From Demetria terragena DSM 11295 (lineage in GTDB: Bacteria; Actinomycetota; Actinomycetes; Actinomycetales; Dermatophilaceae), in NCBI RefSeq assembly GCF_000376825.1, contig NZ_AQXW01000002.1:62001-126000 (forward strand): a DNA stretch of 64,000 bases, written 5' to 3'. Made by a program: the position numbers and the translations under genes. This document shows, piece after piece, positions 1 to 64,000 of the stretch. Within the stretch, counting starts at the first letter, position 1. Each line of letters begins with the position of its first letter. The notes under the pieces are model-generated. The model was not told where the DNA came from and searched no databases. It saw only the letters and a program-made list of their open reading frames with translations.

Positions 1-669
1 CAGAGTGATGACACCCATCGTCTTCTGAGCATCGTTGGTGCCGTGCGCCAGCGAAATGAGTGAGGAACTACCGATCTGTCCCCAACGGAAACTGCGGTCG
101 GTGTAGTGCTCACTCACCCGCCGAGTAATGCGATAGATCAACCACGTCCCCAAGCCCGCCACGCATGCGGCAATCACGGGCGAGAACATCGCGGGCAACA
201 TGACCTTGCCGATCACGCCGTCGAGCTTGTCGCCATGCCCGATCCACTTCACCCCACCGGTGCCGAGCGCCGCGATAGCCGAGCCAACCAGGCCACCAAA
301 CAACGCGTGGGAAGACGAGGATGGCAATCCAAACAGCCAGGTGGCGAGGTTCCAGATGATGCCGCCCACCAGACCGGCGAGCACGATCAGGAGCAGGTCG
401 TAGCCACCGTTGGTTAAAAACTCGGGTCGGGGCGCGCCTGAGGGGTCCTGAATATTGATGACCGCGTTGGTCACGGTGAGAGCTACCTCAACCGACAAGA
501 ACGCGCCGACCAGATTGAGAACAGCGCAGAGGGTGACTGCCGCCTTGGGGCGCAACGCGCCTGTCGCGATGGGCGTCGCCATCGCATTACCGGTGTCATG
601 GAAGCCATTGGTGAAATCGAAGGCCAAGGCCGTAATCACGACAAGGATGAGGATGACGGTTGCTGTCAC
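1..669 (-). CDS. PiT family inorganic phosphate transporter (3' end cut by window)
   Basis: Low-affinity inorganic phosphate permease of the cytoplasmic membrane (PiT/Pho-4 family, metal-phosphate symport). A GTG at 667-669 opens a hydrophobic frame that stays open to base 1, so about 223 N-terminal residues are seen and the C-terminus lies outside. The N-terminal signature DFTNGFHDTGNAMATP begins at residue 18. A second copy of the GTNDAQK type motif lies near residue 210, and a serine-rich GLPSSSSHA segment lies between them; the repeated motif is typical of the inverted-repeat architecture of this family. The usual DUF47 partner is not upstream. A weak Pho-box-like stretch (GTTCACC at 686-692) lies just upstream, but a single unit is not convincing. 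Confidence 0.9.
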   Translation of the reverse strand, partial: MTATVILILVVITALAFDFTNGFHDTGNAMATPIATGALRPKAAVTLCAVLNLVGAFLSVEVALTVTNAVINIQDPSGAPRPEFLTNGGYDLLLIVLAGLVGGIIWNLATWLFGLPSSSSHALFGGLVGSAIAALGTGGVKWIGHGDKLDGVIGKVMLPAMFSPVIAACVAGLGTWLIYRITRRVSEHYTDRSFRWGQIGSSSLISLAHGTNDAQKTMGVITL

Positions 670-744
670 AGCCTTAGTGTGCCGCGTTCACCGGCTGTTG
701 TGCACATCGTGGTGGCGTGTTTGCGATTCAGAAACAATTGGGCT

Positions 745-1551
745 TCACGCGACGCCGTCGTTGACGACCGCCACGACGTGGTCCAGCGCGGCGGAGTCTC
801 CCTCCAGGACGGGGAAATGCGGGGCTGGGCGGCCCCACAGATAGAGGTCCAGGTCCATCGCGTCCGCGCTCATCTCTCCCGCGACAGCCTCGCCCTGGTC
901 GTCGCTTCTGGCGCGCCACGAAGCGATGTCGACCTCCTCGCCGTCGCGGTCCGTTCCCACGAACCGGCCGAGATCAAGAACCCAGCTCAGGTCGGTGTCC
1001 GTTGCCCGCATTCGAGCGGTACGCCCGTCAGGGGTGAACTCGCCCCACGCGGGGTGGTTCCCGTGGATGATGCGCAGGGCCTCATCCACGCCGTCGCTCG
1101 CAAACTCGGGGTCGATGGGAGAAATCGGCAGTCCTGCGGTGAGCTCGGCGTCAACGCGGTGGATCAGCGCCTCATGGGCCTGGCGTCGGCCGAGGTATTC
1201 CACCTGATGCAGAGAGGTGTCCGCCACCCACATCCACCGCGGCTCGCTGGGATCGGTCTCAGCAACGAGGTGATGCAGTCGGGCGCTCTCCCGAGCGAAG
1301 AGCGCCAGCAGACCCTCGCGGTCAGCAGGACGCTCAATGTCGACCAGGTCAATGATCTGTTGGGTGTCGCGCAGGTCCTCGGCGATGACCGACGCCCAGA
1401 ACCACTGCACGTCGCCACCGAGGTGCCACAGCAGGTCGTCCGCGTCCCAGTCGGGACAGGTCGGGACCCGGTCAGTGGGCGCGGTCTGGCCGATCGCATC
1501 GAGGAACCGCGCCGACTCGGCGCGAAGGTGGTGGGCAAAGTCGAGGCTCAT
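745..1551 (-). CDS. Maleylpyruvate isomerase family mycothiol-dependent enzyme
   Basis: A 268-residue DinB/MDMPI-fold protein of the family named after mycothiol-dependent maleylpyruvate isomerase. The N-terminus (about residues 5-160) has the typical opening with CPDWDADDLLWHLG, where the histidine after the tryptophan belongs to the predicted metal site, and a second histidine-bearing helix containing LGRRQAHEALIHRVDAEL. The C-terminal third is the smaller MDMPI-C-like domain. Actinobacteria carry many paralogues, most without a known substrate, so thiol-dependent transferase or isomerase activity is only a family-level inference. It stands alone between the PiT gene and DUF1697, all on the minus strand. 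Confidence 0.85.
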   Translation of the reverse strand: MSLDFAHHLRAESARFLDAIGQTAPTDRVPTCPDWDADDLLWHLGGDVQWFWASVIAEDLRDTQQIIDLVDIERPADREGLLALFARESARLHHLVAETDPSEPRWMWVADTSLHQVEYLGRRQAHEALIHRVDAELTAGLPISPIDPEFASDGVDEALRIIHGNHPAWGEFTPDGRTARMRATDTDLSWVLDLGRFVGTDRDGEEVDIASWRARSDDQGEAVAGEMSADAMDLDLYLWGRPAPHFPVLEGDSAALDHVVAVVNDGVA

Positions 1552-1593
1552 GATGGCGAGCGTAGCGATGGTGGGTGGGCTGCGTCGCGCGAC

Positions 1594-2166
1594 TTACGGC
1601 GTGCGGGGCGGCATGACTTCGGCGGCCGCCAGTATGCGAATCAGGGTTCGGCCGTTGCGGGTCGTCACCGCCGATGTGTAGCGCTTCAGTGGTTGTTTAG
1701 ATTGCGCTTTCGCGAAGGGAGTGCCGAGGGAATCGCCCACAGGGCAGGTCCAGGCGAGCGCCTCGGGGGACAGGCGCCGATGCTCTTGGGCCAGCTCGCG
1801 GGCGGCCTGCTCCCAGGCGTCCAGCGCAGTGGGGTCCGAGGCCAGGGTGAGATAGGCGTGCATCGCACGGTCGTCGAACGGGTACGGGCAGCGGTCAGCA
1901 AGATCTGTGACCTCCGCGAGGCTGAGCACGACCACCTTGGCATCGTGGTCGAACTCTTCCCGCAGTGCGCTCTCGACGAGGGTTTGGAGTTCGGCTGATT
2001 CGTGCGGCGTGCGGACGACCGCGTTGCCGCTGGCAAGGACGGTCTTGACGGCGGTGACATCCGGGATGCCTTTGAGGCAGGCCGTCAACCTGGCCGACTT
2101 CACCTGGTATCCGCCGACGTTCACCCCGCGCAGAAGAATCACCTGAAGCGGTGCTTCCGCGGTCAC
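1594..2166 (-). CDS. DUF1697 domain-containing protein
   Basis: A 190-residue cytoplasmic protein recognised as DUF1697 by its opening LLRGVNVGGYQVKSARL, the ALREEFDHDAKVVV segment, and the C-terminal YTSAVTTRNGRTLIRILA block, all in the order usual for this family. The biochemical role of the family is not established. The GTG start at 2164-2166 was chosen because it overlaps the stop codon of the upstream prenyltransferase (GTGA) and puts the conserved LLRGVNVGG near the N-terminus; longer versions would run into that gene. Cotranscription with the prenyltransferase is therefore likely. Confidence 0.85.
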   Translation of the reverse strand: MTAEAPLQVILLRGVNVGGYQVKSARLTACLKGIPDVTAVKTVLASGNAVVRTPHESAELQTLVESALREEFDHDAKVVVLSLAEVTDLADRCPYPFDDRAMHAYLTLASDPTALDAWEQAARELAQEHRRLSPEALAWTCPVGDSLGTPFAKAQSKQPLKRYTSAVTTRNGRTLIRILAAAEVMPPRTP

Positions 2167-2903
2167 TGGTCTGCTCGGCGGTCCGTCGCGTCGGCGTATT
2201 GCTGGAGTGCGGCGATGAAGTCGCGGCGGGCAAACGCCGGCCACATCTTGTTGCTGACCACGATCTCGGCGTTGGTGGTCTGCCAGGGGCAGAATCCAGA
2301 CAGCCGATGCTCCCCGCTGGTGCGAATCACCAGGTCGATGTCTTTCGCCGGGCCGCCCGCGAGGGATTGCGTGACTCGGTCGACGTCGAGGTTGGCCATC
2401 GCGGTCGATCCGGAGTCGCGTAGGAGCGACCGGCGTACGGCGTCCACGATGTCTTGGCGTCCGTCATAGGCGATAGCGACCGTGACATGACGCGGCCTGC
2501 CAAGGGTCTGCTGACAGGCAGTCCTCAGTGCAGACTGGGTCGATTCGGGAAGTAGGCCAAGGTCTCCCGACAGGTGCAATTGCCATGCGGGCGAGCCGAC
2601 AATCGCCGCGGGCAGCGTCGTTTCGATGACGTCGTGTAGTCCGGTGACTTCGTCGGATTCGCGCTTGCGCAGGTTGTCGGCGGAGGCGATATAGACCGTG
2701 ACGTGCTCGATCCCGGCGTCCTGGGCCCAGATGAGCAGGTCGCGTACGTGCTCAGCGCCATGGCGGTGACCAACCGTGGGTGAGGTGTAGCCCGCGGCTC
2801 GCGCCCACCGACGATTGCCATCGATGATGACGCCGAGGTGCCGGGGGCGGACCGGGAGCCGTTGGAGGCGTCGACTACCGAGGCGGCTCTGAAGCACAGT
2901 CAT
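2163..2903 (-). CDS. Divergent cis-prenyltransferase (short-chain Z-isoprenyl diphosphate synthase-like)
   Basis: A 246-residue member of the undecaprenyl diphosphate synthase family, second to the canonical uppS in this window. The catalytic motif VIIDGNRRWARAAGY (Asp28) and RTSGEHRLSGF are present, so the diphosphate-binding core is kept. Several positions differ from the canonical copy: the STEN-type motif reads ASADN (residues 73-77) and the C-terminal WQ motif is CPWQTTNAEI. The DGNRRWARAAGY and RLSGF variants resemble the Mycobacterium Rv1086-type E,Z-farnesyl diphosphate synthases, so a short-chain product is a reasonable inference. The ATG at 2903 is preferred; an in-frame GTG lies three codons upstream. 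It overlaps DUF1697 by four bases. Confidence 0.82.
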   Translation of the reverse strand: MTVLQSRLGSRRLQRLPVRPRHLGVIIDGNRRWARAAGYTSPTVGHRHGAEHVRDLLIWAQDAGIEHVTVYIASADNLRKRESDEVTGLHDVIETTLPAAIVGSPAWQLHLSGDLGLLPESTQSALRTACQQTLGRPRHVTVAIAYDGRQDIVDAVRRSLLRDSGSTAMANLDVDRVTQSLAGGPAKDIDLVIRTSGEHRLSGFCPWQTTNAEIVVSNKMWPAFARRDFIAALQQYADATDRRADQ

Positions 2904-2983
2904 GACGCTCACCTGACGCACCGTAGAGAGTGTCTGCGGTGCGGTGGCGGAGGCGCGCGGAGTCGCCGTGAAAGGCCAGGGGC

Positions 2984-3628
2984 TCAGCGCACGCCGTGGG
3001 GACGGAACTGGATGCTGATCCTTGGGCCGACCGGCTTGGCGGTCTTGGGAATCGCGTGCTCCCACGTGCGTTGGCAGGAGCCGCCCATCACGACAAGATC
3101 GCCGTGGCCCAGATTGAAGCGAAGCGACGCGCCGCCGCCGCGAGGGCGCAGTGCCAGCGTGCGGGGAGCGCCGATCGACACGATGGCCACCATGGTGTTG
3201 TGGGTGGCCCCGCGGCCCTCGCGATCGCCATGCCAGGCAACAGAGTCGCGGCCGTCTCGATAGAGGCACATTCCGGCGGTGCGGAATGGCTCGCCGAGTT
3301 CGGGTGCGTAGTGCGCGGAGAGCGCGCGACGCGCATCGTTAAGCACCGGGTCTGGCCATGCTTCACGCTCGTCATAGAAACGCAGCAGGCGTGGAGTCTC
3401 TACCTCGCGGTCCCACATCACCCGACGCTCGCCTTGCCAGTCCACTCCGGCGCTGCCGCCCAGGCTGAGCCGGGAGAACAGTTTGTCGGCGCCGGTGAGC
3501 CAACCAGGGCGCAGGTCGACCCACGCGCCACGGGATAGAGGTGTGCGGTGCACCGAACCGCCGAGTTGGCGCAGGCCGATCTCGTCGACCTGGTCAAGCA
3601 GAGACCCTTGCAATGCGTACGACACCAT
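2984..3628 (-). CDS. alkB: AlkB-like 2-oxoglutarate/Fe(II) dioxygenase
   Basis: A 214-residue protein of the AlkB family, which repairs alkylated bases (1-methyladenine, 3-methylcytosine) by oxidative demethylation. The iron-binding triad is visible as His133-x-Asp135 in WHGDRE and His191 in TWEHAIPK. The 2-oxoglutarate-binding arginines are in PRISIQFR (about residues 203 and 209), and the substrate-side LYRDGRDSVAWHGD block matches the ALKBH2/3-like branch. The ATG at 3628 was chosen because upstream extensions would run into the oxidoreductase gene. It precedes the prenyltransferase by 80 bases on the same strand. Confidence 0.88.
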   Translation of the reverse strand: MVSYALQGSLLDQVDEIGLRQLGGSVHRTPLSRGAWVDLRPGWLTGADKLFSRLSLGGSAGVDWQGERRVMWDREVETPRLLRFYDEREAWPDPVLNDARRALSAHYAPELGEPFRTAGMCLYRDGRDSVAWHGDREGRGATHNTMVAIVSIGAPRTLALRPRGGGASLRFNLGHGDLVVMGGSCQRTWEHAIPKTAKPVGPRISIQFRPHGVR

Positions 3629-3665
3629 GCGGCAAGTGTAGAACGCGTGTTCGATTAATGGTCGC

Positions 3666-5246
3666 TTATGGCCGGAGTGTTGCGTGGGATGTTGGCTGCC
3701 CCAGGATTTCGAGTGCGGCCTGTGCTGCGTGATATCCGCCCAGCCCGCTGACCCCGCCACCTCGGCGGGATCCAGCGCCGCACAACAGGATTCGCTCATG
3801 GTCGGTAGAAACGCCCCACCGTTGGGCGGGGGATTCCATGGGGTCGTCGTCCTCGGCAAAAGGCCAGGACAACGGTCCGTGAAAGATGCTGCCGCCGCTC
3901 ATGCCGATTGCCTCTTCCAGGTCGAGCGTGGTCTTGGTCTCGACGCATAGATCGCCGTGACCGTCGCGCAACAGGACATCCTCGATGGGTTCGTCCAACA
4001 CGCTCGACAGCGAGCGCAAGACCCCGCGCTGCAACTCGGCGCGCTGCTCCTCATGGTGATGCTGGTCGATCAGCCGGTGTGGCACTTGGAGCGCAAAAAC
4101 GGTCAAGGTCTGGGCGCCCGAGGCGCGCAAGTCCGGGGGCAGAATGCTGGGATCGGCTAGCGAGTGACAGTAGATCTCGGCCGGAACCGGGTCCGGGACC
4201 CGGCCTTGTGCGGCAGCCCGATACGCCGACTCAAGCTGCTGATAGGTCTCGTTGATATGGAACGTTCCGCCGAACGCCGCCTCCGGCGCCACGTCGGGGT
4301 TGCGCAGCCGTGGGAGCCGGGAGAGCAAGAGGTTGACCTTGACCTGGGCGCCTTCAGCCGGTGGTGGGGTCGTCCCGGTCAGGTCGGCGAGCACGCCTGG
4401 TGAGGCGCCACAGAGCACCAAGCGTGCCTGCAGTCGATGCTCTTGGTCGCGGTGGGCGTAGCGAATCTCGCCGTCTCCGCTGATCGCCAGGACGCGCGCC
4501 CCGGTCACGAGGTGTGCACCAGCGGTTCGGGCCGCGTGTTCGAGCGCGCCAGCAATCTCGCCCATGCCGCCGACCGGGACATCCCAGGCGCCAGTGCCAC
4601 CGCCCACGACGTGGTAGAGGAAGCAGATGTTGTGCTGCAGGTCCTCCTGATGCGCGTGTGCATAGGTGCTGATCAGGCCATCGGTGAGCACGACCCCGCG
4701 CACCACGTCATCCGCGAGGTGGGTCTCGATGGTCTCGCCGAGCGGCCGCTCGATGAACTCCTGCCATACCGCGTCCTCACCAAGCCGCTTTCTCGCCTGG
4801 CTACGGGTCATCAACGGCTCGGTAAAGGTCGGCCAGAGCGCCTCCGCGAGGCGCCCAGTGCGCGCGTACAGATCCTCGAACGCGGCATGATCGGCCGTCG
4901 CCCCGATCCCCGCGAACGAGGCAGCCGTCGCGGCCTGATCGTGGGTGTCGATCAACAGCCCAGTCGTGGTGTCAGGGCGCGGGGTGTACGACGCAAAACG
5001 CCTGCGGCGTAGCTCAACCGTCAAGCCAAGGTCATCCCGGATCTGCTGCGGCATCAGGCTGACGAGATAGGAGTAGCGCGACAGCCGCGCGCCGGTGCCT
5101 GGAAAGGCCTCCGCGGAGATCGTGGCACCGCCGAGGTGGTCGTCCTGCTCGAGAACCGTGACGGTGAGTCCCGCGCGCGCGAGGTATGCCGCCGCGGTCA
5201 GGGCGTTGTGCCCGCCACCGACGATCGCGACGTCGCACTGGCTCAT
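3666..5246 (-). CDS. Phytoene dehydrogenase-like FAD-dependent oxidoreductase
   Basis: A 526-residue flavoprotein of the amine-oxidase/phytoene-desaturase superfamily, closest in layout to PYROXD2-like proteins. The FAD-binding Rossmann motif VAIVGGGHNALTAAAYLARAG starts at residue 6 (GGGHNAL at 10-16), followed by LEQDDHLGGATIS. The C-terminal FAD motif is AGSRRGGGVSGLGGYHAA. No carotenoid biosynthesis genes are near, so a carotenoid role is not supported and the substrate is unknown. Its start codon overlaps the stop of the upstream sugar O-methyltransferase (ATGA at 5243-5246), indicating translational coupling. Confidence 0.85.
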   Translation of the reverse strand: MSQCDVAIVGGGHNALTAAAYLARAGLTVTVLEQDDHLGGATISAEAFPGTGARLSRYSYLVSLMPQQIRDDLGLTVELRRRRFASYTPRPDTTTGLLIDTHDQAATAASFAGIGATADHAAFEDLYARTGRLAEALWPTFTEPLMTRSQARKRLGEDAVWQEFIERPLGETIETHLADDVVRGVVLTDGLISTYAHAHQEDLQHNICFLYHVVGGGTGAWDVPVGGMGEIAGALEHAARTAGAHLVTGARVLAISGDGEIRYAHRDQEHRLQARLVLCGASPGVLADLTGTTPPPAEGAQVKVNLLLSRLPRLRNPDVAPEAAFGGTFHINETYQQLESAYRAAAQGRVPDPVPAEIYCHSLADPSILPPDLRASGAQTLTVFALQVPHRLIDQHHHEEQRAELQRGVLRSLSSVLDEPIEDVLLRDGHGDLCVETKTTLDLEEAIGMSGGSIFHGPLSWPFAEDDDPMESPAQRWGVSTDHERILLCGAGSRRGGGVSGLGGYHAAQAALEILGQPTSHATLRP

Positions 5247-6277
5247 CGACGTCGGAACACGTTGAGTTGACCGGCGCTCCGCACGACGGGAGCGTCATAC
5301 TGACCGACTAGATCGAGACCGTGCTTGTCGAACATCTCGATGATCCGCGCCGACGTCACCGGGTCGAGTGCGCCCCAGTCGCCGGCCTTCTTGGCCTTGG
5401 GCTTGCCGAGCTTTGAGTTGAGCGAGACGGCGTAGGTGATGCCCTTGCCGCACACCTTCTCGATGTAGTGCTCGACGACCTCCGGCTCCATCTCCTGGAA
5501 GGAGAAGGAGTTGACGAACACCTCGAACTCGCCGTCGAGGTCGTCGATCCGGTAGTTGGGCAGCACACCGCTGCACGGCACGGAGATGGGCCCGGGCGCG
5601 GCGGTGTCACCGTCGTACACCGTGGGGTTGTCCGCGCCGAGCAGCTCGGTGAGGTAATAGGACGCGACGGTCAGTAGCGGCGGGATGTCGAGGTCGACAT
5701 AGCGCGCCTCGGGGTCGCGCTGGGTGACGATCTCACCGAGCACGCCGAAGCCGCCTCCGATCTCCAGGAAGCTCTTTGGCGGCGCGTCGACGTGCCGGGA
5801 CAGCGCCGACAGGCACAGCAGGTAGTTGGCGTAGCCGCGCCCGAACCGGGCGTCGCCACCGCGACCGACGCTGTACGCCTGCGGCGGGGTGCCGATCTTG
5901 CTTTCACCGTGCGCGGCGAGGTCGAACGGCCACCGCTCCTGGTCCCAGTTGACCGAGGCGACGTCGTAGTCGCGCTGCGCCTGCTGGGACCCATTGAGCG
6001 CAGAGACGAAGAAGTTGCGATTGGCATTGGGGCGCAACTGTGCGGTGACCTGCTCGAACGCCCCCGCCATCGTCGCGTCCGTCCACCGGTCCCCGTAGAG
6101 CGGATAGAACCAGATCGAGGAGGACGGCCACGACTTGAACTTGGGCAGTCCCAGCGTCTTCATGTTGTCCAGAAGCTGGTCGACGCCAGGTCCCCAGAAG
6201 TTGGTCGGGCGGTAGGTCTCCGGAACAGAGCGCAACTCGGTCAGGCTTCGATCGGTCAGCTCGGCCCAGTCGGCCAT
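5243..6277 (-). CDS. Putative sugar O-methyltransferase
   Basis: A 344-residue protein resembling the putative sugar O-methyltransferase family found in polysaccharide and glycan clusters. A class I SAM-binding motif FLEIGGGFGVLGEI lies at residues 170-183, followed by the acidic strand RYVDLDIPP and a later block containing FEVFVNSFSFQEMEPEV. The N-terminal 140 residues, rich in aromatic residues (WGPGVDQ, WPSSSIWFYPLYGDRW), match the conserved preamble of this family. The target sugar is not identified and no glycan-synthesis genes adjoin it. It is the first gene of a minus-strand pair with the FAD oxidoreductase and diverges from recO. Confidence 0.75.
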   Translation of the reverse strand: MADWAELTDRSLTELRSVPETYRPTNFWGPGVDQLLDNMKTLGLPKFKSWPSSSIWFYPLYGDRWTDATMAGAFEQVTAQLRPNANRNFFVSALNGSQQAQRDYDVASVNWDQERWPFDLAAHGESKIGTPPQAYSVGRGGDARFGRGYANYLLCLSALSRHVDAPPKSFLEIGGGFGVLGEIVTQRDPEARYVDLDIPPLLTVASYYLTELLGADNPTVYDGDTAAPGPISVPCSGVLPNYRIDDLDGEFEVFVNSFSFQEMEPEVVEHYIEKVCGKGITYAVSLNSKLGKPKAKKAGDWGALDPVTSARIIEMFDKHGLDLVGQYDAPVVRSAGQLNVFRRR

Positions 6278-6403
6278 CGATCCTCCAGAGGCGGGGTGGG
6301 TGGGGTCATCCGGTCGGTGAGACCCAATCTGGCGAATCCATCCTCACACGGCGGTCGGGCGTGGCACGTTACCGAACCGCGCCACGCGGGCGACAATAGC
6401 GGC

Positions 6404-7156
6404 ATGGCCATCTATCGAGACGCCGCGATCGTGCTGCGCACCCACAAGCTGGGTGAGGCCGACCGCATCGTCACGGTGCTCTGTCGCAACACCGGCAAGG
6501 TGCGTGCGGTGGCCAAGGGCGTGCGTCGTACGACCTCCAAATTCGGGGCTCGACTGGAGCCGGGCATGGTGGTGGATCTGCAGTGCTACCAAGGGCGTTC
6601 GCTCGACACCATCACCCAGGCCGCAATGCTGGCGCCCTATGGTGAACAGGTCGCCGCCGACTACGCCGCGTGGACCGCGGCGGTCGCGATGCTCGAGACA
6701 GCCGACCAGCTGACCGAGGAGCGGGAAAGTGTTCAACGACAATTCATCCTGCTCGCGGGCGGGTTGGCGGCGCTCGCGGCCGGCGAGCTCGAGCCCACGA
6801 TGGTTCTCGACTCCTATCTGCTCCGGGCGCTCGCGACCGCAGGCTGGACGCCATCCTTCCGTGACTGCGCCAGCTGCGGTGCGTCCGGACCGCATCGAGG
6901 ATTTCACGTGGGCAGCGGTGGCGCGGTGTGCTCCGACTGCCGTCCGCCAGGATCCCAAGCGCCGCGACCCGAGACCTTTGAATTGCTCTCTGCGCTGCTT
7001 GCTGGTGACTGGACCGTTGCCACGGCCAGCGAAGGCCGCGTGCGTAGCGAAGCGAGCGGCCTCGTCTCGGCCTATGTGCATTGGCACCTGGAGCGAGGGG
7101 TCCGGGCACTGCGCCATGTCGACCGGTCAACGCCGCCTTCTACGCTGCTGACATGA
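6404..7156 (+). CDS. recO: DNA repair protein RecO
   Basis: RecO, a 250-residue cytoplasmic recombination mediator that anneals single strands and helps load RecA with RecR. The N-terminal OB-fold opens with [20 protein letters not shown] and carries the [22 protein letters not shown] stretch. A zinc-binding site is visible as C155-x2-C158 and C176-x2-C179. The length matches the family. The ATG at 6404 was chosen over far-upstream in-frame options that would overlap the divergent methyltransferase gene. The stop codon overlaps the start of uppS (ATGA), a recO-uppS pairing that is common in actinobacteria. Confidence 0.96.
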
Positions 7157-7926
7157 CGGTCAAGCCTCCACCGCACCCGAGCGGCGTACGCCCGCCTGCG
7201 ATCCCGAGCGACCTGGTTCCGAAGCACATCGCAGTCGTGATGGATGGCAACGGTCGATGGGCCAATGCGCGGGGGTTGCCCAGGACCAAGGGCCATGAGG
7301 CCGGGGAAGCCCAACTGTTGGACGTGGTCGCTGGCGCCATCGAGCTCGGCGTCGGCACCCTGTCGGCCTACATGTTCTCCACGGAAAATTGGAAGCGCTC
7401 GCCCGACGAGGTGCGCTTCCTCATGGGATTCAACCGAGATGTGATCCGCCGCCGGGTGGAGCTCTTGAACTCCTGGGGCGTGCGCTGCCGCTGGTCAGGC
7501 CAGCGTCCGCGGCTGTGGCGGTCGGTCATCTCCGAGTTGGAGTCCGCTCAGGAAAAGACCAAGAACAACTCGGTGATGACTCTGCAGATGTGTGTGAACT
7601 ATGGCGGGCGGTCGGAGATCGCCGCTGCCACGCAGCGCATTGCTCGGGAGGCAAAGGCCGGACGCCTCAATCCCGACAAGATCACTGAAAAGACCGTGCA
7701 GAAGTACCTCGATTGGCCCGACACTCCTGACGTTGACCTGTTCGTCCGCAGTTCGGGGGAGCAGCGGACCAGCAACTTTTTGCTTTGGCAGTCGGCCTAC
7801 GCCGAACTGGTCTTCTTGGACACCTTGTGGCCTGACTTCGATCGCCGGCATCTGTGGGAGGCCGTCGAGACCTATGCCAGCCGGGATCGTCGATATGGCG
7901 GCGCGATCGACCAGGCCAAGACGTAG
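7153..7926 (+). CDS. uppS: Isoprenyl transferase (undecaprenyl/decaprenyl diphosphate synthase)
   Basis: A 257-residue cis-prenyltransferase that extends farnesyl diphosphate with isopentenyl diphosphate to make the polyprenyl carrier lipid for peptidoglycan and other envelope polymers. The catalytic motif [12 protein letters not shown] (Asp31), the [13 protein letters not shown] block, and the C-terminal [15 protein letters not shown] and [12 protein letters not shown] motifs are all intact, in contrast to the divergent paralogue at 2163-2903. One small oddity is RSSGEQR where RTSGEQR is usual. The ATG at 7153 overlaps the recO stop codon, so the two are likely cotranscribed. Confidence 0.95.
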
Positions 7927-7960
7927 GCCATCTGCGGCCGGGCATGGTCTGATATCCCTT

Positions 7961-8551
7961 ATGTTTCGTCGCACCCTTGCTCGCGCGTTCTGGACCCTCA
8001 GCCGGTGGAAGCTGGTATCCGAGCCCGCGCCCGACCGTCCCACCGTCCTGATCGGTGCGCCGCATACGTCCAACTGGGACTTCCCGTTGATGCTCGCAAT
8101 CACCTGGCGACTCGACATGGACGTGCATTGGATGGGCAAGAAGAGCCTGTTCGCCGGGTGGCGTGGTCCCGTGATGAGAGCGCTCGGCGGCATCCCGGTG
8201 GATCGGGAGAACCCCGGCAATCTGATCCAAGACACGGTGCGCCGCACCGCCACTGGCGAGGTGTTTGGTTTGGTGATCACCCCGGATGGCACTCGACAGG
8301 GACATACCCATTGGAAGTCGGGCTTCTACCGCATCGCCCGAGAAACAGGTATGCCCGTCACGCTGGGATATGTCGACCGGACCACGATGACCACCGGGCT
8401 GGGGCCGACGATCGAACTCACTGGCGAGGTGCCGGCCGACATGGATCGGATCCGGGCGTTCTACGCCGACAAGGCGGGATTCGAGCCTTCGCGTCGGGTG
8501 GAGCCGAGGCTGAGAGAGGAAATGCCTCGGCTCGCGGACGGAAACCGCTGA
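7961..8551 (+). CDS. 1-acyl-sn-glycerol-3-phosphate acyltransferase family protein
   Basis: A 196-residue lysophospholipid acyltransferase-like protein. The catalytic HX4D motif is HTSNWD at residues 35-40, preceded by VLIGAP. GGIPVDRENPGN supplies the glycerophosphate-binding region, and ITPDGTRQG stands where other members have a PEGTRS-type motif. This short form, with the histidine so close to the N-terminus, is common in bacteria and probably membrane-associated; its exact acyl acceptor is unknown. The ATG at 7961 lies 34 bases after uppS in the same orientation. Confidence 0.85.
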   Translation: MFRRTLARAFWTLSRWKLVSEPAPDRPTVLIGAPHTSNWDFPLMLAITWRLDMDVHWMGKKSLFAGWRGPVMRALGGIPVDRENPGNLIQDTVRRTATGEVFGLVITPDGTRQGHTHWKSGFYRIARETGMPVTLGYVDRTTMTTGLGPTIELTGEVPADMDRIRAFYADKAGFEPSRRVEPRLREEMPRLADGNR

Positions 8552-8554
8552 TCG

Positions 8555-8995
8555 GTGGATGACCTGGTCGTCCCCTCGGGACCGGGCGCGCCGCGCGGCC
8601 TGATCGTGCCTGCTGAGGACCTCACCGAGCGGTTCTCGCGGTCATCGGGCCCGGGCGGGCAAGGCGTAAATACGACCGACTCCAGGGTTCAGCTCAGTCT
8701 CGACGTGGCGACTACCTCGGCGCTCACCGACCTGCAACGCGAGCGTGTGCTGCGCCAGCTCGCGGCCCGCCTCACGGGCACCGTCCTCACCGTGACTGCT
8801 GAGGAGCACCGATCGCAGCGTCGAAATCGGGCTGCGGCGCGTGACCGCCTGGCGGCCTTGCTGCGTGAGGCGCTCGTACCGCAGACGCCGCGTCGGGCAA
8901 CCCGACCGACTCGCGGCTCACAGCGTCGCCGACTCGAGGCCAAGCGTCAGAGATCGGTGACCAAGCGTGACCGCCAGCGTCCCGCGGCGGACTGA
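8555..8995 (+). CDS. arfB: Ribosome rescue peptidyl-tRNA hydrolase ArfB-like
   Basis: A 146-residue class I release-factor-like protein without codon-recognition domains, as in ArfB/YaeJ, which hydrolyses peptidyl-tRNA on ribosomes stalled without a stop codon. The GGQ motif is seen in SSGPGGQGVNTTDSRV (GGQ at residues 34-36). The C-terminal about 30 residues are highly basic (SQRRRLEAKRQRSVTKRDRQR), matching the tail that inserts into the empty mRNA channel. The gene starts with GTG at 8555, three bases after the preceding stop codon, and ends just before the convergent zur gene. Confidence 0.9.
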   Translation: MDDLVVPSGPGAPRGLIVPAEDLTERFSRSSGPGGQGVNTTDSRVQLSLDVATTSALTDLQRERVLRQLAARLTGTVLTVTAEEHRSQRRNRAAARDRLAALLREALVPQTPRRATRPTRGSQRRRLEAKRQRSVTKRDRQRPAAD

Positions 8996-9002
8996 GGGTT
9001 CG

Positions 9003-9419
9003 TCAATCGTCGGTGGGGCACTTCATGCACACGCCGAAGATCTCCATCTGGTGGGTCACGTCGCGAAAACCGTGCTCGGCACTCACCCTGGTCGCCCATT
9101 TTTCCACTGCCGGGCCCTCAACCTCGACGGTACGTCCACAGTTCCGGCAGACCAGGTGATGGTGATGAGACGAGGAGCACCGGCGGTAGACCGCCTCACC
9201 CTCGGCTGTGCGCAGCACGTCGACTTCACCGTCCGCGGCCATCGCTTGGAGGGCGCGATAGACCGTCGCTAGGCCCACTGAATTTCCCTGCGAGCGCAGC
9301 ACGGCGTGCAAATCCTGTGCGGAGGTGAAATCTCCGTGCTCATCGAGTGCTTCGGCAACCGCGACCTGCTGGCGAGTAGGCCGTCGGGTCGAAGTCTCAG
9401 GTGCCGTCATACGCGTCAT
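9003..9419 (-). CDS. zur: Fur family zinc uptake regulator
   Basis: A 138-residue Fur-superfamily repressor. The N-terminal winged helix contains TRQQVAVAEAL and LATVYRALQAMAADGEV. The dimerisation domain carries the histidine cluster SSHHHHLVC and two CxxC pairs (CRNC and CMKC) that hold the structural zinc. It is the last gene of the znuA-znuC-znuB-zur operon, so it is assigned as Zur rather than Fur, and cotranscription would give autoregulation. The ATG at 9419 overlaps the znuB stop codon (ATGA); a second ATG three codons downstream is the alternative. Confidence 0.9.
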   Translation of the reverse strand: MTRMTAPETSTRRPTRQQVAVAEALDEHGDFTSAQDLHAVLRSQGNSVGLATVYRALQAMAADGEVDVLRTAEGEAVYRRCSSSHHHHLVCRNCGRTVEVEGPAVEKWATRVSAEHGFRDVTHQMEIFGVCMKCPTDD

Positions 9420-10405
9420 CCCCGGGGTGTCGTCGTGCGGTCGGTCGGGTGTCGATCCCAATGATCAGCGTGTGCTGCATGGCGCTCACCGTCATGAAGA
9501 TAGTCAACATGATCCCCATGGCGCACTGCCGGGTGGCCGCAATCGCCACCATGCTCATGGGGGTGCTCGTCAGGCGTCTCGTGGCGGGCATTGCTCCACC
9601 GTGTCCATAGACCCCCGAGGGCTGCCGCCAGGGTAAAGGCGAGCACGGTCAGCACGACGATCGTCGCGCCCGATGGGGTGTCGGCGTGGTAGGACACAAA
9701 GACGCCGCCCACGCTGCAGGCAACGCCAATGACGACGGCGGTACGAAGCGCGGCGCTAAAGCTCCGGGTCAAGAGTTGTGCCGAGGCGTTGGGCACGATC
9801 ATCAGGGCGCTGATCAGCAACAGTCCGACAATGCGCATAGAGATCACCACGGTGACTGCGGTGAGTACCGCGAGGGTGATGTTGAGTGCCAGCACACGCA
9901 TTCCGGTCGCGCGGGCGTATTCCTCGTCGCCAGCGACCGCGAACAATCGTGGTCGAAGGACCCAGGTCACGACGACAATCACGAGGGTCAGTGCGGCAAA
10001 GGTCCAGATATCGGTGGGGCTGGTGGTGGTGATCGCGCCAAAGAGGTAGGTCTCCAGGTTGCCGGATTGGCCATCGGCAGCACGGCTCAGGAGCACCACA
10101 CCGATGGCGATGCCCCCGTAAAACATCACCGCGAGCGCGACATCGCCACTGGTGCGGCCGCGCGCCCGCACTAGTTCGACCAGAACGGCGGAGGCGATGG
10201 TGAGAATGAGCGCCGTCCAGACCGGTTGGGTTCCGGTGACCACGCCCACGGCCACGCCGGCGAGGGCCACGTGCCCCATGCCATCGCCGATCAACGCCAG
10301 GCGGCGCTGCACCAGGAAGATACCCACCAGGGGTGCCGCCAGGCCGACCAAGAACGCCGCGATGATGGCGCGCTGCATGAAGTCGTAGTTGAGGAGGTCA
10401 AACAT
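9416..10405 (-). CDS. znuB: Zinc ABC transporter permease with His-rich C-terminal tail
   Basis: A 329-residue integral membrane permease of the ABC-3 family that forms the channel of the ZnuABC importer. The start MFDLLNYDFMQRAIIAAFLVG, the LIGDGMGHVALAGVA cytoplasmic motif and IVGLLLISALMIVPNASAQ are typical. Unusually, the membrane domain ends near residue 274 and is followed by a hydrophilic tail of about 55 residues containing 12 histidines, with many Asp and Glu. Such a tail could bind zinc on the cytoplasmic side (inference). The ATG at 10405 lies eight bases inside the 3' end of znuC; the stop overlaps zur. Confidence 0.92.
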   Translation of the reverse strand: MFDLLNYDFMQRAIIAAFLVGLAAPLVGIFLVQRRLALIGDGMGHVALAGVAVGVVTGTQPVWTALILTIASAVLVELVRARGRTSGDVALAVMFYGGIAIGVVLLSRAADGQSGNLETYLFGAITTTSPTDIWTFAALTLVIVVVTWVLRPRLFAVAGDEEYARATGMRVLALNITLAVLTAVTVVISMRIVGLLLISALMIVPNASAQLLTRSFSAALRTAVVIGVACSVGGVFVSYHADTPSGATIVVLTVLAFTLAAALGGLWTRWSNARHETPDEHPHEHGGDCGHPAVRHGDHVDYLHDGERHAAHADHWDRHPTDRTTTPRG

Positions 10406-11210
10406 GTCGATCTCCTCTGGCCAGTGGACCTTCGGCAGGAACGATGCCAGTGCTTCGGGGTGTGTCCTCGTGATGGTGGTGATGTCCGCCAAGGATTTGC
10501 GCGTGGTGATGCCTGGCGTATGCCGTGGGGACACCGTCAAAGTGGACCCGGCCGCCAGAGAGTTCCACGATCCGGGTCACAACATCGGCAAATGCGGCGA
10601 GTTCGTGAGTCACGATCACCATCGTGGTGCCCCGCTCAGCGAGGCGTCGCAACACGTCGGCGAGTACGTGCTGGCTGGCCTCATCGACACCAGCGGTGGG
10701 CTCGTCCATCAGCAAGATTTCGGGCTGCGCGGCAAGAGCTCGAGCAATCAGGACGCGCCGCTGTTGGCCGCCAGACAAGGTGCTGACGTCCTCACGGGCC
10801 CGATCTGCAAGGCCCACCAGGTCGAGGGCTTCCCGCACGAGGCGACGATCTTCGTCGCGCGGACGGGCCCACCAACGTTGGTGGGGGAGGCGACCCACCA
10901 GGGTGACCTCTTCGACCGTGGCGCTCACGGATCCGGACAGCGTGTGCCGCTGCGGGACATAGCCCAGGCGGTGGCGATCTTTGAGGCGGGCCAAGTCGCT
11001 CCCGAGGAGCCGCGCCTCACCGCCCAGCTGATCAGTTAGGCCGAGTAGACCACGGACCAGGGTCGACTTGCCTGACCCGTTAGCGCCCAACAACGCGACG
11101 ACCTCACCCGAGGTGATGGTGAGGTCAACGTCGTGAACGATCTTGCGGTCGGCATACCCGAAGGAGGTTGAACGCAAGGCCAGGACAGGTGTGGAATCAA
11201 CTGCCGTCAC
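10398..11210 (-). CDS. znuC: Zinc ABC transporter ATP-binding protein
   Basis: A 270-residue ATPase of the ZnuABC importer. Walker A is GANGSGKST, the ABC signature is LSGGQQRR, Walker B is ILLMDEPTAGVD, and the switch histidine is in IVTHEL. The QRHTLSGSVSATVEEV region matches metal-type ABC proteins. The C-terminus contains an HHH cluster and an HHHHH cluster spaced about six residues apart, a histidine enrichment seen in some ZnuC proteins. The GTG start overlaps the znuA stop codon (GTGA at 11207-11210), and the gene overlaps znuB by eight bases, supporting one transcript. Confidence 0.93.
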   Translation of the reverse strand: MTAVDSTPVLALRSTSFGYADRKIVHDVDLTITSGEVVALLGANGSGKSTLVRGLLGLTDQLGGEARLLGSDLARLKDRHRLGYVPQRHTLSGSVSATVEEVTLVGRLPHQRWWARPRDEDRRLVREALDLVGLADRAREDVSTLSGGQQRRVLIARALAAQPEILLMDEPTAGVDEASQHVLADVLRRLAERGTTMVIVTHELAAFADVVTRIVELSGGRVHFDGVPTAYARHHHAQILGGHHHHHEDTPRSTGIVPAEGPLARGDRHV

Positions 11211-12166
11211 GAACAGGCCTGCCCCTTCTCCAAGGTCTTGATGTTGGCGCGCATAACCTCAAAGTAGTCCGAGCCGGGGGATTTGCTGGTGATTCCCTCA
11301 AGAGGGTCCAAGACGGCGGTCTTGGCGCCGCTGGATCGCGCGACAGCTTCTGCGAAGCGTGGCGAGGCGAGCGTCTCGGTATAGATCACCGTGGCTCCGG
11401 ATTCCTTGGCGAGGGTGCTGATCTTGGTCAACGTCTTGGCGTCAGGTGACTCCTTGGGGGACACCCCCGAGATCGGCACCTGAGTCATCCCCACTCGCTG
11501 CGCGAGATACCCGAACGCGGCGTGGCCCGTAATCAGGTCCTGGCGCTTGCAGTTGGCAAGTCGAGTCGTGAGGTCTTTGTTCAGCGAAGTGAGTTTGCTG
11601 CCGAACTTCTTGGCGTTGGCTCGGTATTCGGCGGCATGGTCCGGGTCGGCTTTGGCGAGCCGGTCGCCGATGGCTGTGGCGACTTTGGCGTAGCGCACTG
11701 GGTCGAGCCAGAAGTGCGGGTCGTTCGGGCCATGGTCGTGGTCTTCTTCGCCGTGGTCGTGGCCCTCGTGATCGCCGCCCTCTGGCGGTGCCGACAGATC
11801 CAGTTCGGCACTGGTGCTGACGTCGTACGCGTGATCACTGCCCTGGTTCTTCGCCGCGTCATCGATCGGACCGGCGAATCCCTTGAGATAGACGAAGAGA
11901 TCCGTCTCGGAGACCTTGGCCACATCCTTCGGGCTGAGTTCGAGATCATGCGGATCGGTGCCGGGCTTGACCAGGTTTGAGGCGGAGACGCGCTTGCCGC
12001 CGATCTCGGACACCGCGAACTCCAGCGGGTAGAACGACGTCAGCACCTCCACGGTGTCCCCGCCAGCCTCGCCCGAGGCGCCGTCCGAGTTCGAGGTGTC
12101 CGAACCGCAGGCGGTCACGCCCATCAGGAGGGCAGCAGTCAGGGCAGCAGAGACGGGAGGGCGCAT
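11207..12166 (-). CDS. znuA: Zinc-binding lipoprotein (substrate-binding component)
   Basis: A 319-residue periplasm-side (membrane-anchored) metal-binding lipoprotein of the ZnuA/TroA family. The signal peptide ends in a lipobox, GVTACGS. The family order is intact: SFYPLEFAVSEIGG, KPGTDPHDLELSP with the first metal histidine, DPHFWLDPVRYAKV with the second, GHAAFGYLAQRVG with the third, and a late acidic ligand region. Between the first two lies a mobile loop of alternating His, Asp and Glu (about 20 residues), the hallmark of zinc rather than manganese binders. The ATG at 12166 was chosen because it begins a proper signal peptide; no Shine-Dalgarno sequence precedes it. Confidence 0.94.
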   Translation of the reverse strand: MRPPVSAALTAALLMGVTACGSDTSNSDGASGEAGGDTVEVLTSFYPLEFAVSEIGGKRVSASNLVKPGTDPHDLELSPKDVAKVSETDLFVYLKGFAGPIDDAAKNQGSDHAYDVSTSAELDLSAPPEGGDHEGHDHGEEDHDHGPNDPHFWLDPVRYAKVATAIGDRLAKADPDHAAEYRANAKKFGSKLTSLNKDLTTRLANCKRQDLITGHAAFGYLAQRVGMTQVPISGVSPKESPDAKTLTKISTLAKESGATVIYTETLASPRFAEAVARSSGAKTAVLDPLEGITSKSPGSDYFEVMRANIKTLEKGQACS

Positions 12167-12202
12167 GACAACGATTCTCAATCTAGTGATAATCGTTGTC
12201 AA
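12166..12202 (-). promoter_or_regulatory. znuA promoter with two Zur-box-like palindromes
   Basis: Two 15-base palindrome-like sites of Zur-box form flank each other: TGACAACGATTATCA (minus strand, 12187-12201) and a partner with the same core (12166-12180, plus strand TGACAACGATTCTCA). On the minus strand a perfect -35 TTGACA (12197-12202) sits inside the first box, and a -10-like GAGAAT (12174-12179) follows after 17 bases inside the second. Seven bases later is the znuA ATG, with no ribosome binding site, so a leaderless transcript repressed by Zur when zinc is plentiful is the natural reading. The motif and spacing are seen; the regulation is inferred. Confidence 0.72.
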
Positions 12203-12203
12203 A

Positions 12204-12521
12204 TTAGCGCGGGAGTGCGAGAACCAGCGCGAGGACAGCGCTCAGGAGCAGGACTGAAGAGCGCATGAGTCGTTCAAGCGGTCGCAGTCGCGGCCAGGCG
12301 AGGTACAGCATCCATCCAAGAAGGAGGGTGATCAGGCCAAAGCAGGCCGCGCCGACGACTCCCCGAAAGATGAGTCCGATCACGGCCAAGATCGCGGTCG
12401 CGATCAACGGTGTGCGGGCGGGCCACGACTCCAATCGCTCGACCGCAGCGTGACTGCGGTGCTCGACGAAGGAACGGAGCCGTGTCGTGCGCACAGAGGG
12501 TTTTGGGTCGGCAGATGGCAC
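12204..12521 (-). CDS. Small DUF6703-like membrane protein
   Basis: A 105-residue protein with a basic N-terminal region (about residues 1-37) and then three hydrophobic segments, roughly residues 38-55, 56-75 and 86-104, separated by WPRLRPLERLMRSS. The arrangement resembles small actinobacterial membrane proteins annotated as DUF6703; function unknown. It starts with GTG at 12521 and ends two bases before the znuA promoter -35, on the same strand as znu. Whether it reads through into the zinc operon cannot be told. The opposite-strand intergenic region upstream of it is strongly structured. Confidence 0.65.
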   Translation of the reverse strand: MPSADPKPSVRTTRLRSFVEHRSHAAVERLESWPARTPLIATAILAVIGLIFRGVVGAACFGLITLLLGWMLYLAWPRLRPLERLMRSSVLLLSAVLALVLALPR

Positions 12522-12588
12522 CGGAAAAGACTACCGGCTGGAGAATTGACCAAGTTTTGACCTTTGCGTGAACCCCTATAGAGACACC

Positions 12589-12734
12589 GCCGCATAGTGT
12601 CGTTCTTGTTGCGGGCGACCCCTTCCAGTCCTCCCCCTGCCCGCAACCGGTAGTCGTCACGGCGCACCTGCGGTGGCGTACTCGGTGTCTCCTTCCACCG
12701 AGTACGCGACGGGACACCTCGGGTGTGCCGTGAC
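12589..12734 (+). ncRNA. Candidate structured RNA upstream of dusB
   Basis: This non-coding stretch contains three nested or consecutive helices. Hairpin 1 pairs 12609-12616 with 12639-12646 around a 22-base pyrimidine-rich loop with runs CCCC and CCCCC. An outer 13-bp helix pairs 12656-12668 with 12722-12734 (one G-U pair). Inside it, a perfect 11-bp hairpin pairs 12677-12687 with 12696-12706 around the loop TCTCCTTC. A weak promoter-like pair (TTGACC 12557-12562, TATAGA 12577-12582, spacing only 14) precedes it. The C/U loops recall the actinobacterial 6C RNA idea but lack six-C runs. It could also be a dusB leader; ends are approximate. Confidence 0.35.
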
Positions 12735-12794
12735 GTACGCCTAGGGGGTGAGCGATTCGAAACTGGCCGATTCATGCGGGAGAATGGGGAGGCC

Positions 12795-14012
12795 ATGACT
12801 GAACTTCTCACTCCCACAGCCCACCCAGTGCTGCCACCGCTGCAGATCGGACGGCACACCATTTCCTCCCCGGTGGTGCTGGCGCCGATGGCTGGGATCA
12901 CAAACCGAGCGTTCCGGCGGCTCTGCCGCCAGTACGGCGCTCAGGGTGCGCCCGCAGACGGCGGCGCCGCTCCTTCCGGAGCGACCTCGCTGTATGTCAG
13001 CGAGATGATCACCTCTCGGGCCCTTGTGGAGCGCACGCCGGTGACGATGCAGTTGATCGAACACGACCCCGACGAGGCGCCCCGGTCGATCCAGCTGTAC
13101 AGCGTGGATCCGGTCACGGCAGGGCGTGCAGTGCACATCCTGGCGAGCGAAAACCGCTGTGACCACATCGATCTCAACTTCGGTTGCCCAGTCCCCAAAG
13201 TCACTCGAAAGGGTGGAGGGGGAGCCCTGCCGTGGAAGTCTGAACTGTTCCGCAGCATCGTGTCGACCGCTGTTCGCGCGGCCGCACCGTACGACATCCC
13301 GGTCACCGTCAAGATGCGCAAGGGCATCGACGACCGCCACCTGACTTTTTTGGAGGCTGGGCGCATCGCCGAGGGTGAGGGCGCCGCGGCCGTCGCGCTC
13401 CACGGTCGTACCGTCGCGCAGTCCTATTCGGGTCAGGCGGACTGGAGCGCGATTCGAGACTTGAAGCAGGCGGTGACCAGCATTCCGGTGCTGGGAAACG
13501 GTGATATTTGGTCCGCCGAGGATGCCGTGCGAATGGTGCACGAAACCGGGTGCGACGGTGTGGTGGTCGGGCGTGGGTGCCTCGGTCGCCCGTGGCTCTT
13601 CACCGATCTCGCCGCAGCATTCGCTGGCTCCGACCTGCGGGTGCGCCCGACCTTGGGGGAGGTATGCGAGACCCTCCGGCGACATGCCGCATACCTCACG
13701 GAGTTCCACGGTTCCGAGGAAAAAGGGTGCCGCGACATCCGCAAGCACATCTCTTGGTACCTCAAAGGATTCCGAGTCGGCTCGCACGTACGGTCAAGCT
13801 TGGCAACGGTCGTCTCGCTGTCCTCGCTCGATGACCTGGTAGCCACCTTGGACCTGGACCAGGACTGGCCCGCAGATGCCGACGGCCCGCGTGGCCGCGC
13901 TGGGTCTGAGCGGCGCGTAGTGCTTCCCGAAGGCTGGCTCGATTCGCGTGAACTCGATGGCGTCGGCGCGGACGCCATCGCAGCCGCCGAGCTGTCCGTC
14001 TCGGGCGGCTGA
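12795..14012 (+). CDS. dusB: tRNA-dihydrouridine synthase
   Basis: A 405-residue FMN-dependent enzyme that reduces uridines in the tRNA D-loop. The TIM-barrel opens with SPVVLAPMAGITNRAFRRLC. The catalytic cysteine sits in NFGCPVPKVTRKGGG, VTVKMRKGIDD and ALHGRTVAQSYSGQADW supply substrate and FMN contacts, and GNGDIWSAEDA and GCDGVVVGRGCLGRPW bind the FMN phosphate. An insert near residue 55 (APADGGAAPSGATSLYVSEM) is slightly longer than usual. The C-terminal helical domain follows. The ATG at 12795 has GGGGAGG-like purines just upstream; it faces the convergent sulfurtransferase 12 bases after its stop. Confidence 0.94.
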   Translation: MTELLTPTAHPVLPPLQIGRHTISSPVVLAPMAGITNRAFRRLCRQYGAQGAPADGGAAPSGATSLYVSEMITSRALVERTPVTMQLIEHDPDEAPRSIQLYSVDPVTAGRAVHILASENRCDHIDLNFGCPVPKVTRKGGGGALPWKSELFRSIVSTAVRAAAPYDIPVTVKMRKGIDDRHLTFLEAGRIAEGEGAAAVALHGRTVAQSYSGQADWSAIRDLKQAVTSIPVLGNGDIWSAEDAVRMVHETGCDGVVVGRGCLGRPWLFTDLAAAFAGSDLRVRPTLGEVCETLRRHAAYLTEFHGSEEKGCRDIRKHISWYLKGFRVGSHVRSSLATVVSLSSLDDLVATLDLDQDWPADADGPRGRAGSERRVVLPEGWLDSRELDGVGADAIAAAELSVSGG

Positions 14013-14024
14013 GACCGCTCGGCC

Positions 14025-14864
14025 TCAGGTCGCGATCGGCCGCTCGGGGTCAGTGATCCAGTGCGACCAGGACCCGACGTACACAGCGGGCTCGGCTCCG
14101 ACCTGCGCGGCTTCGATCGCCAGCGCGGTATGCATCGCTTGGACCCCGGACCCGCAATAGACCCCGACGGGCGCGCCGGGCCGGACGCCGACCCGGGTGA
14201 GGTGGACGGCCAGATCATCCGCGGGCAGAAACCGTCCGTCCTCTTGCAGGTTGTTCAACGCGGGCGCACTGACGGCTCCAGGGATGTGACCTGCGATGGG
14301 ATCGATCGTCTCCTGACGTCCGTGGAATCGAGGGGCGGGCCGAGCATCGAGCAGCACATGGCGGTCGGCGTAGTCGGCTGCGTCTTCGGCACTCAGGACC
14401 TGCCGATGCGGCGGCGTGGCCACGAAATCGCCCGGAGTCGGAATGACCGGGTCGTGATTGGTGGGTAGGCCCAACGCCAGCCATCGCCGCATTCCACCGT
14501 CGAGGACCTGGACCGCCTCATGCCCGGCATGCTTGAGCAACCACCACAGCCGAGCTGCCGACAGGCTGTTCTCGCGGTCATAGACCACGACATGGGAGTC
14601 GTTGCGCACCCCGGCCGCCCGCAGCGCTGCGGTGAAGGCGGCAACCTCCGGCATCGGGTGTCTTCCCTGCTCACCAGGCAGGCCGGAGAGCGCGCCCTCA
14701 AACTCCACCCACGCGGCGCCCGGAAGGTGCTCGCGGTCGTACGCCGCGCGCTGAGATTCCGAGCCCAGGCTCCAACTGACATCCAGCAACACGGGCGGCG
14801 CCGCCGAATTGCGGGCTCGCTGCAGGTGCTCGGCGCTGATCAACGGTCCGTCTGGGCGGCGCAT
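14025..14864 (-). CDS. sseA: Sulfurtransferase with two rhodanese domains
   Basis: A 279-residue tandem-rhodanese protein of the thiosulfate/3-mercaptopyruvate sulfurtransferase group. The N-terminal domain (about 1-130) is inactive-type, with LDVSWSLG and VVVYDRENSLSAARLWW. The C-terminal domain contains LLDARPAPRFHG and GHIPGAVSAP, and the active-site loop CGSGVQA with catalytic Cys237. A CGSGxxA loop suits mercaptopyruvate-type enzymes, but thiosulfate use cannot be excluded. It starts with ATG at 14864 and follows the hemerythrin gene on the same strand by about 30 bases, so they may share a transcript. Confidence 0.9.
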   Translation of the reverse strand: MRRPDGPLISAEHLQRARNSAAPPVLLDVSWSLGSESQRAAYDREHLPGAAWVEFEGALSGLPGEQGRHPMPEVAAFTAALRAAGVRNDSHVVVYDRENSLSAARLWWLLKHAGHEAVQVLDGGMRRWLALGLPTNHDPVIPTPGDFVATPPHRQVLSAEDAADYADRHVLLDARPAPRFHGRQETIDPIAGHIPGAVSAPALNNLQEDGRFLPADDLAVHLTRVGVRPGAPVGVYCGSGVQAMHTALAIEAAQVGAEPAVYVGSWSHWITDPERPIAT

Positions 14865-14897
14865 ACCCCGAGCGTAGGGCGAAACGGGGATCGGCGA

Positions 14898-15368
14898 CTA
14901 GAGCGGCCCTAGGACATCGCGCACGCCATCCTGCAGTTCAAGACTTTCAAGTACCTGTAAGAGCTGTCGTTCTTCGTAGCGGAAGTGAGTCTCCATTACC
15001 GCGGCAACCCCCTCCAGATGTATCGCGAGTTCGGTCGCCGGCGCTGATCGGTCGACGGCCGCAGCGAGCCCCCCGAGGAGGTGGCCGATCATCGAATGGT
15101 CCTGGGTCAGAGATCGCAGCACCGGGCCCAGGTGCGGATGCGCTGCCTCGATCGCGGGGAACAAGACCCGGTCTTCGCCGCGATGGTGGCCGTCGAGTGC
15201 CGTGCAGAATCCGTGGCAGTACAGCAGCAGATCCCGTGTCGCGTCGTCGGATGGGCCGCCGTCGCTGACGGCTTCTTGAGCGACGGCCAGGGCATCGCGC
15301 AGCCGTTGGTGCACTCGGCGTAGTTCGGTGCTCCAGGCCATCAGCCTGGTCATCTCGCGCTCAGTCAC
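14898..15368 (-). CDS. Hemerythrin HHE domain protein
   Basis: A 156-residue four-helix-bundle protein with the pattern of hemerythrin HHE cation-binding domains: VHQRLRDAL in helix 1, GHHRGEDRVLFPAIE in helix 2, TQDHSMIGHLL in helix 3 and METHFRYEERQLL in helix 4. These provide the His and Glu ligands for a non-haem di-iron centre, suggesting a role in oxygen, nitric oxide or peroxide handling or iron homeostasis, not resolved further. The GTG start at 15368 begins MTEREMTRLMAW. It lies upstream of the sulfurtransferase on the minus strand and diverges from the DUF2277 gene. Confidence 0.88.
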   Translation of the reverse strand: MTEREMTRLMAWSTELRRVHQRLRDALAVAQEAVSDGGPSDDATRDLLLYCHGFCTALDGHHRGEDRVLFPAIEAAHPHLGPVLRSLTQDHSMIGHLLGGLAAAVDRSAPATELAIHLEGVAAVMETHFRYEERQLLQVLESLELQDGVRDVLGPL

Positions 15369-15540
15369 GCGACGACGAAGGAAGCGATGAAACCATCGTC
15401 AGTCCTTTGGGTTCGACGCCTCCATGCTTGACACGACCTGTCACCAGCACGCGACGTTGCCCGCGATGCTACCGCTGTCGTTGGCCCTGTCAAAGACAGC
15501 GGGCATAGGGATTCGCGGGTGGATGTGCCAGGCTTGCGGT

Positions 15541-15816
15541 ATGTGCCGCAACATCAGACAACTCCACAACTTCGAGCCAGCAGCAACACCTGATGAGGTC
15601 GAAGCCGCCGCGATTCAGTACGTCCGCAAGGTCAGCGGGTCTACCAAACCGTCGCAGGCTAACCAGGAAGCTTTTGACCGTGCGGTTGAAGCGGTGACCG
15701 CTGCGACGCGCAAGTTGATCGATTCGCTGGTCACCAAAGCGCCGCCGAAGGACCGTGAGGTCGAGGCCGCCAAGGCTAAGGCCCGCGCCGCCAAGCGTTA
15801 TGCCAACGCCGGCTGA
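15541..15816 (+). CDS. DUF2277 family protein
   Basis: A 91-residue protein recognised as DUF2277 by the invariant opening MCRNIRQLHNFEP, followed by IQYVRKVSGSTKPSQANQEAF. The C-terminal half is a basic helix (PPKDREVEAAKAKARAAKRY). The family is widespread in actinobacteria and its function is unknown. The ATG at 15541 places the conserved MCRNIR at the N-terminus, which fixes the start. It overlaps the downstream DUF3806 gene by one base (TGATG). A short hairpin (15472-15479 with 15495-15502) lies in the upstream divergent region. Confidence 0.92.
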   Translation: MCRNIRQLHNFEPAATPDEVEAAAIQYVRKVSGSTKPSQANQEAFDRAVEAVTAATRKLIDSLVTKAPPKDREVEAAKAKARAAKRYANAG

Positions 15817-16244
15817 TGGCGGATTCCTCGGCTGATTTCACCATCTCAGCTCCCGAGGCTGACCAGCAGCGTGTGTTGCAGGAATGGCTCGATGACGCCG
15901 CCCAACAGGGCATTGACGTCGGTGATGTCATGTCCATCAGCCGTGCCTTCGACGGTTATGTCGAACAGACGGTGCAGACCAAGGCCGCTGAGCGAGGCGA
16001 CCCCACCACGTTCTGCACGATGATCGGGTTTGCGATGGGGGAGCATCTCCGTCAGCGCAGCAGTTTGGAATGGCGCGTGGTGACCGATTCCCAAGGCACC
16101 GACCTGGCGTTGACCACGCCGGACGAGAGCGCGGTGTTGTTCCCGAGCGACCCAGTCGCCGCGGCCTGGGAGGTTGCCGAGGTCGGTTGGATACCGCAAT
16201 GGGTGGAGAACCTGCTGGTCGGCTTGACGGACTCTCCCGCATGA
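15816..16244 (+). CDS. DUF3806 domain-containing protein
   Basis: A 142-residue acidic cytoplasmic protein. The second half, with FCTMIGFAMGEHLRQRSSLEWRVVTDSQGTDLAL then a VLFPSDPV motif, fits the DUF3806 pattern (a G-x-x-x-G-E-x-L helix, W-x-x-V-x-D-x-x-G-x-D strand, and a P-x-x-x-V motif). No catalytic function is assigned to the domain. The start codon overlaps the stop of DUF2277, so the two are translationally coupled, and dgt begins 31 bases downstream on the same strand. Confidence 0.78.
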   Translation: MADSSADFTISAPEADQQRVLQEWLDDAAQQGIDVGDVMSISRAFDGYVEQTVQTKAAERGDPTTFCTMIGFAMGEHLRQRSSLEWRVVTDSQGTDLALTTPDESAVLFPSDPVAAAWEVAEVGWIPQWVENLLVGLTDSPA

Positions 16245-16275
16245 GGCGCCCGGCGCGCCTGCTCCCGATGCCTCG

Positions 16276-17508
16276 ATGAACGGCTACGACGCAACGTCGC
16301 GCGAGCGATGGGTACCTGAATCAGGAGACAGTCGGTTGCGGGGCGATTTTGCCCGTGACCGAGCACGACTGCTGCACTCGGCGGCCCTGCGCCGTCTCGG
16401 GCAGAAAACCCAGATGCATCAGCCGACCCGAGATGACTTCGTCCGCAACCGCCTGACGCACTCGCTGGAAGTCGCGCAGATCGGACGCGAGTTTGGTGCC
16501 GCTCTGGGGTGTGACGCCGATGTCGTGGACACCGCCTGCCTTGCGCATGACCTGGGTCATCCGCCGTTCGGGCACAACGGTGAGGCCGCACTGAATCGGC
16601 TGTCAGATCAGATCGGTGGCTTCGAAGGCAACGCCCAGACACTGCGCCTGCTATCTCGCCTGGAGGCCAAGCGAACCCATGATGATGGTCGGCCAGCGGG
16701 CCTAAACCTGACGCGCGCCGTGCTCGACGCCTCCATGAAGTACCCGTGGGGTCGCGGTGAAATCGACTCCAGTTCAAAGAAATTCGGGTTCTACGAGGTT
16801 GACCGTGAGGCCTTCACCTGGGTACGCCGAGGTGCTCCGCCAGATCACGTCGACCGGCCGTGCCTGGAGGCCCAGGTCATGGACTGGGCCGACGACGTGG
16901 CCTACTCGGTGCACGATGTCGAGGATGCGATTGCCTCTGGCATCTTGGATCCACGAGTGCTGCGTGATCCCGATACCGTCCGCACGATCGCCCAGGCGGC
17001 ACGCTCCTGGTACGGCTCGGATCAAGACGAGAATGAGCTCATGGAGGCCCTGGATCAGGCGCTCGTCGCGGGACGGATGCCCGCTACCCACGACGGCACC
17101 CGTAGCAGCCTCGCCGCCCTGAAGGATGCGACAAGTCGCTTCATTGGCCACTTCGTGCGCCAAGCCCACGACGCTACGCGGGAGCGCTTCGGCACTGGCC
17201 CGCTGACCCGCTTTGAGGCCGACGTCGTAATTCCTCCGATGGTGCGTGCAGAGTGCCTGATGTTGAAGTCGGTGAGCGCACGATTTGTGCTCATGGACGA
17301 GCAGCGTGGGTCGCTCCTCGGCCACCAGCGGGGCATCTTGGACGCGCTATACGCGGTCTATCTCGCGCATCCTGACCGGCTCGACCCGTTGTACTTGCAG
17401 GATTTCCAGGACGCCGCCGACGACAGCGCTCGCGAGCGCGTTGTCATCGATCAGATTGCCTCGCTCACCGATGGTCGGGCCCTCGTTCTGGCTGAACGCT
17501 GGACCTGA
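16276..17508 (+). CDS. dgt: Deoxyguanosinetriphosphate triphosphohydrolase
   Basis: A 410-residue HD-domain dNTPase that removes triphosphate from dGTP and helps balance deoxynucleotide pools. The HD metal site is clear: His62 in THSLEVAQIG, the His91-Asp92 pair in LAHDLGHPPFGHNGEAAL, and a later Asp in WADDVAYSVHDVEDA. The N-terminal SARLLHSAALRRLGQKTQ-type block (here RARLLHSAALRRLGQKTQ) is conserved in the family, and length and order match the actinobacterial enzyme. It starts with ATG at 16276. It precedes a nitronate monooxygenase gene and dnaG, and the dgt-dnaG neighbourhood is common in actinobacteria. Confidence 0.94.
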   Translation: MNGYDATSRERWVPESGDSRLRGDFARDRARLLHSAALRRLGQKTQMHQPTRDDFVRNRLTHSLEVAQIGREFGAALGCDADVVDTACLAHDLGHPPFGHNGEAALNRLSDQIGGFEGNAQTLRLLSRLEAKRTHDDGRPAGLNLTRAVLDASMKYPWGRGEIDSSSKKFGFYEVDREAFTWVRRGAPPDHVDRPCLEAQVMDWADDVAYSVHDVEDAIASGILDPRVLRDPDTVRTIAQAARSWYGSDQDENELMEALDQALVAGRMPATHDGTRSSLAALKDATSRFIGHFVRQAHDATRERFGTGPLTRFEADVVIPPMVRAECLMLKSVSARFVLMDEQRGSLLGHQRGILDALYAVYLAHPDRLDPLYLQDFQDAADDSARERVVIDQIASLTDGRALVLAERWT

Positions 17509-17524
17509 GTTCTAGGGTCACACC

Positions 17525-18544
17525 ATGGATTTCCGACGTCTCACCAGTCCGATTATGGCCGCGCCGATGGCCGGAGGTCCCTCAACACCGGAGCTCGTGG
17601 CCGCGGTGTGCCAGGCGGGTGGTTACGGCTACCTCGCGGCGGCGTACAAGTCGGTCGACGCTGTCAGAGAACAGATCCAGGCGACCCGTGCGCTGACGGC
17701 AAAGCCCTTTGGTGTCAACGTTTTTGTCCCCGCGGTGCTGGACTCCGTACGCCAGTCCGCGGCCGTACGCGCCTATGCCGAACGCCTCGAGTCCTACGCC
17801 GTGAAGTGGGACGTCACCATGCCCGAGCCCTGGTGGGCCGACACAGACAGCTTCGCCGAGAAGATCGATCTGTTGGTGGCCGACCCGGTCGATGGAGTGT
17901 CGTTCACCTTCGGTCTGCCGGGACGATCGGTGATTGATCGTCTGCACGCGGTTGGAACATCGGTCACGATCACGGTGACGGACCTCGCCGAGGCCCGGGC
18001 CGCGGTGGCGCAAGGGGCCGACGTGCTGTGTGCGCAGGGCTGTGAGGCTGGCGGACACCGCAGCACCCATCAGGTGGAGGCGCGACCCAACGAGATGACC
18101 ACCCTGGCCCTGGTGCAGGCGCTGCACAGTGAATTTTCCTGCCCGCTGATCGCTGCCGGGGGAATCACTAGCGCCGAGGAAGTAGTGGCGGTATGCCGCG
18201 CCGGGGCGGCCGCTGCACAGGTCGGCACTATGTTCCTGTTGACCGACCAGGCCGGAACGAGTGCGGCGCATCGTGCTGGCCTGCAGGATCCCGATCTGAG
18301 TGAACTCGTGGTCACCCGGGCGTTCTCGGGCCGGCCGGCCCGAGGCCTGAGGAACGCTTTTGTCGCTGCCGAGGATGCTCATGCTCCGTCGGTCTTCCCG
18401 GTGGTCGACCAGTTGACTAAGCCACTTCGGGCCGCAGCCGCCAGCCGCGGCGACCACCAACACGTCAGTTTGTGGGCCGGGAACGGGTGGCGCCGGGCAG
18501 CGGTTGGGTCGGCGGCCGCAGTCGTCGGGGACCTGACTCCCTAG
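17525..18544 (+). CDS. Nitronate monooxygenase family FMN enzyme
   Basis: A 339-residue FMN-dependent TIM-barrel of the nitronate monooxygenase (2-nitropropane dioxygenase) family. The opening LTSPIMAAPMAGGPSTPELVAAVCQAGGYGYLAA, the KPFGVNVFVP strand, the GADVLCAQGCEAGGHRS phosphate-binding loop and IAAGGITSAEEVVAVCRAGAAAAQVGT are all in family order. These enzymes oxidise alkyl nitronates such as propionate-3-nitronate, but many members have no tested substrate. The gene sits between dgt and dnaG in the same orientation, 16 bases after dgt, probably cotranscribed. Confidence 0.9.
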   Translation: MDFRRLTSPIMAAPMAGGPSTPELVAAVCQAGGYGYLAAAYKSVDAVREQIQATRALTAKPFGVNVFVPAVLDSVRQSAAVRAYAERLESYAVKWDVTMPEPWWADTDSFAEKIDLLVADPVDGVSFTFGLPGRSVIDRLHAVGTSVTITVTDLAEARAAVAQGADVLCAQGCEAGGHRSTHQVEARPNEMTTLALVQALHSEFSCPLIAAGGITSAEEVVAVCRAGAAAAQVGTMFLLTDQAGTSAAHRAGLQDPDLSELVVTRAFSGRPARGLRNAFVAAEDAHAPSVFPVVDQLTKPLRAAAASRGDHQHVSLWAGNGWRRAAVGSAAAVVGDLTP

Positions 18545-18570
18545 ACTCGCACCGTCGAGAGGAGGCTCCC

Positions 18571-20469
18571 ATGGCTGGACTAATCAAGGCTGAAGACATT
18601 GCGCTGGTCAAGGAGCGCGCATCTCTTGAGGACGTCGTACGCGAGCACGTGACGTTGCGGGCTGCCGGCCCCGGCTCACTCAAGGGCCTCTGCCCCTTCC
18701 ACGATGAGAAGAGCCCATCGTTCAACATCAGGCCCGCCGTCGGCGCGTATCACTGCTTCGGGTGTGGCGAGGGCGGCGATGTCATCGAGTTCGTGATGAA
18801 GGTCGAGCATCTGTCCTTCTCGGAGGCCGTCGAGAGACTGGCGGCCAAGGTCGGACTCGAGCTTCATTACGAGGATGGTCAACGTCCGCGGGAAGAGTCC
18901 CTTGGCCGACGTTCCCGGCTCATCGAAGCGCATCGGGTCGCGGAGGAGTTCTACGCCGAGCAGTTGCTTGCTCCAGGTGAGGCGCGTACCGCACGAGATT
19001 TCCTGCGGGGCAAGGGTTTTGACGGCAAAGCGGCGCAGGCATTCGGTGTCGGCTATGCCCCGCGAGGCATGGATGTCCTCGCGGCACACCTTCGCGACAA
19101 AGGTTTCAGCGCGGACGAGATGGTGACCTCAGGGTTGGCAGGTCGCAGCCAACGGGGGAGCCTCTACGACCGCTTCCGGGGACGGGTGGTGTGGCCGATT
19201 CGCGACATCACCGGCGACACGGTCGGCTTCGGTGCGCGACGACTCTTTGAGGATGACCGCATCGAGGCGAAGTACCTCAATACGTCCGAGACGCCGATCT
19301 ATAAGAAGACCCACGTGCTGTACGGCCTCGATCTGGCCAAGCGCGATATGGCGCGGGATCGCAAGGCCGTGGTGGTGGAGGGCTATACCGACGTGATGGC
19401 ATGCCACCTTGCTGGCGTCCCTTACGCCGTGGCGACGTGTGGCACGGCCTTTGGCATCGATCACATCAAGTTGCTGCGGCGAATTCTGCGGGACGAAGCC
19501 GATCGAGAGCCAGCGCGCGTCGTCTTTACCTTCGATGGCGACGCGGCCGGACAGAAGGCCGCAATGAAGGCCTTTGGCGAAGATCAACAATGGGCATCGC
19601 AGTCCTTTGTTGCGGTGGCACCCGGAGGGCAAGATCCGTGCGACCTGCGGCTGAGCGCTGGTGACGCGGCGGTCAAGAACCTGGTCGACGAGGCCGTGCC
19701 AATGTTTGAGTTCGCGGTCCGAACCACGCTTGATCGCTTTGACCTGGACCGGCCTGAAGGCCGGGTGCAGGCGATGCGGGCGGTCGCACCCATCATCAGC
19801 AGCATCCGTGATCGTTCGCTGCGCCCTGAATACGCCCGCAGTGTTGCGGGATGGCTTGGCGTCGATGTCGACCAGCTGTCCCGGGAGATCGCGCGCGCTC
19901 CACGATCCACCGCTCGGGCGGGCACACCTGAGAAGAACAGTCCCGGTCCGGATTCGGGTGCTGAGCAGGCGAGCGGGGCGTCCACCTACCCGGCTCCTGA
20001 TCTGCGCGACCCCATCGTGCTTCTCGAACGTCAGATGCTGCAGGTCCTACTTCAGCACCCGGCAGCAGTGGGCGATCAGTGGAAAGCACTTGAATCCGAA
20101 GGGTTTTCAGCACCTGCACTGCGCGCGGTCCTGGATGCGGTCGCCGCCGCCGGTGGGCCATCCGCAGCACAGTCCTCAGGGGCTTGGACCGCGGCCGTTG
20201 CGACGGCAGCGCCAGAGGCCGTCCGAGGTCTGGTGCGTGAGCTGGCTGTGGCTCCGATTCCTGCGACGCTCGACGACACGGGTCGGCCAGACCAGCGCTA
20301 CGTCGACTCGCTGGTGCGTCGCGTACAGGAGATGCTGCTGACCCGGCGCATCGGCGACACCATGAGCGCACTCCGCCGGCACGCGGACGATGAGGCCGCA
20401 GCGCGGGCAGCTTCCGTCGAGCTCACCCGGCTGCAGCGTGAACTTGCGAACTTGCGGGCCCAGTACTAA
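18571..20469 (+). CDS. dnaG: DNA primase
   Basis: A 632-residue primase that synthesises RNA primers at the replication fork with DnaB helicase. The CHC2 zinc finger is Cys41-x2-His44 with Cys62-x2-Cys65. The core primase domain follows with FGVGYAPRG and LYDRFRGRVVWPIRD. The Toprim domain shows VVVEGYTDVMACH with the catalytic Glu and FTFDGDAAGQKA with the metal-binding Asp. The C-terminal about 150 residues are the helicase-binding region, reached through a proline- and alanine-rich linker near residue 450. The ATG at 18571 has a strong GAGAGGAGG ribosome site. Confidence 0.96.
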   Translation: MAGLIKAEDIALVKERASLEDVVREHVTLRAAGPGSLKGLCPFHDEKSPSFNIRPAVGAYHCFGCGEGGDVIEFVMKVEHLSFSEAVERLAAKVGLELHYEDGQRPREESLGRRSRLIEAHRVAEEFYAEQLLAPGEARTARDFLRGKGFDGKAAQAFGVGYAPRGMDVLAAHLRDKGFSADEMVTSGLAGRSQRGSLYDRFRGRVVWPIRDITGDTVGFGARRLFEDDRIEAKYLNTSETPIYKKTHVLYGLDLAKRDMARDRKAVVVEGYTDVMACHLAGVPYAVATCGTAFGIDHIKLLRRILRDEADREPARVVFTFDGDAAGQKAAMKAFGEDQQWASQSFVAVAPGGQDPCDLRLSAGDAAVKNLVDEAVPMFEFAVRTTLDRFDLDRPEGRVQAMRAVAPIISSIRDRSLRPEYARSVAGWLGVDVDQLSREIARAPRSTARAGTPEKNSPGPDSGAEQASGASTYPAPDLRDPIVLLERQMLQVLLQHPAAVGDQWKALESEGFSAPALRAVLDAVAAAGGPSAAQSSGAWTAAVATAAPEAVRGLVRELAVAPIPATLDDTGRPDQRYVDSLVRRVQEMLLTRRIGDTMSALRRHADDEAAARAASVELTRLQRELANLRAQY

Positions 20470-20507
20470 CGGCGTGACTTCCGCCGGGGACGGTTAATGT
20501 CGTCTCT

Positions 20508-22586
20508 ATGAGCACACCGAGCACGGCTGATGAATCTCAGGTGGGGACCACCGACACCAAGCCAGAGATCAACTGGATGGTGTTTGGCGTCTCGGCCGGC
20601 CTCGTGCTGGTCTTCGCCGTCGTCACGCTCGCCATGCCGACTCAGGCCGCCGCAGCCATCGCCAATGTGGTGACCTGGATTACCGACTGGTTCGGGTGGT
20701 GGTATTTCGCGCTGGCCGCGGTGTTCGTCATCTTCGTCCTCGTCGTCGCGCTGTCGCGGTTCGGCAGTTACCGACTCGGACCAGAGGAGTCGCGGCCCGA
20801 ATACAACCTGTTCACCTGGACCGCGATGCTCTTCGCCGCGGGTATCGGTATCGACTTGATGTTCTTCTCGGTGGCTGAACCGGTGAGTCACTGGCTGGAG
20901 CCGCCAGTCGGCAAGGGACAGACCAACGATGCGGCTCGCGAGGCCGTCGAATGGACGCTCTTTCACTACGGCATTACCGGTTGGGCGATGTATGCCCTCA
21001 TGGGAATGGCGCTGGCGTACTTTGCTTTTCGGCACAACATGCCCTTGGCAATCCGATCCGCCCTGGCGCCGGTCTTCGGTCGCCGCGTCGAGGGCCGCTT
21101 CGGTGATGTCGTCGACATCGCGGCCGTGCTCGGTACGATCTTCGGTATTGCGACCTCGCTGGGGATCGGCATTGTCCAGCTCAACTACGGGCTCAACGTC
21201 ATGTTCGACATCCCGACGGGCAAGGCCGCGCAGATCGGGCTGATCGTATTGTCCGTCGTGCTGGGCACCATCTCGGCCACGACCGGGATCGACAAAGGTA
21301 TCCGTCGGCTATCCGAACTGAACGTGCTCCTGTCGCTCGCGTTGCTGCTGTGGGTGCTCTTCAGTGGCAACACGACGTTCCTGCTCAACGGCCTGGTAAT
21401 GAACACCGGCGACTACCTGTCTGGTTTCCCCAGCATGGCGATGGACACCATGGCCTGGGATGCGCCGGTCGACTGGATCAACGGCTGGACCCTGTTCTTC
21501 TGGGCCTGGTGGATCGCGTGGGCGCCCTTCGTCGGGCTCTTCCTCGCACGCATCTCCCGGGGGCGCACGATCCGACAGTTCGTCCTCGGCGTGCTGAGCA
21601 TCCCGTTCTTGTTCATCCTGTTGTGGGTCTCGATCTTCGGCAACAGTGCTCTCACCACGGCACGGGACGACAAGACGTTCGCTGATGCCACCTACAACAC
21701 CCCCGAGGTCGGTTTCTATACGCTGCTCGAGACCTATCCGTGGGCACCGCTGGTCGTCGGCGTGGCCACGCTGACGGGTCTGCTGTTCTATGTGACCAGT
21801 GCCGATTCAGGTGCCCTGGTCATGGGCAACTTCACGTCGCGGTTGACGCACCCGATGCAGGACTGCTCCAAGGGCGTACGCGTCTTCTGGTCAGTGGCCA
21901 TCGGCGTCCTGACCCTGAGCATGCTCTTTGCCGGAGGCGACGCCGGATCGATCGTCACCCTGCAGAACGCGACCATCATCATGGGTCTGCCATTCTCGTT
22001 CGTGCTGGCGCTCGTCATGTTCGGAATGTGGCGCAAGTTGCGGCAGGAGTCCTTCAAGACCGATGCCTTGCGTCCTTCTCTTCGTGCCGCACTCGCATCC
22101 GGTCGGATGCAGGACAGCCCAGACTGGAAGCAGCGTCTGGCGCGCCTGGCGGTCTTCCCTGGGGCTAAGGCCACCCAGCGGTTCCTTGATGAACGAGTCG
22201 AGCCTGCACTGGAATCGGTGGCCGCCGAACTGGCGACGACTGACATGCCGGCTGTCGTCGGTCGCACCTCGGAGCCTGGGTCTGACCTGGACTCCGTAGA
22301 ACTGCGGATTGATCTCGGTGGTGAAGGTGACTTCCGCTATCGCGTCACGCCGATCGCGGCGCCGACCCCGTCCTTCGCGACATACCGGGCTGGGGAATCC
22401 GTTGACCGGTACTACCGTTGCGAGGTGTGCCTGAACGAGGGCAGTGAGGGTTACCACATCAACGGCTACACGCGGGAGCAAATCATCGGGGACGTGCTGG
22501 ATCAGTACGAAATGCACCTGTCCTACCTGCATGCCTACCAGCAGCACGTCGACCACAACACTGAAGAGTCCGAGGAGACGGTGTGA
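20508..22586 (+). CDS. betT: BCCT family choline transporter BetT-like
   Basis: A 692-residue betaine/choline/carnitine transporter. About 12 membrane segments span residues 22-520. The TM3-type glycine motif reads FAAGIGIDLMFFSVAEPV, the form found in proton-coupled BetT choline importers, and the TM8 signature FFWAWWIAWAPFVGLFLARISRG is intact with its tryptophans. A long cytosolic C-terminal region of about 170 residues, as in BetT, ends the protein and probably senses osmotic stress. It imports choline for betB and betA, which follow directly; its stop codon overlaps the betB start. It begins 38 bases after dnaG. Confidence 0.93.
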   Translation: MSTPSTADESQVGTTDTKPEINWMVFGVSAGLVLVFAVVTLAMPTQAAAAIANVVTWITDWFGWWYFALAAVFVIFVLVVALSRFGSYRLGPEESRPEYNLFTWTAMLFAAGIGIDLMFFSVAEPVSHWLEPPVGKGQTNDAAREAVEWTLFHYGITGWAMYALMGMALAYFAFRHNMPLAIRSALAPVFGRRVEGRFGDVVDIAAVLGTIFGIATSLGIGIVQLNYGLNVMFDIPTGKAAQIGLIVLSVVLGTISATTGIDKGIRRLSELNVLLSLALLLWVLFSGNTTFLLNGLVMNTGDYLSGFPSMAMDTMAWDAPVDWINGWTLFFWAWWIAWAPFVGLFLARISRGRTIRQFVLGVLSIPFLFILLWVSIFGNSALTTARDDKTFADATYNTPEVGFYTLLETYPWAPLVVGVATLTGLLFYVTSADSGALVMGNFTSRLTHPMQDCSKGVRVFWSVAIGVLTLSMLFAGGDAGSIVTLQNATIIMGLPFSFVLALVMFGMWRKLRQESFKTDALRPSLRAALASGRMQDSPDWKQRLARLAVFPGAKATQRFLDERVEPALESVAAELATTDMPAVVGRTSEPGSDLDSVELRIDLGGEGDFRYRVTPIAAPTPSFATYRAGESVDRYYRCEVCLNEGSEGYHINGYTREQIIGDVLDQYEMHLSYLHAYQQHVDHNTEESEETV

Positions 22587-24097
22587 GTATGTCCAGTCCG
22601 CACAGCTTGTTCATCAACGGCGAGTGGGTGGCCGCAGCGGATGGCGGCACTCGTGAGATCCGTTGTCCCGCAGACGGAACGCTCGTGGCAACTGTCTCGG
22701 AGGGGACTGCCGTTGACACCGAACGCGCCATCGCTGCCGCTCGGGCGGCGCACGACTCCGGAGTCTGGTCCGCTGTCCCTGCGGCGACTCGCGGCGCGCT
22801 CGTCATCGAGGTTGCTCGCATCATTCGGGAGCGACGGGACGAATTCGCGAAGGCGGAGACCCTCGACACGGGTAAGCGTCCGATGGAGTCCGAGGTCGAC
22901 ATGGACGACATCGCCAACTGCTTCGACTACTTCGGCCGCCTTGCCGGGCAGGACAGCGGCCGAGTGGTCGATGCGGGAAGCCCGGACGTGGCCTCGCGCA
23001 TCGTGCACGAACCTGTCGGGGTATGTGCGCTCATCACGCCCTGGAACTATCCCCTTCTGCAGGCGGCGTGGAAGGTCGCACCGGCGCTGGTTGCCGGAAA
23101 TACCTTTGTGCTCAAGCCTTCTGAGCTGACACCGCACACTTCCATGCTGCTGATGGAGGCGCTCGCGGCAGCCGGTCTTCCTGCTGGGGTGGGCAACCTG
23201 ATCTTGGGTGCTGGTGCCTCGGCGGGCGCGCCCCTGTCGGAGCATCCCGACGTCGACATGGTGTCGTTCACGGGTGGTCTGGAGACCGGGCGTCGAATCG
23301 GCGCAACGGCCATGGCCACCGTCAAAAAGGTCGCGCTGGAGCTCGGCGGCAAGAACCCCAATGTGGTCTTCGCCGACGCCTGTGACACCGACGATCGGTT
23401 TGATGCAGCAGTCGACAACGCCCTCAACGCGGCCTTCCTACACTCGGGTCAGGTGTGTTCGGCCGGCGCGCGCTTGGTGATCGAGGAGTCGGTTAAGGAC
23501 CGCTTCGTCGACGAGCTGGTACGCCGCGCGCAGGCCATCATGGTGGGCCTGCCTTACGACGCGGCCACCGAGACTGGCCCATTGATCTCGGCCGACCATC
23601 GGGACAAGGTGCATGCCTATGTGCAGCGCGCGGTCGAGCAGGGCGCAACGTTGCGGTGTGGCGGTGAGTTCGGTTCCGGTGACCTGGGGGCGGGCAGCCT
23701 CGACGAGGGATGGTTTTACCTCCCGACCGTTCTGGACAACGTCACCCGCGACATGGATTGCGCGCACGACGAGGCCTTTGGTCCGACCGTCACCGTGGAG
23801 ACCTTCACCACCGAGGATGAGGCAGTAGGTATCGCCAACGACACGGTCTACGGGCTGGCTGGCGCCGTGTGGAGCGGTGACAGCGCCCGCGCTCAGCGGG
23901 TTGCTGCGCGGCTGCGGCATGGGACGGTCTGGATCAACGAATTCGGGCCGTACCTCCCGCAGGCCGAATGGGGTGGCTTCGGGTACTCCGGCTTCGGGCG
24001 CGAGCTGGGACCAACCGGTCTGGCCGAGTACCAAGAGCACAAGCATGTTTATGAGAATCTGCGTCCGGCTGTCACCGGTTGGTTCGCTCAGCGTTGA
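22583..24097 (+). CDS. betB: Betaine-aldehyde dehydrogenase
   Basis: A 504-residue NAD(P)-dependent aldehyde dehydrogenase. The catalytic cysteine is Cys292 in HSGQVCSAG, and the general base glutamate is in VALELGGKNPN. The cofactor region has TPWNYPLLQAAWKVAPALVAGN and SFTGGLETGRRIG. Position between a BetT-like transporter and a choline dehydrogenase supports oxidation of betaine aldehyde to glycine betaine. The GTG at 22583 overlaps the betT stop codon; an in-frame ATG two codons later is an equal alternative, since a GAGGAG purine stretch precedes both. Confidence 0.93.
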   Translation: MSMSSPHSLFINGEWVAAADGGTREIRCPADGTLVATVSEGTAVDTERAIAAARAAHDSGVWSAVPAATRGALVIEVARIIRERRDEFAKAETLDTGKRPMESEVDMDDIANCFDYFGRLAGQDSGRVVDAGSPDVASRIVHEPVGVCALITPWNYPLLQAAWKVAPALVAGNTFVLKPSELTPHTSMLLMEALAAAGLPAGVGNLILGAGASAGAPLSEHPDVDMVSFTGGLETGRRIGATAMATVKKVALELGGKNPNVVFADACDTDDRFDAAVDNALNAAFLHSGQVCSAGARLVIEESVKDRFVDELVRRAQAIMVGLPYDAATETGPLISADHRDKVHAYVQRAVEQGATLRCGGEFGSGDLGAGSLDEGWFYLPTVLDNVTRDMDCAHDEAFGPTVTVETFTTEDEAVGIANDTVYGLAGAVWSGDSARAQRVAARLRHGTVWINEFGPYLPQAEWGGFGYSGFGRELGPTGLAEYQEHKHVYENLRPAVTGWFAQR

Positions 24098-24108
24098 GAG
24101 GAGATCCG

Positions 24109-25674
24109 TTGACTCACCACACTTTTGACTACGTCATCGTTGGGGGCGGCTCCGCGGGCGCAGCCGTTGCGGCCCGCCTGTCCGAGGACCCCGGCGTGAC
24201 GGTGGCGCTTCTAGAGGCTGGGCCCACCGATGTCGATAAAGACGTCATCCTCCAACTGAACCGATGGATGGAGTTGCTCGAGTCCGGATATGACTGGGAT
24301 TACCCGATCGAGCCGCAGGAGAACGGAAACTCCTTCATGCGGCATGCGCGGGCCAAGGTGCTCGGCGGCTGCTCATCGCATAACTCGTGCATCGCGTTCT
24401 GGCCACCTGTCGAGGACCTGGACGGCTGGGAGAGCGAACACGGTTGCCAGGGTTGGGGATCCGAGCACACCCTTCCCTTGGTCAAGCGCCTAGAGACGAA
24501 TGCGGACGGTGGGGAGAACCACGGCTCCGACGGACCGGTTCACCTGATGACTATTCCGCCACACGACCCGTGCGGCGTAGCCCTGCTCGATGCGTGTGAG
24601 CAGGCAGGGCTCCCGCGGGCGACCTTTAACACGGGAACCACCGTGGTCAACGGTGCCAACTTCTTTCAGGTCAACCGCAAGGCCGACGGCACCCGGTCAT
24701 CCTCCTCGGTCAGTTACTTGCACCCCATTCTGGAGCGCGAGAACCTCACTGTTCTTACCGACTCGTGGGCCCGTGAGCTGACTTTCGATGAGTCCGGCGA
24801 GCAGCCGCGGTGCACCGGAGTATCGGTGGTAGACAACGCTTTTGGGAAGGCCCGGACGATCTCGGCCACACGGGAGGTGGTGGTCTCGTGTGGGGCGATC
24901 GACACCCCGAAGTTGTTGATGTTGTCAGGGATTGGTCCACGTGAGCATCTCCGCGAAGTCGGCGTGGACGTACGCGTAGACGCGCCGGGAGTGGGAGAAC
25001 ACCTGCAGGATCACCCCGAGGGCGTGATCCAGTGGGAGGCTACTCAGCCGATGATCACCGAGGGCTACCAATGGTGGGAGATTGGAGTCTTCGCCACGAC
25101 TACTGACGGTTTGGACCGGCCAGACCTGATGATGCACTACGGGGCAGTGCCCTTTGACATGCACACGGTGCGCCAGGGTTACCCGACCAGTGATAACGCA
25201 TTCTGCTTGACTCCGAACGTGACTCACGCGCGCTCGCGCGGCACGGTTCGGTTGCGCTCCCGCGACTTTCGCGACAAGCCCAAGGTCGACCCGCGTTACT
25301 TCACGGATGCCGAGGGCCACGACATGCGGGTGATGATCGCTGGTATCCGTAAGGCTCGCGAGATCGTGTCGCAGCCGGCGCTCGCGCAGTGGCGAGGGCG
25401 TGAGCTCTACCCCGGCGAGGAGACGCAGACCGATGAGGAACTCGCGGATTATGTGCGGCGCACGCACAACACCGTCTATCACCCGGTCGGCACGGTGCGC
25501 ATGGGCGCGGCAGACGATGACCAGTCACCGTTGGACCCGCAACTGCGTGTCAAGGGCGTGGTAGGCCTCCGTGTCGCGGACGCCTCGGTGTTCCCCGAGC
25601 ACACGACAGTCAACCCCAACATCACGGTGATGATGGTGGGGGAGAAGTGCGCCGACCTGATCCGAGGGACCTGA
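24109..25674 (+). CDS. betA: Choline dehydrogenase (GMC oxidoreductase)
   Basis: A 521-residue FAD-dependent glucose-methanol-choline oxidoreductase that oxidises choline to betaine aldehyde. The N-terminal FAD motif is FDYVIVGGGSAGAAVAARL, followed by LEAGP, and the GMC signature region GGCSSHNSCIAFWPP lies near residue 90. The C-terminal active-site block carries NTVYHPVGTVRMG with its histidine and HTTVNPNITVMMVGEKCADLI. The start is a TTG at 24109, seven bases after GAGAGGAGA, because no ATG or GTG fits the conserved N-terminus without overlapping betB. It completes the betT-betB-betA operon; no BetI-type repressor is present. Confidence 0.93.
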   Translation: MTHHTFDYVIVGGGSAGAAVAARLSEDPGVTVALLEAGPTDVDKDVILQLNRWMELLESGYDWDYPIEPQENGNSFMRHARAKVLGGCSSHNSCIAFWPPVEDLDGWESEHGCQGWGSEHTLPLVKRLETNADGGENHGSDGPVHLMTIPPHDPCGVALLDACEQAGLPRATFNTGTTVVNGANFFQVNRKADGTRSSSSVSYLHPILERENLTVLTDSWARELTFDESGEQPRCTGVSVVDNAFGKARTISATREVVVSCGAIDTPKLLMLSGIGPREHLREVGVDVRVDAPGVGEHLQDHPEGVIQWEATQPMITEGYQWWEIGVFATTTDGLDRPDLMMHYGAVPFDMHTVRQGYPTSDNAFCLTPNVTHARSRGTVRLRSRDFRDKPKVDPRYFTDAEGHDMRVMIAGIRKAREIVSQPALAQWRGRELYPGEETQTDEELADYVRRTHNTVYHPVGTVRMGAADDDQSPLDPQLRVKGVVGLRVADASVFPEHTTVNPNITVMMVGEKCADLIRGT

Positions 25675-25675
25675 C

Positions 25676-26446
25676 ATGGCGGCAGACTTGACGGGCTCGG
25701 GCATGACCCAAGAGGTTTACGAGGCGCGTCGGACGTCGTTCGAAGAAGGCGCTGCCGAGTACGAGCGCGTCCGTCCGGAATGGCCCGCAGAAACGCTGGC
25801 CTGGCTTCTCGGTGACCCGGGGGCGCCACGCGATGTCCTCGATATCGGTGCCGGCACCGGGAAGGCCACCCGCGTCCTGGCCGACCTCGGGCACCACGTC
25901 ACGGCTCTGGAGCCCGCGGCCGGAATGCGGGAAGTGTTGCAGGCGAGTGTGGCTCATCGCGCGGTCCAGGTCCTTCCAACTGGAGCGGAGTCGATTCCCT
26001 TGCCAGACAGCAGCATTGATGCCGCCGTCTGCCTCCAGGCGTGGCATTGGGTCGATCACGACATCGCTGGGCCTGAGGTGGCGCGTGTTCTGCGTCCTGG
26101 CGGCACATTCGGGCTGGCCTGGCACTCTCTGGATGTGCAGGTGCCGTGGGTTCGCGAGCTCCATGAGGTGACGTGTCGACCAGAAGCATCCGAGACAGCG
26201 TCCGATGAGGAGCCCCTCGACATCCCAGGGTTCGCGCCGGCGCACCCGGTGCGGCGTGCGTACATCATGCGGATCAGTCCCGAAGATCTGGCCGTGCAGG
26301 TGCGTTCGTGGTCGCACATCACGATCCATCCCGACAAAGAAGAGATCCTTGGGGATGTACGCACCTTGGGCCAGCGGGTGGCCGGAGACGATGGTCTTCT
26401 CGAGTTGCCCCACGTCACCACGTGCTTCCGGACACAGGTTCAGTGA
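25676..26446 (+). CDS. Class I SAM-dependent methyltransferase
   Basis: A 256-residue methyltransferase-fold protein. SAM-binding motif I is VLDIGAGTGKATRVLADLG, with the acidic residue of motif II in VTALEPAAGM. The motif IV region is SIDAAVCLQAWHWVD, and an ARVLRPGGTFGLAWHS strand follows. The substrate cannot be inferred; adjacency to betA is suggestive only because glycine betaine is a methylated compound, and there is no sequence match to glycine or sarcosine methyltransferases. It begins one base after betA stops and overlaps the next gene by one base (TGATG), so it is part of the bet transcript. Confidence 0.85.
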   Translation: MAADLTGSGMTQEVYEARRTSFEEGAAEYERVRPEWPAETLAWLLGDPGAPRDVLDIGAGTGKATRVLADLGHHVTALEPAAGMREVLQASVAHRAVQVLPTGAESIPLPDSSIDAAVCLQAWHWVDHDIAGPEVARVLRPGGTFGLAWHSLDVQVPWVRELHEVTCRPEASETASDEEPLDIPGFAPAHPVRRAYIMRISPEDLAVQVRSWSHITIHPDKEEILGDVRTLGQRVAGDDGLLELPHVTTCFRTQVQ

Positions 26447-26967
26447 TGAGGATGTTCGGCACCAAAGGTGCTGCTCTCCCAGATCAAGTCCGCAGCGCAC
26501 TCGGCCTGCGCCGTGGCGAGCAGGCGATCACCTGGGCGCCGACGACCGATGAGGTGTGGGTTGTGGCCACCACCTTCCGCGTCGTCGCGGTTTCTGCGGA
26601 CGGCGATGTCCGGGTGGACCGGCCGTGGCATGAGGTCGATGCGGGGCAGTGGGACTCCGACACCTGGACGCTCAGCGTGACCTGGGTCGATGGTCGCTGG
26701 GCCGCGCAGTGGACCTTTCCGGAGCGGGTCGAGGGTCGTTTCCCTGAAGCATTCCGGGAGCGGGTGCAGGCGACGGTGCTGTTATCCGAGCCGCTTGGCC
26801 TGGTCGGGCCAGGGACTTCCGGCCGGGTGGTGCTGCGAAAGGACCTGGCCGAGCAACGCGTTTTCGTTCAAGAGGTGCTCGGTCGCCGGACGCGCCAGGA
26901 CGACCCGGAGGTACGTGCCGAAGTGTCCAGATTGCGCGCCTTTCTGGAGGAGCAAGCCGGACTGTGA
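26446..26967 (+). CDS. Conserved actinobacterial protein of unknown function
   Basis: A 173-residue soluble protein of a type often seen in actinobacteria but not assigned a function. It is rich in beta-strand pattern (ITWAPTTDEVWVVATTFRVVAVSADGDVRVDRPWHEVD) and alternating W residues, followed by RVQATVLLSEPLGL and a helical C-terminus (DDPEVRAEVSRLRAFLEEQ). No signal peptide or membrane segment is visible. The ATG at 26446 overlaps the stop of the methyltransferase. It is the last gene before tRNA-Asn and is followed by a short GC hairpin. Confidence 0.72.
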   Translation: MRMFGTKGAALPDQVRSALGLRRGEQAITWAPTTDEVWVVATTFRVVAVSADGDVRVDRPWHEVDAGQWDSDTWTLSVTWVDGRWAAQWTFPERVEGRFPEAFRERVQATVLLSEPLGLVGPGTSGRVVLRKDLAEQRVFVQEVLGRRTRQDDPEVRAEVSRLRAFLEEQAGL

Positions 26968-27032
26968 AACGGGCCGCGTGAAGGACGCCGACCGATTCGT
27001 GACTCAGTCAGTCCTTTGATATCGTTGCGGTC

Positions 27033-27050
27033 GCGCCAGCGTGCTGGCGC
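27033..27050 (+). terminator. Short GC hairpin ahead of tRNA-Asn
   Basis: GCGCCAGC (27033-27040) is perfectly complementary to GCTGGCGC (27043-27050) around two bases, followed by CTTTCCCC, and lies directly 5' of the tRNA. In practice the two innermost pairs would open to form a loop. It may end the bet transcript or mark the processing boundary of the tRNA precursor. Confidence 0.4.
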
Positions 27051-27053
27051 CTT

Positions 27054-27126
27054 TCCCCTGTAGCTCAATTGGCAGAGCATTCGGCTGTTAACCGGAGGGT
27101 TGTTGGTTCGAGTCCAACCGGGGGAG
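27054..27126 (+). tRNA. tRNA-Asn (anticodon GTT)
   Basis: A 73-base cloverleaf: acceptor TCCCCTG pairs with CGGGGGA, the D-arm contains AGCTCAATTGGCAGAGC, the anticodon loop CTGTTAA has GTT at 27087-27089, and the T-arm has GGTTCGAGTCC. The CCA end is not encoded (GCGCC follows). A strong terminator hairpin follows immediately. Confidence 0.97.
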
Positions 27127-27132
27127 CGCCCT

Positions 27133-27173
27133 GCCCGTCATTCCGCGAGATTCTCGGAATGACGGGCTTCCTT
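27133..27173 (+). terminator. Rho-independent terminator after tRNA-Asn
   Basis: A perfect 13-bp stem, GCCCGTCATTCCG (27133-27145) with CGGAATGACGGGC (27155-27167), loop of nine bases, followed by TTCCTTGTT. Position seven bases after the tRNA fits termination of the tRNA transcript. Confidence 0.85.
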
Positions 27174-27304
27174 GTTGAGGGCGTCTGTGGCCCCTTACCG
27201 GGTGATCAGCCTGACGCCAAGGGTTGACCAAAGCGAGCACACTGAAAACACGCGGACTGAGTCATCTGACACTGAGTCGTATACCGACTGCCGAGGAGTC
27301 GTTC

Positions 27305-28486
27305 ATGGATGTTGAAGCAGCCGGAGGAGATGACCGGTTCCGCGGTGCCGGGGTGGGTGATCTGGACGCGATCCGCGACCGACCGTCGATCGCGCTCAAC
27401 CGACGGTCCCTCCTGACGGCGACGGCGGCAGGAGTCGCCGCACCGTTCTTGCTCCCCGCAGATGCATCGTGGGCGATGGTGGCCGGTGCTGCCAACAACA
27501 ACGTCACCACCTGGTCCACTCCCGTCAATCGGACCTATAACGTCCGGGCTGTTCAACACCTGCTGCGCGAGCACGGGTACTCGATCACCACCTGGGAGGA
27601 CAGTTTCGGGACGTACACCAAGAGCCGAATCAAGGCCTTCCAGAAGGCTAAGGGTCTGACGCAGGACGGCGTCTGTGGACCAAAGACTCTCGAGAAGCTC
27701 TGCATCACGGTCAAGTACGGGCAAAACCGGCCCGCGGTACGAGCTGCAGCTCTCCTATTGCGCAAGCACAACTTCCACACGATGCCCATCGACAAGAGCA
27801 TCAACAACAATCCGTTCGGGGCGCAGACCAGTCTGCTGGTGCAGTCTTTCCAGATGCAGCATCGAAAAGGCCGCGGTGCGTTGGTTGGTGTCGGGACCTG
27901 GCAGAACCTGTTCTCCGAGCAGATCACCATCGCGGGTACACCGTTGGAGCAGTCGGGCACTGGGAACGCTCAGTGGTCGAACTGCGGGCCAGTGTGTGGA
28001 GTCCAGATGATTCTGGCTCATCGCAAGACCCCATCCGGGTGGAATGGATACAGCAGCTCCACGCGTACCGCCGTTGAGCGGTTCCGCTACGAAGCCATGG
28101 GCTTGGCGAAGTCATCTGCGCGTGACAAGAGTGGGACCGAGTTTCCCGACTTCCAGAAGGGCTTGGGCGATTACGGGATCAAAGTGCGACGCGGCGGCAT
28201 CGAGGACACGATCCGCGACGCCAAGCGTGGCGTTCCCTCGATCGCAGGCGGGGACGTCTATCGCATGCCGTATTCCAAGCGCGTCAAGAGCCCCGTCTCC
28301 CACTGGGTCGTGGTCGTGGGCTACTACTCGGGCTACTACTTGGTTCTCGACCCGATCGGGACGACGCCGCGCACCGAGCGGATCACTGAGGCGCAGTTAC
28401 GGCACTACGCGGCATCGAACCCCGGGTACACCCCGGGACACCCCACGATGGCGCCGCCGACCCAGAACTCGATCCTGCTGGCGTGA
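27305..28486 (+). CDS. Tat-exported peptidoglycan-binding C39-like cysteine protease
   Basis: A 393-residue secreted protein. A twin-arginine signal, LNRRSLLTATAAGVAAPFLL, starts near residue 34 after a hydrophilic leader. Two peptidoglycan-binding type 1 repeats follow: VRAVQHLLREHGYSI to DGVCGPKTL (about 80-135), then a less perfect second copy (about 140-210). The C-terminal domain is papain-like C39-type, with Cys227 in WSNCGPVCGVQMIL, His333 in SHWVVVVGYY and Asp349 in LVLDPIG. It probably acts in the cell wall as a peptidase; the substrate is unknown. The ATG at 27305 with GAGGAGT upstream is preferred over a further upstream start that would add a non-conserved leader. Confidence 0.82.
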   Translation: MDVEAAGGDDRFRGAGVGDLDAIRDRPSIALNRRSLLTATAAGVAAPFLLPADASWAMVAGAANNNVTTWSTPVNRTYNVRAVQHLLREHGYSITTWEDSFGTYTKSRIKAFQKAKGLTQDGVCGPKTLEKLCITVKYGQNRPAVRAAALLLRKHNFHTMPIDKSINNNPFGAQTSLLVQSFQMQHRKGRGALVGVGTWQNLFSEQITIAGTPLEQSGTGNAQWSNCGPVCGVQMILAHRKTPSGWNGYSSSTRTAVERFRYEAMGLAKSSARDKSGTEFPDFQKGLGDYGIKVRRGGIEDTIRDAKRGVPSIAGGDVYRMPYSKRVKSPVSHWVVVVGYYSGYYLVLDPIGTTPRTERITEAQLRHYAASNPGYTPGHPTMAPPTQNSILLA

Positions 28487-28498
28487 ACGACGCTGCGT

Positions 28499-29392
28499 TC
28501 AGCCGGTTTCCCGGTTGAACGCCATGTCCGGACCAGCGGCGGTGCTGCCTGCAGCGCCAGTGGTCCCCTTGCGGCCCAGTCCGCGACGCTTCAGGCGACC
28601 TTCGATGTACTCCGCGAGCTTGGTGACGGCGTAGTTGATGATGATGTAGATCGTGGCGACCACGATCAGCACGGGGACAAGGTTGGTGTAGTTGGACTCG
28701 GCCTGCGTGCCAGAGCGCAGGAGTTCGAGATACGTCACGTTGAAGCCCAACGCGGTGTCCTTCAGGACTACGACCAACTGGCTTACCAGGCTAGGCAACA
28801 TCGCCGTAATCGCCTGGGGGAGCAGGATTGTCCGCAGGGTTTGCTGCTCGCTGAGGCCAACAGACAGCCCGGCCTCACGTTGGCCTGCAGGGAGTTGGCC
28901 GACGCCGGCGCGGACGACCTCACACATCACCGAACCGTTGTACAAGGTCAACGCCGTCACCACGGCGAGCAGGGGCGCCTGGTCTGGTGGGATCGACGGT
29001 GTCTGGATGAAGAGACCCCAGGTGAAGATCATCATCATCAGCACCGGCACGGCGCGGAAGAACTCGACGAAGACACCGGCCGCCCACCGCAGGGGTGTGA
29101 GCGCCGACATCCGAGCGAGGGCAAGGACCAGGCCAAGGACCGCGGCCAACACGATGCTGATCGCGGCGGCCTTCACGGTGTTGATCAGACCTGGGACGAG
29201 GTATTCAGACCAGATCTCAGACTGAATGAAGGGCTTCCACTTGGCCGCCTCGAACTGGCCCTGGTCGGCGAGGACGGAAATGATCCACCAAGCGAATGCC
29301 GCAAAGGTCACGAGGCTGATGATGCTCAGGATCCGATTGCGCACACGGGCTTTAGGCCCGGGCGCATCGAAGAGCACGCTGCTTGAGCTCAT
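28499..29392 (-). CDS. gluD: Glutamate-type amino acid ABC transporter permease (GluD-like)
   Basis: A 297-residue His/Glu/Gln/Arg-type ABC permease. After an N-terminal membrane anchor (about residues 23-42) comes the binding-protein-dependent transport core with GLINTVKAAAISIVLA, FFRAVPVLMMM and the coupling-helix EAA motif EAGLSVGLSEQQTLRTILLPQA. The C-terminus ends in a basic, glycine-rich tail. Order and size match GluD of the GluABCD glutamate importer of corynebacteria and other actinobacteria. It is the last gene of the operon and its start overlaps the gluC stop (ATGA at 29389-29392). Confidence 0.9.
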   Translation of the reverse strand: MSSSSVLFDAPGPKARVRNRILSIISLVTFAAFAWWIISVLADQGQFEAAKWKPFIQSEIWSEYLVPGLINTVKAAAISIVLAAVLGLVLALARMSALTPLRWAAGVFVEFFRAVPVLMMMIFTWGLFIQTPSIPPDQAPLLAVVTALTLYNGSVMCEVVRAGVGQLPAGQREAGLSVGLSEQQTLRTILLPQAITAMLPSLVSQLVVVLKDTALGFNVTYLELLRSGTQAESNYTNLVPVLIVVATIYIIINYAVTKLAEYIEGRLKRRGLGRKGTTGAAGSTAAGPDMAFNRETG

Positions 29393-30054
29393 CGCTTCAC
29401 CGCCAGTTTCCGTGAGGCATACCCGGTCGCTAGGCCCATGGGCACGGTGAAGAGTACGAAGAATCCCGCGACCAGGAGGAACGCGTTATTGAGTTGGCTG
29501 GAGGCATCCTCACTCACCTTCGAGAGGAAGTACGCGGACTCCAGAACGCCGATCGTCATGACCACCGTGGTGTTCTTCGCGAGGGCAATCAGCGTATTGC
29601 CGAGTGGCGTAATGGCGCCGCGCATGGCCTGCGGCAGGATGACCTCGCGCAAGGTCTGCGTAAAGGTCAACCCGATCGAGCGCGCGGCCTCGGCTTGGCC
29701 AAGGGGAATGGTGTTGACCCCGGAGCGGATTGCCTCACAGACGAACGCTGCGTGGTAGACGGCCAAGCCAAAGATGGCGAAGAAGAACGCATTGGTCGAC
29801 AGGGTGTCCGAGATGCTGAACTGCAAGGTAATGCTGATGCCGAACAGGCTGCCGAACACAATCAGCGTCAAGGGCGTGTTGCGGAAGAGGGTGACGTAGG
29901 CCGTACCGACGAACCGGAGTACTGGCACTGGCGATAACCGCATGATCGCCATGACCGTGCCGATGATGAACGAGGCAACGGCTGCGAGTGCGGTGAGCTT
30001 GATCGTCATCCAAAAGAAAGAAATGACGTCGAACTGCTCGAAGATCTGTGACAC
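29389..30054 (-). CDS. gluC: Glutamate-type amino acid ABC transporter permease (GluC-like)
   Basis: A 221-residue permease subunit with five predicted membrane segments. Family features are FFWMTIKLTALAAVASFIIG, LFRNTPLTLIVF and the EAA loop EAARSIGLTFTQTLREVILPQAMRG. It pairs with GluD to form the heterodimeric channel of the importer. The start is GTG at 30052-30054. Between it and the gluB stop lies an 80-base gap holding a 9-bp hairpin, which may lower permease expression relative to the binding protein. Confidence 0.91.
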   Translation of the reverse strand: MSQIFEQFDVISFFWMTIKLTALAAVASFIIGTVMAIMRLSPVPVLRFVGTAYVTLFRNTPLTLIVFGSLFGISITLQFSISDTLSTNAFFFAIFGLAVYHAAFVCEAIRSGVNTIPLGQAEAARSIGLTFTQTLREVILPQAMRGAITPLGNTLIALAKNTTVVMTIGVLESAYFLSKVSEDASSQLNNAFLLVAGFFVLFTVPMGLATGYASRKLAVKR

Positions 30055-30089
30055 GGGTGGCCTCGAGGTATAGGTCCGGCAGGGCCTGG

Positions 30090-30120
30090 GTCCGGGCCCG
30101 CTGTATCGGCAGGCCCGGAC
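30090..30120 (-). terminator. Intercistronic hairpin between gluB and gluC
   Basis: GTCCGGGCC (30090-30098) is complementary to GGCCCGGAC (30112-30120), a 9-bp all-matched GC stem with a 13-base loop and no T-run on the minus strand. It lies just downstream of the gluB stop codon, the usual place for a partial terminator or mRNA 3'-end stabiliser that lets binding protein exceed permease. Confidence 0.5.
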
Positions 30121-30134
30121 TCAGACAACCTGGA

Positions 30135-30950
30135 TTAGGAGCAGGTCTCTTGCTTTGGCGGGTTCTTTTCGGCATTCAGTTGGTACTCGGCACCGAGGTG
30201 CTTCTCGACCGACTTCTTCCACTCGCCAGAATCGACCATCTTCTGCAACGAGGTGTTGACCTTCTTGCACAGGGCGGTGTCGCCCTTCTTGATGCCGATG
30301 CCGTAGATCTCATCGCCACCGACTCCCTTGACGACCTTGAACTTGCCCTTGTACGAGTCCTGCTGGGCGTAGCCCGACAGGATGGTGTCGTCCGTCGTCA
30401 TCGCATCAATCTGGCCGGTTGACAGGGCCGAAGCGCACTTGGAGTAGGTGTCGAACTCCTGAAGGTTGACCCCCGGGACCTGCTCCTTGAGCTTGGTGGC
30501 TGACGTTGAACCCGACACCGAGCACAACTTTTTGCCACTCAGCGACTTGACGCCGTTGATCTTCGAGTCTTTCGCCACGAGCAGCGCCTGCTCTGCGATG
30601 AAGTACGGGCCCGCGAAGGAGACTTCCTGCTTGCGCTCGTCGGTGACGGAGTAGGTCGCGATGACCATCTTGACCTGACCAGACTTGATCAGTTGTTCGC
30701 GCTGCTTGGACGGCGCCTCCTTGAAGGTGACCTTGCCCAGGCCAGCGTCCTTGGCCACATAGTTCGCCACATCAACGTCGAGACCCTCGTAGCCACTGCC
30801 AACCTTCTGGCCGAGCCCGGGCTGGTCGAACTTGATACCGACGTTGACGCCGTCTTCGCCGCCTTCGTTTTCGCTGCCGCCGCACGCTGCGAGGCTGAGC
30901 GCTACGACCGATAGGCCAGCGACACCGGCCATCCGACGAGTCTTCTGCAT
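30135..30950 (-). CDS. gluB: Glutamate-binding lipoprotein (GluB-like)
   Basis: A 271-residue membrane-anchored solute-binding protein, family 3. The signal peptide has a KTRRM basic head and a lipobox SLAAC with the lipidated cysteine at residue 23. Typical type 3 segments follow: GLDVDVANYVAKDAG, EAPSKQREQLIKSGQVKMVIATYSVTDERKQEVSFAGPY cut in several blocks, and DAMTTDDTILSGYA with the ligand Asp. Two late cysteines (in TALCKKV and the C-terminal ETCS) may form a disulphide. It delivers glutamate or a related amino acid to GluCD. gluA starts 24 bases upstream. Confidence 0.91.
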   Translation of the reverse strand: MQKTRRMAGVAGLSVVALSLAACGGSENEGGEDGVNVGIKFDQPGLGQKVGSGYEGLDVDVANYVAKDAGLGKVTFKEAPSKQREQLIKSGQVKMVIATYSVTDERKQEVSFAGPYFIAEQALLVAKDSKINGVKSLSGKKLCSVSGSTSATKLKEQVPGVNLQEFDTYSKCASALSTGQIDAMTTDDTILSGYAQQDSYKGKFKVVKGVGGDEIYGIGIKKGDTALCKKVNTSLQKMVDSGEWKKSVEKHLGAEYQLNAEKNPPKQETCS

Positions 30951-30973
30951 GGAGGTCTCCTTGTGTTGAGTGC

Positions 30974-31747
30974 TCAGTGAGTCAGGATCTTGCCAAGGAA
31001 GTCCTTGGCTCGATCGGTCTGCGGGTGGTCGAAAAATTCGTGTGGCGTGTTCTGTTCGAGGATCTTGCCGTCGGACATGAAGACGACACGGTCGGCGGCA
31101 CGTCGAGCGAAGCCCATTTCGTGGGTGACCACGATCATCGTCATGCCCTCTTTGGCCAGATCGGCCATCACGTCGAGAACCTCGTTGATCATCTCGGGGT
31201 CAAGTGCCGAGGTTGGCTCGTCGAAGAGCATGACCTTGGGTTCCATCGCCAGCGACCGTGCGATCGCGACGCGCTGTTGCTGACCGCCGGAGAGCTGGGC
31301 TGGGTACTTCTTGGCCTGATGGTCTACCCCGACGCGATTGAGTAGCTCCATGGCCCGCTGTTCGGCCTCGGGCTTCTTGATGCCACGGACCTTGATCGGA
31401 CCGAGCGTGACGTTCTCAAGAATCGTCTTGTGCGAGAACAGGTTGAACGACTGGAACACCATGCCGACGTCGGCGCGCAGCTTAGCGAGTTCGGCGCCCT
31501 CTTCGGGGAGGTCCTTGCCGTCGATGGTGATGGTTCCAGCCTCGTAGGTCTCGAGCCGGTTAATGGTGCGGCACAGGGTCGATTTACCTGAACCGGAGGG
31601 GCCAATCACCACCACAACTTCACCGCGATGAACCGTCAGTTGAATGTCCTGGAGAACGTGGAGGTCGCCGAAGTGTTTCTGCACGTCCGTCATCACCACG
31701 AGTGGTTCGCCGTGGGCAGGGGTGTCCCGCGCGAGAGGTTCGCTCAT
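30974..31747 (-). CDS. gluA: Glutamate-type amino acid ABC transporter ATP-binding protein (GluA-like)
   Basis: A 257-residue ATPase of the polar amino acid importer class. Walker A is GPSGSGKST, the Q-loop is in [13 protein letters not shown], the signature is LSGGQQQR, Walker B is [15 protein letters not shown], and the switch histidine is in VVTHEMGFA. It is first in the gluA-gluB-gluC-gluD operon, the order seen in Corynebacterium-type glutamate importers. The ATG at 31747 is the only start giving the normal N-terminus. Upstream, a GAGAC-5-GTCTC inverted repeat (31814-31828 region) may be regulatory, but nothing identifies a regulator. Confidence 0.93.
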
Positions 31748-32072
31748 GCGCCAGACCTTACTGACCGCAGTGGTGGGTATGCGGCCGAATCGTCGAAGGT
31801 CGTGACCCTAATGAGACGACAAGTCTCGTTCTTGCGGCGTACGCCAGTTCCGCGAGCGGTGTCGTCACCGTGATCGATGCCCGCGCTTGGTCTGGTCGAG
31901 CGGGACCACGGCCTGAGTCGTGTGCATTTGCCGATGCCAAAGTGTCCCGGTGACGGGCGGCCGCTACGCGTACCGATCGCGCCGGAGGAGCACATCAACC
32001 AGATGAACGCGCCGGGCGACGAGGGATGCCCGCACGAGGGTACGAACCCGCCGGATAGTGTGCTGCTTTGCA
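31748..32072. other. Intergenic region between gluA and the CAT-anticodon tRNA
   Basis: About 325 bases without a convincing gene. Short open frames here either overlap the tRNA or gluA, lack ribosome sites and look like no known protein. The left part must hold the gluA promoter on the minus strand, though no clear -35/-10 pair stands out. A small inverted repeat GAGAC-GACAA-GTCTC lies near 31814-31828. Confidence 0.6.
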
Positions 32073-32149
32073 GGGGCGATAGCTCAGCCGGTTAGAGCAG
32101 CGGACTCATAATCCGTCGGTCCTGGGTTCAAGCCCCAGTCGCCCCACCA
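32073..32149 (+). tRNA. tRNA with CAT anticodon (elongator Met or Ile2)
   Basis: A complete cloverleaf: acceptor GGGGCGA pairs with TCGCCCC, D-arm AGCTCAGCCGGTTAGAGC, anticodon loop CTCATAA with CAT at 32107-32109, T-arm GGTTCAAGCC, discriminator A at 32146 and an encoded CCA at 32147-32149. A CAT anticodon outside the initiator form is either elongator Met or the lysidine-modified Ile2; the initiator-type unpaired first base is absent. Sequence alone does not decide between the two. It borders the accessory-looking stretch downstream. Confidence 0.93.
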
Positions 32150-32592
32150 GAAAACGTCGACTTACCAGGCGTTCCTAAGGTTTTGCAGGGTCGAAGCGCG
32201 ACAGGATTCGTCCGATTCCTCACAAACCCTGAGAACCCTCCAGGGGTCTGGGGCGGTCCATCGGGGGTGGCTGGCTCAGCTGGCACCGCCGTGCGTGAGA
32301 GGAGTTCGGCGAGGGACCCGTCGGGATTATCCGTGCTCGGCCACGCCGTCGCGGTGTTCGGGGTTCAGCACCGACGACGGCGCGCCAGTGATCGCCACGT
32401 CTCCGGAAGCCCGGCGACTTACTTTGGCAGCATGCAGGTGGGCGACGCTGAGGGTTTCGGAAGTTCGTCGACCGGGGGTCGTTCGTGCGGGCGCGCGATC
32501 CGCAGGCGGCCACCGTAACTCGTCTGACCAAGGCACGGGGATGTCGGATCGATGGGCCAGACTATGCAGACCACAATGGCGAGGGGGCGAGG
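32150..32592. other. Gene-poor stretch downstream of the tRNA
   Basis: About 440 bases with no supported gene. Open frames on both strands (about 100-110 residues) have low-complexity Arg, Ser, Pro-rich translations of the type produced by antisense GC-rich DNA, and none has a good ribosome site. No copy of the tRNA 3' end and no integrase remnant is visible. The right end carries the ribosome site (GAGGGGGCGAGG) of the gene at 32593. Confidence 0.55.
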
Positions 32593-32958
32593 ATGGACTG
32601 GCTGAGCACCTTCGTGACGTCCCCGGGGTTCGGTGGCCTCGCGGCCGTGGCGGCTGCCGTCATCGCCTATCGGGGCGCGACCAAGGGTGTCCGGGCGCAG
32701 AACGCACGAGCAATCGAAGACCGGTGGTGGGAGCAGGCCAAGTGGGCGACCGAGAAGCTCGCCGGCGACGACAACGACGTGGCGTTGGGGCTGTCCACGC
32801 TGAACTTCCTGATCGAGCACGCCCCACCGGATTCCAACGCGGTGGCGTTTGTCAGGCATGCAGTCTTTCCGGTGGTTAACGCATCTGGTCTGCTGGACGC
32901 AGGGAGTATCGTGGAGGAACACGCAGGTGAGGAGGCGGATCATGACGACAGCGAATGA
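32593..32958 (+). CDS. Small single-span membrane-anchored protein, unknown function
   Basis: A 121-residue protein. An N-terminal hydrophobic helix, PGFGGLAAVAAAVIAYRGA (about residues 11-29), is followed by a soluble helical part with RAIEDRWWEQAKWATEKL and ALGLSTLNFLIEHAPPDSNAVAFVRHAVFPVVNAS, ending in an acidic tail EEHAGEEADHDDSE. The layout (membrane anchor, RxxxRWWEQxKWA helix) is seen in orphan actinobacterial and phage-like proteins of unknown role. The ATG at 32593 has a strong GAGGGGGCGAGG site. It overlaps the next gene by 17 bases in another frame. Confidence 0.68.
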   Translation: MDWLSTFVTSPGFGGLAAVAAAVIAYRGATKGVRAQNARAIEDRWWEQAKWATEKLAGDDNDVALGLSTLNFLIEHAPPDSNAVAFVRHAVFPVVNASGLLDAGSIVEEHAGEEADHDDSE

Positions 32959-33217
32959 GTCGCAGGTGACGCCCCGGCGCGCGCCCGTGTCCCAGGCGAA
33001 CAGGGTCGCTGCGGCACAGCTCTATGTTGTTGCGAGCGAGAAGTTGGGCGAGCCGGTGCCAGATCGGATTCGAAAGTTAGCTGCCTCGAAGACAACTCGA
33101 ACACGTCAGCAGTCGACGAGCCTGAAGTCGATGGCGACGAATCGGGTAGGTGCTGTGAGCGGTCGCTTCGTTTCGAAGAAGCGGGCAAAGCGGAGGGCAG
33201 CCCGCTCAGCGAACTGA
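32942..33217 (+). CDS. Small basic protein, unknown function
   Basis: A 91-residue protein with net positive charge. The N-terminal half is mixed (RAPVSQANRVAAAQLYVVASEKLGEPVPDRIRKLAA); the C-terminal half is rich in Lys, Arg, Ser and Thr and ends in KKRAKRRAARSAN, suggesting nucleic-acid or acidic-partner binding. It starts inside the 3' end of the preceding gene, whose acidic tail it follows directly, and the opposite charges of the two proteins could mean they work as a pair. That is inference; I do not recognise either family. AGGAGGCGG upstream is a good ribosome site. Confidence 0.62.
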   Translation: MTTANESQVTPRRAPVSQANRVAAAQLYVVASEKLGEPVPDRIRKLAASKTTRTRQQSTSLKSMATNRVGAVSGRFVSKKRAKRRAARSAN

Positions 33218-33369
33218 CCGCCCTGCTGGTCTCGTTCAGCGGGCAGTGCGCCCGATTGTCGTCCATTTTGGCGGGTTGGCGGGCGTTCCCATCTGTGGTC
33301 CGCATTCCCTCACTGCCGTGACCGCTCCGGGTTATGCTTGGGCCCAAATTTCTCGGGGTGGGACGAAAG

Positions 33370-34281
33370 ATGAGAGTTATGAGGGGAACAAAGATCTCGA
33401 CGGCCTTCATTGCCGGGGCACTGGCGCTGGCTGGTTGTGGGGGCTCTTCCGAGGATGGGGCCTCATCTGTGGAGTGGAGCAAGAAGGACCTGGGCGAGCA
33501 GCTTAAGGAAAGCCTCAATGTGCCCAGAGCTGCGATGGGGGATGCGACCTGCAAGAAGGGGTTGCCCGCGGTCAAGAACGCATCGACGACCTGCACGATC
33601 TCGGTGGAGGGCCAGCGGGAGACGTGGCTTGCCATTGTGAAGCCGGCCGGTAAGACCGGTGGTCTGGCACCGGAGTTCAGAGTCGAGGGCAATGACGGAG
33701 AAGGCAATGACGCGGCTGGGTCCACCCCAGCGGTTGACTGCTCTGACGAGGGTCTGTCGCAAGCTGAGTGGATCGAGCATTGTGATAGCGAGGAGGACTT
33801 CCCTGCTGAGGGCGAGAATCCCTTGGAGCCGGTGAAAGTCGCCGTAGGAAAGGCGCACACTTACTTGGCGGGCACGGTCACCGTCGACAAGCTGACCTGC
33901 GGCATACTCGCTCTTCCGGACGTCACGATCGACGAGACACCCGCGACCGCAGACGAGGGGCAGGAGTTCTGCGTGGTGTTCGCGACGGTAGAGAACAGAT
34001 CTAAGAAGCCACTGGACAGTGCACCTACGTTCTACGCGGTGCAAACGTCTGATGGCACCACCTATGCGGGACCAGATGACACGTTGTATGGCGGGTACGA
34101 CGGCGTCGACTTCGGGGGCTTCGCCGACACGATCAACCCCAAGCAGAGCGTTCAGTTCGCCAGCGCCTTCCAGGTGCCCAAGGGTGAACGTCCGACGTCG
34201 GTGCTCACAGAGAGCGAAGAAGACGGCATGTTGGTCGAAGACCCGGACGATTATGCCAGTTTCGAGCTCCCGAATGCGTAG
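33370..34281 (+). CDS. Lipoprotein with DUF4333-like and DUF4352-like regions
   Basis: A 303-residue predicted lipoprotein: RGTKISTAFIAGALALAGC gives a basic head, hydrophobic core and lipobox cysteine at residue 23. Residues about 30-105, with GEQLKESLNVPRAAM, DATCKKGLP and a second Cys in ASTTCTISVEG, fit the small DUF4333 pattern of two cysteines around a strand pair. A linker follows, and the C-terminal part (about 165-300), with FCVVFATVENRSKKPLDSAP and KQSVQFASAFQVPKGERPTSV, fits DUF4352-type immunoglobulin-like domains. Role unknown, probably an outward-facing surface protein. ATG at 33370; a second ATG at 33379 is possible. Confidence 0.78.
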   Translation: MRVMRGTKISTAFIAGALALAGCGGSSEDGASSVEWSKKDLGEQLKESLNVPRAAMGDATCKKGLPAVKNASTTCTISVEGQRETWLAIVKPAGKTGGLAPEFRVEGNDGEGNDAAGSTPAVDCSDEGLSQAEWIEHCDSEEDFPAEGENPLEPVKVAVGKAHTYLAGTVTVDKLTCGILALPDVTIDETPATADEGQEFCVVFATVENRSKKPLDSAPTFYAVQTSDGTTYAGPDDTLYGGYDGVDFGGFADTINPKQSVQFASAFQVPKGERPTSVLTESEEDGMLVEDPDDYASFELPNA

Positions 34282-34309
34282 GCCCTTTGCTCGAGGTCGA
34301 CGGGCGGTC

Positions 34310-34975
34310 CTAGCCGGTAGGGCTCTCGTACAGCCAGATCGCACGGTCCAGGGATCGCACATCCACGCACAGCTCCTCGGCGACCTCCTCGAGTAGGCCA
34401 CGCACCTGGGTCGACGAGAGACGTTGGCTGCCCGAGTGCTCCAGGCACCTGTTCAGATACCGCTGGACCATGACGTCGGGTTTCGATAGGTCAGTCACGC
34501 CGGCGTTCATCAGCAGGTAGGACCACGCCATGTCCCCGAAACCGCTGACCGAACGCCACGCCTCCTTAGTCGTGGATGTCTGCGCGTTTGCCCGGAGGTC
34601 AGCAGCGGTGCACACCGATGGCTCGAGCTGGCACAGCTTGGTGAGTCCTTCGTAGAGCCCGACCGTCCGCAGCCTTTTGGTGCCCGGCAGCTTGCTCTCG
34701 TTGCGCAGGACCTCGACGGCGAAGCGCTCTGGGCCACCGACTGCGTCCATGGCAGCCATGAGCTCCGGGCCACCATCGGTGTCGGCTTTGGGTCGCACGT
34801 CTCGATAGCGGGCGAGGACGTTCCGGACAGCTGGCGACTTGGCTCGCAGCGAGTACGCGGAGTTCAAGGCAGCCAGAGCCAGAGAATCTCTGAACTCGAC
34901 CGGCGCGCCCCAGGTAGTCGGCTTACCCAGATCACGCTTCACAGCGACCAGAAGGGTGCAGGCATCAGGCGTCAT
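34310..34975 (-). CDS. Uncharacterised protein with HhH-GPD-like C-terminal motif
   Basis: A 221-residue cytoplasmic all-helical protein that I do not recognise as a named family. The stretch VSGFGDMAWSYLLMNAG (about 143-159) followed by LSKPDVMVQRYLNRCL resembles the helix-hairpin-helix and following KPD-x-x-V-x-R-x-L helix of endonuclease III-like (HhH-GPD) proteins; similar small proteins occur in defence-associated and mobile regions. The catalytic Lys of endonuclease III and the FeS cysteines are not evident, so glycosylase activity is not claimed. It is convergent with the lipoprotein gene, 28 bases apart, and stands alone. Confidence 0.6.
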   Translation of the reverse strand: MTPDACTLLVAVKRDLGKPTTWGAPVEFRDSLALAALNSAYSLRAKSPAVRNVLARYRDVRPKADTDGGPELMAAMDAVGGPERFAVEVLRNESKLPGTKRLRTVGLYEGLTKLCQLEPSVCTAADLRANAQTSTTKEAWRSVSGFGDMAWSYLLMNAGVTDLSKPDVMVQRYLNRCLEHSGSQRLSSTQVRGLLEEVAEELCVDVRSLDRAIWLYESPTG

Positions 34976-35203
34976 GACCGCACGCTACGGGGTGTGACTG
35001 CGCGAGAGTGCGGATTCCTGGGAAAACGAGGTACTCACCGTACGCCCGAGCGCGACGGCACGTTCTGGTCTCGATCTCTGGTAAATCTGTTTGTCGGGGC
35101 ATGGTGATGAGTCGGTGTCGCGTGAGCCGGATGGTTGTCGGCAGGGCGGCCGTGTGCCCGACGGCGCTGCCGGTGCTGACTGAGAAAACTGGAGGACTCG
35201 CTT

Positions 35204-35239
35204 ATGCCGACGCATATAACGCAGCCTCGATGCACATGA
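35204..35239 (+). CDS. Candidate 11-codon leader ORF coupled to the Imm5-like gene
   Basis: A mini-ORF, MPTHITQPRCT, preceded by GGAGGACTCGCTT, a much better ribosome site than any in front of the downstream gene. Its stop codon overlaps the ATG at 35236 (ATGA). The geometry suggests that translation of the immunity-like gene depends on ribosomes arriving from this leader. It may instead be chance, with the true start further upstream. Confidence 0.3.
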   Translation: MPTHITQPRCT

Positions 35240-35676
35240 CTAACGATCAGGCCACAGGGCCAGAACTGACCAACTTGACTTTGTCCGAACTGGATCGGCA
35301 AGAGTTGATTGAATGGGCCGCTACTTGCGCCCACCGACTCCTGCCATTGTTCGATCGGCATCGTCCGGACGATGACCGACTCGCGATCGCACTCGACGCC
35401 GTCGAGAAATTCCGAGAGGGAAAACTGACGGTCGGCCCAATGCGCAAGCAAGCCCTCGGGTGCCACGCTGCTGCTCGCGACTGCACAGACCCAGCGGCTG
35501 CGTCCGTAGCGCGTGTCTGCGGCCAGGCCGTAGCCGTTGCCCACATGGGTTGGCATGCACGAAACCTGCCGCGCTATACGAACAAAGCCCTCTCGGGCCA
35601 GGCGCTCACTGAAGGATTGGAATTCCAGCGCGCGCACGTGCCCGATCGTTTCCACGTCTACATTTACGGCGAGTGA
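35236..35676 (+). CDS. Putative Imm5-like immunity protein
   Basis: A 146-residue helical protein whose core resembles the Imm-5-like putative immunity family: LDRQELIEWAATCAHRLLPLFDRHRPDDDRLAIAL, then KFREGKLTVGPMRKQALGCHAAAR and a later VCGQAVAVAHMGWHARNLPRY block. In this family Cys/His residues recur at these places. Such proteins are found with contact-dependent or polymorphic toxins, but no toxin, WXG100 or VgrG gene is near. The start at 35236 is uncertain; an ATG at 35230 and a GTG at 35173 are in frame. It is separated from both neighbours by more than 200 bases. Confidence 0.65.
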   Translation: MTNDQATGPELTNLTLSELDRQELIEWAATCAHRLLPLFDRHRPDDDRLAIALDAVEKFREGKLTVGPMRKQALGCHAAARDCTDPAAASVARVCGQAVAVAHMGWHARNLPRYTNKALSGQALTEGLEFQRAHVPDRFHVYIYGE

Positions 35677-35915
35677 AAGGATCGTCGTGTCACGTCCCAA
35701 GGCCGCACTGTCGTGGAGGACGCCCTCAAGCCGACGTCTGTGAACAGCATCCTGGTTCTAATCGCCTCACCCGGCGACGCTTCGGCTCGGAAATCGCAAC
35801 CGGCTGAGCCCGTGGGGGATCGCCGATCCAGCGCCGAGTCTTCGAGTCTGGTCCAGGATGAGCCCCTGCTTCTATGCTGGCCGACGGTCACAGAGGAGCG
35901 GAAGCGGAGGCCCTC

Positions 35916-36125
35916 ATGCACAAGGACAGGTCTGAAGTTGACCAGGAAAGAAACTGGTCCATCTTCTTCATCAGTATCGCCCTGTTTCCTCTCGGGGGTG
36001 TTGCCCTCGTGCTCGGGTACTCAGAGCTCAAGGATCAGGCGACTTCCGAGACGCTGAAGACGTTCGGGCTGCCACTCCTGATTGGCCTGGGTGTGGTGAT
36101 GCACAGGTCGAAGCCCAAAGATTGA
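35916..36125 (+). CDS. Small two-span membrane protein, unknown function
   Basis: A 69-residue protein with two hydrophobic segments, NWSIFFISIALFPLGGVALVLG (about 14-34) and LKTFGLPLLIGLGVVM (about 47-62), separated by YSELKDQATSET and ending in RSKPKD. A GAAGCGGAGG ribosome site lies six bases ahead of the ATG at 35916, which is the best evidence that it is real. No family is recognised. It is the last gene of the accessory-looking stretch; the preceding 239 bases (35677-35915) hold nothing I can support. Confidence 0.5.
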   Translation: MHKDRSEVDQERNWSIFFISIALFPLGGVALVLGYSELKDQATSETLKTFGLPLLIGLGVVMHRSKPKD

Positions 36126-36145
36126 CTGTGTCTCGACACGACGGA

Positions 36146-36865
36146 TCACTGCGTTCCCGTCGGCTCGACCGGCGTTGGCTCGTCGAACTCCTCACCGCGG
36201 GCGATCTCAACCAACGCTGTGATGGTGCTCATCGTCAGGTCGGTGGCGGCGCGTACGGCCTCGGGGTCGTCTGCGCGGCCGGCCCAGGGGGACAAGTCGA
36301 GTGGCGCTCCGACGACGAGGCGCGTGGTGTGCCGGTGCCAGAGGTGGCGGTTGCCGGGACGAGGCCCCCACTGACCGATGGGAATGACCGGGACCTGCGG
36401 GTGGGCCAACGCAAGCCTGGCTGCGCCGGTGCGACCTGGCCCGGGGCGCAAATCCGGTTGTTTGGTCAACTGCCCCTCCGGGTAGAGCACGACGACCTGG
36501 CCTAACTCGAGACGTTCCGCAGCGGCCTGAAGGGAACCGGCAGCAGCTGCCGTACCGCGTTCGACAGGGATCTGACCGGTCCAGCGCGCCAGCGTGCCCA
36601 CGACGGGCCAGGAGAACACCTCGGCCATGGCTAAGAAGTGGGGAAAGCGGCGGTGCCCAATCGTCAGTCGGGCCACCGCAAGAGCCTCTGACATCGACAG
36701 ATGGTTCGCGACGATGAGGACCGGACCTGATCTCGGGAGATGTGCCGAGTGGGTGAAGCGCACCCGGTGTGCAATCTTCGCGGTGACCCAGACCAGCGTG
36801 AAGCCGGCGGCGTTCTTCAACGCCTTCGGCTTCAGATTGTCCTTCACAGTGGCAACAGCGCGCAT
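36146..36865 (-). CDS. PlsC-like lysophospholipid acyltransferase with altered catalytic motif
   Basis: A 239-residue protein of the 1-acylglycerol-3-phosphate acyltransferase family. The NHxSxxD motif reads NHLSMSE, so His55 is present but the paired acid at residue 60 is Glu rather than Asp. The second motif region GTLARWTGQIPVERG and the VVLYPEGQLTKQPDLRP (PEG) block are intact, as is VPVIPIGQWGPR near residue 160. An N-terminal hydrophobic stretch around residue 22-30 suggests peripheral membrane association. Substrate unknown. The ATG is at 36863-36865; it diverges from the epimerase gene. Confidence 0.8.
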   Translation of the reverse strand: MRAVATVKDNLKPKALKNAAGFTLVWVTAKIAHRVRFTHSAHLPRSGPVLIVANHLSMSEALAVARLTIGHRRFPHFLAMAEVFSWPVVGTLARWTGQIPVERGTAAAAGSLQAAAERLELGQVVVLYPEGQLTKQPDLRPGPGRTGAARLALAHPQVPVIPIGQWGPRPGNRHLWHRHTTRLVVGAPLDLSPWAGRADDPEAVRAATDLTMSTITALVEIARGEEFDEPTPVEPTGTQ

Positions 36866-36955
36866 GGCGTAAGGCTAGGGATGTTGGCCAGGACGTGCTC
36901 GATTCCGCCGATACTGCGGCGGGTGTTCATCTCGACCGCGTGCGAGAGTATGCGG

Positions 36956-37999
36956 ATGAAGGTCCTCCTGACTGGTGCCGCTGGGTTCATCGGCACGGCA
37001 ATAGCGCGTGAGTTGAATAGTCGTGGGGCGGAGGTTGTTTGCGTCGACCTGATGCTGGAGCAGGCGCATGGAAACACGTTGCCTCCGGAGGGAATTCACC
37101 AACTCGACGTGCGCGACGCGCGACAGTGGGCACACCTGCTCGACGGCGTCGACGTCGTATGCCATCAAGCCGCGGTCGTGGGGGCAGGCGCCAACGTGGC
37201 CGATCTGCCGCTGTATGCCTCGCACAACGACCTCGGAACGGCGGCTCTGCTCGCGGCGATGCACGAGCGAAATGTCTCCAGCCTGGTCCTTGCGTCGTCC
37301 ATGGTTGTTTACGGCGAAGGACTGTATTCCTGTGTGCAGCACGGGATTCGGCGCCCACAGCCTCGCGCGACCGCCGACCTGGACGCGGGAGTTTACGATC
37401 CGACCTGCCCAGATTGTGGAGCCCGGCTCGCGTGGGAGTTGGTGGGGGAGGATGCCCCACTCGACCCGCGGAGTGCGTATGCCGCCAGCAAACTCGCGCA
37501 GGAGCATTACGCCTCGGCGTGGGCCCGTGCGACGAGCAGTAGCGTCATCGCCCTGCGCTATCACAACGTCTACGGTCCAGGAATGCCGCGAGACACCCCG
37601 TACTCCGGCGTTGCGGCCATGTTCCGATCGTCTCTTGAGCGCGGATTGGCCCCGCAGGTCTATGAGGACGGCGCGCAGACACGCGACTTCGTCCATGTCC
37701 ACGACATTGCCCGCGCGAACGCGCTGGCCATTGAGGCGGCGGGGGAGCACGACACCGGGTTGGTGGCCTACAACGTGTGTTCGGGGCGCCCCGTCACGAT
37801 CGGTCAGGTCGCGGAACTGGTGTCATCCGGCACCGAAGCCAACCTGACGCCAGAGGTGACCGGTGCTTACCGGCTGGGTGATGTGCGGCACGTGGTCGCC
37901 TCGCCGCAGCGCGCTGCACACGAACTGGGATTCATCGCCGCGGTCGACCCCACGGACGGCTTGCCAGCCTTTGCCACGGAGCCACTTCGGGAGGGCTAG
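36956..37999 (+). CDS. NAD-dependent epimerase/dehydratase with CxxC insert
   Basis: A 347-residue extended short-chain dehydrogenase acting on a nucleotide sugar by family. The NAD motif is VLLTGAAGFIGTAIA at residue 3, with LDVRDARQW and the catalytic YAASK at Tyr175/Lys179. RYHNVYGPGMPRDTPYSGV and RDFVHVHDIARA follow as usual. Between the early SSMVVYGEGL strand and the active site lies an insert with Cys126, Cys151 and Cys154 (CPDCGARLAW), a zinc-ribbon-like piece found in some actinobacterial epimerases of this type. The ATG at 36956 follows GAGAG by seven bases; an ATG two codons upstream is also possible. Confidence 0.86.
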   Translation: MKVLLTGAAGFIGTAIARELNSRGAEVVCVDLMLEQAHGNTLPPEGIHQLDVRDARQWAHLLDGVDVVCHQAAVVGAGANVADLPLYASHNDLGTAALLAAMHERNVSSLVLASSMVVYGEGLYSCVQHGIRRPQPRATADLDAGVYDPTCPDCGARLAWELVGEDAPLDPRSAYAASKLAQEHYASAWARATSSSVIALRYHNVYGPGMPRDTPYSGVAAMFRSSLERGLAPQVYEDGAQTRDFVHVHDIARANALAIEAAGEHDTGLVAYNVCSGRPVTIGQVAELVSSGTEANLTPEVTGAYRLGDVRHVVASPQRAAHELGFIAAVDPTDGLPAFATEPLREG

Positions 38000-38007
38000 A
38001 AAGCTGG

Positions 38008-39351
38008 CTACCAACTGGTGTGCAGTAGGTGCTGCACGAGGAGTGCAAAGGCGATCTGAACTGCCAGTCCGCCGGTTCGCCACCGCGGCGGTAAGAGGGC
38101 GCAGGACAGCAAGAGCCATGGGACAAACGGTAGCCAGATCCGTTCTACCTCAGCCTTACTCATGAGGGACAGGTCCGCCGCGGCCACCATGGCTATCCCT
38201 GCGCCGCTGAGCCACAGCACGGCTCGCGTCGCAGCTTCGGTCGGACGCACGCGCAACACCCGTCGCACCCACTCCGCGACACCGGCACCCAGCAACGGTC
38301 CGGCTGCGAAAGTCAACGCTGCAAGGTTGGCCCAAATCCAGTACGAAGCAGGGCGGCTACTGGCGATGCCATCCCAATACCGCTCGCGCAGAACGGAGAT
38401 CGCCTCCCACCAAGCGAATCCGAAGGCGGCGAATGCGCCAACAACCACCAAGGCGCTCACGATGGTGGGAATCAGCGGGCGCCACGACTTCGCCACGACC
38501 AGGACCGCCACGGCCAGAAGGCCAAACAGCGGCAAGCCGTACGACATCATCACCAGGTAGCCAAGAAGTAGACCGGCGAGCGCCGAGAAGCCAAGCATCG
38601 TTCCGAGCGACTTGCGCGTCGCGGAATAGGCCAATGCGGCGATTCCCCAGGCCCCTACCGCGGCGAAGACCGCATCTGCTGACACTGCGTGCCAGATCGC
38701 CGCGGGGCCGATGGTGACGAACGGTGCTGCGCGACGTGCCAATTCGGGCGCACCAAGAACCCGGACGGTGATCAGCACGCCGACGGCCGTCGTCGCGCCC
38801 AGGAGCGTGACCACCATGCCAGCGGCGAACCCACCGCCCAATCCGGTGCGGGCCAGCAGGACGAAGAAGAGCAAGGCCCCCGGCGGGTGGCCAGCGACGT
38901 GCGTCGGCCAGTTCCCCGTGGGTGCGTCCAGGGGAATCTTGCTGATGTAGTCGTTCAAGACCATGGGCACGTCGTTGACCGCTCGTGCGGTCTGCAAGTA
39001 CTCGTAGTCGTTTCCGAGGATGTAGCCGATACCGCTGCTGCCATCGACCATCGCCAGGGATAACGCCCAGGCGGCACCTGTCACCCAACACACCGCGAGC
39101 AGTCGCCGCCACGGCCATGATTCGCAAACCCGTTGCCCGTAGACCAAGACCAGAAACGCGATGAGAAGGGCGGAGAGGGTCCCTGGTCCAACCCGCGGCT
39201 GCCAGTTCGCGTGGATCGGCGGAAAGGACTTGATATTGACCTCCCACCCGGTGATGGCGGGGAGGGCCATCGCCAAGACCGCGATGACGGTGACGACGGC
39301 AAGTCCCCACGATGCGTAGCGCGAAGCGGAGCTATCCCGAACTGTAGTCAC
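38008..39351 (-). CDS. Polytopic membrane protein, GT-C glycosyltransferase-like
   Basis: A 447-residue integral membrane protein with about 10-12 hydrophobic segments. Between the early segments is a large outward loop with NDYEYLQTARAVNDVP and then THVAGHPPGALLFFVLL; an HPPG-type motif after a polar loop is typical of lipid-linked GT-C glycosyltransferases of actinobacteria. The first loop DYEY could serve as the acidic catalytic motif. Donor and acceptor are unknown. The GTG at 39351 starts the hydrophobic N-terminus; a longer frame exists but lacks a ribosome site. It lies convergent to the epimerase and divergent from the GT2 operon. Confidence 0.75.
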   Translation of the reverse strand: MTTVRDSSASRYASWGLAVVTVIAVLAMALPAITGWEVNIKSFPPIHANWQPRVGPGTLSALLIAFLVLVYGQRVCESWPWRRLLAVCWVTGAAWALSLAMVDGSSGIGYILGNDYEYLQTARAVNDVPMVLNDYISKIPLDAPTGNWPTHVAGHPPGALLFFVLLARTGLGGGFAAGMVVTLLGATTAVGVLITVRVLGAPELARRAAPFVTIGPAAIWHAVSADAVFAAVGAWGIAALAYSATRKSLGTMLGFSALAGLLLGYLVMMSYGLPLFGLLAVAVLVVAKSWRPLIPTIVSALVVVGAFAAFGFAWWEAISVLRERYWDGIASSRPASYWIWANLAALTFAAGPLLGAGVAEWVRRVLRVRPTEAATRAVLWLSGAGIAMVAAADLSLMSKAEVERIWLPFVPWLLLSCALLPPRWRTGGLAVQIAFALLVQHLLHTSW

Positions 39352-39466
39352 GCCTCGACGGTAGGCGTTGCGGCCGGCAATTTGGCTGCTGGGAGACGTG
39401 GCGTCACCGATCTGTAAGGGTTCTGAGCCCACGAGAACGGTGTGGTGAATCTACGGTGAGCGGGTG

Positions 39467-40123
39467 ATGAACGATTGCACTCTGATCTTGCCGTGCCGCG
39501 ATGAAGGCATTGCCCTGCGCGCGGTGTTGCCAGCCGTGCCACCAGCTTTCGAGGTCCTGGTAGTCGACAACGGATCGACGGATGACACCGTTGAAGTCGC
39601 CCGCGCGGCCGGTGCTCGGGCCATCCACGAAGCCCAGCCGGGGTATGGCGCAGCGGTTCATGCTGGAGTCCTTGCCGCGACCACGCAGTGGGTCGCCGTG
39701 ATGGACGGGGACGATTCCTTCGATCCAGCGGACCTTCTGCCACTTCTGGACGATGTACGCCTCGGACGGTCCACGATGTCCGTGGGGAGGCGTCGACCAG
39801 TCCGGTCGGCCGACTGGCCCTGGCACGCCCGGTTCGGTAACAACCTCGCAGTCAGCGCGCTCCGCCGCCGGGGCGATTTTCCCCTCCACGACATCTCGCC
39901 GATGCGTGTTGCGGCTCGCCAAGACCTGCTTGACCTCGACATCCAGGACCGGCGTTTTGGTTATCCCGTCGAGCTCATGCGCCGCGCGGTGGATGCGGGC
40001 TGGAGCTTCACCGAACACGAGGTGGCCTACCGTCCGCGTGCTGAGGGCACCAAGTCAAAGGTGTCCGGATCCGTGCGCGGAACGGTGCGTACCGCCCGCG
40101 ACTTCTACGCGGTGCTGCGATGA
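39467..40123 (+). CDS. Family 2 glycosyltransferase
   Basis: A 218-residue GT2 enzyme with a GT-A fold: TLILPCRDEG, then EVLVVDNGSTDDTVEVARAAGA, the acceptor-side QPGYGAAVHAGV, and the metal-binding acidic motif MDGDDSFDP. It is of the TIGR04283-like short type that usually occurs beside a DUF2064 (TIGR04282) gene, as here. No membrane segments, so it probably works at the cytoplasmic face on a polyprenyl-linked acceptor (inference). A GTG one codon before the ATG is an alternative start. Its stop codon overlaps the next start (ATGA). Confidence 0.87.
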   Translation: MNDCTLILPCRDEGIALRAVLPAVPPAFEVLVVDNGSTDDTVEVARAAGARAIHEAQPGYGAAVHAGVLAATTQWVAVMDGDDSFDPADLLPLLDDVRLGRSTMSVGRRRPVRSADWPWHARFGNNLAVSALRRRGDFPLHDISPMRVAARQDLLDLDIQDRRFGYPVELMRRAVDAGWSFTEHEVAYRPRAEGTKSKVSGSVRGTVRTARDFYAVLR

Positions 40124-40797
40124 GCGTTGAATTGCTGTTGGTTGCCAAAGCCCCTGTGCCCGGATTGGCGAAGACTCGACTCGGAGCAACGGTCGGAATG
40201 ACTGCTGCTGCCGACCTTGCAGCTGCCGCCCTGCTCGACTCAATCGACCTGTGCGCCAACGTTTTTCCTGGCCGCTGCCACCTAGCACTTGACGGAGACC
40301 TGAGGGCGGCTGCGCGAGGCATGGAGACAGAGCAGCGGCTGTCGGAATGGGCTGTCTTCGGCCAAGAAGGTGAGACCTTTGCCGAACGCCTCGCTCACGC
40401 ACACCGAATCGTGGGCGCAGGTGCGGGTGTACGCACTCTCCAGATCGGCATGGACACCCCGCAGATTTCACCGGACGAACTGCGCAGGGGCGCCGAAGCA
40501 CTCGACTCCGGCTCGCCCCTCGTGCTGGGGCCAGCTGCCGACGGAGGCTGGTGGCTGCTGGGCTTAGGTGATCCGCGGGCCGCCGACGCTCTCGCGGATG
40601 TCCCAATGTCCCAACCGGATACGCGAACTGAGACCGTTCGCGCGCTTCGCAAAGTCCTTGGCGAAGAGATCGAACCGGTGCTCCTCGCGGAACTGGTCGA
40701 CATTGACGATGCGTCCGATGCCCAAACGGTCGCTGACACCTACCCGACTGGCCGCTTCAGCCGCCTGTGGGCGGAACTTTCTGGAGCCCGGACATGA
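40120..40797 (+). CDS. DUF2064 / TIGR04282 family glycosyltransferase-like protein
   Basis: A 225-residue nucleotidyl/glycosyltransferase-fold protein. The opening LLLVAKAPVPGLAKTRLG matches the KxPxPGxxKTRL signature of this family. Later motifs are LQIGMDTPQISPDEL and LVLGPAADGGWWLLGLG, also conserved. Family members are distantly related to CofC-like nucleotidyltransferases and GT-A enzymes; no activity is proven for most. It overlaps both neighbours by four bases (ATGA), so it is firmly inside the GT2 operon. Confidence 0.88.
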   Translation: MSVELLLVAKAPVPGLAKTRLGATVGMTAAADLAAAALLDSIDLCANVFPGRCHLALDGDLRAAARGMETEQRLSEWAVFGQEGETFAERLAHAHRIVGAGAGVRTLQIGMDTPQISPDELRRGAEALDSGSPLVLGPAADGGWWLLGLGDPRAADALADVPMSQPDTRTETVRALRKVLGEEIEPVLLAELVDIDDASDAQTVADTYPTGRFSRLWAELSGART

Positions 40798-41435
40798 CCT
40801 TGATGGAATCACCCTTGGACGCGGTCTATACGGCTGCCTTAGGCGGCGAAGACTGCCAGGTCACCAACGTGCACGGGCATTCCTTGCCGCTCCCGGTGGC
40901 GCAATGGTCCAGGACGGCGACTGACAGCGATATCGCGGTGCTATCGCATTGCGTGGGTACGACGCTCGACGTGGGCTGCGGTCCGGGACGCATGACGGAG
41001 ATGCTCACCGGGCGAGGCCATATCGCGCTAGGAGTCGATGTCGTGCCTGCCGCGGTCAACCTGACTATGGCCAGGGGTGCCATGGCGATGACCTGCGATG
41101 TGTTTGGACCCGTTCCGGGAGAAGGGAATTGGGACACGGCGCTGCTCGCCGATGGCAATGTCGGTATCGGGGGAGATCCGGTGGCGTTGCTGGGCCGGCT
41201 GGCCGAACTCATCACCCCGAAGGGCCGTATCGTCGCCGACATCAGCCCGCCGGGTATCACCGTTCAACGGCGACGGTTGTGGTTGGAAACGACGACGTCA
41301 CGAAGCCGACCGTTCCCATGGGCCGAAGTGGGCGTCGACGGGATCGCGTCTGTGGCCGGTGCGGCTGGTCTCGGGGTGCCACAGGTCTATCGGGTCGGCG
41401 CACGCTGGTTCGCCGTCGTTCGGCGAGGGCGCTGA
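40794..41435 (+). CDS. Class I SAM-dependent methyltransferase
   Basis: A 213-residue methyltransferase. SAM motif I is TLDVGCGPGRMTEML, with the acidic motif II in ALGVDVVPAAV, and a LADGNVGIGGDPVALLGRLAELITPKGRIVADI segment follows. The N-terminal portion with AALGGEDCQVTNVHG is shared by methyltransferases found in the GT2-DUF2064 cluster. Substrate unknown. Its ATG overlaps the DUF2064 stop, and the molybdopterin oxidoreductase gene follows after one base. Confidence 0.85.
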   Translation: MTLMESPLDAVYTAALGGEDCQVTNVHGHSLPLPVAQWSRTATDSDIAVLSHCVGTTLDVGCGPGRMTEMLTGRGHIALGVDVVPAAVNLTMARGAMAMTCDVFGPVPGEGNWDTALLADGNVGIGGDPVALLGRLAELITPKGRIVADISPPGITVQRRRLWLETTTSRSRPFPWAEVGVDGIASVAGAAGLGVPQVYRVGARWFAVVRRGR

Positions 41436-41436
41436 C

Positions 41437-42630
41437 ATGGTCGAGCGGCTCCGAGAGCGGGTGCAACGAGCGATGGAAGCGGCCCCTTTGCCGCATGAGG
41501 GCCGCTTCACCTCACGGCTGCATAGCCCGGCCGTCGCCGCACGCATCGGCGTGTGGCTCGGCGTGTGTTTTCTGCTGACCTTTGTCACCGGGTGGCTTAG
41601 CCATGAGGCACAGAATCCCGAGACGTGGGTACCGTTCCCCACTCAACCTGCCTGGCTCTACCAAGTGACGCAGGGTGTGCACGTCGTCGTCGGAACAGCC
41701 TCGATTCCCTTGCTGCTCCTCAAATTGTGGACGGTCTACCCCAAACTCTTTGCACCCATACCGACGCGTGCCCGCCGACTTCTCATCGTGGGGATCGAAC
41801 GGGCGTCGATCGCGGCATTGGTGGCCAGTTCCATCTTCCAGGTGGTCACCGGCGTGATGAATGCCGCGCAGTGGTACCCCTGGGAGTTCAGTTTCCGCGC
41901 CACGCACTACGCCTTGGGCTGGGTAGCAATCGGGTCTTTGGGAATTCACATCGCCGTCAAGTTGCCCGTGATCAGACGCGCTCTGGGCGCCGACATCGAC
42001 GCGGTCCAGGACGACCACCCGGCAGCGACCCGTCCCAGCACTCTGAGCCGCCGCGGGTTGGTGAATAGCGCGCTCCTCGCGTCGGGTATCGCCATGCTGA
42101 CCACAGCCGGAAGTACGGTGCCGTTCCTGCGGCGAGTGTCGGTCTTTGCGGTGCGTTCAGGGGAGGGCCCGCAAGGAATACCGATCAACCGATCGGCCCG
42201 CGCCGCAGGCGTACTCGAGACGGCCCGGGCCGACTCCTATGAACTGACCGTGGTCAACGGCGACACGCGTCGGACCTTCAGCAGAGCCGATCTGGAGGAA
42301 TTGCCCCAACGCACCCATGACCTTCCGATCGCATGCGTTGAAGGATGGAGTGCCACCGGGTCATGGAGCGGCGTCGTGCTTCGGGACTTGCTGGAGCTGG
42401 TTGGTGCCCCGATGGGTCGGGACGTTCGGGTCGTCTCCTTGCAAACTCGCGGTTCGTTCGGACGAACGATTCTCCCGCATCAGTTCGTGGACGAGCCCCA
42501 GACCTTGATTGCGCTGAGCCTCAACGGATCTGAGCTCTCTATTGATCACGGCTTTCCATGTCGGCTGATTGCTCCCAACCGTCCGGGAGTCCTTCAAACC
42601 AAGTGGATCACTCGACTGGAGGTGCTGTGA
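41437..42630 (+). CDS. Membrane-anchored molybdopterin-dependent oxidoreductase
   Basis: A 397-residue fusion. The N-terminal half has about four membrane helices (for example RIGVWLGVCFLLTFVTGW and ALGWVAIGSLGIHIAVKL) with histidines in GVHVVVG, THYALG and GIHIAV placed as possible haem ligands, like cytochrome b561-type anchors. The C-terminal half (about 240-397) is a sulfite-oxidase/YedY-like domain, with the molybdenum-ligand Cys300 in IACVEGWSATGSWSGV and the SFGRTILPHQF region. A redox role at the outer face of the membrane is likely. A twin-arginine-like SRRGLVN lies between the halves. Confidence 0.83.
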   Translation: MVERLRERVQRAMEAAPLPHEGRFTSRLHSPAVAARIGVWLGVCFLLTFVTGWLSHEAQNPETWVPFPTQPAWLYQVTQGVHVVVGTASIPLLLLKLWTVYPKLFAPIPTRARRLLIVGIERASIAALVASSIFQVVTGVMNAAQWYPWEFSFRATHYALGWVAIGSLGIHIAVKLPVIRRALGADIDAVQDDHPAATRPSTLSRRGLVNSALLASGIAMLTTAGSTVPFLRRVSVFAVRSGEGPQGIPINRSARAAGVLETARADSYELTVVNGDTRRTFSRADLEELPQRTHDLPIACVEGWSATGSWSGVVLRDLLELVGAPMGRDVRVVSLQTRGSFGRTILPHQFVDEPQTLIALSLNGSELSIDHGFPCRLIAPNRPGVLQTKWITRLEVL

Positions 42631-43073
42631 TGGAGCGGGTTGTTCGCGCCGCACTGGTGGTAGCGAGTGCGCTCGCGCTGGCATACGGCGTCCGGTTGCT
42701 CCTCGCCCAGGAGCAGGACAAGGTGGTTGCCGCTGGCACCTGGTTGCTCGCGGGCGTCATCCTGCACGATGGGGTGCTGGTTCCCCTGGTACTTGGCATC
42801 GCGGCCGTACTGACCTTGCTGCACGTTCAGCTCCCGCGGCCGATCGTGGTCGGTCTCATCGTCATTGGATCCGTGACGTTGGCCGTCGTTCCCATGCTGG
42901 GCCGATTCGGTGCACGACCAGATAACGCGACACTGCTGGACCGGAACTACCTGGCCGGCTGGGTTATCTTCGCCAGTGTGACCCTGGGGTTGAGCGCGCT
43001 CGCCACCCTGCGACAGCGCGACCGCACGGCTGAGGCAGGTGAGCAGGTTGGCACGGGTTCTGGTCGTCGATGA
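42630..43073 (+). CDS. Four-span membrane protein, unknown function
   Basis: A 147-residue hydrophobic protein with about four predicted membrane segments (AALVVASALALAYGVRLLL, TWLLAGVILHDGVLVPLVLGIA, IVVGLIVIGSVTLAVVPM, YLAGWVIFASVTLGLSALA) and a charged C-terminal tail. The HDGVLVPL motif is conserved among small proteins in this cluster type but has no assigned function. The ATG overlaps the previous stop (TGATG), and 35 bases of its 3' end overlap the response-regulator gene, tying the operon together. Confidence 0.72.
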   Translation: MERVVRAALVVASALALAYGVRLLLAQEQDKVVAAGTWLLAGVILHDGVLVPLVLGIAAVLTLLHVQLPRPIVVGLIVIGSVTLAVVPMLGRFGARPDNATLLDRNYLAGWVIFASVTLGLSALATLRQRDRTAEAGEQVGTGSGRR

Positions 43074-43731
43074 TGACCTCACCGTTCGGGAAGTCGTGGT
43101 GTCCTATCTCAAGGTGGCTGGCCATGAGGTCCACGAGGCGGCCGATGGCGAAGACGCGCTGCGTGCCGTTCGCCAATACCGGTTCGATGTGGTTGTCCTC
43201 GACTTGATGCTGCCCGGGGTGGACGGGTTCGAGGTATGCCGGCGGCTGCGCGCCATGGGTGGCGTGCCCGTCATCATGCTCACGGCGCTCGGAGATGAGA
43301 CCCACCGCGTCGATGGGCTGGAGGCTGGCGCTGATGACTACGTCACCAAGCCGTTTAGCCCGCGGGAGCTTGTCCTTCGTGTGGCGGCCCTGATTCGGCG
43401 TGCGGGCGAGCGCTCGGCTCCCGCTCACGGAGTGGTCACTGACGGTGATCTTTCGATCGACGCCGAGCGGCATCGGGCCACGCTCGCCGGAACACCACTC
43501 AATCTCACCGGCCGCGAGTACGACCTCTTGCAGTTTCTCGTAGCGCACCCGGACATCGCCTATTCCCGGGACGACTTGCTCCAGGAGGTCTGGGGTTGGA
43601 GTTTCGGGGACCAATCGACGGTGACCGTGCACGTACGCCGGCTTCGGGAGAAAGTTGAGCGCGAGCCTCAGTCACCCACCAGACTGGTCACCGTCTGGGG
43701 CGTGGGCTACCGCTGGGTGCCCGCATCATGA
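43039..43731 (+). CDS. OmpR/PhoB family response regulator
   Basis: A 230-residue two-component response regulator. The receiver domain has the acidic cluster VDDD, phospho-acceptor Asp55 in VVLDLMLPGVDG, Thr in VIMLTAL and Lys in DDYVTKPFSP. The C-terminal winged helix (about 130-228) has LNLTGREYDLLQFL, SRDDLLQEVWGW and HVRRLREKVE. The GTG at 43039 starts the protein inside the preceding membrane-protein gene. The overlapping histidine kinase follows (ATGA). Its targets are not known; location suggests control of the upstream envelope and redox genes. Confidence 0.92.
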   Translation: MSRLARVLVVDDDLTVREVVVSYLKVAGHEVHEAADGEDALRAVRQYRFDVVVLDLMLPGVDGFEVCRRLRAMGGVPVIMLTALGDETHRVDGLEAGADDYVTKPFSPRELVLRVAALIRRAGERSAPAHGVVTDGDLSIDAERHRATLAGTPLNLTGREYDLLQFLVAHPDIAYSRDDLLQEVWGWSFGDQSTVTVHVRRLREKVEREPQSPTRLVTVWGVGYRWVPAS

Positions 43732-44846
43732 GCGATCAACTACAGATCGCGCTCCTCGCGGGCGGCTGGTCGATCGTCGTCGCGTTGATCGGACTCAGCC
43801 TGTTGTGGTGGGGACGGCGCCGGTCATTGCGAGTCCTGGTGCCGGGAGTCGTAGTCGTCGCCGTGGCTGCGGCACTCGCGGGCGTCTACGGAGCAGCGCG
43901 CGCCATGTTCGTCTCACCGCACGACTTCACGGTGATGGCCTGGGTGCTGTGCATCGCCGGAGTGATCACCTGCCTCTGCGCCGCTGTCGTGGGCTGGGCG
44001 TTTTCCAGGTGGTCTCGCTCACTGCAGCAGGCCGTGGGGTCGTTCGCGGAGACCGGTCAATTCGAAGCGCTCAGGGACATGCCAGCCGAGCTGGACGGAA
44101 TATCGCGCGAACTAGCCTCGGCCAGCATCAGATTGGGTCTTGCCCGCGAGCGCGAAGAACGCCTGGAAGGCTCGCGCCGAGAACTCATCTCCTGGGTATC
44201 GCACGACCTGCGTAGTCCACTCGCGGGGATCCGGGCCATGGCCGAATCGCTCGAAGACGGCATTGCAGAAGATCCTGATCGCTATCACCGTCAGATTCGT
44301 GCCGAGGTCGACCGGTTGGCGCTTATGGTTGATGACCTCTTTGAACTCTCCCGCATCAACGCCGGCAGTTTTCACGTCAACCGGGAACCGGTATCCCTGA
44401 GCGACCTGGTCAGCGAGGCGCTCGCAAGCGCCGAACCGATGGCCAGGACACGTGGGGTAGGCATCGATGGAGTGGTCGACGACGGACTCCAACTCCAGGC
44501 AGACCCCGGTGGCATCTCGCGAGTCCTGTCGAACTTGGTCACCAACGCGATCCGCCATACCGAGGTGGGCGGAGCCGTTCATATCCACGCCACCTCCCGC
44601 GACAGCAGCATCGAATTGTCCGTTGCCGATGGATGTGGAGGCATGCCCGACCACGAACTCGAGCGGGTATTTGACATGGCCTGGCAACGAAGTCGGGCTC
44701 GAACCCCGACCCAGGCGACAGCGTTCAGCAGTGGCGCAGGCCTTGGCTTGGCCATCGTTCGGGGAATCATCGACGCCCACGGCGGCACGATTTCGGTGAC
44801 GAACGCACCGCCGGGCTGCCGGTTTTTGGTACGTCTGCCAGGCTGA
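43728..44846 (+). CDS. Sensor histidine kinase
   Basis: A 372-residue membrane histidine kinase, partner of the adjacent regulator. Three N-terminal hydrophobic segments (about 8-28, 36-55 and 68-92) leave little outward loop, so the signal may be sensed in the membrane. The HAMP-like linker leads to the dimerisation helix with His159 in SWVSHDLRSPLAGIRAM. The ATPase domain shows the N box VLSNLVTNAIRHTEVGG, G1 VADGCGGMPD and G2 SSGAGLGLAIVRGII. The protein overlaps the regulator gene by four bases. The ligand is unknown. Confidence 0.92.
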   Translation: MSDQLQIALLAGGWSIVVALIGLSLLWWGRRRSLRVLVPGVVVVAVAAALAGVYGAARAMFVSPHDFTVMAWVLCIAGVITCLCAAVVGWAFSRWSRSLQQAVGSFAETGQFEALRDMPAELDGISRELASASIRLGLAREREERLEGSRRELISWVSHDLRSPLAGIRAMAESLEDGIAEDPDRYHRQIRAEVDRLALMVDDLFELSRINAGSFHVNREPVSLSDLVSEALASAEPMARTRGVGIDGVVDDGLQLQADPGGISRVLSNLVTNAIRHTEVGGAVHIHATSRDSSIELSVADGCGGMPDHELERVFDMAWQRSRARTPTQATAFSSGAGLGLAIVRGIIDAHGGTISVTNAPPGCRFLVRLPG

Positions 44847-44976
44847 GTGACTGCAGCACTTGGTACAGATGTGACAGGTGAGGCATACTGTGTGGCATAA
44901 CCGAAGACGCACGACATGCGAGACCGCGATCACGAGGCCGTTGGGGAAGACGTCTCTCGTTGCTAGGAGGTCCCGG

Positions 44977-45492
44977 ATGTCTGTCGCCGTGTCGCACGTC
45001 GCCACGCGCGGGGTGGTTTTTGTGCACTCCACCCCGACGGCGTTGTGCCCGCATGTTGAATGGGCGCTAGACGCCGTCCTCGACTCGCCCGTACGCCTGG
45101 AGTGGACCAACCAACCCATCGCGCCCGGACTCGTCCGGGGTGAGGTGTCTTGGTCGGGCCCTCAAGGCACGGGCGCGCGCCTGGCTTCTGCTTTGCGGGG
45201 CTGGGAACACCTTCGCTATGAGATCACCGAGGATCCCAGTCCCGGTGCCGATGGCAGCCGCTGGTCGCACACGCCCTCGTTGGGTATCCACCACACCTGG
45301 ACGTCCGCCAACGGCGACGGAATGGTTGCCGAGGACCGCTTGCGATCTGCGCTCGCCGCGAGCGGCGGAAACCCGGAGGCGTTTCGGGGCGAAATGGCCG
45401 AGTTGCTGGGCACCGCGTGGGACCAGGAACTCGAGCCCTTCCGTTGCGCTGGCGATGGTGCCACCGTCCGTTGGCTGCACCGCGTGAGTTGA
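44977..45492 (+). CDS. DUF3145 family protein
   Basis: A 171-residue actinobacterial signature protein. The opening TRGVVFVHSTPTALCPHVEWAL, the RLEWTNQPIAPGLVRGEVSW block and SLGIHHTWTSANGDGMVAEDRL are conserved in DUF3145. Function unknown; the family is almost confined to actinobacteria. The ATG at 44977 follows TAGGAGG by eight bases. A promoter-like TTGGTA (about 44860) and CATACT separated by 18 bases lies upstream. The stop codon abuts that of the convergent esterase gene. Confidence 0.9.
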   Translation: MSVAVSHVATRGVVFVHSTPTALCPHVEWALDAVLDSPVRLEWTNQPIAPGLVRGEVSWSGPQGTGARLASALRGWEHLRYEITEDPSPGADGSRWSHTPSLGIHHTWTSANGDGMVAEDRLRSALAASGGNPEAFRGEMAELLGTAWDQELEPFRCAGDGATVRWLHRVS

Positions 45493-46338
45493 TCAGTCGG
45501 TCAGCTTGTTGTATGCCCGCAGATAGCGGCGACCCAAGGTGATGAGGCCGGCGCGGTTGAAGTGGATCGGGTCCTTGGGGAAGGACTCACACGAGTCCGA
45601 TGAAACCCATCCGGTGTGCGGCACCCGCGTTGGGAGCTCTCGCAGGGAAGCCCGAATGCGTGGCACGCGCGAAGTGACACCTGGGTACGCCTGCTCTTGC
45701 GGGGCGCCGTCCCAGCGGGGAGAGAGGTTGCCGACGATGAACGGCAGTTTCGGTGAGTTTGCGTCGGATCGGATGTCGGCGATGAGTTGGTCGAGCCGGT
45801 CGGCGTATTGCGAGGTGTCGGTCTCGGTGAAGGTGTCGGTCTCGCCTTGGTGCCACAGCACGCCCTTGAAGACGCCTCGAGGTTGCGCAAACGCCAACCG
45901 TGAGAGGAAGTCGTTGTAGGTCGGCGTGCCTTTGTGAAGCTTGGTGATTCCGGCGCCGCCCCATGCCAAGGGGAGCAGACCGACCGTGACGCCCGGGTTC
46001 TCGCGCACGTATCGCTCGGCGAAGACCAGGCCCAGCCCGAACCGATCCGAGATGAGTCGGTTGTGCAGCGGGTGCACGGAGGGCCGCCAGATATTGGGAT
46101 CGGCGGTCACCGTCGGCAGGTGCACGATGTTCTTGCGGGGCCGCACATCGTCTTCGGTGAGCTCACCGTTCCCGGCCATATTGGACTGGCCCATCAGCGC
46201 GAAGATGTGGAATTTGTTGCGTCGAGTGGGAACGCGGTGCGTCCTGGCCTGAGTGGATGCGACAGGAACGATGGCAGCCAGGCCACTGGCGCCAGTAGCC
46301 GCCGAAACAAGGGCCGTGCGGCGATTGATATGGCTCAT
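45493..46338 (-). CDS. Secreted sialate O-acetylesterase-like hydrolase
   Basis: A 281-residue SGNH-fold esterase with an export signal that looks Tat-like (INRRTALVSAATGASGLAAIVP). The catalytic serine is Ser52 in ALMGQSNMAG; WHQGETD carries the family's oxyanion/His block, and DPIHFNRAG contains the catalytic Asp-x-x-His at the C-terminus. The GVLWHQGE and PLAWGGAGI segments match carbohydrate esterases of the sialate O-acetylesterase group (CE6/SASA), so deacetylation of glycans is likely. The ATG at 46338 has AGGAGACG upstream. It stands alone, convergent to DUF3145. Confidence 0.82.
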   Translation of the reverse strand: MSHINRRTALVSAATGASGLAAIVPVASTQARTHRVPTRRNKFHIFALMGQSNMAGNGELTEDDVRPRKNIVHLPTVTADPNIWRPSVHPLHNRLISDRFGLGLVFAERYVRENPGVTVGLLPLAWGGAGITKLHKGTPTYNDFLSRLAFAQPRGVFKGVLWHQGETDTFTETDTSQYADRLDQLIADIRSDANSPKLPFIVGNLSPRWDGAPQEQAYPGVTSRVPRIRASLRELPTRVPHTGWVSSDSCESFPKDPIHFNRAGLITLGRRYLRAYNKLTD

Positions 46339-46410
46339 GCATCGTCTCCTGGTCGTACATCGTTTTGACCAGGAGACTAGCAACGAACGCAGCGGCCGCG
46401 GCCGTAATGC

Positions 46411-47658
46411 TCAGACGTTCTTGACCACGACCGCGATGTTGTGACCGCCGAAGCCGAAGGAGTTGTTCAGCACGGCGACGTCACCATCGGGCAGCGCGCG
46501 AGGCTCACCGTGAACGATGTCCAAGTCAGCGAACTGCTCGTCGCGTTCGTCCAGGTTGATGGTGGCCGGAATAGTGCGGTGGTGCACGGTCTGGATTGCG
46601 ATCACGGTTTCCAGCGCGCCAGCGGCGCCGAGCAGGTGCCCAGTCATCGACTTGGTTCCGGTGAGGGCGATGCTGGAGGCGTGCTCACCGAAGGCCCGAC
46701 GAATCGCGGCGGCTTCAGCCGCGTCGCCGACCGGAGTCGAGGTCGCGTGGGCATTGATGTGCTTGATGTCGGTCAGGCTGACGTCGGCGAGTTGGACTGC
46801 CTCGGTCATCGCTCGCGCCGCACCCTTGCCCTCGGGCTCGCCCGCGGTGATGTGGTAGGCGTCGGCCGACATTCCCACACTGGCTAGCTCGCCATAGATC
46901 TTGGCGCCACGCGCCATGGCGTGTTCGTAGGACTCCAGCACAATGATCCCAGCGCCCTCCGCGAGCAGGAATCCATCACGACCGTTGTCCCAGGGGCGTG
47001 AGGCGGCCTGCGGGTCGTCGTTACGCGTCGACAGGGCGTGTGCCGCGGCGAAGCCGCTGATCGGCAGCGGGTGGATCGCGGCTTCGCTGCCACCGGCGAT
47101 GACGATGTCAGCGCGACCCTTGCGGATGAGGTCGGCGCCATAGCCCATCGACTCGGCGCCGGAGGAGCAGGCAGACACGGTCGAGTGAGCACCCGCACGG
47201 GCACCGAACTCTAGGGAGAGGAAGCCTGCTGCGGCGTTCGGCATCAGCATCGGCACCGTCAGCGGGTAGATGCGACGCGGGCCCTTTTCCTTCAGCACGT
47301 CGTACTGATCGAGCAGGCTGTGTACGCCGCCGATCCCCGTGCCGACGGCCACGCCGAAGCGCTCGGGCTCGACGTCGGGCGCGCCGGCGTCTTCCCACGC
47401 CTCGCGGGCGGCGATGAGGGCGTACTGCGTGAACGGGTCGCACCGCCGGATCTCGACCTTCTTGAGGACCTCGGTCGGCGGAGTGGCCAAGCGGGCCGCG
47501 AAGGTGACTGGCAGGCCGTAGCCCTCGACCCAGTCTTCCTCCAGCGGGCGTGCGCCGGATCGTCCGGCCAGCAGGCCCTCCCACGTCTCGGGGGCCGTGC
47601 CGCCCAGCGGGGTAGTGGCGCCGATGCCTGTGACGACGATGCGATCTGTCGCGCTCAT
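46411..47658 (-). CDS. fabF: 3-oxoacyl-ACP synthase II
   Basis: A 415-residue condensing enzyme that elongates acyl-ACP with malonyl-ACP in type II fatty-acid synthesis. The catalytic triad is Cys164 in VSACSSGAES, His304 in NAHATSTPVGD and His341 in TGHLLGAAGALE. The thiolase-fold end NNSFGFGGHN is intact. It is the last gene of the fabD-fabH-acpP-fabF operon, and a 100-base gap with an unusual direct-repeat-flanked hairpin separates it from acpP. ATG at 47658. Confidence 0.96.
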   Translation of the reverse strand: MSATDRIVVTGIGATTPLGGTAPETWEGLLAGRSGARPLEEDWVEGYGLPVTFAARLATPPTEVLKKVEIRRCDPFTQYALIAAREAWEDAGAPDVEPERFGVAVGTGIGGVHSLLDQYDVLKEKGPRRIYPLTVPMLMPNAAAGFLSLEFGARAGAHSTVSACSSGAESMGYGADLIRKGRADIVIAGGSEAAIHPLPISGFAAAHALSTRNDDPQAASRPWDNGRDGFLLAEGAGIIVLESYEHAMARGAKIYGELASVGMSADAYHITAGEPEGKGAARAMTEAVQLADVSLTDIKHINAHATSTPVGDAAEAAAIRRAFGEHASSIALTGTKSMTGHLLGAAGALETVIAIQTVHHRTIPATINLDERDEQFADLDIVHGEPRALPDGDVAVLNNSFGFGGHNIAVVVKNV

Positions 47659-47705
47659 AACGAGGGTGCTCCTGGTGTACGTGTGATCTGGGCGGGGCGG
47701 GGGAC

Positions 47706-47760
47706 GAGCCGGATCCGGCCGCGGGAGGGCATCGAGGCCCTCCCGCGGCCGAGCCGGATC
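47706..47760 (-). repeat. Direct-repeat-flanked 15-bp hairpin between acpP and fabF
   Basis: The sequence GAGCCGGATC occurs at 47706-47715 and again at 47751-47760. Exactly between them is a 35-base palindrome: a 15-bp perfect GC stem (47716-47730 with 47737-47751) with the six-base loop ATCGAG. The right repeat overlaps the acpP stop codon region. It may attenuate fabF, stabilise acpP mRNA, or be a small mobile palindromic unit with a target duplication; no T-run follows. Confidence 0.6.
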
Positions 47761-48007
47761 AGCCCTGGGCGTTCTTGATGTAGGTGACCGCGTCGCCGAC
47801 GGTGGTGAGGTTCTTGACCTCGTCGTCGGGGATACGGACGTCGAACTTCTCTTCAGCGTTCACGACGACCGTCATCATCGACAGGGAGTCGATGTCGAGG
47901 TCTTCGGTGAAGGACTTGTCCGGCTGAACGAGGTCCTGCTCCAGACCGGTCTCTTCGTTGATGATGTCGGCGAGGCCGCTCAGGATCTCGGCGTCACTCT
48001 GCGCCAT
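47759..48007 (-). CDS. acpP: Acyl carrier protein
   Basis: An 82-residue acidic acyl carrier protein. The phosphopantetheine attachment serine is Ser41 in DIDSLSMM, within the LDIDSL motif, and helix 2 and the C-terminal VGDAVTYI helix are conserved. It shuttles acyl chains between FabD, FabH and FabF. A strong AGGAGGTAGA ribosome site precedes the ATG at 48007, consistent with the high demand for this protein. The stop codon is followed immediately by a GC hairpin. Confidence 0.97.
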   Translation of the reverse strand: MAQSDAEILSGLADIINEETGLEQDLVQPDKSFTEDLDIDSLSMMTVVVNAEEKFDVRIPDDEVKNLTTVGDAVTYIKNAQG

Positions 48008-48074
48008 GGGTCTACCTCCTGTTGGAAATTTCTAGGGCTGACCCGGATTGCCCGCCGGGCCGCGGGAACTTGTG

Positions 48075-49151
48075 TCATGGCAATCGGATGACCTGAGCGG
48101 CGTACGCCAGGCCCGCGCCGAAGCCGATCTGCAGGGCGAGCCCACCATGTGGAACCTCACCCTCGCGCAGCATGCGCTCGGTGGCAAGTGGTACGGAGGC
48201 TGCGGAGGTGTTTCCCGTCTCGGCGATATCGCGAGCGACGGGAATGTCCGCGGGCAGTTTGAGCTGCTTGACCATCGCGTCGATGATTCGCATGTTGGCC
48301 TGATGGGGGATGAACGCGTCCAGGTCGTCCGCGGTGATGCCAGCCTGATCGATGGCCTGCTGGGCGACCGGGGCCATGCTCCACACCGCCCAGCGGAACA
48401 CAGACTGGCCGGACATGATCAACGTGCTGGCGGATCGAGCATCCTCGGCGCCAGCATCCGACCAGTCTTGCGGCTCGCCTGCGAGTTCGCGCTCACTGCG
48501 ATCCTGGATTTCTGTCCAGCTCAGGCGCTGGCGGATGGCGTCCCACTTCTCGCCGTCGGAGCCCCACACTGTGGGCCCGATGCCGGGTACGTCGGATGAG
48601 CTCACGACAGCAGCACCTGCGCCATCGCCGAAGATGAAGGCGCTGCCTCGGTCGTGGTGGTTGGTGGCCTCCGAAAGCCTGTCAGTGCCCACGACGAGAA
48701 CGTGGTCGGCTGACCCCCCGCGGACCATGTCCGAGGCAATAGAGATCGCGTAGCAGTAGCCGGCGCAGGCAGCCCCGACATCAAAGGCAGGGATGCCGTT
48801 TGCGCCGAGCCGGAGCGCGATTAAGGGCGCAGCGGCGGGCGTGCGGTAGCCATGGGTCACTGTCGCGCAGACCACGGCGCCGAGTTGATCGGCGGTGATC
48901 CCTGCCATCTCCAGGGCCGGGCCCGCTGCTTCCAGAGCCATGTCGACCACGGTTTCGTCCTTGGCGGCAAAACGCCGGCTGACCACCCCGGAACGCTCCC
49001 GGATCCACTCGTCGGTGGAGTCGATCCAGGTGCAGACCTCCGCGTTGGTGACCACTCGCTCGGGGCGGTACCCGCCAACGCCGCTGATGCGTGTGTGGCG
49101 GGTGCCTTCCGTGCTGACCAGAGAGCCTGTTCCTTTGGGGGAGTGAGACAT
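48075..49151 (-). CDS. fabH: 3-oxoacyl-ACP synthase III
   Basis: A 358-residue initiating condensing enzyme that joins an acyl-CoA primer to malonyl-ACP. The catalytic triad is Cys129 in GAACAGYCY, His283 in IPHQANMRI and Asn314 in ETGNTSAAS. A longer N-terminus (about 15 extra residues before TRISGVGGYRP) than in E. coli is noted, which is usual in actinobacteria. A segment rich in Ser and Glu near residue 210-240 is longer than in E. coli. It lies between fabD (12 bases upstream) and acpP. Confidence 0.96.
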   Translation of the reverse strand: MSHSPKGTGSLVSTEGTRHTRISGVGGYRPERVVTNAEVCTWIDSTDEWIRERSGVVSRRFAAKDETVVDMALEAAGPALEMAGITADQLGAVVCATVTHGYRTPAAAPLIALRLGANGIPAFDVGAACAGYCYAISIASDMVRGGSADHVLVVGTDRLSEATNHHDRGSAFIFGDGAGAAVVSSSDVPGIGPTVWGSDGEKWDAIRQRLSWTEIQDRSERELAGEPQDWSDAGAEDARSASTLIMSGQSVFRWAVWSMAPVAQQAIDQAGITADDLDAFIPHQANMRIIDAMVKQLKLPADIPVARDIAETGNTSAASVPLATERMLREGEVPHGGLALQIGFGAGLAYAAQVIRLP

Positions 49152-49163
49152 TGGAGCGCCTTC

Positions 49164-50108
49164 TCAGTTGGCGGTGCGCTGGGGAGTGGTGTGCTCGCGC
49201 ACGAGGCTACGTGCCGCCTCGAGGTCGTCGGGCGACTTGAGCGCCACAGTTTCGACACCGCGCATCCCGCGCTTGGCGAGGCCCGCGAGAGTGCCTGCGG
49301 GAGGGAGTTCGATCATGCCAGTGACGCCGAGCTCAAGCAGGGCTTCCATGCACAGGTCCCACCGGACCGGATTGCTCACCTGATTGACCAGGCGCGCGAG
49401 GGCATCCTGGTGGTCGGTGACGTTTGCCCCGTCCTTGTTGCTGAGGAAGGTGATCTGCGCGTCGTGTGCAGTCACCTGGGCGGCCCGCTGCTCCAGTGCC
49501 TGGACCGCAGTGGCCATATGGCGAGTATGAAAGGCGCCCGCGACCTTGAGCGGAATGACCCGCGCGCGAGCCGGTGGGTCGTCGGCAAGCGCCGTCAGCT
49601 GCTCAAGGGTGCCAGCGGCGACGACCTGGCCGCCGCCGTTCATGTTGGCCGCCGTGAGGCCGTGGCGTTCGAGGGCGCCGCTGACGTCCTCCGCCTGGCC
49701 CCCCAGGACCGCGCTCATACCCGTAGGCGTCACCGCACTGGCCTCCGCCATGGCGTGACCACGCACTTGGACCAGGCTGATGGCGTCGTCGTCGGTGAGG
49801 ACGCCTGCCACGACCGAGGCGGTGAACTCACCGACCGAATGTCCCGCGGTGACGTCGATCTGCGCGGCGATGTCGCCCTCAGGGAACAACAGGGGGAGTG
49901 CGATCGCTCCCGCGGCCACAATGAGTGGCTGCGCCACCGCCGTGTCCTTGATCGCCTCCTCGTCAGCCGTGGTGCCGAACGCCGTCAGGTCGAGTCCGGC
50001 CACATCTGAGAGTCGAGCGAGGTGGTCTGAAACTCCGGGGAGTTCGAGCCAGGGCGAGAGGAATCCGGGGGTCTGGGAGCCCTGTCCAGGGCAGACGATC
50101 GCAAGCAC
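49164..50108 (-). CDS. fabD: Malonyl-CoA:ACP transacylase
   Basis: A 314-residue acyltransferase that loads malonyl onto ACP. The nucleophile is Ser91 in the GHSVGE motif, the catalytic histidine is His194 in AGAFHTRHM, and the N-terminal VCPGQGSQTPGF is typical. The GTG at 50108 was chosen because it places the PGQGSQ motif correctly; the extended reading frame upstream has no ribosome site. It opens the fabD-fabH-acpP-fabF operon, 89 bases after fasR in the same orientation. Confidence 0.95.
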   Translation of the reverse strand: MLAIVCPGQGSQTPGFLSPWLELPGVSDHLARLSDVAGLDLTAFGTTADEEAIKDTAVAQPLIVAAGAIALPLLFPEGDIAAQIDVTAGHSVGEFTASVVAGVLTDDDAISLVQVRGHAMAEASAVTPTGMSAVLGGQAEDVSGALERHGLTAANMNGGGQVVAAGTLEQLTALADDPPARARVIPLKVAGAFHTRHMATAVQALEQRAAQVTAHDAQITFLSNKDGANVTDHQDALARLVNQVSNPVRWDLCMEALLELGVTGMIELPPAGTLAGLAKRGMRGVETVALKSPDDLEAARSLVREHTTPQRTAN

Positions 50109-50175
50109 ATATCCAGCCTGCCCTGTCGAGGGGTGTCGACGCGCTGTTGACACGGACGAGAGTTGATGCACGGAT

Positions 50176-50192
50176 TTGGAGGAAACCTACAA
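50176..50192 (-). promoter_or_regulatory. Candidate FasR operator upstream of fabD
   Basis: On the minus strand TTGTAGG-TTT-CCTCCAA forms a 17-base imperfect inverted repeat (six of seven bases symmetric) in the 89-base gap between fasR and fabD, about 70 bases ahead of the fabD start. FasR activates this operon in Streptomyces and related organisms, so the site is a reasonable operator; the match to a known FasR motif was not checked. Confidence 0.35.
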
Positions 50193-50197
50193 GTCGC

Positions 50198-51388
50198 TTA
50201 GTCCGGTGCGGTGAGGCGTCGCCACGGCCGAGGCTCGTCGAGCCGGGCCAATGAGAGGGCGACCCTGGCGGTGAAGGCATCGTGCGGTGTCGCGAGGTCG
50301 TAGCCCGTGAGGTCCGCGATCCGTCCGAGTCGGTAGCGGACGGTGTTGGGGTGGATAAAGAGCTCACGCGCGGTCGCTTCTAGACCGCCGAGCTCCAGGT
50401 AGGTCCGCGCGGTCGGCAGTAGGGCGCCGGACTCAGAGAGCGGGCGATGCACTCGGTCGATCAGGACTCGGCGAGCCCGCTCGTCGCCAGTCAGAACTCG
50501 CTCGGCCAGGAGTTCTTCTCCTGAGCAGGGGCGCGGTGCGGCGGGCCACGCGCGGGCGGCGGTATGACCAGCCAGAGCCGAGCGCGCTGACCGGCCGGCT
50601 GCATAGACGTGGGGGACGATGGGGCCAACGACAATGGGACCGCCCTCAGCCCAGCAGTCCTGAAGTCGGGTGACGGCGGAAACGCCGTCGTCAACGTGCC
50701 CAAGAATCGCGACAAGTCGATGACCTTGAACAGCGGCTAGGCAGTCGAATCCGTGACGTCGGGCCGCGGAACGGAGGGCGTCAATCGCGTCGGCGCTGCT
50801 ACCGCTCGGCGCGTCACCGGCGGCGATCACGACGGAGGTGACGTCCTCCCAGCCGAGGGCAGACACCCGGGACTGAACAGCATCGTCGGCTTCACCCCGC
50901 AGGACCGCGTCGACCACCAACGATTCCAGACGCGCGTCCCAGGCTCCACGCGTCTCGGCGGCCTGGGCATAAACCTGCGCCGCCGCGAACGCCATCTCCC
51001 GAGAAAAGTGCAACATGGCGAGCTGAAGCGAGGCTGCGTCGCCAGGGGCGGCCAGGGACTCCACCTGCGCTTCCATCTCGTCGATCACCGTTCGCACCAG
51101 GTCGAGCGTCTGGCGAAGGCTGATCGATCGAGTGAGTTCCTTTGGGGCAGAGTCGAATACGGCACCAGGGTTGGCGTCGAGACGTGAGGGGTCGCGGTAC
51201 CAGTCGATGAAAGCCGCGATGCCGGCTTGGGCCACGAGGCCGACCCACGAGCGGTCCTGGGCGGGCAGGGCGGTGTACCACTCGTGCTGGGCTTCCATCC
51301 GGCCCAACGCTGCGGTCGACACCTCGCCAGCGCGGCTCTGGAGGCGCTTCAGAGTCGCGACAGTTCCCGCAGGGTTGGTCCCAGGCAT
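50198..51388 (-). CDS. fasR: PucR/CdaR-type fatty-acid biosynthesis regulator (FasR-like)
   Basis: A 396-residue transcriptional regulator. The C-terminal PucR-type helix-turn-helix (about 330-390) reads TARTYLELGGLEATARELFIHPNTVRYRLGRIADLTG; the middle carries a GGDEF-like degenerate domain (GPIVVGPIVPHVYAAG). The same position directly upstream of fabD is occupied by FasR in Streptomyces, where it activates the fab operon. The ATG at 51388 gives the usual N-terminus; an upstream extension of 28 codons has no conserved sequence. It diverges from the GlpQ-like gene, with an inverted repeat between them. Confidence 0.88.
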   Translation of the reverse strand: MPGTNPAGTVATLKRLQSRAGEVSTAALGRMEAQHEWYTALPAQDRSWVGLVAQAGIAAFIDWYRDPSRLDANPGAVFDSAPKELTRSISLRQTLDLVRTVIDEMEAQVESLAAPGDAASLQLAMLHFSREMAFAAAQVYAQAAETRGAWDARLESLVVDAVLRGEADDAVQSRVSALGWEDVTSVVIAAGDAPSGSSADAIDALRSAARRHGFDCLAAVQGHRLVAILGHVDDGVSAVTRLQDCWAEGGPIVVGPIVPHVYAAGRSARSALAGHTAARAWPAAPRPCSGEELLAERVLTGDERARRVLIDRVHRPLSESGALLPTARTYLELGGLEATARELFIHPNTVRYRLGRIADLTGYDLATPHDAFTARVALSLARLDEPRPWRRLTAPD

Positions 51389-51431
51389 AGGAGACAGCGT
51401 ACGGCGGGCATCTTTGTAGGACTCGCACAGT

Positions 51432-51530
51432 CCGACCGTCCGGTATCGCGGTGCGGTTCGGTGCTCGTACACCGCGCGACGCCACCCGCACCCGCGATCG
51501 TCACCGTCGCGTTACCCGACGGACGGTCGG
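51432..51530. repeat. Spaced 11-bp inverted repeat in the fasR/glpQ divergent region
   Basis: CCGACCGTCCG (51432-51442) is the exact reverse complement of CGGACGGTCGG (51520-51530), with 77 bases between. They lie in the divergent promoter region: the left arm lies 43-54 bases upstream of the fasR start and the right arm ends 18 bases before the glpQ start. They might be operator half-sites or the result of a simple palindrome split by promoter DNA. No factor is suggested by sequence. Confidence 0.45.
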
Positions 51531-51548
51531 ATGCGGTGAGATGGAGGC

Positions 51549-52655
51549 ATGAATCGACGCTCCTTTACTGCCCTGATGGGCGCGACGGCCACTGCGGCGA
51601 CAGTGGGCACCCCCCAGGCGGTTGGCGCCAAGGGCGCCGGCCCACGCCCCGGAAACGGATTCGAGTCACCGTACGTCGTCGGTCACAGAGGTGCTTCCGG
51701 CTACCGGCCCGAACACACCCTGGCGGCGTATGAACTCGCAGCCAGGATGGGTGCCGACTTCATCGAACCCGATCTGGTCATCACCAAAGACGGTGTGTTG
51801 GTATGCCGCCACGAGCCAGAAATCAGCGAGACGACCGACGTCGCGCAACTCCCACAGTTTGCTCGCCGTCGGAAGACCAAGTCGTTGGACGGCACGGACC
51901 TCACTGGGTGGTTCGTTGAGGACTTCACGCTGGCCGAGTTGCGCAAACTGCGCGCCATTGAGCGAATCCCTGAGGTTCGTCAGGAGAACACCATCTATGA
52001 CGGACTCTGGCGGGTGCCGACCTTTGAGGAGGTCCTCCAGCTCAGGGCGCGGCTGAGTAAAGAGTTGCGCCGTGAGATCGGGGTATATCCCGAGACCAAG
52101 CACCCGACCTACTTCCGCAAGCAGGGCATGCCGTTGGAAGAGAAACTCGTTCCGCTGCTGCGCAAGTACGGGCTCAACCGCAGCAATGCCCCCGTGCGCG
52201 TTCAGTCGTTCGAACTGAAAAACCTGCTCAGGATGCGCGAGAAGATGAAGGTCAAGGCGCCGCTGGTGTTCCTTACCGGCGCCTCGGGCGGACCGTTCGG
52301 GGACGACCGCACCTATGCCGAACTGCTGAAGCCATCGGCACTCGCAGGGTACGCCGATGCCATTGATGGCCTCGGACCTGACTGGTCGCAAGTCATCGCC
52401 AAGAAGGCTGACGGCAGCCTTGGCCGTCCAACCAAGCTAGTCAAGAATGCCCACGCGCTCGGACTAGAGGTGTGCCCGTACACCGTCCGTCCCGAAAATA
52501 CATTCCTGCCGACCGACTACCGTCTGGGCAAATCCCCCGAAGACTACGGACGCGTGATCGACTTCTTCGCGAAGCTCTTTGAGACGGGGATTGACGGAAT
52601 CTTCACCGACACTCCGGATATTGGCCTCGTGGCCCGCGACGAGTTCCGCGCCTAA
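51549..52655 (+). CDS. glpQ: Tat-exported glycerophosphodiester phosphodiesterase (GlpQ-like)
   Basis: A 368-residue exported GDPD enzyme that hydrolyses glycerophosphodiesters to glycerol-3-phosphate and alcohol. A twin-arginine signal MNRRSFTALMGATATAATVG opens the protein. The metal and active-site residues are in VVGHRGASGYRPEHT (His-Arg-Gly) and IEPDLVITKDGVLVCRHEPE (Glu, Asp, His). IGVYPETKHP and the late DGIFTDTPDIG motif are also conserved; the FVEDFTLAELRKL block is typical of the long bacterial form. ATG at 51549, expressed away from fasR. A 21-bp palindrome follows, shared with aceE. Confidence 0.92.
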   Translation: MNRRSFTALMGATATAATVGTPQAVGAKGAGPRPGNGFESPYVVGHRGASGYRPEHTLAAYELAARMGADFIEPDLVITKDGVLVCRHEPEISETTDVAQLPQFARRRKTKSLDGTDLTGWFVEDFTLAELRKLRAIERIPEVRQENTIYDGLWRVPTFEEVLQLRARLSKELRREIGVYPETKHPTYFRKQGMPLEEKLVPLLRKYGLNRSNAPVRVQSFELKNLLRMREKMKVKAPLVFLTGASGGPFGDDRTYAELLKPSALAGYADAIDGLGPDWSQVIAKKADGSLGRPTKLVKNAHALGLEVCPYTVRPENTFLPTDYRLGKSPEDYGRVIDFFAKLFETGIDGIFTDTPDIGLVARDEFRA

Positions 52656-52669
52656 GCAAATCCCCACGC

Positions 52670-52727
52670 TGAGTCGGCGTGTCGTGCTAGTTCGCACCAG
52701 GTGCGTCTAGCACGACACGCCGACTCA
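52670..52727. terminator. Large bidirectional palindrome between glpQ and aceE
   Basis: A 21-bp perfect stem (52670-52690 with 52707-52727) whose 16-base loop contains its own 5-bp hairpin (52693-52697 with 52701-52705). It lies between the convergent ends of glpQ (stop at 52655) and aceE (stop at 52734). Short T/A runs are weak on both sides, so it may work as a factor-assisted bidirectional terminator; the length is unusual for a simple one. Confidence 0.75.
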
Positions 52728-52733
52728 AAGCGA

Positions 52734-55487
52734 TTACGCGTCGCCGCCGGCGTTTCCGCTGGTGCCTGCCGTGACGTCCAGCAGGCGGTACTTCTCTGCC
52801 GCTTGGCGCGGCGCGTCCTCAGACACCTCGCCCCGGTCGGCGAGAACCTGGAGTGCGCGTACGGCAACCGACGGGCCGTCGATGTGGAAGAACCGTCGGG
52901 CCGCGGCCCGGGTGTCGGAGAAGCCGAATCCATCAGCGCCGAGCGAGGCAAAATCGCCAGGAACCCACTGCTGGATCTGATCCTGCACCGCACGCATCGA
53001 GTCCGACACCGCGATCACGGGCCCGGCAGCATCGCGCAGCCGCTGGGTGACATAAGGCGCCGCGGGGTCTTCTTCTGGGTGTAGGAAGTTGTGCTCATCG
53101 CACGCGAGCCCATCCCGCCGCAGTTCATTCCACGAGGTCACTGACCAGACGTCAGCAGCGACACCCCAGTCGTCGCGCAACAGCTGCTGCGCTTCGAGCA
53201 CCCACGGCACACCTACGCCAGAGCCCAACAGTTGGGCGCGGGGGCCGTCGCCCTGGCCGGCAGCGATCTGGTGCATGCCGCGCAGGATGCCTTCCACGTC
53301 GACGTTTTCGGGCTCCGCTGGCTGAACGTACGGCTCGTTGTAGACGGTGATGTAGAAGATCACGTCTTCGGGCTTGTCGCCGTACATCCGGCGCAGGCCG
53401 CCCTGCATGATGTGCGCCAGCTCGTAACTGTAGGCCGGATCGTAAGCAACCACAGCGGGATTCGTCGAAGCCAGCAGCAAACTGTGCCCGTCGGCGTGCT
53501 GCAAACCCTCGCCGGTCAGCGTGGTGCGCCCGTGTGTTGCGCCGATCAGGAAGCCGCGTGCCATCTGGTCGGCGGCAGCCCAGATCGAGTCACCGGTGCG
53601 CTGGAATCCAAACATCGAATAGAAGATGTAGAACGGCACCATCGGCACGCCGTGCGTCGCGTAGGACGTGCCTGAGGCAGTGAAGGCGCCAACCGAGCCC
53701 GCCTCGTTGATCCCGAGGTGCAGGATCTGACCGGACTCGGATTCCTTGTAGGCCAACATGAGTTCGGCATCGACCGAGGTGTAGTGCTGCCCGTGCGGGT
53801 TGTAGATCTTTGCGGTCGGGAAGAACGCGTCCATCCCGAAGGTCCTGGCCTCATCCGGGATGATCGGCACGATGTGCTTGCCGAGGTCTTTGTCGCGCAT
53901 CCACTCCTTGAAGATGCGGACGAGGGCCATGGTCGTGGCGACCTCTTGCTTGCCCGAACCCTTCTTGGCGACCTCGTAGACCTTGTCGTCTGGAAGCTTC
54001 AACGGCCCGGACTGCACCCGCCGCTCGGGTACGCCGCCGCCCAACGCGCGCCGACGCTCGAGCATGTACTGGATGGCCGGGTCGTCCTTGCCGGGGTGGT
54101 AGTACGGCGGCAGATAGGGATCTTTCTCGAGTTCCTCATCGCTGATCGGAATCTTCAGCGAATCACGGAACTGCTTGAGGTCGTCGAGGGCCAGTTTTTT
54201 CATCTGGTGGGTCGCATTGCGGCCCGCGAAGTGCGTTCCGAGGCTGTAACCCTTGATGGTCTTGACCAAGATGACTGTGGGTTGGCCGTGGTGTTCAGTG
54301 GCAGCCTTGTAGGCGGCGTAGACCTTGCGATAGTCGTGGCCGCCGCGCTTCAGACGCCACCAGACGTCCTCATCGGACCAGTCCTTGACCATCTCGGCCG
54401 TACGCGGGTCGCGGCCAAAGAAGTGCTCGCGGACGTAGGCGCCGTCGTTGGCGCGGAACGTCTGGTAATCACCATCAGGCGTGGAGTTCATCAGGTTGAC
54501 CAGGGCGCCGTCCCGGTCGGAAGCCAGGAGCGGGTCCCAGCCACGGCCCCAGACGACCTTGATGACATTCCATCCGGCGCCGCGGAAGAAGCTCTCCAGC
54601 TCCTGCATGACCTTGCCATTGCCGCGGACCGGCCCGTCGAGGCGCTGCAGGTTGCAGTTGATGACGAAGGTGAGGTTGTCGAGCTCCTCATTCGCCGCGA
54701 GCTGCAATAGTCCCCGCGACTCCGGCTCGTCCATCTCGCCATCGCCGAGAAAAGCCCAGACATGCTGCTGACTGGTGTCTTTCATCCCGCGGTTGTGGAG
54801 GTACTTGTTTAGCTGTGCCTGGTAGATCGAGTTCATGGGGCCAATGCCCATAGACACCGTCGGGAACTCCCAAAAATTGGGCATGTTCCGGGGGTGGGGG
54901 TAAGACGGCAGGCCGCGCCGATCGCCATCGACCTGGTGGGACTGTTCCTGGCGGAAGCCGTCGAGGTCCTCTTCGGTGAGGCGTCCCTCCAGGAAGGCGC
55001 GGGAGTACATTCCGGGGGAGGCGTGCCCCTGGAAGTAAATGTGATCGCCGCCGCCGGGGTGGTCCTTGCCGCGGAAGAAGTGGTTGAGGCCGACTTCGTA
55101 CAACGTGGCGGCAGAGGCGTAGGTCGAAATATGGCCGCCGACGCCGACCTCCGGACGCTGAGCGCGGTGCACCATGACGGCGGCATTCCAGCGCAGCCAA
55201 GCACGGTAGCGACGCTCAACTTCTTCATCACCGGGGAACCACGGCTCAGCCTCAGGGGCGATGGTGTTGATGTAGTCCGTGGTGGTGAGCGATGGGACAC
55301 CGATCTGGCGTTGCCGCGCGCGCTCCAGCAACTTGAGCACGACGTACCTGGCTCGTGCCTGACCGCCATTAGCGATCACGGCATCGAGAGATTCCATCCA
55401 CTCCTGGGTTTCATCAGGATCAATGTCGGGGAGCTGGCTGGGGATCCCGTTCAGGATCGGGCCACCGGTGGTGGGGGTGTTCGCCAC
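52734..55487 (-). CDS. aceE: Pyruvate dehydrogenase E1 component, homodimeric
   Basis: A 917-residue thiamine-diphosphate enzyme that decarboxylates pyruvate and acetylates the lipoyl domains of E2, feeding acetyl-CoA into the TCA cycle and fatty-acid synthesis. The E. coli-type single-chain E1 is identified by the early [22 protein letters not shown], the ThDP motif [12 protein letters not shown] with [19 protein letters not shown], and the C-terminal transketolase-like domains. The GTG at 55487 has AAGGAGGACAG upstream. It stands alone and converges on the glpQ gene. Confidence 0.96.
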
Positions 55488-55761
55488 TGTCGCTGTCCTC
55501 CTTGACGCGTCGGTATCGCCAATTGTCTCCCTCCGTGGAAGGCCAGGGAAACCCGCGGTCCGAACTAGCCAGTAGGCGAGACATGAAAACGCTCAGATTC
55601 CGCACCCCGAAATCCGGACTCCGCGATGTTGTGCGGTGGTGATGTGCACATGCGACGCGCCTTCTCGATGAACTTCATGAGACAGGAACGGTCCGTCGGG
55701 TTGCAAAGGGCCCGACTTCCTAGTGGACTACACACCCATGACCTCCAATGGGAAGGAATCT

Positions 55762-56175
55762 GTGACCACCGCTGGCGCTTCGCCTACCGCTCGGCTTGGA
55801 TTTGAGGACGGCCAAGTCGTCCAAGAATTTGGTTGGGATGATGACGTCGACAACGGTCTCCGCGAGGAGATCGAAAGCGCAGTGGGCAGTCAATTAGAGG
55901 AAGACAACTACGACGGCGTGGTCGACTCCGTGGTGTTGTGGTGGCGCGAGGGCGACGGGGACCTGTTCGATGAATGTGTCGACGCCTTGACTGGGCTTGC
56001 CGAGGGCGGCTCGATTGTTGTCCTCAGCCCCGTGGCCGGACACCCCGAACATGTTGACCCCAGCGATATTGAAGAGGCGGCCCAAAGTGCTGGCTTGCGC
56101 GCGAGTACCACGATGCGCGCCGGGTCAGACTGGATGGCCACCAAATTGGTTCAAGGTGGGGTGCGTCAGCGGTGA
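55762..56175 (+). CDS. DUF3052 family protein
   Basis: A 137-residue acidic protein typical of actinobacteria (DUF3052): TARLGFEDGQVVQEFGWDDDVD, then VDSVVLWWREGDGDLFDECVDAL and GGSIVVLSPVAGHPEHVDPSDIEEAA are conserved. Function unknown. The GTG at 55762 was chosen because GGGAAGGAATCT precedes it; ATG at 55738 and GTG at 55723 are in frame but add non-conserved residues. Its stop overlaps the ahpE start (GTGA), and the DUF3052-ahpE pairing is frequent in actinobacteria. Confidence 0.9.
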   Translation: MTTAGASPTARLGFEDGQVVQEFGWDDDVDNGLREEIESAVGSQLEEDNYDGVVDSVVLWWREGDGDLFDECVDALTGLAEGGSIVVLSPVAGHPEHVDPSDIEEAAQSAGLRASTTMRAGSDWMATKLVQGGVRQR

Positions 56176-56630
56176 CGGACACCATTTCAGTGGGGCAGTC
56201 CGCTCCCGATTTCACGCTGAAGGACCAGTTCGGTCAAGAAACGTCGCTGGCGGAGTTGCGCGCCGAGAAGTCCGTATTGCTGGTGTTCTATCCGTTCGCA
56301 TTCTCGGGCATCTGTACCGGTGAGTTGTGCTCTGTTCGCGACGACCTGACGCGCTTCCAGAATGAGCGGGTTCAGACGGTGGCCATCTCCTGCGATCCGA
56401 TGTTCACGCTCAAGGCGTGGGCCGATCACGAGGGTTACGACTTTCCGCTGCTGTCTGATTTCTGGCCACATGGGCAGATCGCGCAACGCTACGGCGTCTT
56501 CAACGAAGACGCCGGCATGGCGATCCGCGGAACCTTCCTGATCGCCACTGACGGCACGGTGCAATGGTCGCTCGTCAACGGTCCGGGGGAGGCCCGTGAC
56601 CTCGCGTCCTTCGAGGCTGCCCTGACCTGA
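56172..56630 (+). CDS. ahpE: Peroxiredoxin AhpE-like
   Basis: A 152-residue thiol peroxidase of the AhpE group. The peroxidatic cysteine is Cys48 in FYPFAFSGICTGELC, followed by Cys53. The AISCDPMFTLKAWADHEG and FPLLSDFWPHGQIAQ blocks are as in actinobacterial AhpE. It reduces hydroperoxides using mycothiol/mycoredoxin or another thiol system by family knowledge. GTG start overlapping the stop of DUF3052. A 24-base perfect palindrome follows, then tRNA-Val. Confidence 0.93.
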   Translation: MTDTISVGQSAPDFTLKDQFGQETSLAELRAEKSVLLVFYPFAFSGICTGELCSVRDDLTRFQNERVQTVAISCDPMFTLKAWADHEGYDFPLLSDFWPHGQIAQRYGVFNEDAGMAIRGTFLIATDGTVQWSLVNGPGEARDLASFEAALT

Positions 56631-56644
56631 CACAATGTCGCCGA

Positions 56645-56668
56645 CCTCAGCGAAGATCTTCGCTGAGG
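56645..56668 (+). terminator. Palindromic terminator after ahpE
   Basis: CCTCAGCGAA and TTCGCTGAGG (56645-56668) form a perfect 10-bp stem around GATC, directly after the ahpE stop codon. No T-run is present. It is the natural end of the DUF3052-ahpE transcript and lies five bases ahead of tRNA-Val. Confidence 0.6.
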
Positions 56669-56673
56669 CAGTA

Positions 56674-56746
56674 GGACCTGTAGCTCAGTTGGTAGAGCGC
56701 CGCGTTTACACCGCGTAGGTCGTCGGTTCGAGCCCGGCCGGGTCCA
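56674..56746 (+). tRNA. tRNA-Val (anticodon TAC)
   Basis: A 73-base cloverleaf: acceptor GGACCTG pairs with CGGGTCC (one G-U), D-arm AGCTCAGTTGGTAGAGC, anticodon TAC at 56707-56709 in GTTTACACC, T-arm GGTTCGAGCC, discriminator A at 56746. CCA is not encoded (CCTA follows). Confidence 0.97.
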
Positions 56747-56788
56747 CCTAAGAGCTCCTTCCATGCGCGAAGGAGTGGGAGGAAATTC

Positions 56789-57175
56789 GTGATTCAGGTT
56801 GCCCTAGTCCTGGCTGTGCTTGCCGCACTGCTCCATGTCTTCATCTTTTATCTGGAGTCGATCGTCTGGACGTCACCGCAGGCCAGCGCGGTCTTTGGTC
56901 ACGATGCGGCCAGCGCGGAGGCGACCAGGGAGTTGGCGTTCAATCAGGGCTTTTACAACCTCTTTCTCGCCGTTGCGGTCTTTGCTGGTGTGGCGATCTA
57001 CCTGGCGGGCCAGGAGGCGGTCGGTGCCACCTTGGTGCTGACAGGCACGGCCTCAATGGCAGCCGCTGCATTGGTTCTGTTGCTCTCGAGCGCATCGCAC
57101 CGGGCAGCTGCGGTCAAGCAAGGCACACTGCCCACCGCCGCTGCGATCCTTCTTGTCATGGGGCTGGCCTTCTGA
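56789..57175 (+). CDS. DUF1304 family membrane protein
   Basis: A 128-residue membrane protein with four predicted helices. The family motif IFYLESIVWTSPQASAVFG after the first helix and AFNQGFYNLFLAV in the second are characteristic of DUF1304, whose function is unknown. The GTG at 56789 follows GGGAGGAAA. It is a single gene between tRNA-Val and the Nif3-like gene. Confidence 0.92.
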   Translation: MIQVALVLAVLAALLHVFIFYLESIVWTSPQASAVFGHDAASAEATRELAFNQGFYNLFLAVAVFAGVAIYLAGQEAVGATLVLTGTASMAAAALVLLLSSASHRAAAVKQGTLPTAAAILLVMGLAF

Positions 57176-57222
57176 GCGGGGCGGGCGTACGACGACGCCT
57201 AGCGATAGGTCAGGATTGACCC

Positions 57223-58095
57223 GTGACCGAACTTCATCTCGCGGACTTCGTGGCGTCGATCGAGTCGCTCTACCCGACCGACACGGCACAGTCGTGGGAC
57301 CAGGTGGGCCTGGTGTCCGGCGACCTCGATCAGCCGATCCGACGTGTTCTGCTGGCCGTCGACCCGACCGTGGCGGTCATCGAGGACGCCCGCGCCAGTG
57401 GTGTCGACCTGCTCATCACCCATCATCCGCTCCTGATGCGAGGAGTGCACTCCGTCGCGACTACGTCCGCGAAGGGCGCTGCGGTGACATCCCTGATCGT
57501 GGGTGATGTCGCTCTGTATGTCGCGCACACCAACGCGGACGTCGCAGACCCGGGCGTCAACACCGCGCTCGCCGCCGCGGCCGGGCTGTCGTCGACCGAG
57601 CCGTTGACCTACGAAGAGGGCCACCCGCTCGGCCTTGTCGGTGACCTCGCGGCGGAGACCACCTTGAGGGATTTCGCCGCTCGTCTGGCTGCCGCGCTGC
57701 CAGCAGCGCCCGCCGGTCTTCGCGTCGCTGGTGACCCCGACGCGAAGATTCGGCGGATCGCTGTCCACGGTGGCGCCGGTGATGGTGCGTTTGATGCCGT
57801 ACGCGCCTCCAAGGCGGATGTGTATGTCACTGCCGACCTGCGCCACCACCCCGCGCTCGAAGCGCGCGAAGAGAGCCGAGGCGGTCCGCCGTACCTCATC
57901 GATGCCGGGCACTGGGCCACCGAATGGCTTTGGTTAGAGTCCGCTCGTACTCAAATCTTGTCCGCCTTGGGTGCCAGGGCAGATAGCGTGGAGATCCAGG
58001 TATCGATTCGGTGCACTGACCCTTGGGACTTCACCGTCGCTACTGACTCCCACGCAACCACACCACACACCCCGGAGGCCCCCGCTGAAAGCTGA
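57223..58095 (+). CDS. Nif3-like dinuclear metal centre protein (YbgI family)
   Basis: A 290-residue protein of the NIF3/YbgI family. Metal ligands are seen in LLITHHPLLMRGVHSVA (two histidines), YVAHTNADVADPGVN, and DAGHWATEW with a nearby Glu. The C-terminal portion contains RIAVHGGAGDGAFD and ADVYVTADLRHHPALEA, as in the family. Members form hexameric rings and are linked to GTP cyclohydrolase I-type activity only by naming; the true function is unknown. GTG start at 57223. The stop lies just inside the zinc-ribbon gene. Confidence 0.92.
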   Translation: MTELHLADFVASIESLYPTDTAQSWDQVGLVSGDLDQPIRRVLLAVDPTVAVIEDARASGVDLLITHHPLLMRGVHSVATTSAKGAAVTSLIVGDVALYVAHTNADVADPGVNTALAAAAGLSSTEPLTYEEGHPLGLVGDLAAETTLRDFAARLAAALPAAPAGLRVAGDPDAKIRRIAVHGGAGDGAFDAVRASKADVYVTADLRHHPALEAREESRGGPPYLIDAGHWATEWLWLESARTQILSALGARADSVEIQVSIRCTDPWDFTVATDSHATTPHTPEAPAES

Positions 58096-58825
58096 CCTGA
58101 CTCTGCAGTGGCGCCTGCTCGACCTGCAGAAACTCGACACTCGGTTGGACCAACTCAGCCACCGGGAGCGCACGCTTCCCGTGGTGGAGCAGGTGAACGA
58201 GGCCACGACCCGCGTCAACACGCTCGAAGAGGACGTGGTGTTGGCCCGCACCGCCGTCGGTGATGTGGAGCGCGAAATCACCAAGGCCGATCAGGACGTG
58301 CAGTTGGTGCGCGACCGCGCCACCAGAACCCAGCAACGCCTCGATGCCGGTCAGGGGAGTCCCAAGGACCTCCAAGGAATGGAGCACGAGCTCCAGACGC
58401 TGGCGCGACGTCAAAACGAACTCGAGGAGATCGAACTCGAGGTCATGGAGCGCGCAGAGGGGTTGCGTTCGGATCTTGGGGCCGCAGAGAACGCGCTTGC
58501 GAAGGCGCGCGAGCGAGTCGATGAACTCACGGCGCAGCGCGATGCCGCGCTGGAGGACATCGAGCGTGAACGCGGCGAGGTGGACGGACAACGTGCCGCG
58601 CTACCGGCGAGCCTTCCGGAGCCACTCGTCGCGCTCTATGAGCGAGTGCGTCAGCAGCGCGGCGGCCAGGGTGCCGCACCCTTGATGCAGCGCCGGTGTG
58701 GCGGCTGCCAGCTTGAGCTCAACCAAGCCGATCTGTCCCGAATCCGTGCTGCGGCCGAAGACGAAGTGCTGCGTTGCGAGGAGTGTGGCCGGATCCTGGT
58801 GCGGACGTCCGAGTCAGGGTTGTGA
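58085..58825 (+). CDS. Coiled-coil protein with C4 zinc ribbon, CTG start
   Basis: A 246-residue protein with a long antiparallel coiled coil (about residues 10-180, heptads such as VREREITKADQDVQLV-type helices) and a C-terminal C4 zinc ribbon, CGGCQLEL...CEECGR. It is the family that follows Nif3 in many bacteria. The only start near the conserved N-terminus KADLTLQWRLLDLQKLDTRL is the CTG at 58085, six bases after GGAGG; no ATG, GTG or TTG lies in frame between there and a point 114 bases inside the Nif3 gene. The stop overlaps the RNase H gene (TGA and GTG). Confidence 0.85.
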   Translation: MKADLTLQWRLLDLQKLDTRLDQLSHRERTLPVVEQVNEATTRVNTLEEDVVLARTAVGDVEREITKADQDVQLVRDRATRTQQRLDAGQGSPKDLQGMEHELQTLARRQNELEEIELEVMERAEGLRSDLGAAENALAKARERVDELTAQRDAALEDIERERGEVDGQRAALPASLPEPLVALYERVRQQRGGQGAAPLMQRRCGGCQLELNQADLSRIRAAAEDEVLRCEECGRILVRTSESGL

Positions 58826-59958
58826 GCAGGCGACGCCTCCGCGTTGAGGCTGATGGTGGGTCCCGCGGCAATCCCGGAGTGGCGGGCTACGGCGCGTTGG
58901 TGCGCGACCGGGATACCGGTGAACTGTTGGCCGAACGCGCAGAACCCCTCGGCAAGGCCAGTAATAACGTCGCCGAGTATTCCGGGTTGATTGCCGGCCT
59001 AGAGGCCGCGGCCGCTGTCGATGCCAGCGCCGAAATCGACGTCCGGATGGACTCCAAACTGGTCATTGAACAGATGGCTGGTCGCTGGAAGATCAAGCAC
59101 GCGGACATGCGCCGCTTGGCGTTGGAAGCCAGGGACATCGTTCAACGGATCGAGGACGCGGGCGGATCAGTGGAGTACGGCTGGATCCCGCGCGAGGAGA
59201 ACAAGGACGCCGACAAACTCTCCAACGATGGCATGGACGGTTTGTCAGTGCGCCGGGACCTCGCCGTCATCAAGCAGGTGACGATGTCGACGGACGAGAC
59301 GCCGGGGAGCCCGCCCGATGTCGGCCGCCCGGCGCGAATCTTGTTGGTACGCCACGGAGTTACCGATTTTACGGTCGCCGGGAAGCTGGATGGGCGGGGC
59401 GGGGCCAATCCGGACCTCAACGAACGTGGGCGATCCCAGGCCGAGCGGGCTGCGCGCGGAGTTGCCGCTCGACTAGCCCGGGCCGAAGGCCCCGTGCACG
59501 TGGTGACCTCCTCGCTCGCGCGGGCCATACAGACGGGGGACGCGGTCGCCACAGCCCTCGGGCTCGAACCATCCATCGATCGCGACTGGGACGAGCTGGC
59601 CTTCGGCGCGTGGGATGGCTGGGCCATGGCGGACCTGATTCGAGAGTTCCCGCGCGAGATGGCAAAGATGCGCGTCGATGATGATTTCTCAGTAACGGAC
59701 GGTGAATCGAGCGCTGTCCTGCGGGCCCGTGTCGTCTCCGCCCTCGAGCGGTCTGTCGACCTGGCCGGACCTGGGGGAACAGTCATCGTGGCAACTCATC
59801 GCAAACCGATCATGGCTGTCTTGCAGCACGTGCTTGGTCTCACCACGGAGAGCGCCTGGCGGCTGGCGGCGGCACCTGCGTCGCTGACTGGGCTCGAAGT
59901 GTGGGCCGATGGTGTGACGTCGGTCGCGTTCACGAACGACACTAATCACCACCGCTGA
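58822..59958 (+). CDS. Bifunctional RNase H / acid phosphatase-like protein
   Basis: A 378-residue fusion. The N-terminal RNase HI domain (about 1-135) opens with LRVEADGGSRGNPGVAGYGALV and has the acidic residues of DGGSRG, NVAEYSGLIAGLE and MDSKLVIEQM. The C-terminal phosphoglycerate-mutase-like domain (about 165-378) has the RHG motif in LLVRHGVTDF, the ELAFGAWDGW block and THRKPI. The same fusion is known in actinobacteria (for example Rv2228c, which also has alpha-ribazole phosphatase-type activity). GTG at 58822 overlaps the preceding stop. Confidence 0.94.
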   Translation: MSRRRLRVEADGGSRGNPGVAGYGALVRDRDTGELLAERAEPLGKASNNVAEYSGLIAGLEAAAAVDASAEIDVRMDSKLVIEQMAGRWKIKHADMRRLALEARDIVQRIEDAGGSVEYGWIPREENKDADKLSNDGMDGLSVRRDLAVIKQVTMSTDETPGSPPDVGRPARILLVRHGVTDFTVAGKLDGRGGANPDLNERGRSQAERAARGVAARLARAEGPVHVVTSSLARAIQTGDAVATALGLEPSIDRDWDELAFGAWDGWAMADLIREFPREMAKMRVDDDFSVTDGESSAVLRARVVSALERSVDLAGPGGTVIVATHRKPIMAVLQHVLGLTTESAWRLAAAPASLTGLEVWADGVTSVAFTNDTNHHR

Positions 59959-59968
59959 ATAACGAGTT

Positions 59969-60766
59969 CTATTCCTCCGGAGCGAAGTCGAGCGAGCGCT
60001 CCCGTAGAGCGGACTGCAGGCGATCGAGCGCGACGGGGCCGATGCCGTGCAGTGTCGCGAGGTGGGTGCGCCGGTAGGTGGCGACCCGCTCCAGGCTGGT
60101 GACGCCGATGACACGCAGTGCGCCCGTCGCGGCGGCACCAATAGTGACCGGTAGCGGGGTGCCGACCGGACGGGGAGCCCGCTTGCGCGTCGGGCCGCCG
60201 TGGTCGAGAACAGCCTCGCCGCGTGGCGAGAGACGGTAGCCAATCGCGAGTGACTCGGTGAGACCCTTCTCTTTGAGTTTGCGCACATCGCGCTTGAATT
60301 CGACTGTGGGGCGGCCAAGTTCGGCCGCGAGGTCCGGCGCGCGTACCTCGGGGGAGCGGTCGATAATGCGCAACGTCTCGCGGGTCCATGGGCCGATGAG
60401 CGAAGACCTGTCGAGCCGGTCAAGGGACTCCAGAATGGCGGGCATCTCTGTGGTTGCAGGAATGCGCTCGCGGAGTGCTTCGCGAGGATCAGGGCCGGCG
60501 TACGCCAAACCAATCCGAAAGAGTGGGCGATCCGGATGGGTGGACAGGCGTTCGCGTAACTCCGACACGCTGGGGTGCCCGGAGCGCCGGGCATCATCGG
60601 CTCGGAGCGAACTGGGAGCAATGTGGTCGAGCGAGGTCACCTCAATGAGGCCGACCGCAGTGCGCAACTGCGTGCCGACGGATACGCGTGGCCGATCCCA
60701 GCGGCGAAAGGCGAGGTCGCGCTCACCAGCCTTGATCGCGATGAGCTCAGGAAGGCGCAACATCAT
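59969..60766 (-). CDS. ASCH-like domain protein with winged-helix and HhH regions
   Basis: A 265-residue protein with three visible parts. Residues about 5-110, with ELIAIKAGERDLAFRRWDRPRVSVGTQLR and LFRIGLAYAGPDPREALRE, look like an ASCH (PUA-like) RNA-binding domain. Residues about 125-190 (LRIIDRSPEVRAPDLAAELG, VEFKRDVRKLKEKGLTES) look like a winged helix. Residues about 205-265, with LATLHGIGPVALDRLQSAL, look like a helix-hairpin-helix. Such a combination suggests nucleic-acid binding or sensing; function unknown. Convergent to the RNase H gene and next to yaaA, 20 bases apart. Confidence 0.72.
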   Translation of the reverse strand: MMLRLPELIAIKAGERDLAFRRWDRPRVSVGTQLRTAVGLIEVTSLDHIAPSSLRADDARRSGHPSVSELRERLSTHPDRPLFRIGLAYAGPDPREALRERIPATTEMPAILESLDRLDRSSLIGPWTRETLRIIDRSPEVRAPDLAAELGRPTVEFKRDVRKLKEKGLTESLAIGYRLSPRGEAVLDHGGPTRKRAPRPVGTPLPVTIGAAATGALRVIGVTSLERVATYRRTHLATLHGIGPVALDRLQSALRERSLDFAPEE

Positions 60767-60786
60767 GCGCGTCAGTCTCCCACCGA

Positions 60787-61545
60787 TCATTCATCGCGTG
60801 GGCGAGGTGTCGCTGACAGGACCCATGGCCTGGTCCGACTGGTCGGCTCGGCAAGGTCGACGGTGAACTGGTCGGCCAGCACCTCGCGCAGCGCGTGCGG
60901 TGAGCGGGCGTCGACGCCCGCCTCACAGATTGCGCGCGCCACCAGGCCGCGCGTGTGCTTGGCCATATGGGTTGCGCCCGGCACGTGGATCTGGACCCAC
61001 CGGTCGACCAGATCACCGGTCGGCTGCCACGCACTGACATAGGTAGACGAGCGGCAGTCGACGATGAGGCCGCGGTGGGCAGCCGCAGGCAGCACCGACG
61101 CCAGGTGCGGACGCCATGCGCTGGCGAGTGGCCCAACTCCCTCGAGGTTGACCGCCATCGAGCAGCGGTACGGCGCGACTTTGTCTCGCAGATGGACCGC
61201 GCCGTACGCGGCGGAGATCACGACGAGCCACCGTCGCGCTCGGCGCAAGGCCGCGGTGGGCAGGCTGGCCACGTCGAGCGCGTCGTACAGCACCCCGGTA
61301 TAGAGCTGCTCGGCAGGCACGGCGGGTGCGCTCTCGAGCGCAGTGTTTCGTGCGATCTCGTCGGTCAAGTTGGGGCTCACCCCGAGGCGCGTTGCGGCGT
61401 CAGGCAGCGCGCTGGTCCTACCCAGGGCCGAGGTGACTTGCTGACGCATGGCCGTCAGTTCGGGAAATGACAGCGACTCGAGGTCCGTGGCGCGACCACG
61501 TGGGCGGGTCTGCTTGGTTTCCGATGGGGGCAACAGAATGAGCAC
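60787..61545 (-). CDS. yaaA: Peroxide stress protein YaaA
   Basis: A 252-residue YaaA/DUF328 protein, linked to lowering intracellular free iron and protecting DNA from peroxide. The opening VLILLPPSETKQ, then YTGVLYDALD, VISAAYGAVHLRDKVAPYRCSM and the later VDCRSSTYVSAW are conserved. The GTG at 61545 begins VLILLPPSE; another GTG two codons upstream is equally possible. It diverges from the RNB ribonuclease gene by 49 bases. Confidence 0.92.
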   Translation of the reverse strand: MLILLPPSETKQTRPRGRATDLESLSFPELTAMRQQVTSALGRTSALPDAATRLGVSPNLTDEIARNTALESAPAVPAEQLYTGVLYDALDVASLPTAALRRARRWLVVISAAYGAVHLRDKVAPYRCSMAVNLEGVGPLASAWRPHLASVLPAAAHRGLIVDCRSSTYVSAWQPTGDLVDRWVQIHVPGATHMAKHTRGLVARAICEAGVDARSPHALREVLADQFTVDLAEPTSRTRPWVLSATPRPRDE

Positions 61546-61594
61546 GGCCACGAGACTAGGTCCCTGGCCCGGCGCGCTTGCGTAGGGTGGGCTC

Positions 61595-63034
61595 ATGCGA
61601 CAGCGCCGACTCCGTACCCCGCAGGCCAGCACAGATGTATCCGATCACAAGGGACCGTTGGAGTCGGCCTTTCACAGCCTCCGCGATGAGCTAAAGCTGG
61701 CAGCGGACTACCCAGCGGATGCGGTGCGGGAAGCCGAGCAAGCGATTGGGGATGTCCCGCTGCCGGACCGTGATGAGACGGGCGTGCCGTTCTTCACGAT
61801 CGACCCGTCGGGGTCGATGGACCTGGACCAGGCCATGTTTTTGGAACGTGACGGCGAGGGCTACCGGGTGCGGTATGCCATCGCCGACGTCCCGGCATAT
61901 GTCCGACCGGGAGGCGCGCTTGATGCCGAGGTCCGACGTCGCGGGCAGACGATCTATTTCCCCGATGCGCGCATACCGCTGCACCCAGCCGTCCTCAGCG
62001 AGGACGCCGTCAGTCTGTTGCCCGATCAGGTTCGCTCGGCATACGTCTGGGATTTCCGGCTCGATGCTGCGGGTGAGGTCAGTGCCTTTGAGGTCTATCG
62101 CGCCCAGGTCAAGAGCGTGCAGCGGTATGACTACCAGCAGGTGCAGAGCGATGTGGACGCCGGCACCGCTCCGGAAGGTGTGGTGCTGCTGCAGGAGATC
62201 GGTGAGAAGCGAATTGCCTTAGAGCGCAGTCGTGGTGGAGCCAACTTGCCCATGCCGGACCAGGAAGTGACCGTGGAGGACGGCCACTACCAAATGCAGT
62301 TGAGGCCGCCGGTGCCCAGCGAGGACTGGAACGCGCAAATCTCCCTTATGACGGGAATGGCCGCGGCCGATCTGATGTTGCGGGCCAAAGTCGGCATCCT
62401 GCGGACCATGCCAGCGCCCGACGAGAAGGCGCTGGCGACGTTCCGGCGTCAAGCACAAGCCCTTGGAGTCGAATGGCAGAAGGGGCAAACCTACGGCGAC
62501 CTTCTTCGCTCGCTCGACCGGGACAACGGATCCCACCTGGCGCTGATCTATTCGGCGACAGCCCTGTTCCGGGGGGCGGGTTACACACCCTTTGACGGAG
62601 AGGTGCCCAAGCACACCGAGCAAGCAGCGGTGGCAGCCCCGTATGCGCACGTCACCGCGCCCTTGCGGCGGCTCGTCGACCGATTCGGTTTGGTGATCTG
62701 CGAGGCGGTCAGCAGCGGGACTGAGATTCCGGCGTGGGCGCGGGAGGCGCTTGCAGACCTGCCGGACATCATGAAGTCCAGCGACACCCTGGCCGGAGCG
62801 GCCGAGCGCGGTTGTGTCGATGCGGTCGAGGCAGCATTGCTGAGCGACCAGGTGGGGAACACCTTTGACGCGGTCGTCGTAGATGAGCGCGGCGACGACG
62901 ACGTTCTAGTCCAGCTCACCGAGATACCTGTCATCGCGGTCTGTCAGGGTGACGCTGAGCTTGGTTCGCAAGTCGGCGTCACGGTAGTGAGCGCAGACAT
63001 CAAGGCGCGCAAGGTCGAGTTCTCCCTCGCGTGA
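61595..63034 (+). CDS. RNB-domain ribonuclease (RNase II family), Asp-to-Gln at fourth acidic position
   Basis: A 479-residue protein of the RNase II/R family that contains essentially the RNB catalytic domain with a short C-terminal extension and no cold-shock or S1 domain evident. The catalytic acidic motif reads Asp70-x5-Asp76-x-Asp78-Gln79; in E. coli RNase II the equivalent last residue is also Asp. HVTAPLRRLVDR provides the arginine near the RNA scissile bond. Loss of one of four acids may alter metal use, but three are kept and activity is plausible. ATG at 61595; divergent from yaaA. Confidence 0.87.
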   Translation: MRQRRLRTPQASTDVSDHKGPLESAFHSLRDELKLAADYPADAVREAEQAIGDVPLPDRDETGVPFFTIDPSGSMDLDQAMFLERDGEGYRVRYAIADVPAYVRPGGALDAEVRRRGQTIYFPDARIPLHPAVLSEDAVSLLPDQVRSAYVWDFRLDAAGEVSAFEVYRAQVKSVQRYDYQQVQSDVDAGTAPEGVVLLQEIGEKRIALERSRGGANLPMPDQEVTVEDGHYQMQLRPPVPSEDWNAQISLMTGMAAADLMLRAKVGILRTMPAPDEKALATFRRQAQALGVEWQKGQTYGDLLRSLDRDNGSHLALIYSATALFRGAGYTPFDGEVPKHTEQAAVAAPYAHVTAPLRRLVDRFGLVICEAVSSGTEIPAWAREALADLPDIMKSSDTLAGAAERGCVDAVEAALLSDQVGNTFDAVVVDERGDDDVLVQLTEIPVIAVCQGDAELGSQVGVTVVSADIKARKVEFSLA

Positions 63035-63070
63035 GCCGTAGGCAACTGTTCATCGCGATATCTCATCCAG

Positions 63071-63093
63071 GCAGCCTGCTCCTGCCAGGCTGC
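63071..63093 (+). terminator. Short hairpin between the RNB gene and the next
   Basis: GCAGCCTG (63071-63078) and CAGGCTGC (63086-63093) form an 8-bp perfect stem with a seven-base loop CTCCTGC in the 64-base gap. It may end the RNB transcript, but it also lies five bases before the next ATG and could hinder ribosome binding there instead. Confidence 0.4.
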
Positions 63094-63098
63094 GTGCC

Positions 63099-63953
63099 AT
63101 GACTTCGATCAGTCGACGTACTGCTGTTCTCGGTGCCACAGGCGCGCTGGCCGTACCGTTCGTGGGTATGTCCACCGCGCGCGCCGCCGACGCTTCCGCT
63201 CCGCAGCCACTGGAACGTGCCCACGCCCACAACGACTACGAGCACGACCGACCGCTGGGCGACGCGCTGGCGAACGGATTCACCTCGGTCGAGGCAGACG
63301 TCTGGCTGGTCGACGGCGAGCTCTACATCGGGCACGACGGCCCGGACCTGACGCGTACGCTCCGCTCGCTTTATCTTGAGCCGTTGCGCGCTCGCGTGCG
63401 CCGCGCTGGGCACTCGACTTATGACCACTGGGGTGGATCGCTACGGCTGCTGATCGATGTGAAGTCCGATGGCGACGAGGCGTACGGCGTCCTTCAGCAG
63501 CAGTTGTCGGCATACCCAGACCTCGTGACGGTCTGGCGCAAGGGGCGACGCAAGACCCGGCCGGTGACAGCGGTGTTGTCGGGCGAGCTCGCGAATCGCG
63601 TTGTTCCGCAACGGGATACGCGGTGGTTTGGGTTCGATGGCCGCATTGATGCCCTCCCGGCGGGAGCGAACGCGGAGCAGATTCCGTTGGTGAGTGAGAA
63701 CTGGTCGAAGTTCTTCACCTGGCGCGGGGTAGGTCCGATGCCGGGGGACCAGCGGCGGCTCCTTCACGACATCGTCAGCGGGCTGCACGCGGACGGCTAC
63801 CAAGTGAGGCTCTGGGCCACGCCCGATACGGACGAGGCGGCGCGAACTGCAGTGTGGCGTGAAGAGATCGCGGCAGGCGTCGACGTCCTCAATACCGACC
63901 ACCTCACCGCGCTCCGGTCCTTCCTGCTCACCGAGGACCCAGACGAGCAGTAG
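63099..63953 (+). CDS. Tat-exported GDPD/PLC-superfamily phosphodiesterase-like protein (AIM6-like)
   Basis: A 284-residue exported TIM-barrel protein. A twin-arginine signal SRRTAVLGATGALAVPFVG is followed by ERAHAHNDYEHDRPLGDAL, in which the HxHNDY motif replaces the HRG of GlpQ, then TSVEADVWLVDGELYIGHDGP with the Glu-x-Asp and His of the metal site. This HNDY variant belongs to the AIM6/PI-PLC-like branch, whose substrates are little known. LLIDVKSDGDEAY and VRLWATPDTDEAA follow. It is the second Tat-exported phosphodiesterase in the window, 12 kb from glpQ. Confidence 0.85.
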   Translation: MTSISRRTAVLGATGALAVPFVGMSTARAADASAPQPLERAHAHNDYEHDRPLGDALANGFTSVEADVWLVDGELYIGHDGPDLTRTLRSLYLEPLRARVRRAGHSTYDHWGGSLRLLIDVKSDGDEAYGVLQQQLSAYPDLVTVWRKGRRKTRPVTAVLSGELANRVVPQRDTRWFGFDGRIDALPAGANAEQIPLVSENWSKFFTWRGVGPMPGDQRRLLHDIVSGLHADGYQVRLWATPDTDEAARTAVWREEIAAGVDVLNTDHLTALRSFLLTEDPDEQ

Positions 63954-64000
63954 GCCTCCGGTCGATCAGCCCGCACGCCGGTCGGGCCCACCTCCACGCC

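Follow-up and report, generated by a model that had tools for sequence, protein, structure and literature searches.

The interval 32073-36125 of the window (the whole 64,000-nucleotide stretch analyzed here, which belongs to a 3.57-Mb genome) is best explained as the tRNA end of a gene-exchange spot that runs from a tRNA-Met(CAT) gene to the DUF3145-fab genes and holds independent accessory genes. Among these is P0003, a protein of predicted HhH-GPD fold that is probably an anti-mobile-element DNA glycosylase. As a whole, this explanation has in our judgment about an even chance of being right.

The left border of the spot is the tRNA-Met(CAT) gene at 32073-32149 of the forward strand, whose encoded CCA, already seen in the preliminary description, was confirmed by ARAGORN and Rfam RF00005. 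The conserved right flank is the DUF3145 gene at 44977-45492 on the same strand (PF11343, E = 7.9e-72), found in the same order in relatives and followed by fabF, acpP, fabH and fabD, the fab names coming from reading the sequences. Between them lies the entire variable region (32150-44976), a gap of 12.8 kb, or 12.9 kb from tRNA start to DUF3145 start, of which the interval is the first third. The preliminary description had placed the fixed right flank at the epimerase cluster, a proposal that had to be abandoned because this cluster lies inside the variable part and the conserved flank is DUF3145-fabF. An epimerase relative at E<=1e-60 was present in 6/34 genomes searched (own genome counted), in one of them (G003) at a distance of some 145 kb from this tRNA, and in none of 19 tabulated tRNA neighborhoods.

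The variability of this tRNA-bordered spot, also proposed earlier, was borne out by comparison across genomes of the bacterial family, with relatives all from other genera. The tRNA is present in 57 of the 59 family genomes searched. Twenty stretches around it were fetched, picked partly for extra partial tRNA copies, and genes were tabulated in 19 of them (L122 was left out as too short). DUF3145 is located 3' of the tRNA in six, 5' of it in eight and out of reach in five. In the first six, the distances from tRNA start to DUF3145 start are 226, 367, 4712, 4783, 5501 and 8369 bases. The two shortest (G353 and G017, respectively) represent a near-direct junction, and elsewhere differing genes occupy several kilobases between the two landmarks; gluABCD is close to the tRNA in several relatives (L106, L107, L114, L121 and L125). 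Furthermore, partial copies of the tRNA 3' half follow the tRNA in 7 of the 20 stretches, a sample partly chosen for such copies, and one further stretch has a 5'-half copy near the tRNA. All six integrase candidates tested near the tRNA in relatives belong to PF00589. In one relative (L111), a tRNA repeat immediately 5' of DUF3145 closes the stretch that carries the integrase, with the junction as in the window. These tRNA repeats, the PF00589 integrases and the variable tRNA-DUF3145 spacing mark the site as a hotspot of integration in the relatives.

The window resembles tRNA-gene integrative islands in using the same site, at which relatives carry integrases and 3' tRNA repeats, but its copy of the site differs in having no integrase and no repeat that could be found. 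The profile scan matched no integrase or toxin in 32073-36125, in agreement with the preliminary description, and none of the genes at 36-45 kb was recognized by eye as an integrase (the gene at 36146 was checked by profile). The 3' end of the tRNA has no further copy in the window at <=3 mismatches or in the genome at <=2, and the best ungapped tRNA match in 32150-46000 is no better than that obtained with a shuffled tRNA. Codon use deviates in P0006 (z = -3.4), P0005 (-2.6), P0004 (-2.4) and P0002 (-1.8), and is host-like in P0001 and P0003. Elements in the relatives insert at the tRNA 3' end by means of tyrosine integrases; in the genome of the window, accessory genes have gathered at the site, where the searches found neither an integrase nor an att repeat.

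P0003, encoded on the reverse strand at 34310-34975, is a 221-aa protein of an unnamed, defense-associated family, for which profile alignment, Foldseek and structural re-alignment point to an HhH-GPD fold. It remains under every curated Pfam and NCBIfam cut-off, with no match over the cut-off to HhH-GPD PF00730, and a PF00730 search of its own genome at E<=10 did not report it. NCBIfam PRK01229 (N-glycosylase/DNA lyase) gave a sub-threshold match to residues 140-217 (E = 0.18). Using hhalign, a profile of 32 family rows, some of them duplicates, was compared with proteins of related genomes, giving E-values of 0.013 for the EndoIII type, 0.016 for another HhH-GPD group and 0.039 for the MutY type. 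The controls, Imm5_like and the P0001 family, both gave 0.46; with a smaller profile of 11 rows the E-values were 0.12 and 0.21, the latter off the motif. The G145-FG stretch of P0003 aligns with the HhH and D167 with the catalytic-Asp motif (EndoIII and MutY groups only). Read against the established roles of the EndoIII catalytic residues, Asp167 is kept in 28/32 rows and Lys165 in 26/32; where EndoIII has its lyase lysine, 28/32 rows have I, V or L and one has K.

The structural comparisons point in the same direction. A low-confidence model of P0003 built from two sequences (pLDDT 54.6, pTM 0.46) retrieved MjOgg with Foldseek as the first of 350,542 chains (E = 0.11, prob 0.66), with MutY at ranks 15 and 26. 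After re-alignment of the model with VIA, 33 of the 50 listed rows were HhH-GPD glycosylases by title, the best Z being 4.8, in a range that, according to the tool, may mean merely a common helical arrangement; row 5 was gp46/PUGT, a phage base-modifying enzyme. PDB sequence searches with P0003 profiles gave Dps proteins at chance level (best E = 0.22 and 0.24). An HhH-GPD DNA glycosylase fold for P0003 is supported, not proven, by these alignments and predicted structures. By these comparisons, P0003 would share with the HhH-GPD glycosylases (Ogg2/AGOG/EndoIII/MutY) the predicted helical fold, an HhH-like glycine motif and a conserved Asp position, but it differs from them in staying under the PF00730 and all NCBIfam cut-offs, in having no Lys at the lyase position, and in the mobile and defense-linked distribution of its family. 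The HhH-GPD-like character proposed earlier is thus supported at the level of fold, from hhalign, Foldseek and VIA, but not at that of curated cut-offs.

This distribution bears on a second explanation, which we consider doubtful, namely that P0003 is a housekeeping-type repair glycosylase carried as ordinary mobile cargo and that the interval contains no defense gene. Most known HhH-GPD members are repair enzymes. The P0003 family is HhH-GPD-like, the host-like codon use of P0003 would suit such a role, and two members of mycobacterial type, L191 and L193, have the same ordinary genes around them. On the contrary, the presence of the family is patchy: P0003 relatives occur in 7/58 relatives, 22/394 class genomes and 19/396 phylum genomes (own genome counted each time), and a stop codon interrupts 6 of the 25 matches from the class-genome search. 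Their location on conjugative plasmids also argues against repair cargo. Matches were found in 9 of 72,556 plasmid records, six of them at 57-58% identity (Paenarthrobacter and Arthrobacter plasmids), and six of the nine plasmids are typed as conjugative. The search of genome contigs yielded a sole relative, 57% identical, in Arthrobacter sp. RIT-PI-e, and in the tree P0003 groups with the plasmid relatives and this Arthrobacter protein. At the DNA level, only the pieces of the interval under P0003 matched plasmids. P0003 had no match in phage records, and neither P0003 nor one relative used as a query had a relative in viral contigs.

The gene neighborhoods of the family also weigh against repair cargo. 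From 27 genome stretches, leaving out L193, L195 and L200 (near-duplicate or short) and with no called family gene in L203 and L207, 22 P0003-family loci provided 114 neighbors within three genes on either side. These neighbors matched 142 PADLOC families at E<=1e-10 versus 6 among 115 control neighbors, a contrast to be read as a ratio and not as a count of systems, since many PADLOC models overlap. A verified defense gene is in range at 7/22 loci: a type ISP R-M system (L194), GmrSD with a PLD-helicase (L202), GmrSD (L206), a CBASS ThiF/E2 gene with cyclase and JAB, the cyclase being the fourth gene away (L201), ThsB of Thoeris with PDC-S35 (L211), UzuA of Uzume (L213) and a TmtA-like ATPase (L192). 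No defense gene was recognized on reading the remaining 15. Besides these seven, a relative in L105 lies by Abi_2 and a type III R-M system, one on a Dermacoccus plasmid by a type ISP enzyme, and those on Paenarthrobacter plasmids by methyltransferases; the closest relatives of P0003 are on conjugative plasmids or adjoin type III R-M and Abi_2. The nucleic-acid defense role suggested in the preliminary description is consequently backed by recurrent siting next to known defense systems for the family, but not for the copy in the window, which has no recognized defense neighbor. A GIY-YIG protein adjoins the relatives in G016 and Paenarthrobacter; it was rejected as a conserved partner because the sequences of these two proteins show no relation.

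In the explanation that we prefer, the P0003 family travels on conjugative plasmids and in defense islands, and P0003 would act on foreign DNA as an anti-mobile-element, base-excising glycosylase. It would bind this DNA, flip a specific base, probably a modified one, out of the helix and cleave the N-glycosidic bond by means of the conserved Asp167 (next to Lys165); the resulting abasic sites might then stop replication or be passed to a partner nuclease. As there is no lysine at the EndoIII lyase position, P0003 would be a monofunctional glycosylase. Additional N-terminal parts also occur in the family. The L192 protein has 523 aa, with the family domain at its C-terminal end; in its N-terminal part a D..EAK stretch was seen by eye, and this part has no Pfam or PADLOC match. 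At least one relative (G170) is joined to an extra N-terminal domain that appears nuclease-like by eye.

Base-excision defense has been shown only recently, with enzymes of uracil-glycosylase fold. Like P0003 relatives, the Brig1 and Brig3 genes (PMC11078745, PMC13160076) are of DNA-glycosylase type and located in defense islands, and Brig1 relatives are mostly actinobacterial; their fold is that of the uracil DNA glycosylase superfamily, whereas P0003 has no UDG profile match in Pfam. By analogy, P0003 would work like Brig1/Brig3 yet stand outside their family. A further, different fold is that of the PabI-type restriction glycosylases. The aGPT-Pplase, listed among the unvalidated candidates of DefensePredictor (PMC13092281), is comparable as a nucleotide/base-modifying domain predicted in defense, but P0003 and six of its relatives have no Pfam match to such models. 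Within the open-access literature searched, no paper combined HhH-GPD with 'defense island' or with 'anti-phage'. The P0003 family may well have stayed hidden because it has neither a Pfam nor a PADLOC model and its members are named 'hypothetical protein' or 'heme peroxidase' in plasmid records. More speculatively, and with clearly less confidence than in the overall explanation, P0003 might found a mobile family of defense glycosylases whose HhH-GPD fold is unrelated to that of Brig1-3; they would remove bases, possibly hypermodified ones, from phage or plasmid DNA entering the cell, with actinobacterial conjugative plasmids and tRNA islands as their vehicles; the G170 relative would then unite base excision and cutting in one protein. 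If true, this would be a second glycosylase fold used for defense and would extend the base-excision mechanism.

P0004 (35236-35676, forward strand) is, by its profile score, a true member of PF21805 (117.9 bits, cut-off 25, E = 3.6e-34), which upholds its earlier naming as Imm5-like; the classic Imm5 model PF14423 gives only 14.2 bits. Although it scores far above the cut-off, it is a divergent member, 31-36% identical to the canonical proteins of about 171 aa and short of their conserved C-terminal end. P0004 relatives occur in 25/58 relatives and PF21805 in 64/296 class genomes; the own genome has three. In viral contigs, P0004 had one weak partial match. Its single-sequence model was poor (pLDDT 51.2), a PDB sequence search with the Imm5_like profile was uninformative, and no paper mentioning PF21805 or Imm5-like was found in the open-access literature searched.

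The preliminary description had taken the unpaired gene as a sign of a decayed or newly assembled defense spot, and P0004 might accordingly be an orphan immunity gene left from, or gathered against, the toxin systems of neighbors. Its membership in PF21805 and its deviating codon use agree with this, and the original polymorphic-toxin survey (PMC3482391) reports orphan immunity genes and polyimmunity loci that have no toxins, besides listing Imm5 together with toxins. We nevertheless regard this origin as improbable. The 40 Imm5_like stretches and three from the own genome give 43 loci, in 38 of which the gene was recognized by script; in those inspected, no toxin was noticed within two genes on either side, and the neighbors are unrelated ordinary genes. 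There are 190 neighbors within three genes, and the 115 scanned (the control set for PADLOC above) matched 120 Pfam families, with no toxin of this kind among the 25 listed. Nor was a toxin gene found next to P0004 in the interval. Across the class, the canonical members show a high conservation that would not be expected of an immunity gene under rapid change, and a canonical copy lies elsewhere in the own genome. Fusions of Imm5_like to Arr (PF12120), a rifampin-modifying enzyme, moreover occur within the bacterial family of the window, in G016 and G015; a fusion was also seen by motif in G028, and in G170 an Arr-like ORF adjoins Imm5_like. An Imm5_like gene without a toxin is normal for PF21805 and ordinary in Actinobacteria; given its solitary state in the inspected loci, the Arr fusions and the strong conservation, being unpaired is not informative of a lost toxin, and the tempting inference is corrected. 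Within the gene-exchange spot, P0004 would be no more than a bystander: a lone accessory gene whose type also occurs in fusion with a rifampin-modifying enzyme.

The six open reading frames of the interval described earlier are all present, and their adjacency might suggest one undescribed multi-gene system, P0001-P0006-P0002-P0003-P0004-P0005. P0003-family and Imm5_like genes are also <=6 kb apart in G016 and, as a broken copy, in G380. Besides the window, 2 of 34 P0003-family stretches have Imm5_like (L213 and, in a broken copy, L194), both from the bacterial family of the window; for two of its seven stretches, a rough chance estimate, made after seeing the data, is 9e-5. Against a common system, P0003 is on the strand opposite to the others, P0001-P0006 occur without the others in G022, none of the 40 Imm5_like stretches has a P0003 relative, and relatives of P0001, P0002, P0005 and P0006 are absent around P0003 relatives, plasmids included. 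A single system was therefore rejected and is in our view very improbable; there is no evidence for one, and the six genes are treated as independent single genes or pairs, not as one operon system.

The profile HMM search proposed for each protein gave results over a curated cut-off only for P0002 (DUF4352) and P0004 (PF21805); P0003 and, with no Pfam family above cut-off, P0001, P0005 and P0006 had none. None of the six matched PADLOC at E<=1. P0002 (33370-34281, forward strand) is a lipoprotein; of the two domains once suggested for it, DUF4352 stands (33.4 bits, cut-off 25.9) but DUF4333 does not (18.8 bits, cut-off 27), and it matches phrog_806 with an E-value of 2.6e-10. P0005 (35874-36125, forward strand) is an 83-aa peptide that has the two hydrophobic stretches described before. 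P0001 (32593-32958, forward strand), a membrane-anchored helical protein with an acidic tail, is the first gene of a two-gene cassette with the small basic protein P0006 (32942-33217, forward strand), the two genes sharing the overlap, of 17 bases, that had been noted. Neither occurs in plasmid records, and P0001 has no relative in viral contigs. P0001 relatives are rare (6/58 relatives; 5/296 class genomes). The homologue in G022 is 62% identical and has the same overlapping second gene; G052 and G218 likewise have a small related partner behind their P0001 relative. P0006 and the partners in these three genomes have a motif in common, and the partner in G218 carries a DUF2188 domain. In G010, a P0001-type anchor is joined to pentapeptide repeats.

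The Imm5_like domain (PF21805; in the window at 35236-35676, plus strand) and the rifampin ADP-ribosyltransferase Arr form one fused protein in two genomes and, as judged by motif, in a third, and in another genome an Arr-like ORF adjoins Imm5_like. These fusions or neighboring ORFs lie at L213:10902-11852, L138:4974-5924, L019 near 2043, and L165 near 4918 (minus strand), all DNA stretches from other genomes. Because it is fused to or located beside Arr, Imm5_like may belong with the drug-resistance genes.

Relatives of the HhH-GPD-like protein (34310-34975, minus strand) occur in other settings. At L194:3-6984, a type ISP restriction-modification gene, a DUF6119 protein, and a family member stand in a row, followed by a gene judged kinase-like by eye, a possible undescribed multigene defense cluster. 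At L192:786-7254, the family domain forms the C-terminal part of a 523-aa protein, adjoined by a giant ATPase/helicase similar to TmtA and type IV restriction.

The bordering tRNA (32073-32149, plus strand) was called Met by ARAGORN, and its CAT anticodon could be that of elongator Met or lysidine-type Ile2. In one relative, G022, the intact tRNA is accompanied by a tandem pair of partial copies, one about 5.2 kb and the other about 9.7 kb away (L106, 5671-15396), probably marking two small islands in tandem.

The overlapping membrane protein and small basic protein genes (32593-33217) form a cassette kept in distant Actinobacteria, with genes overlapping or adjacent (L037:10366-10885, L041 at about 5017-5813, and L218:1360-2335). 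Its membrane anchor is joined to pentapeptide repeats in L040 and, by eye, to a nuclease-looking domain in L219.
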